The translations under genes were made by a program, and so were the position numbers. From positions 1 through 27,760 of the IMG/VR virus record IMGVR_UViG_3300025133_000491: a stretch of 27,760 nucleotides of DNA; one strand, written 5' to 3'. The notes under the pieces were generated by a model. It was not told the origin of the DNA and did no database searches. It worked only from the letters and a program-made list of their open reading frames with translations. This document shows positions 1-27,760 of this stretch, piece after piece. The DNA is from a virus. Position 1 is the stretch's first letter. Every line of letters starts with the position of its first letter.

Positions 1-696
1 AGCACCGGCAAAATCATAAATAGCTTGATCGTCGTCGCCCGCACAATACATTTTATCGGACTTGGTATCCAGTAGATGTGCGATCTCCCACTGTAACGGT
101 GATAAATCCTGTGCTTCGTCTAATAAACAAAGCCGTAACGGCGGACATATCTTATGGCCTTTTATCACAAATAACTCAAGCATATCCGTGTAATCGTGCA
201 AACCGTTAGATTTCTTGTATTGTGCTACTGCTCCGGCTACGTAATTAACCTCGGTCCAACTGTATTTAAGATTACTTCGGTTATATTCAGAATGTAGTGA
301 TGTTCTTCTCAACCGCGATAGCGTAATTAAACGCAGTATTTCGGACTCACGCTTAATTGACGTTGTATAGTCTTCCTCTACCGCTGTTCCACCGGTTAAA
401 TCAAAACCAATTCTATTTTCAATTTCTCGATAGTGCTCCGCACCCATTAATTGATCTGTGGTTAAACCCACCAAACGAAAAGCCAGGGAATGTAAGGTAC
501 GAAAATAAGGGAGATCTTGTTTAGCATCTAAACCAAATCTTTTACAGGCACGTTCTTTTGCTTCTCTCGCTGCTTTACGGGTAAATGCTAGGAAAGCAAT
601 TTCAGAGGAAGGAGTGCCCCTATCTAGCTCTTTATCCACTAGATTTAGTAATGTTGTGGTTTTACCTGTCCCCGGGGGACCAAAAATACGAAACAT
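1..696 (-). CDS. SF1 UvrD-like DNA helicase, N-terminal part (cut by window edge)
   Basis: My own reading of the minus strand from the ATG at 696-694 stays open for all 232 codons to the window edge, so the C-terminus is missing. Superfamily 1A helicase motifs are in order: Walker A GPPGTGKT (residues 6-13), motif Ia FLAFTRKAAREAKER (35-49), RTLHSLAF (66-73), Walker B LLDEAQDLSPLQ (191-202) and motif III AGDDDQAIY (219-227). This is a 3'-5' ssDNA translocase of the UvrD/PcrA/Rep type, expected to unwind DNA during phage replication or recombination. The start follows the primase stop codon with no gap, so it is the next gene of the replication operon. Domains 1B/2A/2B beyond motif III cannot be seen. 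Family assignment is secure; the exact role is inferred. Confidence 0.93.
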   Translation of the reverse strand, partial: MFRIFGPPGTGKTTTLLNLVDKELDRGTPSSEIAFLAFTRKAAREAKERACKRFGLDAKQDLPYFRTLHSLAFRLVGLTTDQLMGAEHYREIENRIGFDLTGGTAVEEDYTTSIKRESEILRLITLSRLRRTSLHSEYNRSNLKYSWTEVNYVAGAVAQYKKSNGLHDYTDMLELFVIKGHKICPPLRLCLLDEAQDLSPLQWEIAHLLDTKSDKMYCAGDDDQAIYDFAGA

Positions 697-2235
697 TTAG
701 AATGGAACCTTCTCTTGATCCCCAAAATCAGGCGGTGCAATATCTGGATTACTGCGAGCAAACGCGGGGATCACCCAAACACGAACGGTTTTACCTTTTA
801 TGTTTATCTGTGTCGCTTCACCATTAATATCACGTAATCTTTGTGCTATTTGATGTGTTTTATAATTCTTAAAGTTGGCTTTCGTTAAATGATTCTCTAA
901 ATCGATAAGCCTAAAAAATGTTTGGTCTTCTTGTTCATCCGTATAAGGACGTCTAAGCAGTATTTCTTCTCTATCCTGTGCTTGTTGTAAAGAAGTGCAA
1001 AATTCCTCTAAAAACGCATAGAAACGCCCGTTAACACTAGCATCAGCACTTACTTCTACAATACTGCCCTCATTCTGAGTCATTTCATCTAATAATGTGT
1101 TTATACGGCCTTCCCAAAGCGGTTTAGTGACGCTGCGAGGCATAAAGTTCAATTGTTCTACACAAGAGCGTTGGAAAGTAATTTGATTCATTAACCCTTC
1201 GGTATCTAATTCAACCGGTTGCCCATTGACATCTACAAACCATACCGGCGGTTGCGAATTATATTTTCTTAGGTTGGCAACCATTATTCCTGATATTGCC
1301 GCATCAATTCCAAACTTACGGGTTTTACATAACTCTGCGTTGCAGTATGAATTTATAGGTGCATCTTTACATTTATACGCATAATCTTTTTTCTGTAACT
1401 GTTTGGCTACAATGTTTACTTCGTTTAAAGGTAGGGGTGGGTCTAAATACTGCATATTGTAGTTTAGTATTTCTGTTTCCCAAGAATCCGGGTAAGCTTT
1501 TCTAAGATAAACGCCAATGTTAAATAGTCCATTATTACGTCCACCCTCTGAAACTTTTTCCCGACACAATACTTGCAAACAAGGTGGGCCGTTTTCTATG
1601 GGTTGTGACGTATCTTCTTCTATCAATATGGCAGATAGCTGCTCGGACGTACAAACATATTCTTTATAAAGATCAAAAAATTCTTCTAAGGTCGCTGCCG
1701 AACCGTCGTCCTTTATTGCGTAACGTAAGCCGTCTTCGTGATCGTAATATGGCATATTTAAGAAATTGCCAACGTCGCCACGTTCTAAATTTAGTTTTAC
1801 TTGTTTTGGAAATATCTCTGATTCACCGTAACCCAGTAGGGACGCAACGTGTCTTAATACTTCCTGGATATTTGCTGCACTAACCCATTCCGAAGTAAAG
1901 ACAAATACGTGCGCCCCACCAGACTTTGAACGACATACCACTAAAGGTAATTTCAGTTTACGTATCTTCTCAATTAATTTTTTATGATCGAAGTTGTATT
2001 GATCGATGTCAACACAACCCCACTTACACTCATTTTCTTCGTTAATTGGAATAATACCAACAGATTGTCCTTTACCGGATAAATGGCCTTCCCACAGTTC
2101 CGCGGTGCGTGCTTCTCGTACTACACCCGCTTTTCCTGTACTTTTTCCATTTAATTGTTTCTTATCGATTTTGTACGTGCCGTAAGCAGTACGTAGTCCC
2201 TCGAAAATAGACGCAAATTGTTTGTGGTAAGACAT
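697..2235 (-). CDS. Archaeo-eukaryotic-type (AEP) DNA primase, TOTE-like
   Basis: A 512-aa protein with AEP primase signatures: a metal-binding WGCVDIDQY (D76, D78), a nucleotide-binding CRSKSGGAHVFVF (residues 101-113, catalytic-type H109), IFPKQ (141-145) and GNFLNMPYY (156-164). It resembles the primase domain found in bacterial TOTE-type systems and in many marine phages. A second region (about 215-310) carries a PriCT-like helical segment (GGRNNGLFNIGVYLRK) flanked by cysteines C219, C289, C298 and C303, plausible zinc ligands. The tail is predicted helical and ends DQEKVPF, similar to the SSB interaction tip. The start has an AGGGAG ribosome site and lies just after a hairpin. It would make primers for phage DNA replication together with the adjacent helicase. 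No helicase domain is fused. Primase call strong; TOTE-like affinity from memory. Confidence 0.88.
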   Translation of the reverse strand: MSYHKQFASIFEGLRTAYGTYKIDKKQLNGKSTGKAGVVREARTAELWEGHLSGKGQSVGIIPINEENECKWGCVDIDQYNFDHKKLIEKIRKLKLPLVVCRSKSGGAHVFVFTSEWVSAANIQEVLRHVASLLGYGESEIFPKQVKLNLERGDVGNFLNMPYYDHEDGLRYAIKDDGSAATLEEFFDLYKEYVCTSEQLSAILIEEDTSQPIENGPPCLQVLCREKVSEGGRNNGLFNIGVYLRKAYPDSWETEILNYNMQYLDPPLPLNEVNIVAKQLQKKDYAYKCKDAPINSYCNAELCKTRKFGIDAAISGIMVANLRKYNSQPPVWFVDVNGQPVELDTEGLMNQITFQRSCVEQLNFMPRSVTKPLWEGRINTLLDEMTQNEGSIVEVSADASVNGRFYAFLEEFCTSLQQAQDREEILLRRPYTDEQEDQTFFRLIDLENHLTKANFKNYKTHQIAQRLRDINGEATQINIKGKTVRVWVIPAFARSNPDIAPPDFGDQEKVPF

Positions 2236-2246
2236 AAGGCTCCCTA

Positions 2247-2268
2247 AAGACGGTATTGCTACCGTCTT
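2247..2268 (-). promoter_or_regulatory. Perfect hairpin with GCAA tetraloop in the primase leader
   Basis: On the minus strand, arms AAGACGGTA and TACCGTCTT pair perfectly over 9 bp around a GCAA (GNRA-type) loop. It fills most of the 43-bp gap between the SSB-like gene and the primase gene. Only three U residues follow the stem before the AGGGAG ribosome site, so it is a poor intrinsic terminator. It more likely acts as an mRNA stabiliser, a processing site, or a control on primase translation. The structure is seen directly; the role is inferred. Confidence 0.6.
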
Positions 2269-2278
2269 CCTTAGTTAT

Positions 2279-3052
2279 TTAAAAAGGAGCGTTATCTGCG
2301 CCGCTGCTATTTTCCTGGGAGTGTTTAACCTCAACGTCACCACTCGATATATTCTCTGCAAAGGCTTTTGCGGAACCATACAAAGTCATATCTTGTACTT
2401 GACTGTCTAAAGAAATGTCCCAACCGTGCCAACTGCCTTTTGAGTTTTCTTCACTTACAGTTTTGAGTAAATAAACGTGTGAGTATCTAGGTGGAGTAAA
2501 CGGACCGTTTGAACCGACAATACTACGCGAAGCAATCATAGAGTTCCATTTACGGCTTTTCTTTAACTGCGTCGATTTCATTGCAATTAGAGCCGTGCTC
2601 GACGAGCCGTCTTCTTCTAGTATAACAACAAAATGTTGGTGCGTTTCTTCGATGTAACTGCCGTCGCCGTCAACAACGTATTCTCTATTGTCTTCGGGAG
2701 ATCGTTCGGTTTTTGGTCTATCGTCGTGTGGTGAAAAGATATTTAAAGGTGCGCCGGTTCCGCTACCTCTGGGGGCCCACTGAATAAAACGACGTTGGTA
2801 GGAACAAGGGACTACTTGTATGCCCTCTTTGCCCTTATAAACTTGATTTGTGACGGTATTATAAATATCGCCTTTTCTAGCTTCCTCTAAGTCATCTAAT
2901 ATCGGGTCTAAACCGCTTAGTATCTTAATAAAAGGTAACGCTAAATCTTCCTGGCCTACATTCTCCAAGCCTTTTCCTGCATCTGCTTCAAAAATAGATG
3001 CGTCAAATTTAGCCACTTTGCTTTCTTGTTTCTTAGCTACGTTATTTGCCAT
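2279..3052 (-). CDS. Phage replication-associated protein with SSB-like acidic C-terminal tip
   Basis: A 257-aa protein of a type I recall from many marine phage replication clusters, usually without an assigned function. The N-terminus (1-25) is charged. A conserved section reads QEDLALPFIKILSGL (35-49), and a central beta-rich core includes HFVVILEEDG and the basic segment KSTQLKKSRKWNSM. The C-terminus is low complexity and acidic and ends GADNAPF, like the DDIPF tip by which bacterial SSB recruits partners and the acidic Phe-ending tail of T7 gp2.5. This makes a single-strand DNA-binding or recombination-mediator role plausible, but no OB-fold motif can be proven by eye. An AGGA ribosome site precedes the ATG, and the gene lies 2 bp after the coiled-coil gene and just before the primase. 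Function is inferred. Confidence 0.6.
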   Translation of the reverse strand: MANNVAKKQESKVAKFDASIFEADAGKGLENVGQEDLALPFIKILSGLDPILDDLEEARKGDIYNTVTNQVYKGKEGIQVVPCSYQRRFIQWAPRGSGTGAPLNIFSPHDDRPKTERSPEDNREYVVDGDGSYIEETHQHFVVILEEDGSSSTALIAMKSTQLKKSRKWNSMIASRSIVGSNGPFTPPRYSHVYLLKTVSEENSKGSWHGWDISLDSQVQDMTLYGSAKAFAENISSGDVEVKHSQENSSGADNAPF

Positions 3053-3054
3053 GC

Positions 3055-3621
3055 TTATTTCCTCTTAATTGTTGCACGTTGTCCAATATATGCGCCAAAA
3101 AGCTCCATAGGAAAACTATCACCGTTTTCTACACGCTCTCTAACCCATGCTTTAAGTGTCTGTGAATGAACATCAGTTTTTTGTTGTGGATTGAAACCGC
3201 TCTTTTCAGCAAAAGTCATAAAATCTACTGCGGTGTTATCTTCGCCCCGTCCAAAAGTACAACTCACTATATTCTTAATTAAATCACCGAAGTCATGCTT
3301 ACGAAGCCATTCAAAAGCTTCCTCACGATTGCTAACCTTAATGTGAGCGCCGTAAGTCGGTTTGATTGTAATAGATGAACCGTCGTCTAACGTAAAGCCA
3401 GATAAACCCAACTCTTGTAAAATAGCGGGTAAGTCTTCGTCAGTGAGTTTTAAAAGTTCTGCTTTTGCTGTTTTTTGCTTTTTTTCTAAATCAGCAAGAA
3501 AATCTTCTTTTTCTTGGATTTTCTTAGCAATATCTGCAACTTTGCTAAGTTCCTCGTCTTTTGGTGTGGAATCAATTGCGGTTGCATCTGATTCTAACTG
3601 CGACAAAAAGTCATTTTCCAT
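3055..3621 (-). CDS. Conserved phage protein of unknown function, N-terminal coiled coil
   Basis: First gene of the replication operon, 188 aa. I chose the ATG at 3621 rather than an upstream in-frame ATG because a GGAG ribosome site lies 8 nt before it. The 43-residue upstream extension would also run through the promoter. Residues 22-60 are a heptad-like charged helix (coiled coil). Residues 65-95 look like a beta hairpin (GFTLDDGSSITIKPTYGAHI). The C-terminal half is a helical domain with conserved-looking RKHDFGDLIKN, GFNPQQKTDVHSQTLKAWV and the basic end QRATIKRK. I do not recognise the family. Its position directly before the SSB-like protein and primase suggests a replication accessory role. 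Confidence 0.8.
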   Translation of the reverse strand: MENDFLSQLESDATAIDSTPKDEELSKVADIAKKIQEKEDFLADLEKKQKTAKAELLKLTDEDLPAILQELGLSGFTLDDGSSITIKPTYGAHIKVSNREEAFEWLRKHDFGDLIKNIVSCTFGRGEDNTAVDFMTFAEKSGFNPQQKTDVHSQTLKAWVRERVENGDSFPMELFGAYIGQRATIKRK

Positions 3622-3678
3622 TTTTACTTCTCCGTGGTTCGTGAATTGAGAGATGTTTTGCATCCCTAGACAAATACA

Positions 3679-3707
3679 TTTATATCGCATATCATTATAT
3701 ACGTCAA
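3679..3707 (-). promoter_or_regulatory. Sigma70-type promoter for the replication operon
   Basis: Reading the minus strand, a -35 box TTGACG (3707-3702) is separated by exactly 17 nt from a -10 box TATAAA (3684-3679). Each box matches consensus at 5 of 6 positions, and transcription would start near 3672. It points toward the ATG at 3621 and the replication genes. The spacer contains a GATATGC/GATATAA direct repeat that could be an operator. This implies recognition by the host RNA polymerase. Confidence 0.65.
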
Positions 3708-3725
3708 TAGGAAAAGGTAAAAAAA

Positions 3726-5168
3726 ATGTACGACTATAAAACTGAACCATATAAGCACCAAAAAGAAATTTTTGAAAGCTCTTGGAAAGCTCGACAGTAC
3801 GCTCTTTTTTTAGAGATGGGTACAGGTAAGACTAAGATAGCGATCGACTCACTAGCGGCGTTATATGAGGCCAGAAGTATCGATACGGTATTGATTGTTG
3901 CGCCAAAGGGTGTTTATGCGAACTGGGTGGAAAAAGAAATACCACAGCACCTACCTGATCGTATAAATCATAAAATAGTTCAATGGCAACCTAACATTAC
4001 TAAAAAGTTCCGCGAAGCGTTAACCGAGTTAGCCGATCCGGGACATACTGATCTACATATATTGGCAATGAACGTAGAGGCTTTATCTACCGTTAAAGGC
4101 GCGGCCAGTGCGTTTAAGTTTTTAAAAATGAACAAAAAAAATCTATTTATCATGGACGAAAGCACCGCCATTAAGAATCGTAAAGCTTTGCGCACGAAAA
4201 ATGCCCTAAAAGCAGCTAGTTTAGCTAAGTACAAACGCATACTGACTGGATCTCCAATAACAAAAAACCCAATGGACCTATTTAGTCAATGTGCTTTTTT
4301 GAGTCCGCAACTGCTTGGTTTTAAAAGCTTTTTTGCATATCAGGCACGTTATGCCATTGTTAGGAAAAGAGCAATGGGTATGCGCAGCTTTCAAGAGATT
4401 ACCGGGTATCAACGTTTAGACGAATTACACGGTAAATTAGAGAAGTTTAGCGCACGTGTGCTCAAGGAAGACTGTTTAGATTTACCCGATAAAATATATA
4501 CTTCCAGGCGCGTTCCTTTAAGTAAAGAACAGCTATCTGCTTATGTGCAAATGAAAAAATTAGCGTTAGCTCGTTTAGAAAAAGGCGACTTAGCGACTAC
4601 AACTAGCGTATTAACACAGATAATGCGACTGCAAGAGATATGTTGTGGACATCTAAAAACAGATGATGGTGAGATACAGGAAATACCTAACAAACGTTTA
4701 GACGAACTGTTAAGCACTATTGAAGAAATGTCGGGTAAAGTTATTATATGGGCTACGTGGGTGTATGACCTAGAACGTATTGTCAAGAAACTAAAAGAAA
4801 AATATGGTGAAGATAGTGCTGAAGCATTTTATGGTGCCACCCCGCAAGATAAACGTCAGGAGATTGTTAGGAATTTTCAAGAAAAAGATAACCCGTTACG
4901 TTTTTTTGTTGGTAATCCCAAAACCGGGGGCTATGGTTTAACTTTGACTGCGGCAACCAACGTAATCTATTGGAATAACGGTTATGACTTAGAAACACGT
5001 ATACAGTCAGAAGACCGGGCTCACCGTATAGGACAAAAAAATCACGTTACTTATGTAGATTTAGTAAGTCCCGGTACCGTTGACGAAAAAATACTTACTG
5101 CTTTAAAAGGTAAAATTGATATTGCCCAAGAGGTATTAGGAGAACAAAGCCGAAATTGGTTAATCTAA
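3726..5168 (+). CDS. SNF2-family helicase/ATPase
   Basis: A 480-aa protein with the compact two-lobe SNF2 architecture. Motifs are QxxxH-type YKHQ (9-12), Walker A MGTGKT (31-36), motif Ia VLIVAPKGVYANW (55-67), a Walker B variant DEST (144-147, in place of DEAH), motif III LTGSP (173-177), and in lobe 2 GNPKTGGYGLTLTAATNVIYWNN and motif VI QSEDRAHRIGQ (427-437). SNF2 proteins are ATP-driven double-stranded DNA translocases. In phages they are thought to remodel protein-DNA complexes during replication, recombination or transcription. It is the only plus-strand gene in the window. It diverges from the replication operon and its TAA overlaps the stop of the 1726-aa gene on the other strand. 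A short AAGG lies upstream of the ATG. No nuclease or DNA-binding fusion is visible. Confidence 0.93.
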   Translation: MYDYKTEPYKHQKEIFESSWKARQYALFLEMGTGKTKIAIDSLAALYEARSIDTVLIVAPKGVYANWVEKEIPQHLPDRINHKIVQWQPNITKKFREALTELADPGHTDLHILAMNVEALSTVKGAASAFKFLKMNKKNLFIMDESTAIKNRKALRTKNALKAASLAKYKRILTGSPITKNPMDLFSQCAFLSPQLLGFKSFFAYQARYAIVRKRAMGMRSFQEITGYQRLDELHGKLEKFSARVLKEDCLDLPDKIYTSRRVPLSKEQLSAYVQMKKLALARLEKGDLATTTSVLTQIMRLQEICCGHLKTDDGEIQEIPNKRLDELLSTIEEMSGKVIIWATWVYDLERIVKKLKEKYGEDSAEAFYGATPQDKRQEIVRNFQEKDNPLRFFVGNPKTGGYGLTLTAATNVIYWNNGYDLETRIQSEDRAHRIGQKNHVTYVDLVSPGTVDEKILTALKGKIDIAQEVLGEQSRNWLI

Positions 5169-8100
5169 GGTCTAGGTAAACTGCCTATGCCTTGTGCTTG
5201 TCTTTCTCGCACTACCGCGGAAGCCGGATCAAACGGGAACATAGCCGCGTAGCGTGCTCTCTGGTTAGCGGTCTGCATTGGATTTACCGAAGGTGAAGCC
5301 TGAGATATGAGCCGTGGTGGTGGAGGCGTGATCTCTCTTTCTTCTTCCCTGTCTCGAGTAATTGCTTCTACCGGAAATGCGGGAGCTAACGGAGAATCCA
5401 ATAAAGGAGTTCTTCTAAAACCGTAATCTATGCCACGTTGTCTTTTTATTGATTCTTCTGCCGTTGCTTCTAATATTTCTTCCAGTTTTTGATAACCACC
5501 TGGTTGAAATAACTCACCCATGTAAGATATAAAAAACGTGTTAGGTGATTTCGACAATAAATCTTCAGCAACTCCAGCAGCAAATCCTGGAATTTGTATA
5601 GTGCCTCTACCTCCAGCCATAGTGCCTAATCTTGAACCTACTTGAGCACCAAAAAATCTTGTAGCAAAACGTTTTAAAACATTAGGTTTTTCTTCCGCCA
5701 TAGCCGGCAAACGTTCCATAAACATTTGTTGATTTTGCATACGCTCCAGGCCTTCGGTAACGTCTTTAATTTGCTTGTATCTAGCTTTATTGATAATGCC
5801 TTGTTTTAATAAGATATCTGCAAGTGGTTGTAAATCTTGCATCGCTGGAAAAACTTCGCCAGTTTCAAAGAAAACTTGACGAAATATTTTTGCGTCATAA
5901 AATCTAACGGGTTCCGTACCGGTTCCGTAAATTTCTTTTTTAGGCACGTAGCTTGCTTCTCGAGCAACTTGTATGAAAGAGTTTAACAAACCGTTGGCTG
6001 CAGGTTCGTAAACTTCTTTTGCCGGTACCTTTCTACCCTCATACATCACCGGTATGTTTGAGGTTTTCATGCGGTTTACTTGTTTTATGAGATTGTTTAA
6101 CTTAGTTAGTGGTTCCCTGCTTTCTAAAATTTGAGTTATTGCGTAAGTAGGGCTATCCACGCCAAGAATATCGCTCAACGCATTTTTCTCAGCTATTCTT
6201 TCTTGCATTGTGGGAATAGCCTGTTGACGATAGGCATACTGTAAATCCCCGTATTTAGCCATGTCCTTAATAGTTGCCTCAAAAGCCACGTTACTTGGAA
6301 TAAGAATTTCTTTAACGTCAATACTGTCTACTTCTTTTAAAAGTTTATCCATTGCTTTTTCGTTAGTAGCTGCTTTATTAAAGTAATTTGTTACTTCTTC
6401 TAATTTAGCAATATCACCCCTAGCTAACGCAACATTAAAATCTCGGGCCATTCTTTGCGGTTTATTGAAGACAGGAAGCACTAAAGAAGCTTTTTCATAG
6501 TCTGCCGCCGCTTTTTTGCCTCGTTCGGACATATTGTTAAATGCTTCAAGGTATTCGTCTCTATCAACTTTACGGTTAAAATAAAAAGACACATTTGGTT
6601 TATTAACTTTTTCTCTTAATCTGGAAAAAAACGTAAAGGGTGAGTTACCAAACGGGCGTTGACCAAACGCCATAGTCGCGCCGTATAAATCCCCTATTTG
6701 CATAGGATTAATAATCCCTGTTGCTTCACTAAAGTTAGACGCACCACCTGCACCAGTAAACATGTGTTCAATTCCGCTTCTTTGTAACCAGGCGCCAACG
6801 CCATACAAATCGCTTTTATTATACTTTTGTATAAACTCAAAGGTTAGTGCTTGACCCGGCTCTGCTTTGAGGTTTTTATTAAAAGATGTATAAGGAAACA
6901 AACGAGACAGTTCTTCAGGTCCAAAGTCCACAGAATAATTGTTTTTTGTGCCCCTTAAATCCAGGAATTGAGTATAATAAAAACGAGGCTCTCCTTTAAA
7001 CTTTTTAAATACATTCGGATTAGCCTCAACTAAAGTTTTGTATTCAAAAGGTTTTTGACGATCAAAACCAACTACCGTGTTTGTTGCAGGTAAACCCGCA
7101 CCACCTTTAAGGCTTTTAAGAACTTTTTGAGCTGCAACCGGATCGCTCATGTCGTCAAACAATTCTTTTATCATAGGATTTTGCTCGGCAGCAACTTCAT
7201 ATTTTTTCTTAAATCTTTCAAGTCTTGTAGTATTTACTACAAGTTGATCTGCATCAAATTCTCCGGGTAATGCTTTTTTTATGTCGCTTGGAACAAGAGT
7301 GCTCTGCGGTTTCGGTTCAATAACGCCGTTTATTAACATACCCCTAATGACCTCAACCATACTGTTCTCTATGGTTTTAGCAGAATTTTTAGAAACAGGT
7401 ATTGTTCTTTCTATAAGTTCGGTTAGAGCCGGATCATCTACATTTTTTAATGCCGTAGCTTGGTCTTCAAAAAAACTTCCAAATTTCTGTAAACCTGTGA
7501 TCCTGTTGCCTAATTCGTTGGGCCTGCCGGCAGCAAGAAGGTTTTCTATAAAAACATTAGGGTCCGAGTATTTTAATTTGTTAGCCATTTCACCGCCTAA
7601 CGTGCGAGAAAATACGTCATTTTTTGCTTTAGTAAACGTGTTTGCTATAACCAAAGCCTCTGCTGGTTCGGTCAAAGCCGGATCAGATAAATCTTTTAAA
7701 ATAGCTTTATCGAGTAGTTTTAATATCCTTTGTTCGCTACGTCCTTTATCATCTTTTGCTAATTCTCTAACTCTCTCCCCTATCAAAGAACGAATCCTAA
7801 TTGCATCACCAACCGTCATAATCTGTGCCGGAATATCAGGATCGTATTGTATTAGATCAGGAGACGTTCTAGCAGCCTTCTCTTGCTCTAGCCTTAAACG
7901 CCTACGCTCTTTAGCCGGCATATCTTTAGGGAATCCACCGACTTGTTCTCTAATTTCTCTTGGCGGTAACATACCGGACTCTATTTCATCAACTAAATTA
8001 GCTAACTCGGCATCAGTCATGCCACGAATTTCTGAAGTTTTTGATCTACTATCTATACCAGCTTTTTCTAAAACCTGCTCAAAATAATTCGCTGTCTCTA

Positions 8101-10345
8101 CTTTGGACTCATATTCGGCTAATTTAGCAGCATCATCTGGAAGCACCACGTTTTTTTCTATAGCAGCTAAAATTTCAACATGTCCAATCGTTTCCGTAGC
8201 CTCTCCAGGAAAATAACCTGCCTCTATAGCTTTCTCAATAAGACCGTCTAAACTTGTTTCACCATCCCTTCTCATTCTATGTGACGGCAACATTTCTTTT
8301 CCTATTCTTTGACCATAGGAACCAAGGCGTCGAGAAACTATCGCGTCTTCTCCCATAGCAGCAATAAGTTCCTCCATTTCACCGAAATTCGGATCAATGT
8401 CTTTAACAAGGCTTCTTATTCTATTAACAAAAGGTTCTTTACCCGGTTTTAAAACAGCAGGAATGGCTACGCTTTTTCTTTTTGCCTTAGTTGTTGCTTT
8501 AGGTGGCCTCTGAAGCGTGGGATCTGCTTTAGGAATCCTAGCCGTAATTTCCTCAATCAACTTAAGAACTTGCTTGCCTTCTTTACTTGTTATGTCACCG
8601 GGCCCCAAACGCCCCGTTAATTGAGCCATGTTTTCTACTTCGTTCAAAACTTTTATCATGTTGTTTGGTTTTAGCGCCGCGGGGTAATCTATTAATTCTG
8701 GACTAAATAAACGTTTTTCTATGTCTCTTGCTATATCGCGTAGTTTATCAATTTCTCTAACAATTATTTTACTGCCTTCACCCGGTTCTAGCGTGCCTTT
8801 AGCTTCCGCCTTGTCTAATGTTTCAGAAATTTTTCTAAACTTGTTATGTAAAAACTCACCAATAAATTGTTCTTGTTCTTTTAGATAAGACTCTGTGTGT
8901 GCCGCTATTACAGTGGGGGGTGCTTTAACTTCTATAGAATCTTGAAGCATTCTGTATCCTAAAGACACGGCTTCTTGAGTTGAATTACTTACTGAAGTTT
9001 TTAAATTGGGATCTTTAGCCATCGCTTCTGCTTGTAAACGAAATATTGGCAACATTGCTTCAAACCCTGGAGTTTTAGGATCAATTATTGTTGTTCCGGG
9101 CGTAAAAGTTTCTTCTATACCGGGTATGAGAGCACCGTACGTTTCTCTCGCTGTTTGCATGAGATTTGCTGCACCCGCTGGGGTTATGCTTGTAAAATCA
9201 ACTTCAGGACTGTGTACTGCTGGATTATAAGGAACATTCTCTGCTGCTGCTCTAGCTCTACCCGGAGCTTCTAAATTTTTTGCTAATTCGTCATAAATTT
9301 TTATTAAATCGTTTCTAGCTTTACTTTCAGCCTTGTTTTTTAAATTAAAACTAATGGATTTCAACGTTTCTACTGGGTGTCTCAAAGCTTGCCCAGCTTG
9401 TGTAGATTTAGCTGCAGCACCCGAAGCAAGTTTAGTAAGCGGGGTTATAGGGGTAAGCAAAGCACCGCCTAAAGTCGCAAAGAATGACGTTACTGCGTCC
9501 CCTGGATCAACCTGCTCGGCTATTGCGGCACCGACACCTGCACCTCCGGCAATTGGAATTTCCTGCCTTAAATAATAATCTCTTTTTGAACCGCGGGCTC
9601 TGGTTGCCATACGAGTAGCTATATCTTCTGTGCCCCGTAATGCCCGTAAACTCAACGGAACTTTTGCATCTGGATCGTATTTACGTAAGTTGGCTAATAA
9701 TTTTTTAGATCCAAAGTCTGCACTTTTGCCAACTAAGGTCGCTCCCGCATCCATGGGAATATCACCAAAAGTTGTTTTAGCTAAACCGCGACGCAAAGCC
9801 CCACTAAAAGTAAGGAAAGCACCCCCTATTTTTCCAGCTTCTCGAAACGGTTGATCTGACGGCAATACCGGTTCTTCTTCACCCAGTAAAAAATCACCTG
9901 CTGATTTAGTTACACCAACGTATTGATCGACAAGAGAAGCGGCTATAGGCAACACAACTGCACCGGCAACGCCACCAAGAAGCGTTGAGGCAGCTTTTAC
10001 GGGTAGCGTTCCAGGAACTTTAGCACCTAACTGTACCCCTCTTTTCCACCCCTCTTTCATAGTAAGTGCAGCCGGTACCGCACCTATTGCTCCGCGGGTG
10101 AAGCCCTCTGCAGTGGTAGACAAACCGCCACGATCTTCAATGCCGGTCAGTTTAGATATAATTTGTTCGTTGTTGAATCCTGCTTCGGTAGCCGCTGTGT
10201 AATCAAAATCAACTTCTTTTGCCAAACGTTGTGCTATTTGATTCTCAGCTTGCGGGCGAGTTAAACCCATACCACCTTCGTCTTGATCTTCTACAAGGTA
10301 GTTAAACGCTCCGCGTAAATCAAAATTGTCTACTTGTCTAACCAT
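5165..10345 (-). CDS. Giant probable internal virion / DNA ejection protein
   Basis: A 1726-aa protein, the largest gene here and the last of the virion operon. Its family is not recognised. It is mostly helical and charged, with two glycine/alanine-rich hydrophobic stretches near the N-terminus (about 118-140 and 265-303) that could insert into membrane. A third GA-rich segment, GRGTIQIPGFAAG, lies near the C-terminus, and the tail is proline-rich (REITPPPPRL). No lytic transglycosylase, protease or polymerase motif can be seen. Size, position after the tail genes and hydrophobic patches fit T7 gp15/gp16-like ejection proteins that form a channel across the host envelope. The ATG follows the stop of the 864-aa gene with no gap. 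Its own stop overlaps the convergent SNF2 stop. A functional role is an inference from context. Confidence 0.6.
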   Translation of the reverse strand: MVRQVDNFDLRGAFNYLVEDQDEGGMGLTRPQAENQIAQRLAKEVDFDYTAATEAGFNNEQIISKLTGIEDRGGLSTTAEGFTRGAIGAVPAALTMKEGWKRGVQLGAKVPGTLPVKAASTLLGGVAGAVVLPIAASLVDQYVGVTKSAGDFLLGEEEPVLPSDQPFREAGKIGGAFLTFSGALRRGLAKTTFGDIPMDAGATLVGKSADFGSKKLLANLRKYDPDAKVPLSLRALRGTEDIATRMATRARGSKRDYYLRQEIPIAGGAGVGAAIAEQVDPGDAVTSFFATLGGALLTPITPLTKLASGAAAKSTQAGQALRHPVETLKSISFNLKNKAESKARNDLIKIYDELAKNLEAPGRARAAAENVPYNPAVHSPEVDFTSITPAGAANLMQTARETYGALIPGIEETFTPGTTIIDPKTPGFEAMLPIFRLQAEAMAKDPNLKTSVSNSTQEAVSLGYRMLQDSIEVKAPPTVIAAHTESYLKEQEQFIGEFLHNKFRKISETLDKAEAKGTLEPGEGSKIIVREIDKLRDIARDIEKRLFSPELIDYPAALKPNNMIKVLNEVENMAQLTGRLGPGDITSKEGKQVLKLIEEITARIPKADPTLQRPPKATTKAKRKSVAIPAVLKPGKEPFVNRIRSLVKDIDPNFGEMEELIAAMGEDAIVSRRLGSYGQRIGKEMLPSHRMRRDGETSLDGLIEKAIEAGYFPGEATETIGHVEILAAIEKNVVLPDDAAKLAEYESKVETANYFEQVLEKAGIDSRSKTSEIRGMTDAELANLVDEIESGMLPPREIREQVGGFPKDMPAKERRRLRLEQEKAARTSPDLIQYDPDIPAQIMTVGDAIRIRSLIGERVRELAKDDKGRSEQRILKLLDKAILKDLSDPALTEPAEALVIANTFTKAKNDVFSRTLGGEMANKLKYSDPNVFIENLLAAGRPNELGNRITGLQKFGSFFEDQATALKNVDDPALTELIERTIPVSKNSAKTIENSMVEVIRGMLINGVIEPKPQSTLVPSDIKKALPGEFDADQLVVNTTRLERFKKKYEVAAEQNPMIKELFDDMSDPVAAQKVLKSLKGGAGLPATNTVVGFDRQKPFEYKTLVEANPNVFKKFKGEPRFYYTQFLDLRGTKNNYSVDFGPEELSRLFPYTSFNKNLKAEPGQALTFEFIQKYNKSDLYGVGAWLQRSGIEHMFTGAGGASNFSEATGIINPMQIGDLYGATMAFGQRPFGNSPFTFFSRLREKVNKPNVSFYFNRKVDRDEYLEAFNNMSERGKKAAADYEKASLVLPVFNKPQRMARDFNVALARGDIAKLEEVTNYFNKAATNEKAMDKLLKEVDSIDVKEILIPSNVAFEATIKDMAKYGDLQYAYRQQAIPTMQERIAEKNALSDILGVDSPTYAITQILESREPLTKLNNLIKQVNRMKTSNIPVMYEGRKVPAKEVYEPAANGLLNSFIQVAREASYVPKKEIYGTGTEPVRFYDAKIFRQVFFETGEVFPAMQDLQPLADILLKQGIINKARYKQIKDVTEGLERMQNQQMFMERLPAMAEEKPNVLKRFATRFFGAQVGSRLGTMAGGRGTIQIPGFAAGVAEDLLSKSPNTFFISYMGELFQPGGYQKLEEILEATAEESIKRQRGIDYGFRRTPLLDSPLAPAFPVEAITRDREEEREITPPPPRLISQASPSVNPMQTANQRARYAAMFPFDPASAVVRERQAQGIGSLPRP

Positions 10346-12940
10346 TTAATTAAAAAACTGATCTAATTGTTTAGAGACAGCTTCTGTGTCTCCCCCAAGT
10401 TTTCTTGAATAAGCATTAGCTAGGTTATCGTACTCGCTTCTTATACTCTTTAATGAAGCCAAATCTTTTTTAGCTTTGTTTCTTTCGGTACGAGTTAGTC
10501 CCGGGCCCTGCATAACAGACTGTTGTTCACGAATAGCAAAATCCATAACGCGACTTGACGCTTTAAATTGTGCTAGTGCTTCGCTGTCGTTGTAGAAAAA
10601 TTGAGCCGCAGGTACTTGCAGTTTAGCCAAACGTTCCTGTAGTTCTTTGTTTTCTCTACCCGCTAATGAACCCAATGCCCGAGTAAGTGCGATTTGAGTA
10701 AAACTGTCTAAAGTTCTAATGGCTTCTTCTGTTTCTTCAAAAGGTGCGTTTTCCATAAATATGGCTGTTGCTACTTTATTTACGGCTTGCTTCATAAAAG
10801 CATCAGAACCCGTTCCTTTGGTAATATCTATTCCCTCTAAACCAGATATGATTGGTTCGTCGAACGTGATTGGTTGTTCTGCTTCCGGCGGCCTTGCCAT
10901 ATAGCGTCCGGTGGTAGGTTCAAAAAGACCTTTACTGGGATCTGGTCTAAACGGATCACCACCGTTAGCCATGTGTTTTACCTCACCGCCTTGTGCATAC
11001 TCCGGAGAAAAAGCGGTAAATCCACCTTGTTGCCTCGCTTCAATCGCCGATCTTATATTAGGTGGCATACTTGCCGATATTTGTAATCCAGTATTTGGAT
11101 CCCAAGAAGTTTTAAATTTTTGAGATAAGGCGTACTCATAGGCAGGCATTGGCGCCCCTAAACCGTAAGCTATTGAAGCTTCACCGCTCATTAGCATCTC
11201 GTTCATTTGATTAGCATTAATCCCTGATCCCCTGTTTCTACTCATTGCAATTTGGCTATCTATAGCCATGCCCATTATAGTAGACTGCTCGTAGAAATTT
11301 TGTTTTCGTACATTTAAGCTATAGTTACTATTCTGTAGGAAAGCATCAACTCTACCCATATCCATTCCCGCTTCGCCTGCTCTAATTCGTAAGTCAGCCT
11401 CTGCAACTTTTCTTGCTTCTGCCGCTTGGTAGTAATTTTCTGCTTCCGTATCAAAGAATGTTTCTGCAAAAGGTATTAGACCTTTCCACCCAACTACTTT
11501 AGTTTTCGGACTACGTGCTATGAAATCGTCCCATTCTGCTTGTTTTAATTCAGCAAATTCTTGTGCAATACCAAGGTGTCCTTCCGCAACGGCTGCTGCC
11601 GAATCTTTATACGGTTTCAAGAATGCTTGCGCATCGTTTTGCATTAACAATGCGTGCTGGTTGTTAGCATTATCACGGGCCATACTAAGGCTGTTTTGAA
11701 GTCTTAATGTATCGCCATCATAGATGAACGCTTGTTTCATTCTTTCTAAAGCGTCTTTTTGTTTTACATCAACTAAGGCAGTTTCTAGCTCATATCTTCT
11801 TTCTGTGATTTTATTTTGTCTATTAACATCTTCATCGGATTGTGCATCTATAAACTCACGTTCGGTTTGTCTAAGTGCCTCTTCGAGCGCAGATTGCTGA
11901 TTCATTAAACTAGACTGTTTATCCGCCTCAAACTGCATACCTTGAGCTCTAAAGTTTATGTCAGCGCCCATGCCTCTTTCATCAACAACAGCTTTTACTC
12001 GCGCTTTTTCTATATCTCCGGCCATCTGTAAAGCAGCTAACTTAGCGCCTTGTTCTTGTTGTCTCTGAGCCGCGACCCGTTCTCCGATCTGCTGTGGTAA
12101 ACCAGAAGCGGCTGCGGCTAGTTGTGAGCCCATCGCTCTTTTAGTCATAGGTTGCCCGGTGCGTGGGTCTATACCGCCAGCAAAATTTAAACCGGCTTGT
12201 GCAATGTCAAACATAATTTGCGATTTAGTCAGGTCTTTTTGTTGTTGCGGGTCTATTATTCCCTGATAAAGGGGAAGCACCTCTTGATAAGTTTGCGGCA
12301 AACGACTTTTTAATTGATCAATACCTACTCTCAAATCAGGTCCAGGAATTGCTGTAAGATTATTAGGAAGACTTAAAGAACTTGTAAACATAGGAGTTAC
12401 CGCGCCACCAGGGTTAAAGTGTTGCACAATACCGCCATTAGCAAACTGTTGTACTGGAACTTCTTGATTAGCCGCCATTAGACCACCAAGACCTTGACCC
12501 ATTTGTGTCGGCTCACCCGCTTCAGTTACCATATCAATTTCACCGGCTAGTTTCTGCATAAGCTCACCTATACCTGAATCAACGTTACCTTCTTCAGTCA
12601 TCATTATAACGGGCTGTACCATAGCCAATACAGACTCTGGTGTTTTTTCAGCGTCGTCTTCACCAACATATTCAGATAGTTCAAGATAACGTTCTTCTAA
12701 GGGCACCGTATTGCCACGTAAAGAATCAATAACCTCTTTAAAGTTCTCAGCGTCATCCAGTCCCTGAGTAACACCTTGTACGTATTCCTGTCCTACTCTT
12801 TCCATATCTCTAGCGGTGCCTTGCTCTACGGCAGCAATCATTCCTACCGGATCGGCTTGAGGTAAAGCGGCAACGCCCGCAGGCATCATTTCTGCCGGTC
12901 CACCAGCTTGTCTAAATAAAGGTCTTTGCAATGTGTTCAT
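10346..12940 (-). CDS. Large virion-associated protein with GG motifs (putative internal virion protein)
   Basis: An 864-aa protein whose N-terminus (MNTLQRPLFRQAGGPAEMMP, then PESVLAMVQPVIMMTEEG) I recall as recurrent in marine phage contigs, always among tail or internal-virion genes. Two tandem motifs, FANGGIV (166-172) and FNPGGAV (175-181), precede a central part rich in Gln, Ala and Glu with long predicted helices (about 290-420). A second motif pair, YAQGGEV and MANGGDP, falls near residues 645-660 and introduces a separate C-terminal helical domain. The protein thus looks bipartite, with the GG motifs as linkers. Its ATG shares one base with the upstream TAA (TAATG), implying coupled translation. 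No enzymatic motif is seen. An internal core or ejection protein is the likeliest role. Confidence 0.6.
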   Translation of the reverse strand: MNTLQRPLFRQAGGPAEMMPAGVAALPQADPVGMIAAVEQGTARDMERVGQEYVQGVTQGLDDAENFKEVIDSLRGNTVPLEERYLELSEYVGEDDAEKTPESVLAMVQPVIMMTEEGNVDSGIGELMQKLAGEIDMVTEAGEPTQMGQGLGGLMAANQEVPVQQFANGGIVQHFNPGGAVTPMFTSSLSLPNNLTAIPGPDLRVGIDQLKSRLPQTYQEVLPLYQGIIDPQQQKDLTKSQIMFDIAQAGLNFAGGIDPRTGQPMTKRAMGSQLAAAASGLPQQIGERVAAQRQQEQGAKLAALQMAGDIEKARVKAVVDERGMGADINFRAQGMQFEADKQSSLMNQQSALEEALRQTEREFIDAQSDEDVNRQNKITERRYELETALVDVKQKDALERMKQAFIYDGDTLRLQNSLSMARDNANNQHALLMQNDAQAFLKPYKDSAAAVAEGHLGIAQEFAELKQAEWDDFIARSPKTKVVGWKGLIPFAETFFDTEAENYYQAAEARKVAEADLRIRAGEAGMDMGRVDAFLQNSNYSLNVRKQNFYEQSTIMGMAIDSQIAMSRNRGSGINANQMNEMLMSGEASIAYGLGAPMPAYEYALSQKFKTSWDPNTGLQISASMPPNIRSAIEARQQGGFTAFSPEYAQGGEVKHMANGGDPFRPDPSKGLFEPTTGRYMARPPEAEQPITFDEPIISGLEGIDITKGTGSDAFMKQAVNKVATAIFMENAPFEETEEAIRTLDSFTQIALTRALGSLAGRENKELQERLAKLQVPAAQFFYNDSEALAQFKASSRVMDFAIREQQSVMQGPGLTRTERNKAKKDLASLKSIRSEYDNLANAYSRKLGGDTEAVSKQLDQFFN

Positions 12941-14127
12941 TAAAATAACCCCGCGTATTTAGCTCCGGATAAAGCACCTAATCCCGCTACACCTAATCCC
13001 GCTATTTGTTGGAAAGGAGAAGCAGCCGGGGCCGCGGGACTGCTAAGTATTGAGTATTGACTGCTTGGAGCACCTTTATATATGTCAGACAAGAAACCCA
13101 GTTGCTGATAAGGCATCATCTGTGCTTGTTGCTCGGACATACGTTGTGCTTCTAGTTGTCTTTGTAAGTTATCTCGATAAACTCCGCCTAACTGCATCAT
13201 GGCGTTAACATCAGCCAAATTCATTTGTTGTTCAAGACCGCCCATCTGTGCTTGTTGTAACCCTAAGTCACCTAGTCTTCCGCCCAATACACCGGCTTGT
13301 TGACTAAGCGATCCAAGACCTTGACCTAGCGCACCTCTAGCTTGACCTAAACCGGCTAGTTGTTGCACATCAGCTTGACCTAATTGACCAAACTGTAATC
13401 CGAGTTGACCTATGCCTTGACCTGCCGCCATACGTCTTGCTTGTTGTTGTTCAAATGCTTGTTGAGCCGCTTGCCGTGCTTGTTGATAACCTTGTGAACG
13501 CAATTGAGCACCAATACGTGACTGTTCGCCCAATACATTACGACCTATTTCAGTTTCTTGTAAAGCTCCGCGAGAACCACCGAAAGCACCTGCTGCGGAG
13601 GCCCTAGCTCTAGCTTGATTTAATTGCTGTTCGCCTAATCTGCTTACATCTCGTTGTTGCGCTGCAATTACTTCTTCGGCATACGGGTCATAAAAATCAG
13701 AAATAAAAGACGGATCAAAACGTCCGGTAGCTCCTCTTAAACCGGCAATACCTTCGTCTCTAAATTGATACGGGACGCCTCTATTCATTGCGGCTAACGC
13801 CTGCGCTTGATCTATTGTGCCAATACCGGCTTGAGTAGAACCATAGCCTTGTTGCAATATCGGCATTGCTGTATCAGCTATAGCGCCAATACCGGCTTGA
13901 GTAGAACCAAAGCCCGCACTTAAATAAGGACTATACCCGCCTATCCCGGCACGCAATACGTTACCTGCACCTACTTCCATACCGCTTAAACCAGCTACTT
14001 TATAGGCTGGCGGTAAATATCCGGCTCGATCTTGAACTAAATTTCTAGCACTTTCTAGTAAAGCCAGTTTCTGCGCTTCTATTTCCGGTGCTTCTCTTAC
14101 AATTTGTGTGGTTGTTTCTGTTGCCAT
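12940..14127 (-). CDS. Gln/Ala/Gly-rich virion protein (putative internal virion protein)
   Basis: A 395-aa protein with strongly biased composition. An internal duplication, GFGSTQAGIGAI then GYGSTQAGIGTI, recurs 22 residues apart near residues 73-106. The middle (about 150-320) is rich in Gln, Ala, Arg and Gly with predicted helices (QQARQAAQQAFEQQQARR). The C-terminus is small and hydrophobic (IAGLGVAGLGALSGAKYAGLF-like). The section DPYAEEVIAAQQRDVSRLGEQQ is familiar from marine phage structural proteins. Biased, helical, Ala/Gln-rich sequence is typical of proteins packed inside the capsid and ejected with DNA, for example P22 gp7/gp20 and T7 gp14. It overlaps both neighbours by one base (TAATG at each junction), so it is translationally coupled in a four-gene block. 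Function is inferred from composition and position. Confidence 0.6.
   Translation of the reverse strand: MATETTTQIVREAPEIEAQKLALLESARNLVQDRAGYLPPAYKVAGLSGMEVGAGNVLRAGIGGYSPYLSAGFGSTQAGIGAIADTAMPILQQGYGSTQAGIGTIDQAQALAAMNRGVPYQFRDEGIAGLRGATGRFDPSFISDFYDPYAEEVIAAQQRDVSRLGEQQLNQARARASAAGAFGGSRGALQETEIGRNVLGEQSRIGAQLRSQGYQQARQAAQQAFEQQQARRMAAGQGIGQLGLQFGQLGQADVQQLAGLGQARGALGQGLGSLSQQAGVLGGRLGDLGLQQAQMGGLEQQMNLADVNAMMQLGGVYRDNLQRQLEAQRMSEQQAQMMPYQQLGFLSDIYKGAPSSQYSILSSPAAPAASPFQQIAGLGVAGLGALSGAKYAGLF
13819..13909 (-). repeat. 25-bp direct repeat inside the 395-aa gene
   Basis: Positions 13819-13843 and 13885-13909 are identical over 25 bp, 66 bp (22 codons) apart and in frame. They encode the GSTQAGIG duplication. 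Identity at synonymous positions suggests a recent duplication or gene conversion. Confidence 0.8.
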
Positions 14128-15914
14128 TATACTGCCGCTCTCTCAAATTTTCTCATTAAACCGTACATCGTTTGCATACCATTATTTCGGCTACCGTTGC
14201 CAGCGCCTTTTACAGCTTTTGCCGTCATAACAAACTCGCCGTCAGATAGCATTGCAGGAACGTCGTCAGAAGTTTCTGTTCCGGGGCCCGCGATCCCACC
14301 ATTACGTCTTGGGAATTGCGAAGGGTCTACATCGCCACCTGAAGCGTAACCTACACCGTATCCTGGGACGGTTATATCCGATAAAGTATAAGTTGGCGAA
14401 ATCGTTGGATAACGAATCATATATTTTTCAGGATCTTCTGCTAATAAATCTACGCCTGTTTTTAATATTTCTGTTTCGTCTTCTTCTTCTTCGGGTGCAT
14501 CAAAAAATCCAGTTCCTGCCGCTATACCAGAAGCCAATGCGGCTGAAGGTCCAAAGCGAGCTAATCGGCTAGGACCTGCCGCGGCTCTTGCTGCGTTATA
14601 ACCTGCTTCTGTAGCTTGAATACCTAGATTACCCATTTTTTGTGCGTAAGCTTGTCCAGCCGCATCTTGTGCAGCTTTTACAGTCTGCGGGTCTTTACCA
14701 CCCCTAAACATAAAGTCTCCAGTTCTTTCTAAGAAACTACGTGGGTCTGCCGGCACTCGATTTAGTGCTGCGATTGTATCTGCGGTAACATTTGGATCTA
14801 TTGTTGGAACGTTTAAGCCCGGAATTTCAGCCGGAGTAAAAGGCACTGTAGTTGTACCAGTTCCTGATCTTAATCTAGCTAAGTAAGCTTCTCCGGTAGC
14901 ATCAGTGGTTAAAGGTTGCTGGACATCTGGACCAAAAGGCTGTTGCCCGGTAGTTCTTGGGCTCATGTCTGCCCTTTGTACCGGTCCGCCGTCATAAGGC
15001 ATACCAGTAGCCGGATCAATCGGTCTTGTATATTCTAAAGTTTGTCTTACTGGTGAATCCACTATTTGAGCTCGACCAGTGTTTATGTCAGGTATCTTGG
15101 GCAAGTTTTCATTAAGTAGCAAAGCTTTTTGTTGATCTGGCGTTCGTATAGTCCTTGTCGGAGCGCCAAAGTAAGTTCCGCCCGCTTCTCTTGCTCTTGC
15201 CGGACTTGCAAACTGCTTAAAGCGTTCGCCTATGCCGCCTGCTGCACTGCCCACGCTACTCTTAAAGCCTGCTGCAAAGGTATTACCGGCACGTAACGAC
15301 TGAATACCACCAGTTACTCCTGTAAACATGCCACCCAACGCACCTGCGGTAAGTCCCGCTTTAAGTGCATCTTTGAGATCACCACCAGCGGCTAGTGTGC
15401 CTATACCAGAACCCGTAGCGGCTCCGAATATTGGTCCGAGGGGCGTCATTGCTAAAGCGATAGGCAAGACAATGGGGAGTGCTTTCTTAACAACTTTTAC
15501 TACTTTTTTAACTAATTTCTTAACACCTTTAAAAAGTTTTTTAAGAAAAAACTCAGGTTGTCCGGTAACAGGGTTTAATGAATTAAGTTCACTACCCACA
15601 ACATAACGTTCTGGTTCTAAACCCATTTTTTCCATTTGACTAAAAAGATTACTTTTAAGACGAGGGTTTGCTTCCAATACTTCTAAAGGTATGACAGTTT
15701 CACCCTCTGCTGCGTGAACCATGAACTCGTCTTCGTAACGACCGTATTCCGCTAATCTATCCGCAATATGTCTAACTTGTGCTATGCCTGTATGTGGAAT
15801 GTCATCGGTAGCCCAATCGCCTTCAGTAGCATTAAGAAACGCGGCAATCCCGCCATCAGGAACCATTAAGGTTTCTTGTGGTTGGGAATCATACGTTGCT
15901 GCTGCTAAAGACAT
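14127..15914 (-). CDS. Virion protein with cationic amphipathic helix and SDGEFV terminal motif
   Basis: A 595-aa protein. The N-terminal domain (1-120) includes DDIPHTG and DEFMVHAAEGETVIP (63-77). Residues 122-145 form a strikingly Lys/Val/Leu helix (KKLFKGVKKLVKKVVK) that runs straight into a hydrophobic stretch (146-160) and a Gly/Ala-rich region to about 200, like a membrane-active peptide. The middle is Pro/Thr-rich. The C-terminus (523-595) has YASGGDV, RRNGGIA, then SDDVPAMLSDGEFVMTAKAV. This motif recurs in tail, tape-measure-like and internal proteins of many phages. An ejection or membrane-penetration role is plausible. A promoter-like sequence lies just upstream and AAAGGA serves as ribosome site. 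It overlaps the downstream gene by one base. Function is inferred; the motif family is from memory. Confidence 0.65.
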   Translation of the reverse strand: MSLAAATYDSQPQETLMVPDGGIAAFLNATEGDWATDDIPHTGIAQVRHIADRLAEYGRYEDEFMVHAAEGETVIPLEVLEANPRLKSNLFSQMEKMGLEPERYVVGSELNSLNPVTGQPEFFLKKLFKGVKKLVKKVVKVVKKALPIVLPIALAMTPLGPIFGAATGSGIGTLAAGGDLKDALKAGLTAGALGGMFTGVTGGIQSLRAGNTFAAGFKSSVGSAAGGIGERFKQFASPARAREAGGTYFGAPTRTIRTPDQQKALLLNENLPKIPDINTGRAQIVDSPVRQTLEYTRPIDPATGMPYDGGPVQRADMSPRTTGQQPFGPDVQQPLTTDATGEAYLARLRSGTGTTTVPFTPAEIPGLNVPTIDPNVTADTIAALNRVPADPRSFLERTGDFMFRGGKDPQTVKAAQDAAGQAYAQKMGNLGIQATEAGYNAARAAAGPSRLARFGPSAALASGIAAGTGFFDAPEEEEDETEILKTGVDLLAEDPEKYMIRYPTISPTYTLSDITVPGYGVGYASGGDVDPSQFPRRNGGIAGPGTETSDDVPAMLSDGEFVMTAKAVKGAGNGSRNNGMQTMYGLMRKFERAAV

Positions 15915-15936
15915 TAAGAATCCTTTAATTAAACTT

Positions 15937-15964
15937 TCTATACCATATTAACACGCATTTTCAA
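15937..15964 (-). promoter_or_regulatory. Candidate sigma70 promoter before the internal virion gene block
   Basis: In the 46-bp gap upstream of the 595-aa gene, the minus strand reads TTGAAA (15964-15959), a 16-nt spacer, then TATAGA (15942-15937) preceded by TGG, an extended -10 element. The -35 box overlaps the stop codon of the upstream gene. It would give separate expression of the four large internal-protein genes. Moderate match; AT-rich DNA yields such sites by chance. Confidence 0.45.
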
Positions 15965-16260
15965 GTAATGCTTACCGTTACGCTACCTAATGTTGCGGTA
16001 GCATCTAAACCCGCAGGACAAGGCACGTTTAGACGTACAATCTTTACATGCCCATTTTGCGCAAAAAGTGCGCCAGTTTCAAGTCCTGTATCGTTATTTG
16101 CTAAATTTGTTAGTGTAAAATTAGTTGCTCGTCCTTCTCCCGGATTAATCACTTGTTGTTGAAACACAGAGAAAGCTCTAACTACTTCTGCCATATAATT
16201 ACTATCATATTCTTCAGGTGGCATGGGAAAAGCGGGTTGTGTCAGATTTCTACTAGCCAT
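15961..16260 (-). CDS. Small phage structural-region protein, unknown function
   Basis: A 99-aa protein. I chose the ATG at 16260 (MASRNLTQPAF), which shares one base with the TAA of the tail nozzle gene and has GGAG 6 nt upstream. A longer reading would overlap the preceding gene by 51 bp. The first half is helical (YDSNYMAEVVRAFSVFQQQV) and the second half is beta-rich (ATNFTLTNL, GHVKIVRLNV, ATLGSVTVSIT), like a small tail or baseplate-type accessory protein. I recognise similar small proteins in marine phages beside the same tail protein, but no function is known to me. Confidence 0.75.
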   Translation of the reverse strand: MASRNLTQPAFPMPPEEYDSNYMAEVVRAFSVFQQQVINPGEGRATNFTLTNLANNDTGLETGALFAQNGHVKIVRLNVPCPAGLDATATLGSVTVSIT

Positions 16261-18155
16261 TATCTTCTCCCATCCGGACGTATATCTACTCTTGGGGATC
16301 CCAAACGCCACTGAACTTCGGCTCCATCACTACCTACTCGCAAAGCAAAAGAACGCCCGCGCAACCTTACGTGTACTTGATTTGTAAATTTTTCTACGGT
16401 AGTTGTCGTTGCTGCCGCAGATTGAGTCACGGTACTTGCGTCTGAGTTGTCGTAGGCACCGCCTGGAAAATTTCTAGTTTTAAGCGTAAACGAAGCACTT
16501 GGAGCATCAGAATCAGACCCATCAAAAGTAACATCAGGTATTAACCGCCGGATAAACACATACTTATCCCCGTCGCCTATGTCTAGCTGACTGGATTCTA
16601 CATAAGACGTTATCGCTGATGCGGGCGAGGTGCTGCCGTCATCTAGTCCATTTTCGTGATTATACAAATAGTTATCTGCTCCGGCGGCTATTGGGTTATT
16701 ATTAATACCCTTATCCATCCAAGCCGTACGGGCCATTGTACCGTAATACCACGCCCGTTCTAAGTAGTTATAAACAACATAACGATCAACCGTATCGGAA
16801 TCAGACGAAGGATAAAACCACCAAACTTCGTTAAAAGAGGAGTTTAAAGCGGCAAAAACTTTCTCTTTTTGAAACAAATTAAAGTCGTTAAAAACATAAG
16901 CTTTTACAGTGCAAGGAAGTTTTTGTATGCGTCCGTCGAAAACATAAAAATCTTCAAGTCCCATCCAAAACACATAATCATCCACTGCTTTTGCTGCTAA
17001 AGGGCCCATTATTGTGATGTTTTCAGAAATTAAGTTAATACCGTAAGTAAATGGCGGCCCTAAAAACTGCATAGCATGTAAAGAAACATCTGTAAAAACA
17101 AGGACTTGCTGCCTTGTTTCAACGGCAGTGACAATTTCCGAACCTGAACCCAACCTTAAACTACCCGCCGTATTAGTTGCAGTAGAGTTCCAAGTAATAG
17201 CTGTTTCTTGGTGACTAAATCTTATTAATAATGGATCCTGCGTACCAACATCGTCTTCTGGATCGCAACCAAAAGCAATAACATGACGGTCACGGTCTGA
17301 AACTAATATCTGTTTAGCTACGGTTGGTGCAGAGTCAGCGTCAGATACTGCAGATAGGGCAATAGCTCGGTTAAAGGCGTTAGAGTATGCGCTGGTATCC
17401 CAGTAATAAACACCACCATCCCGAACGTTTATTATTAAATCTTCTCCGAAGTTATCGTGCGTCCACAGTCTTAATATATTGGCAATATCTGTTAAAGAAG
17501 CTGCAGAATCCCAAGTGCCTCTACTCCATGTTCCTGCACCCCAACCTGTCCCGAGAACCGTGCTGTCTAAGCCAACGTTAATTTGATATGCTCCCACAAC
17601 AGAGCCACCGCCGTTACCGCTGTCGCTGCCATTAGCAGTAACAGTATCTCCATCCGTATCTTTAGCGGTGAAAGTGAATGTATTTGCTGTAGGAACGGTA
17701 ACTATTTGATATTCTTGGTTTAAAACGTCGGCCGTAACGAGGCCACCTAAAGTAGCGGCGCCTGAAATTGTTACAAAATCACCTGCTACAGCGCCGTGTG
17801 ACGAATCAGTTGCAGTTATAGTAGAAGAACCATTAGTTGCAGAAAATGTTACATCACCCGCCGAAGTAGTAACTCTTAACGGAGTTACATCGTGGTAACT
17901 ACCACCTTCATCTATGTAATACTTTAAGTGTGTTCCTACGCCCGTGCGTAAAGTTCCAGCTAAATCAACCCAACTATGTAAAGAACGGCATGTCCCTAAA
18001 AAAGTGTTACTGCTTTTTTTAGTCCAACCACCTATTTTTTCTGGAACTCCAGACCTAAATCGTATCTTTTCGCAATCGAACCAACCACCTTCATTCGTAT
18101 ACGATGTGGTTTCTCGATTAATTCCAGGTTTAAATTGTAATTTTTGTAAAGGCAT
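16260..18155 (-). CDS. Tail nozzle / packaged-DNA stabilisation protein (P22 gp10 / T7 gp12-like)
   Basis: A 631-aa protein opening MPLQKLQFKPGINRE followed by EGGWFDCEKIRFRSGVPEKIGGW (23-45), a start shared with the P22 gp10-type stabilisation family as I remember it from marine podoviruses. Later blocks also fit a beta-propeller tail protein, for example LRLWTHDNFGEDLIINVRDGGVYYWD, ILVSDRDRHVIAFGCD and YVVYNYLERAWYYG. These proteins form the tail nozzle that closes the portal channel after packaging. Residues about 97-190 are a Thr/Ser/Gly-rich insert (FSATNGSSTITATDSSHG) with an Ig-like or surface-domain look, absent from the core family. The gene precedes the internal virion block and has AAGGTGA as ribosome site. 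Family call fairly secure; the assignment to P22 versus T7 type is less so. Confidence 0.75.
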   Translation of the reverse strand: MPLQKLQFKPGINRETTSYTNEGGWFDCEKIRFRSGVPEKIGGWTKKSSNTFLGTCRSLHSWVDLAGTLRTGVGTHLKYYIDEGGSYHDVTPLRVTTSAGDVTFSATNGSSTITATDSSHGAVAGDFVTISGAATLGGLVTADVLNQEYQIVTVPTANTFTFTAKDTDGDTVTANGSDSGNGGGSVVGAYQINVGLDSTVLGTGWGAGTWSRGTWDSAASLTDIANILRLWTHDNFGEDLIINVRDGGVYYWDTSAYSNAFNRAIALSAVSDADSAPTVAKQILVSDRDRHVIAFGCDPEDDVGTQDPLLIRFSHQETAITWNSTATNTAGSLRLGSGSEIVTAVETRQQVLVFTDVSLHAMQFLGPPFTYGINLISENITIMGPLAAKAVDDYVFWMGLEDFYVFDGRIQKLPCTVKAYVFNDFNLFQKEKVFAALNSSFNEVWWFYPSSDSDTVDRYVVYNYLERAWYYGTMARTAWMDKGINNNPIAAGADNYLYNHENGLDDGSTSPASAITSYVESSQLDIGDGDKYVFIRRLIPDVTFDGSDSDAPSASFTLKTRNFPGGAYDNSDASTVTQSAAATTTTVEKFTNQVHVRLRGRSFALRVGSDGAEVQWRLGSPRVDIRPDGRR

Positions 18156-18171
18156 TAAATCACCTTACTTA

Positions 18172-18354
18172 TTAAAAGTATTTAGCTAAAACAACCGTAC
18201 CAACTATAAAAGGATATACCCCCCATAAAAGAGACTCTAGTTTCTTAAATTTTGCCGAACCTTCATCTAGTCTTCTCTCAATATACTGGTATCGAATTGC
18301 ACATTCTCTTTCATGTGCTTCCAACCTAGACAAAGATTCTTTTGCTGTTGACAC
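18172..18354 (-). CDS. Small membrane protein, XhlA/holin-like
   Basis: A 60-aa protein using a GTG start at 18354 that overlaps the TAG of the 51-aa gene (TAGTG). Residues 1-40 form a charged helix with coiled-coil character (SRLEAHERECAIRYQYIERRL). Residues 43-58 (LLWGVYPFIVGTVVLA) are one membrane segment, with only KYF after it. This N-coil, C-membrane layout is that of haemolysin XhlA and related small phage holin-associated proteins, and similar proteins are common in marine phages. Coupled translation with another small membrane protein supports a lysis or membrane role. No endolysin is visible nearby, so the lysis call is an inference. Confidence 0.65.
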   Translation of the reverse strand: MSTAKESLSRLEAHERECAIRYQYIERRLDEGSAKFKKLESLLWGVYPFIVGTVVLAKYF

Positions 18355-18509
18355 TATTTATCCTTTGCTTTCCATATATTTAAAGCAAGAACTTCAACAC
18401 ATTTATAGGCTTTAGCCAATAAAGCGTTGTCTTTTGGCGTAGGCGTTACGGCTACTACAATTGAAGCTACTGTAACTACTATCGCTATCCATCCTATTAT
18501 TTCTACCAT
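18354..18509 (-). CDS. 51-aa small membrane protein, holin-like
   Basis: A short gene found by reading the minus strand from the ATG at 18509 (AGGAG 7 nt upstream) to the TAG at 18356-18354. It begins MVEIIGWIAIVVTVASIVVA, a single strong membrane helix at residues 3-22, then TPTPKD, then an amphipathic segment (ALLAKAYKCVEVLALNIWKAK). I recall this small protein type next to tail genes in many phages, generally called hypothetical or holin-like. The stop overlaps the GTG of the 60-aa membrane protein. Two coupled tiny membrane proteins suggest a holin/antiholin or accessory pair. The function is not proven by sequence. Confidence 0.75.
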   Translation of the reverse strand: MVEIIGWIAIVVTVASIVVAVTPTPKDNALLAKAYKCVEVLALNIWKAKDK

Positions 18510-18521
18510 GGTTTTCTCCTG

Positions 18522-18950
18522 TTATTTCTTAATTAAACTCGGATCAAATAGACCCTTATCTATCAATTTCTGCCTATTAACTAAATGTTCTTGTTCAACA
18601 TCGTCTTTACTTTGACCAAAATAGGCTACGGCATGGTTTTCTTCTACCATGTTTTGATTAATGTTTTGATCGTTTACCCAAACTTCAGCTAAAACACGGC
18701 CAAATTTACCCCGGGAGTCTTTCAGCTTTGTTTTCAAAACAACTTTTCCACCGGCAATTGCGTTTTTTAGAAAGTCTTTTGAAAGCAAACCTCTTACTTT
18801 TTCATCTTTGTCCCTGGTGCGTGATTCAGGCGTATCGATTCCATACAAGCGTACCCTAGACTTGTATAGTACAGAAAAACCTAGATCTAAAGTTACGTCT
18901 ATGGTATCGCCGTCTACTACTCTATTTACCGTGCAATTATATTCATACAT
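18522..18950 (-). CDS. Staphylococcal nuclease-like (SNase) thermonuclease
   Basis: A 142-aa protein. I use the ATG at 18950 (MYEYNCTVN): it shares one base with the preceding TAA and has GGAGG about 7 nt upstream, while an ATG 8 codons earlier would overlap that gene. All SNase landmarks are present: VVDGDTIDV (D13, D15), the catalytic Arg and Asp-Thr-Glu in RLYGIDTPE (R34, D39, T40, E42), and the second Arg in GRVLAEVW (R85). It should hydrolyse DNA or RNA phosphodiesters in a Ca2+-dependent way. There is no signal peptide, so it acts in the cytoplasm or within the virion. It may degrade host DNA for nucleotides or resolve DNA during morphogenesis. The role is inferred; the enzyme family is secure. 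Confidence 0.93.
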   Translation of the reverse strand: MYEYNCTVNRVVDGDTIDVTLDLGFSVLYKSRVRLYGIDTPESRTRDKDEKVRGLLSKDFLKNAIAGGKVVLKTKLKDSRGKFGRVLAEVWVNDQNINQNMVEENHAVAYFGQSKDDVEQEHLVNRQKLIDKGLFDPSLIKK

Positions 18951-19636
18951 TATGCCGCCTCCTGTACTTCCCAACAGTTGAGATTAGCAGCGACTGTTCT
19001 TCTTTCGCCTTTACCCTGAAATGGGTAAACCATGTGTTGTAACCAGCTAGGGAACATATATAGTTTCCCTACCTCTGGTTTTACTACAAAGCTTGGCGAA
19101 GGCTTTAAAATTTCTGTATCAGTAACGTGTCCTTGTCCATACTGAAAAGCTAAATACCCATCAGGATGTCCACTGGCATTGTATAAACTATACTCAGATG
19201 TACCAGCAGTGGGTTGATCTAATATTTGCTGTGGTACTTTTGTCCAAGTAGTGCAAGAAATACCCATTAGTGTTTTAGTGCCATGACTGTGTATTGGATT
19301 ATAATCTCTTTCAAAACTATGTACTGACCAGAGTTCATCCATTTCTACTCGCTTGTTAGTTTTATATCTAGCTCCAGTAGCCTGTGCATATAAGTTAATG
19401 TAATGTGCGCCTAATCCACAAAGCATATTAGAAAATTCTTCTATTTTCTTATCTTGGTGATCCATTAGTAATTGCTGACCTTTTTGTATCTGTCCAACAA
19501 GGGTGTGTGCTAATGACTTGCGTTTCTTTTTCTTTAAATAAGCATCTAAGTAAGTATTTAGATTAGTCACCATTTCTTCTGGAACATCATGTTCCATAAC
19601 AAACACACTAGGCATCGCATGAAATCTTGTTTCCAT
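18950..19636 (-). CDS. 2-oxoglutarate/Fe(II)-dependent oxygenase
   Basis: A 228-aa protein matching the phage-type 2OG-Fe(II)_Oxy_5 pattern. The first metal-binding stretch is NPIHSHG (H116, H118), followed by GISCTTW. Near the end come GKLYMFPSWLQHMVYPF (H201) and GERRTVAANL, with R212/R213 expected to bind the 2OG carboxylate. These enzymes hydroxylate protein, nucleotide or small-molecule substrates, and similar genes are frequent in marine phages with unknown substrate. The first motif is H-x-H rather than the common H-x-D. I believe that variant is normal for this subfamily, so the enzyme is probably active. It overlaps both neighbours by one base (TAATG), placing it in an operon with the tail fibre and nuclease. 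Confidence 0.85.
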   Translation of the reverse strand: METRFHAMPSVFVMEHDVPEEMVTNLNTYLDAYLKKKKRKSLAHTLVGQIQKGQQLLMDHQDKKIEEFSNMLCGLGAHYINLYAQATGARYKTNKRVEMDELWSVHSFERDYNPIHSHGTKTLMGISCTTWTKVPQQILDQPTAGTSEYSLYNASGHPDGYLAFQYGQGHVTDTEILKPSPSFVVKPEVGKLYMFPSWLQHMVYPFQGKGERRTVAANLNCWEVQEAA

Positions 19637-19953
19637 TAACTAGGTACTGAAAAAGATTCATCAGCGACTGGCGGAACTACTGGACTCGTAATCACCGAAT
19701 CTACCTGACTGGCGAATACAGCATCCCATTGTGATACAGGACATAGCGCTGTCAAGGCTGCTAAGTTAAATGAGCCTTTAGCTGCTGCGGTAAAATCACC
19801 ATCAGCGGCTCTTGCTGTGTGGTTAAAAGTAGAAGTATAGTAAGTAGCATCACCTTCGCTATCGTTCTCATACTTCATTTCCATATGCCATTCCTGTGCC
19901 TTGCTTGACTTTTCATGCGGTATCGCTTTAGTCATTGCTTTTGTTACTGCCAT
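19636..19953 (-). CDS. Small protein downstream of tail fibre, unknown function
   Basis: A 105-aa protein with no recognised family. The N-terminus is basic (MAVTKAMTKAIPHEKSSK). The middle, MEMKYENDSEGDATYYTSTFNHT, looks beta-stranded and is followed by an Ala-rich stretch (ARAADGDFTAAAKGSFNLAAL) and a Pro/Val-rich end. GGAG stands 6 nt before the ATG. It lies directly after the tail fibre gene and shares one base with the 2OG oxygenase start. It could be a fibre assembly chaperone or small tail component, but that rests only on position. Confidence 0.7.
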   Translation of the reverse strand: MAVTKAMTKAIPHEKSSKAQEWHMEMKYENDSEGDATYYTSTFNHTARAADGDFTAAAKGSFNLAALTALCPVSQWDAVFASQVDSVITSPVVPPVADESFSVPS

Positions 19954-19984
19954 TTTTTACTCCGTGTTATTATTGTTAAGTTTA

Positions 19985-22876
19985 TCATTCTAATGCTGCT
20001 ACTCTTGCCGTAAGAGCATCAATTTTATCGTCTATCTCTTGTATTGCTTTAACTATTGGAGTCACCATTGCTTCTAAAGAAACACCTTGAACACCACTGC
20101 TTAGTTTATTCCAACCGCCAAAATTAGTTATTCCTGCGTTATCCATAGCTGTTTTAACTTCTTGAGCTATAAAGCCATGAAAAGTCGTGGTACTGTCCAT
20201 ATGATTTTTACTAGCATCGTAATGCTTTGCTAATTCTGAATCACTGGAATCTATCTCTGTTGATGCTTTCCAATTAAAAGTTACAGGTCGAAGAGCATTA
20301 ATAAAGCTAAGACCCAAAGTATTTGTAGCAATATTCTTTTTTAACCTTTCGTCTGAACTTCTAGTCCAAGTTGCATTACTAGTAAATCCGTTATAAACGA
20401 TATTAGAAACCTTACCGAAAGCAACATAGTTGCCGTCAATTCCTATATCATGTCCAATATTAATAGCATACCCATCGGTATTGCCGGGATCAGTTCCATG
20501 TCCAATGCAGATATTATAGCTAGATGTAGTAATAGCATCGCCAGCGTTCATTCCTAAACAAGTATTTTCTACACCAGTTGTGATATTTTCACCAGCTTGC
20601 ATACCGATTGCTGTATTAGAATGTCCAGTTGTATTATCCTTTAAAGCTCCTTCTCCAACTGCGGTGTTATATGATGCAGTTGTGTTAGCTACTAAAGCAC
20701 TTGTACCAACAGCGGTATTTGAAGATCCGGTTGTATTTGCCTTCGCTGCCTGATAACCAACTGCAACATTACTTGAAGCCGTTGTATTTTCTTTTAGAGT
20801 TTCATATCCGAGTCCAGTATTGTTCCCGCCAGTTGTCGTTTTTGTAAGGGCTTCTCTACCGATTGCCGTATTGTTTGATCCTGTTGACAGTTCATCTAAA
20901 GACGCAGAACCAACTGCCGTATTTCTAGCTCCTGTAGTACAAGCTCCTAAAGCATAATAACCCATTGCTGTGTTTTCGTCTGATGTGGTGCTTAATCTTA
21001 AACATTCATAACCAACAGCAGTATTATAATCTCCGGTAGTAACTGTCCTTAAAGCACCTGATCCGACTGCTGTATTCTCAGTTCCAGTTGTGTTTGAAAG
21101 TAAAGAATTTTTGCCGACTGCTGTATTGTTAGCTGCTAAGTTTGCTGCCATAGCATAATAACCGATTGCGGTGTTGTCTGCTCCTGTCACATTCTCTGCC
21201 AAAGAAGCTGCACCGACTGCGGTGTTTCCTGTTGCAGTTGTATTTTTATACATAGAACGTCTACCAACTGCGACATTCAAATCAGCCGTAGTATTGGCAA
21301 TCATTGCTTCGTAACCGACAGCCGTGTTATAACCACCAGTATTATTAGCTTCCAGCGCAAATGCTCCAACTGCTGTGTTTTGTTCATCTGTATTTGCTTC
21401 CAGAGCATCTCTACCTATAGCCGTATTTCCAGCACCTGTTATATTCGTTTTCAATGATTGTAAGCCAATAGCCGTATTGTTATTGGCTGTGGTATTAGCT
21501 ACTAAGGCAGATTTGCCAACTGCAACATTATTGCCGCCTGTGGTATTTGCTTTTAACGTATCTAGTCCAAACGCTGTGTTATCATCCGCAGTTGTATTAG
21601 CTGATAAAGCATCAGCTCCCATTGCCGTGTTGCCAGCTCCCGTTGTGTTTGCGCCTAACGCATTATCTCCAAGTGCGGAATTGTTATTTGCGGTGGTGTT
21701 TGCATCAAGAGCAGCAAAACCAACCGCAGTATTGTTTGTTCCTGTGGTGTTAGCTGTTAAAGCACCAGAGCCGACTGCGGTGTTATCTGCTGCGGTATTA
21801 GCTTTAAGCGCATCTAAACCGACTGCTGTATTGTTTGCTTGGGTTGTCGTAGCAAGTAAAGAATCTGGACCTATAGCAATATTCCCTGATCCAGTAGTTA
21901 TTGCTCCACCAGCATTATCGCCTATTACAGTTGTGTTATTTGCTGTTGTTACTGCATCTCCTGCATTAAATCCAACTGCGGTGTTATTTGTTCCAGAAGT
22001 ATTGGCAGCTAATGCTGCTTGTCCGATTGCGGTGTTGTCTGCTGCTGTGGTTGCTGCTGCTAATGCACCAGAACCTAAAACTGTATTATTTCCGCCAGTA
22101 GTCAAAGCTCCACCAGCATTATCACCAATTAATGTGTTGTCAGAACCTGTAGTAACGGCATCACCAGCAGCATATCCAACGGCTGTATTGTCTGTACCAG
22201 AACTATTCGCGGTCAAAGCTAGTGTTCCTACCGCAGTATTATCTGCTGCTGTGGTTGCTACCAGTAAAGCTCCAGAGCCTACTGCCACGTTGTTTGAGCC
22301 AGTAGTTAAAGCACCAGCAGCATTATCGCCAACTGCGGTATTGTCTGAGCCAGTTGTTGCTGCATCAAGTGAAGCTTCACCTATTGCTACGTTATCTGTT
22401 CCTGTCGTTAAGGCTGTACCTAAGTTACCAGAACCTAGTCCTACGTTACCTGTACCACCTGTTAGGTCTAGTACGTCAGTAACTGCTGCTCCTGCACCAG
22501 CACCATCAGCAACAAGCATCTTAATACTTCCATTTGGTATTACGACATTTGCGCCTGTACCTTGAGAAATGGTTACTGTGTCACCGGCACTATTTTGTAT
22601 AACCCAGCATTTATTAACTGTATTAGGAGCTAATGTAACAGTACAGGCCTGTGATAAAGAACCTGTAAGAGTCATAGACATTGCCCTAGCCGCGTCACTT
22701 GCTCCATCGGCTATTGTTATTGTTGCCGTAGAAGCATCGGAAAGGGCTTCTGAACCGCCACCAAATGCTTCAGCAATTAGCTCTAAATTTGTATTAGTAG
22801 TTGCACCCCATGTTCCGGATTGCTCACCCGTAGCAATCTCCTCTAATCTTAAATCGTTTACGTATGTACTTGCCAT
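19985..22876 (-). CDS. Tail fibre/spike protein with 17-residue repeats and S74 autochaperone domain
   Basis: A 963-aa protein in three parts. Residues 1-140 form the virion-attachment end (MASTYVNDLRLEEIATGE, GTWGATTNTNLELI). Residues 162-787 hold about 37 tandem 17-residue units of consensus NTAVGxxALxANTTGxx, expected to fold as a trimeric beta-roll like YadA/haemagglutinin heads. The C-terminus (about 840-963) is a peptidase S74 intramolecular chaperone. Its SDERLKKNI motif places the catalytic Ser at 841 and Lys at 846, five residues apart as in endosialidase CIMCD, followed by GFIAQEV and a terminal coiled coil (IQEIDDKIDALTARVAALE). The chaperone trimerises the fibre and then cleaves itself off before S841. 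The mature fibre binds the host receptor. Confidence in the architecture is high; the receptor is unknown. Confidence 0.94.
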   Translation of the reverse strand: MASTYVNDLRLEEIATGEQSGTWGATTNTNLELIAEAFGGGSEALSDASTATITIADGASDAARAMSMTLTGSLSQACTVTLAPNTVNKCWVIQNSAGDTVTISQGTGANVVIPNGSIKMLVADGAGAGAAVTDVLDLTGGTGNVGLGSGNLGTALTTGTDNVAIGEASLDAATTGSDNTAVGDNAAGALTTGSNNVAVGSGALLVATTAADNTAVGTLALTANSSGTDNTAVGYAAGDAVTTGSDNTLIGDNAGGALTTGGNNTVLGSGALAAATTAADNTAIGQAALAANTSGTNNTAVGFNAGDAVTTANNTTVIGDNAGGAITTGSGNIAIGPDSLLATTTQANNTAVGLDALKANTAADNTAVGSGALTANTTGTNNTAVGFAALDANTTANNNSALGDNALGANTTGAGNTAMGADALSANTTADDNTAFGLDTLKANTTGGNNVAVGKSALVANTTANNNTAIGLQSLKTNITGAGNTAIGRDALEANTDEQNTAVGAFALEANNTGGYNTAVGYEAMIANTTADLNVAVGRRSMYKNTTATGNTAVGAASLAENVTGADNTAIGYYAMAANLAANNTAVGKNSLLSNTTGTENTAVGSGALRTVTTGDYNTAVGYECLRLSTTSDENTAMGYYALGACTTGARNTAVGSASLDELSTGSNNTAIGREALTKTTTGGNNTGLGYETLKENTTASSNVAVGYQAAKANTTGSSNTAVGTSALVANTTASYNTAVGEGALKDNTTGHSNTAIGMQAGENITTGVENTCLGMNAGDAITTSSYNICIGHGTDPGNTDGYAINIGHDIGIDGNYVAFGKVSNIVYNGFTSNATWTRSSDERLKKNIATNTLGLSFINALRPVTFNWKASTEIDSSDSELAKHYDASKNHMDSTTTFHGFIAQEVKTAMDNAGITNFGGWNKLSSGVQGVSLEAMVTPIVKAIQEIDDKIDALTARVAALE
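20516..22393 (-). repeat. About 37 tandem 51-bp (17-aa) repeats in the tail fibre gene
   Basis: The repeat block covers residues 162-787. Three units (the 12th, 20th and 25th) are one residue short. DNA copies have diverged strongly at third positions, so the array is old rather than freshly expanded. The first nine units show a higher-order period of four units. The period keeps a phantom reading frame open on the plus strand. Confidence 0.9.
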
Positions 22877-22886
22877 AATATTTCCT

Positions 22887-23450
22887 CTATGCTGCTACAT
22901 CTGTCCAATTTGGTGTCTGAGAAGGTGTTTCACTTGTCCAACTCGGTGTCTGAGAAGGTGTTTCACTTGTCCAACTCGGTGTCTGTGAATCATCTATTAA
23001 ACTCCAAACGTTAACAAAACCTATACTTCCTGTCGCTGCATCTAAAGTAACCGTTACATCAGCATTTGCTTCCGGAGTTACTGTTCCTAAACTAGCTGTT
23101 GCAGCATCTAAACTTACTTCTAATATGTTAACAGATGTAGTGGATAAAGTTCCAACAGCACCTGTTGCAGCAATTCCTGTTGGGCTTACTGTGGCCCCTG
23201 CGCTTACAGACTCGTCTCCAAGCGTTCCTACATTTGCACTAGCAGTTACTCCTGTAACCGCTGCTCCTGCTGTAACTACAGTTCCTAATGAGGCTGTTAA
23301 AGCTGATTCTGTAACAGCTACATTAGCTTCTGCTACTACGCTTTCAGAGCCTAATGCTGAAGTTCCGGCTACTCCAGTTACACTGAATATAGCGGAAGTA
23401 ACACCCCATTTATCGTCGCCCCAGGTACTTCTTCCCCAACCTGTAGCCAC
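22887..23450 (-). CDS. Beta-repeat minor structural protein with WTSETPSQTPS C-terminal repeats
   Basis: A 187-aa protein starting MATGWGRSTWGDDKWG, an opening I recall from marine phage structural genes beside tail fibres. Residues 25-150 repeat a loose 20-24 residue beta pattern built on ATxSLGTV/AxVTVTG strands, which suggests a beta-solenoid or stacked Ig-like fold. The C-terminal 30 residues are a short tandem repeat (SETPSQTPSWT) encoded by a 33-bp DNA repeat. It lies between the MCTSFK structural protein and the tail fibre. It is probably an exposed decoration or fibre-anchoring protein. No enzymatic motif. Confidence 0.65.
   Translation of the reverse strand: MATGWGRSTWGDDKWGVTSAIFSVTGVAGTSALGSESVVAEANVAVTESALTASLGTVVTAGAAVTGVTASANVGTLGDESVSAGATVSPTGIAATGAVGTLSTTSVNILEVSLDAATASLGTVTPEANADVTVTLDAATGSIGFVNVWSLIDDSQTPSWTSETPSQTPSWTSETPSQTPNWTDVAA
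22902..22986 (-). repeat. 33-bp tandem repeat, about 2.6 copies
   Basis: Copies begin at 22902, 22935 and 22968, the last incomplete. Copies one and two differ only at a few positions near their starts. They are in frame and encode the 11-residue SETPSQTPSWT unit at the C-terminus of the 187-aa protein. Near identity implies recent slippage. Confidence 0.85.
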
Positions 23451-23459
23451 TGAATTTCC

Positions 23460-23930
23460 TTACGCTATTCTTATAATAGCATTACTAGCATCTGCTGCAG
23501 GAAATTGAACTGTAAAATCTCCTGACGTAGATGTTTTATCCGCGCCAAAATCTAAAACTGCTACCGCTCTGTTAGCTGATCCGGCTGTTGTGCTTGAATT
23601 ATAAATTAATGCACCGCGGGCCGTGATTGTTGCGGTAGACCACGTGCTGTCTGCAAAATCAGTCAAAGCAGTAGTACCAGAAGTAGATGGATCTACATTA
23701 GTTAGTGAGTTACCACCAGCACTGTAATTAGTTCCTGAAACTTCATTACTTGTAGAATATGCTGTGGTACTTGCAGCTAAACTTGCACTTGAAGTAAACA
23801 AAGCAATTTTAAATGTATTGCCGCTTCCAGTAGTAGTTGTAGTTCCGCCACCGGAACCGTTATGAAAATTATGAATACCTTGAAGTAGCTCAGACTTAAA
23901 CGAGGTACACATAGCTTGAGATATAGCCAT
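23460..23930 (-). CDS. Minor virion structural protein (MCTSFK family)
   Basis: A 156-aa protein of a type I recall as frequent in marine phage genomes. The N-terminus is MAISQAMCTSFKSELLQGIHNF, followed by a Gly/Thr linker, NTFKIALFTSSASL, SNEVSGTNYSAGGNSL, WSTATITARGALIYNS and the ending SGDFTVQFPAADASNAIIRIA. The composition is Ser/Thr-rich and beta-stranded, typical of a surface-exposed tail or capsid decoration protein. There is no signal or membrane segment. Its ATG shares one base with the preceding TAA, so it is coupled to the 96-aa gene. The exact virion location is unknown. Confidence 0.7.
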   Translation of the reverse strand: MAISQAMCTSFKSELLQGIHNFHNGSGGGTTTTTGSGNTFKIALFTSSASLAASTTAYSTSNEVSGTNYSAGGNSLTNVDPSTSGTTALTDFADSTWSTATITARGALIYNSSTTAGSANRAVAVLDFGADKTSTSGDFTVQFPAADASNAIIRIA

Positions 23931-24220
23931 TACAGACTCCTTAAAATATTAGCCATGTCACCATGACCTTGTTTAGTTAAAAGATTATACATAGTAGTCC
24001 TATCACTATTTATTGCATCTTTACAAGCAGTTACAATAACATGATACACCCTACTTTTAAAAGCTTCTGCTTGCGCTTTTACCATTGGGTCAGCATGTTC
24101 TGAGATAGAAACTATTTTTTCAACAGCGCGGGAAGCAATTTCTTCTGGAGTAAAGCCCCTATATTCCGTTGTTCTAACATCAACTTTATTTATATCTGCT
24201 TTTACTTCAACATTAAACAT
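23930..24220 (-). CDS. Small helical phage protein, unknown function
   Basis: A 96-aa protein. After a short beta start (MFNVEVKADINKVDVRTTEY) it is all helix: FTPEEIASRAVEKIVSI, QAEAFKSRVYHVIVTACKDA, and a C-terminal SDRTTMYNLLTKQGHGDMANI. The SDRTT...GH...ANI end recurs, from memory, in small proteins of other tailed phages between adaptor and tail genes. AAGGAA precedes the ATG, and the stop overlaps the next start by one base. A small tail-assembly or capsid-completion factor is possible, but no function is established. Confidence 0.75.
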   Translation of the reverse strand: MFNVEVKADINKVDVRTTEYRGFTPEEIASRAVEKIVSISEHADPMVKAQAEAFKSRVYHVIVTACKDAINSDRTTMYNLLTKQGHGDMANILRSL

Positions 24221-24228
24221 ATCTTTCC

Positions 24229-24876
24229 TTATTGTTTATCTCTGCGTACTTGTCCATCCCTATACTCATCTCTATTTTCTTTGGACTCCCCTAACATTTT
24301 AACGGAAACCATAGCTTCTGCAAATCGTTTTTCGTATTCTTGTAAAACATCTGCTTCACCTTTCATAAAAGTATACGCTTCTGCAAGAGATCCATAAAGC
24401 ATAGCTTGCGTAGCATTTGTACTTAACCAAGTAGTGCCGCTATCAGAACCCGCAGTTAAGCTAGTCGGACGGTAATAATAGTGTAATTCCGTAGCATAAT
24501 TACTGTCAGGAGTAGGACCAATAATAAAGGTGTCTACATCAAATTGAGCATAATAACGCGGTGTTCCGGTAGTGCTACTGTTCGGATTAAATGTTTGTAT
24601 AAAATTAACATCTTTAAAATCCAGGAAACTCTTAACACTGCTGGATGTATAAGAAAGTGAAAAAGGAGCTAGAAAATCACTGGGACTACCTAAGTATTGA
24701 TTAGAAGAAGTCATTGTTCCAGTAACATTCTTTCTAAAAAGACTTAAATTCGCATTTTTTAGAATACGTTCTTCTGTGTTTTTTATGAATATATCCAAAT
24801 TTGACGTAAACGTAGTTTCATCATTTTCAGTATAATTTTGTATTGCTGTCTTTAAAGTAGCGTAAGTAAAACTCAT
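24229..24876 (-). CDS. Head-tail connector / tail-tube protein (T7 gp11- or P22 gp4-like)
   Basis: A 215-aa protein familiar from marine podoviruses. The helical start (YATLKTAIQNYTENDETTF, IFIKNTEERIL) is followed by a beta core (YLGSPSDFLAPFSLSY, RYYAQFDVDTFIIGPTPDSNYATELHYYYRP). The helical end includes MLYGSLAEAYTFMKGEADVLQEYEKRF and a charged tail. This helix-beta-helix order matches the adaptor/tail-tube protein that docks below the portal, but the assignment is from recall of related marine phage proteins. The ATG overlaps the preceding stop by 4 bp (ATGA). It lies close to the other adaptor-like gene, consistent with two rings of a short tail. Confidence 0.65.
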   Translation of the reverse strand: MSFTYATLKTAIQNYTENDETTFTSNLDIFIKNTEERILKNANLSLFRKNVTGTMTSSNQYLGSPSDFLAPFSLSYTSSSVKSFLDFKDVNFIQTFNPNSSTTGTPRYYAQFDVDTFIIGPTPDSNYATELHYYYRPTSLTAGSDSGTTWLSTNATQAMLYGSLAEAYTFMKGEADVLQEYEKRFAEAMVSVKMLGESKENRDEYRDGQVRRDKQ

Positions 24877-25178
24877 GTCGTTGTCACCGTAACTTGTCCA
24901 ATAACAGCAAAAGCTCTCGTTGGAGTAAATGTTTTTTCAGATAAAACAGGTGTACCGACATACGTAACAACCGGTTCCACCCTATCTGGTCTAGGGTCTT
25001 TTAACGCTTCTGGATCAGAAAATTTACGTACGGGCTCTAGTTGAGGATGCTTTTGCTCATATTCGTCAGAACCAACTAACATACCCGTCCATTCTTTTTT
25101 CATTTTATTTAACGGATAACGAAAACCAGACCTATCTGATATTCCGTAAGCATTTTTTCCAGTTGCGTATTTAGCCAT
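24873..25178 (-). CDS. Small conserved phage structural-region protein
   Basis: A 101-aa protein with a recognisable marine-phage N-terminus: MAKYATGKNAYGISDRSGFR, then PLNKMKKEWTGMLVGSDEYEQKHPQLEP. It is polar, rich in Pro and Lys, with a short beta-like Thr-rich end. It sits 2 bp after the adaptor gene and overlaps the next gene by 4 bp, so it belongs to the connector cluster. Similar proteins occur next to head-tail joining genes, but I know of no demonstrated function. Confidence 0.75.
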   Translation of the reverse strand: MAKYATGKNAYGISDRSGFRYPLNKMKKEWTGMLVGSDEYEQKHPQLEPVRKFSDPEALKDPRPDRVEPVVTYVGTPVLSEKTFTPTRAFAVIGQVTVTTT

Positions 25179-25180
25179 AA

Positions 25181-26065
25181 TTAACCACCGTAATAACTAA
25201 AACTAGGAGCTATCTTCAAAGAAGCACGATCTCTATCTTCTTCTCTAGCTCTATTAAATTCTTCTTCATAGATAGCTTTTAACAATTCAATTCGTTGTGG
25301 CGCACGTTTTATAGCTAGGTAATAAGCTAAACCTGCGGCTAGACAAGGGTAAAAACGAAATGGTATTTGTAGTGTGTTTGTATAATCATCTGCGTCGTCC
25401 ATGCGAACCAAACGATCAAACTTAACAATATCCGTATTATTTTCTGGAACAGGCCAAAGTTTAAGGTTTGGAGTAACTTGACGATCTAAAAAGAACTGAG
25501 AAGGTCTTCCGGACTGTGCTTTATTGGGTATGTTTAAATACTCACTTCGGCTCAAACGAGTTAGCCCGTAATCCGTGCTATCTCGAGTAATTACCACGGA
25601 TAAAACATCAATTGTTTTTTGCACGGTAGTTAGATCTACCGCCGCAGATAATGTGGTTGTAGCGGCACTTGTGCCGCCTGTTAGAGTTTCGCCATTACTA
25701 AAAGTGCCAGAAGGAATTGTAATAGCCATAGAGGTAGACGAAGGTAAACTTGTTATTGAAGCAGTTGCTGAACTGGTACCACCCGTTATGGTTTCACCAA
25801 CGGTAAAACTGCCGCTTGCGCCAACTGTCATGGTTAAACTACCGCCTGGATAATTACCTATGTCCGAAGCTAAAGTAATTGAAGTTTGTTCTATAGTCCA
25901 TTGATTTAAACCGCGATTTGCCCAATCTGCTAAAAGCAAGTTCAAAGAACGTCTTGCCGTTTTTAAATCATAACCTGTACGCACTTCTAAACCACAACGC
26001 TCAAAAGCTTCTTCTACGTAGCTTGCTACGTCTAGTTCAAAGTTTACTGAGGATGAAGTAGCCAT
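25181..26065 (-). CDS. Head-tail adaptor protein with duplicated surface insert
   Basis: A 294-aa protein. The N-terminal helices (VASYVEEAFERCGLEVRTGYDLKTARRS-type, then LNLLLADWANRGLNQWTIE, 41-59) and C-terminal helices (YPCLAAGLAYYLAIKRAP, LLKAIYEEEFNRAREEDRDRA) match the adaptor family that connects portal and tail in P22-like and T7-like phages. Between them, after LASDIGNYPGG, is an insert (about 78-145) made of two copies of a 21-residue beta motif (FTVGETITGGTSSAT and FSNGETLTGGTSAAT). The core resumes at TIDVLSVVITRDSTDYGL. The insert probably projects from the tail collar. The gene starts one base before the basic-protein stop codon. Family call moderate. Confidence 0.75.
   Translation of the reverse strand: MATSSSVNFELDVASYVEEAFERCGLEVRTGYDLKTARRSLNLLLADWANRGLNQWTIEQTSITLASDIGNYPGGSLTMTVGASGSFTVGETITGGTSSATASITSLPSSTSMAITIPSGTFSNGETLTGGTSAATTTLSAAVDLTTVQKTIDVLSVVITRDSTDYGLTRLSRSEYLNIPNKAQSGRPSQFFLDRQVTPNLKLWPVPENNTDIVKFDRLVRMDDADDYTNTLQIPFRFYPCLAAGLAYYLAIKRAPQRIELLKAIYEEEFNRAREEDRDRASLKIAPSFSYYGG
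25646..25813 (-). repeat. Duplicated GETxTGGTS motif insert
   Basis: Residues 85-105 and 120-140 of the adaptor are two copies of the same 21-residue motif, 35 residues apart. The DNA copies have diverged, so this is a protein-level repeat rather than a recent tandem duplication. Confidence 0.75.
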
Positions 26066-26533
26066 TTATTTTTTCTTCTTTTTATCTTTGGCAAAATATT
26101 CTCTAAAAGACTTTACCATCTCCCTTTGCTGTCTTCTCTGTTCCGCTGTCATTCCTAATCTATCAATGGGAGCAAATTTTTGAGGGTCTTGTATATTTTT
26201 TACTGCACCACCGGCTGCTTTTTTAACAGGTTTTTCACCAGAATCACCGAGCGCATAACCACCTGCTACGTAACCACCCGCTGAAACGGGGTCTGCTGCA
26301 CCCAAATTAACTCGGCTTTTAGCTTTTGCCATTTTACTTTTAGGCGGCCTGCCTTTACGTTTTGTAGATTTCTCAAATAACTTTTTACCAGCTTTTAATG
26401 ATTTTTTACCTAATTCTTTAGCTGCTCCTGCGACTATACCGCCAGCAACATATTTTTTAACACCGGTTTTTTTAACCATGCCGCCACCGCGGAAATTCTT
26501 AGATGAACCGGTCCCTAAATTAACTCTACTCAT
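26066..26533 (-). CDS. Very basic protein with AT-hook-like motif and GG motifs
   Basis: A 155-aa protein, about a quarter Lys/Arg, ending AKDKKKKK. Residues 58-67 read KRKGRPPKSK, close to the AT-hook core that binds the minor groove of AT-rich DNA. SRVNLG occurs twice (2-7 and 73-78), and the glycine motifs YVAGGIV (28-34), SAGGYV and YVAGGYA (84-94) and AAGGAV (106-111) recur. The C-terminal third is a charged helix (TAEQRRQQREMVKSFREYF). It is likely a DNA-binding or internal capsid protein that contacts the packaged genome, or a histone-like factor. That is inference. It overlaps the upstream gene by 4 bp (ATGA), within the head-to-tail part of the operon. Confidence 0.65.
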   Translation of the reverse strand: MSRVNLGTGSSKNFRGGGMVKKTGVKKYVAGGIVAGAAKELGKKSLKAGKKLFEKSTKRKGRPPKSKMAKAKSRVNLGAADPVSAGGYVAGGYALGDSGEKPVKKAAGGAVKNIQDPQKFAPIDRLGMTAEQRRQQREMVKSFREYFAKDKKKKK

Positions 26534-27114
26534 TGTCTTACCTCCTGTGAGAGTTTGTTGTAAAAATATTCTCGTAGTTTAAAAACATGCGGCGCACTAT
26601 CGTCACCGAAATAGTATTTATAATACCCTTTTTTTTGCAGTTTTTTAGCTGATTTTTGTAGTTTTCCTAGTCTTTGTATAAATATCATAGCATATTCTTG
26701 CTGTATTAGAGGTTCAAAGCTACCATCGTCTATTGTTTCATTTGTTTCATCTGCTGGATGAAAACCCATAACCCAAATATCGTCTTGTATAAAAAATTTT
26801 TCTGAAATAGCTTCGTTTAAATCGACTAGATAGTTGTGGAATTTTTCAGAATCACGCTCATACTTTAGATCTACTAAAACGACAACATCGTACTTATCTT
26901 CAAAAGTAGAGATTAACGTATATAGGGGCTGATAACTGTATTCGTATTTAAAAGAAAAACCGACTTTATCTTTTTCCCAGGCTTGTTGCGCATAGGCGCA
27001 AACAGGTAAATTGCCACATTCTTCATTAGGGCTTTCCAAAGCATGTTGCGACCAAGCTTTAATTTCATCGCAAATTTCTTTTTCTAACCCCGTATAAAAA
27101 GAAATGTGGCTCAT
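26530..27114 (-). CDS. Conserved phage protein of unknown function, DUF1415-like appearance
   Basis: A 194-aa alpha/beta protein that does not look structural. Key parts are EIKAWSQHALESPNEECGNLPVCAYAQQAW (C33, C39), the beta strand YDVVVLVDLKY, DIWVMGFHPADE and EYAMIFIQRLGKLQKSAKKL. Proteins like it occur in several marine phages in the same context. The Cys-Ala/Pro-Tyr/Phe-Ala segment recalls the CPFA signature of DUF1415 proteins, but I cannot confirm homology. A redox, metal-binding or assembly role is possible. It overlaps the basic-protein gene by 4 bp. Real gene: yes; function: unknown. Confidence 0.75.
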   Translation of the reverse strand: MSHISFYTGLEKEICDEIKAWSQHALESPNEECGNLPVCAYAQQAWEKDKVGFSFKYEYSYQPLYTLISTFEDKYDVVVLVDLKYERDSEKFHNYLVDLNEAISEKFFIQDDIWVMGFHPADETNETIDDGSFEPLIQQEYAMIFIQRLGKLQKSAKKLQKKGYYKYYFGDDSAPHVFKLREYFYNKLSQEVRQ

Positions 27115-27129
27115 AATTTATCCTAACCT

Positions 27130-27744
27130 TTAGGCATAAAATACCGTCATAGTCCCAAATGTAGAAACAGTATATTGAACATAAAGACCACTACCAAAAA
27201 GTAACCCTTCGTCCGGGATAGTAACATCACGGGTAACTGTTGCCGAGGCAACTGACCCTAACTTCATTTGTGATGTGCCTGCAGGCGTACTGGTTGTAAA
27301 ACTTAAAGTTCCCGCAGTTCCAGAACATACAATGGATAACCCCTGTAAACGTACTCTACCCTCAAAGACTACATCACCGGCAGAAGCATTTATCCCAGCA
27401 GAAACGTTTCCTGCCGGATCACCTACTGCCGTAATGGCAGTAACAGTTTCAAAATACTTGGCACCAGTTGCAGTACCTGCATTAGCTCCAGTTATACTTT
27501 CTGTTTGAGAATCCCCATTAACGTCTGTCCCAGCAACAGTAAACGAAATACCGCTATCATCACCAGCACTTAGAATAGTTACTATTCTTCCAGCATCAAA
27601 GGTACAGGAACCTCCAGAAGCTAACGCACCACCTAAAGTAAGTGCCGCATCATCTCCAACTGCTGCCGCTGTTGAGATTCCATCAGCATCCAAAGCTTGA
27701 GTATCTGCTGTAATAAAAACAGCCTTTACATCAGAACCGGCCAT
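27130..27744 (-). CDS. Beta-rich virion structural protein
   Basis: A 204-aa protein opening MAGSDVKAVFITADTQALDADGI-like, low in charge and rich in Ala, Gly, Thr and Val. Beta strands predominate throughout (RIVTILSAGDDSGISFTVAG, VVFEGRVRLQGLSIVCSG, GLYVQYTVSTFGTMTVFY). I recall similar proteins after major capsid genes in marine phages, which suggests a capsid decoration or head-completion protein. AGGAG stands 7 nt before the ATG at 27744. Only 16 bp lie upstream in the window, so the previous gene of the operon, possibly the major capsid protein, is not seen. Confidence 0.65.
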   Translation of the reverse strand: MAGSDVKAVFITADTQALDADGISTAAAVGDDAALTLGGALASGGSCTFDAGRIVTILSAGDDSGISFTVAGTDVNGDSQTESITGANAGTATGAKYFETVTAITAVGDPAGNVSAGINASAGDVVFEGRVRLQGLSIVCSGTAGTLSFTTSTPAGTSQMKLGSVASATVTRDVTIPDEGLLFGSGLYVQYTVSTFGTMTVFYA

Positions 27745-27760
27745 AATTTACTCCTAGATA

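Follow-up and report, generated by a model that had tools for sequence, protein, structure and literature searches.

The window analysed here, a 27,760-nucleotide stretch comprising positions 1 to 27,760 of the IMG/VR virus record IMGVR_UViG_3300025133_000491, carries on its minus strand the gene for a 595-aa protein (14127–15914), within which positions 15435–15551 encode residues 122–160. Gene order marks this protein as a probable virion component belonging to an ejection cassette. Upstream lies the gene for a P22 gp10-like stabilization protein (16260–18155, minus strand), which matches PHROG 3287, 'virion structural protein', at an E-value of 1.9e-72 and holds the family position that is called stabilization protein in the DSL-LC04 record and gp10 in P22. 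Downstream, likewise on the minus strand, follow a 395-aa neighbour (12940–14127) matching PHROG 4287, 'DNA ejection protein' (E 2.2e-6), an 864-aa cassette protein (10346–12940) homologous to DSL-LC04 WJZ48113, and a 1726-aa protein (5165–10345) with a hydrophobic peak at residues 121–139 (2.07), which is a distant relative of the large last protein of the cassette, annotated as 'DNA transfer protein' in DSL-LC04; a divergent helicase gene comes next. The 595-aa gene is therefore placed as podoviral ejection or pilot protein genes are, in an ejection operon downstream of tail or head-closure genes, and the ejection context assumed in the original prediction, which had been made from sequence alone, was borne out by this cassette.

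The gene neighbourhood is well established. Between the 595-aa gene and the divergent helicase, genes are arranged in a similar order in HTVC027P, 023Pt_psg01 and DSL-LC04, small extra genes aside; among these three phages, an annotated gp10-like neighbour is confined to DSL-LC04, where two genes intervene before the homologue. The accessible text of PMC9599517 records that HTVC023P-type phages, including HTVC027P, were assigned to the Podoviridae by their describers. Of the testable IMG/VR loci, 71 of 71 have a gp10-like homologue upstream. Downstream, 49 of 55 have an 864-aa-like homologue, and a 1726-aa-like one was detected in 13 of 55, a count to be read with the 5-kb flanks in mind, which often end too early.

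Other features of the window lie outside this gene. An endonuclease-like protein is encoded in the tail gene region (18522–18974, minus strand; PHROG 452, E 2.9e-39). A 963-aa tail-fibre-like protein (19985–22876, minus strand) is built from many GNNTAVGxxALxxNTT repeats, which are mirrored by a long open frame on the opposite strand (21375–22565, plus strand); its C terminus presumably resembles an S74-type chaperone. Recurrent Gly-Gly motifs, for example FANGGIVQHFNPGG and AGGYVAGGYALG, occur in several proteins of the virion region (10346–12940 and 26066–26533, both minus strand), and motifs resembling these are also present in pelagiphage proteins.

Within the 595-aa protein, we distinguished a series of parts, all encoded on the minus strand. 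Residues 1–120 (15555–15914) form a conserved N-terminal domain with the signature GI..A.YGR.xD...VHA..GE.VIP ... NPxTG, which runs into the lead-in motif NPVTGQPEFF (residues 114–123, 15546–15575). An amphipathic, Lys-rich helix (residues 122–145, 15480–15551) is followed by a hydrophobic, Pro-containing segment (residues 145–163, 15426–15482) and by predicted Gly/Ala-rich, small-residue helices (residues 160–208, 15291–15437) that hold the motif GGxLKDALK, here GGDLKDALK. A variable and probably unstructured linker (residues 236–470, 14505–15209), with low pLDDT over much of its length, yet with helices predicted at residues 394–467, separates this region from a C-terminal motif, GPGTETSDDVPAMLSDGEFVMTAKAV (within residues 536–572, 14199–14309). 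In its general form, GPGTxTSDxIPAMLSDGEFVxTAKAV, this last motif recurs in tape measure proteins of siphophages and may serve generally as a signal for docking in the virion interior. The motif is also found in HTVC115P gp72, encoded between the portal and capsid genes. A reading of the N-terminal domain and the C-terminal motif as an internal repeat was rejected (8 aligned residues, E 2.0).

Charge, hydrophobic moment and hydropathy confirmed the originally predicted arrangement of a Lys-rich amphipathic helix at residues 122–145, joined to a hydrophobic and then a Gly/Ala-rich stretch, and the pattern itself can be regarded as established. Residues 122–145 have a net charge of +10. Their Eisenberg moment at 100 degrees is 0.72, a value matched by 1 of 10,000 shuffles of the same residues, and it drops to 0.46 at 90 degrees and to 0.31 at 110 degrees, so that the pattern repeats with the period of an alpha helix. 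Over 19-residue windows, the hydropathy of the protein is highest (Kyte-Doolittle 1.87) at residues 145–163, just after the helix. Eight window proteins were scored, and of these the 595-aa protein has the highest 24-residue net charge and is the only one to combine a net charge of +8 with a moment above 0.8 in one 18-residue window. An antisense open reading frame across this region (15328–15606, plus strand) was rejected as a gene: with the antisense frame of fewest stops taken in each case and frames matched only approximately, it is stop-free in just 2 of 23 usable homologues, 24 having been tried and one (L073) having no usable stretch.

An IMG/VR scan with the whole 595-aa protein yielded 324 stretches encoding a relative, from which 80 loci were kept. 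Because one search pattern, QPEFFLKK, lies inside the segment, the scan was repeated with residues 1–120 only, which gave 294 relatives and again 80 loci kept. All 80 loci from this second scan carry NP[VI]TGQPEF and the helix, the latter with an 18-residue net charge of +6 to +8 and a moment of 0.61–0.86. When both scans were pooled (53 distinct segments), only three distances were found between the Phe of the lead-in and the first Pro of the hydrophobic part, namely 25 (n=24), 22 (n=21) and 18 residues (n=8); the differences between them (3, 4 and 7 residues) correspond roughly to whole helical turns, although few events may underlie them. The genome collection contains 1 relative (L082, 8001–8540); its contig is assigned to a Verrucomicrobia metagenome-assembled genome and is possibly phage DNA that was mis-binned.

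The conservation of the pattern, and the selection acting on it, are likewise established. Over 49 related pairs among 49 sequences (identity 0.75–0.97, pS ≤0.65; pairs not independent), pairwise dN/dS was 0.053 for the helix (residues 121–146), 0.049 for the hydrophobic and Gly-rich part, 0.059 for residues 177–235, 0.078 for the N-terminal domain and 0.047 for the C-terminal motif (residues 536–595), compared with 0.349 for the linker. Together with the shuffles, these values ruled out chance or a low-complexity artefact as the origin of the segment. For alignment, the 74 non-identical proteins of the 80 loci were combined with that of the window into 75 rows, from which three alignments were drawn (A1, 56; A2, 42; A3, 24). 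Across 19 divergent sequences, G58, R59, D62, H67, E72 and G98 in the N-terminal domain, N114, P115, T117, G118 and E121 around the lead-in, and G177 and G178 in the Gly-rich part are invariant. One relative, L003, is 20 residues short in the Gly-rich part; it is not among these 19 and was excluded from A1–A3, so that the residues G170, G177 and K185, 'invariant' in those alignments, fail for it. In this relative, and also in L154, the 20 missing residues include the otherwise conserved GGxxKDALK, by natural deletion or assembly error.

To avoid selecting by the 595-aa protein itself, we gathered remote relatives by scanning with the next gene and taking the open reading frame upstream of each match. 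The best 80 of 100 relatives represented 79 distinct loci, 77 of which have an upstream frame of at least 120 aa, with proteins reaching 1368 aa. Three of these 77 proteins were excluded as shorter than 300 aa, and three more (L164, L176 and L182) have no lead-in and start at the hydrophobic Gly/Ala part; the remaining 71 gave 52 distinct segments, widening of the lead-in pattern having raised the number of distinct segments from 50 to 52 and lowered that of proteins without the motif from six to three. The stretch before the hydrophobic peak is amphipathic in all 52 (shuffle p<0.05; 46 of them at p<0.01), and the peak reaches at least 1.5 in 49, being weaker in L184 (1.43), L192 (1.36) and L196 (1.46); the 52 segments are related to one another, so these counts do not amount to independent tests. 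With charge times moment as the score, and under the narrower lead-in pattern, 37 of 50 distinct segments passed at p<0.05. Profile comparison with the DSL-LC04 type indicated that the two subfamilies are homologous over the N-terminal domain and the module (hhalign probability 99.8, match 38–206).

Homologues thus retain the amphipathicity and the hydrophobic segment of the pattern that had been predicted, but not its charge. Net charge is positive in 48 of the 52 distinct segments and zero or negative in four, which are still amphipathic, so that 'Lys-rich, antimicrobial-like' does not stand as a conserved property, and the family lacks the conserved net positive charge by which a cationic antimicrobial peptide would be recognised. 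In the relatives, moreover, the segment lies within a single long open frame. The extreme case is a natural acidic helix (L201, 2532–3248), with a net charge of −10 over 42 residues, in which both the amphipathic pattern and the hydrophobic segment are retained.

Two AlphaFold2 models of the protein, both of low confidence (pTM 0.26 and 0.21), place helices at residues 122–141 or 123–155, at 160–175 and within 180–208. Neither gives a confident tertiary fold, and their confidence is too low for burial of the helix in a soluble fold to be read either way. Fold searches against BFVD and the PDB gave no usable match, as low-confidence models would lead one to expect. Profile searches of the PDB returned only an unrelated best match for the 595-aa family (E 0.16) and none for two neighbour proteins of the cassette.

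Searches for known families were similarly sparse. Pfam returned nothing for the 595-aa protein; the best Pfam match over 19 divergent members was to DUF637 (E 2.5e-4; 5 of 19 at E 0.1), and membership was rejected after a rescan of 8 of the 19 at E 0.05 gave one match of 18.0 bits, with a cut-off of 26.6, which we treated as compositional. One module (L157, 3319–4035, residues 120–207) has a sub-threshold match to DUF637, 'possible hemagglutinin', which is probably compositional. At E 0.01, 20 of 42 members matched PHROG 790, 'endolysin', and at E 0.001, 5 of 19 did; when six phage records were searched for this PHROG, the single match fell in the Lys-rich stretch of HTVC027P gp82. Another family, PHROG 1047 ('tail associated lysin'), was discarded as unspecific, since it was absent from seven phage records and yet matched in 6 of 14 control genomes. 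The family profile A5 matched three of nine phage records, DSL-LC04 at 6.2e-30 and, weakly, 023Pt_psg01 (0.0019) and P-SSM2 (0.0047), with T7 and P22 unmatched among the nine. In a collection of 50,697 phage records, tblastn found no match to the module of the window itself, and the DSL-LC04 module and a near-consensus module matched only DSL-LC04, in a search whose low-complexity filter may hide Lys-rich stretches. In the accessible literature on ejection proteins with amphipathic helices and on HTVC027P- or DSL-LC04-type phages, from which most subscription journals and bioRxiv fall outside coverage, we found no description of this family. The module is real and conserved, and belongs to a protein family of which the literature searched gave no account, while its general kind is already known.

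A conserved helix and hydrophobic Gly-rich stretch encoded among genes for presumed injected proteins probably form part of a device that delivers the genome across the envelope. On balance, we therefore favour the reading, drawn from sequence, that the 595-aa protein belongs to the virion, as a member of the genome-ejection cassette, and that its module enters a membrane of the host envelope. The phage would be short-tailed and related to the HTVC027P (HTVC023P-type) and DSL-LC04 groups. Residues 114–208 would act as one module, made of the NPxTGxPEF lead-in, the amphipathic helix, the hydrophobic segment and the Gly/Ala-rich helices. In the particle, the hydrophobic face of the helix may be covered by other core proteins or by further copies of the 595-aa protein; on ejection, the module would lie on, and then insert into, a host-envelope membrane, where several copies could line or anchor a DNA channel; the tape-measure-like C-terminal motif would dock the protein in the virion. 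We infer each of these properties, from presence in the virion through ejection, membrane insertion and oligomerisation to docking. The non-conserved charge, the three relatives without a lead-in (L164, L176 and L182), the weaker hydrophobic peaks of L184, L192 and L196, the large size, the lack of a match to T7, to P22 or to solved structures and the low confidence of the structure models count against this explanation.

The main rival reading, which we consider rather unlikely, is that the module is an assembly interface, in which the helix and hydrophobic stretch pack the internal core or seat it on the portal and never meet a membrane, the tape-measure-like C-terminal motif then being, at the same low likelihood, a second docking point. 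The occurrence of the C-terminal motif in tape measure proteins and in the HTVC115P protein would fit such a role, as would the ability of the charge to change sign while the amphipathic pattern persists, as for a packing helix, and so would mature T7, in which the helices of gp14 bind the portal barrel and gp15 (accessible text of PMC11784390). Against it, 49 of 52 distinct relatives have a 19-residue hydrophobic peak of 1.5 or more, which is membrane-like; assembly and membrane roles are also not mutually exclusive, T7 gp14 holding both according to the same source. A basic DNA-binding helix, with a Lys face that would retain the packaged DNA or steer it as it is ejected, would account for the net charge of +10 over 24 residues and for the 48 of 52 distinct relatives that are net positive, but it would need neither a continuous hydrophobic face nor an adjoining hydrophobic segment, and natural acidic and neutral versions exist; we regard it as quite improbable.

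Whether the protein could instead be the tape measure protein of a long-tailed phage, with the segment as its membrane-entering part, is suggested by the PHROG and tblastn matches of its C terminus and by the annotation of the DSL-LC04 homologue as such. These matches are confined to the C-terminal part (about residues 485–591), however, and the cassette contains gp10-like proteins, joined in DSL-LC04 by adaptor proteins. The DSL-LC04 genome has no annotated tail tube or tail terminator gene, and no tail-tube gene is found among the window proteins with PHROG matches, many proteins being unannotated; HTVC023P-type phages are, in addition, called Podoviridae in the accessible text of PMC9599517, making this alternative very improbable. 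A part in host lysis, as a holin-like element or a released, free antimicrobial peptide, is scarcely credible: the segment does look like a cationic lytic peptide, a cecropin-like peptide was matched by profile without significance (E 0.64) and a PHROG labelled endolysin was matched, but the segment lies inside a conserved 595-aa protein, in a structural cassette, and its charge is not conserved.

A doubtful extension is that the family represents a hybrid class, combining an N-terminal module for podoviral membrane entry with a C-terminal signal for tape-measure docking. Selection on the entry module would then act on its amphipathicity and helical register, not on its charge, Lys-rich and Asp-rich versions being equivalent in different hosts. 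Such a class, if true, would join two machines that are thought separate. The passage of DNA from short-tailed phages across two membranes is understood in few model phages, and the present family is common in environmental contigs, as the 324 IMG/VR stretches attest. As a compact, conserved module with natural positively and negatively charged versions, it makes possible a direct test of what a membrane-entry helix requires, and proteins now labelled hypothetical or tape measure gain a working annotation.

Among named phages, the closest counterparts are DSL-LC04 WJZ48115, HTVC027P gp82 and 023Pt_psg01 URG13127, which are alike in gene position, in the succession from Lys-rich amphipathic helix to hydrophobic, Gly-rich stretch and in the C-terminal motif. 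DSL-LC04 WJZ48115 additionally has the N-terminal domain and the NPxTG lead-in, whereas the two pelagiphage proteins lack both, begin at or near the helix and have a weaker hydrophobic peak (1.43, and below 1.4).

Comparison with the ejection proteins of T7 and P22 revealed a likeness of placement. According to the accessible text of PMC8954989, T7 gp14, which forms the outer-membrane pore, and P22 gp7 are encoded by the first small gene of the ejection operon, are followed by larger ejection proteins and have predicted membrane helices. The gp14-like group, as described there, spans 181–240 aa, compared with 595 aa here, and its members mostly have four or five predicted membrane helices, compared with one clear hydrophobic peak; the 595-aa protein has one 19-residue Kyte-Doolittle peak above 1.4, and the same measure gives none in T7 gp14, so this count is not comparable with the predictor used in that work. 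Neither T7 gp14 nor P22 gp7 has a cationic amphipathic window as strong as that of the 595-aa protein. Since the family profile showed no sequence match to T7 gp14, gp15 or gp16 or to P22 gp14, gp7, gp20 or gp16 (hhalign probability 0.4 and 2.8 against T7 gp14 and P22 gp7, respectively), we do not file the protein as a gp14 or gp7 homologue.

Of the Schitoviridae outer-membrane ejection proteins N4 gp52 and DEV gp73, the former is the nearest functional parallel found in print. N4 gp52 is likewise a small cassette protein with an amphipathic helix and a hydrophobic part, from which a channel was predicted and for which channel activity in bilayers is reported in the accessible text of PMC12633501. 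By that description, on which the likeness rests, it has 150 aa, with hydrophobic residues 1–68 preceding a helix at 69–131; both elements are present in the 595-aa protein in the reverse order. The original prediction had named the inner membrane as the target and perforation as a possible effect, and nothing was found in support of either. Where a small ejection protein is a pore former, the best-studied analogues work at the outer membrane, and the parallels with N4 gp52 and T7 gp14 favour that membrane no less than the inner one.
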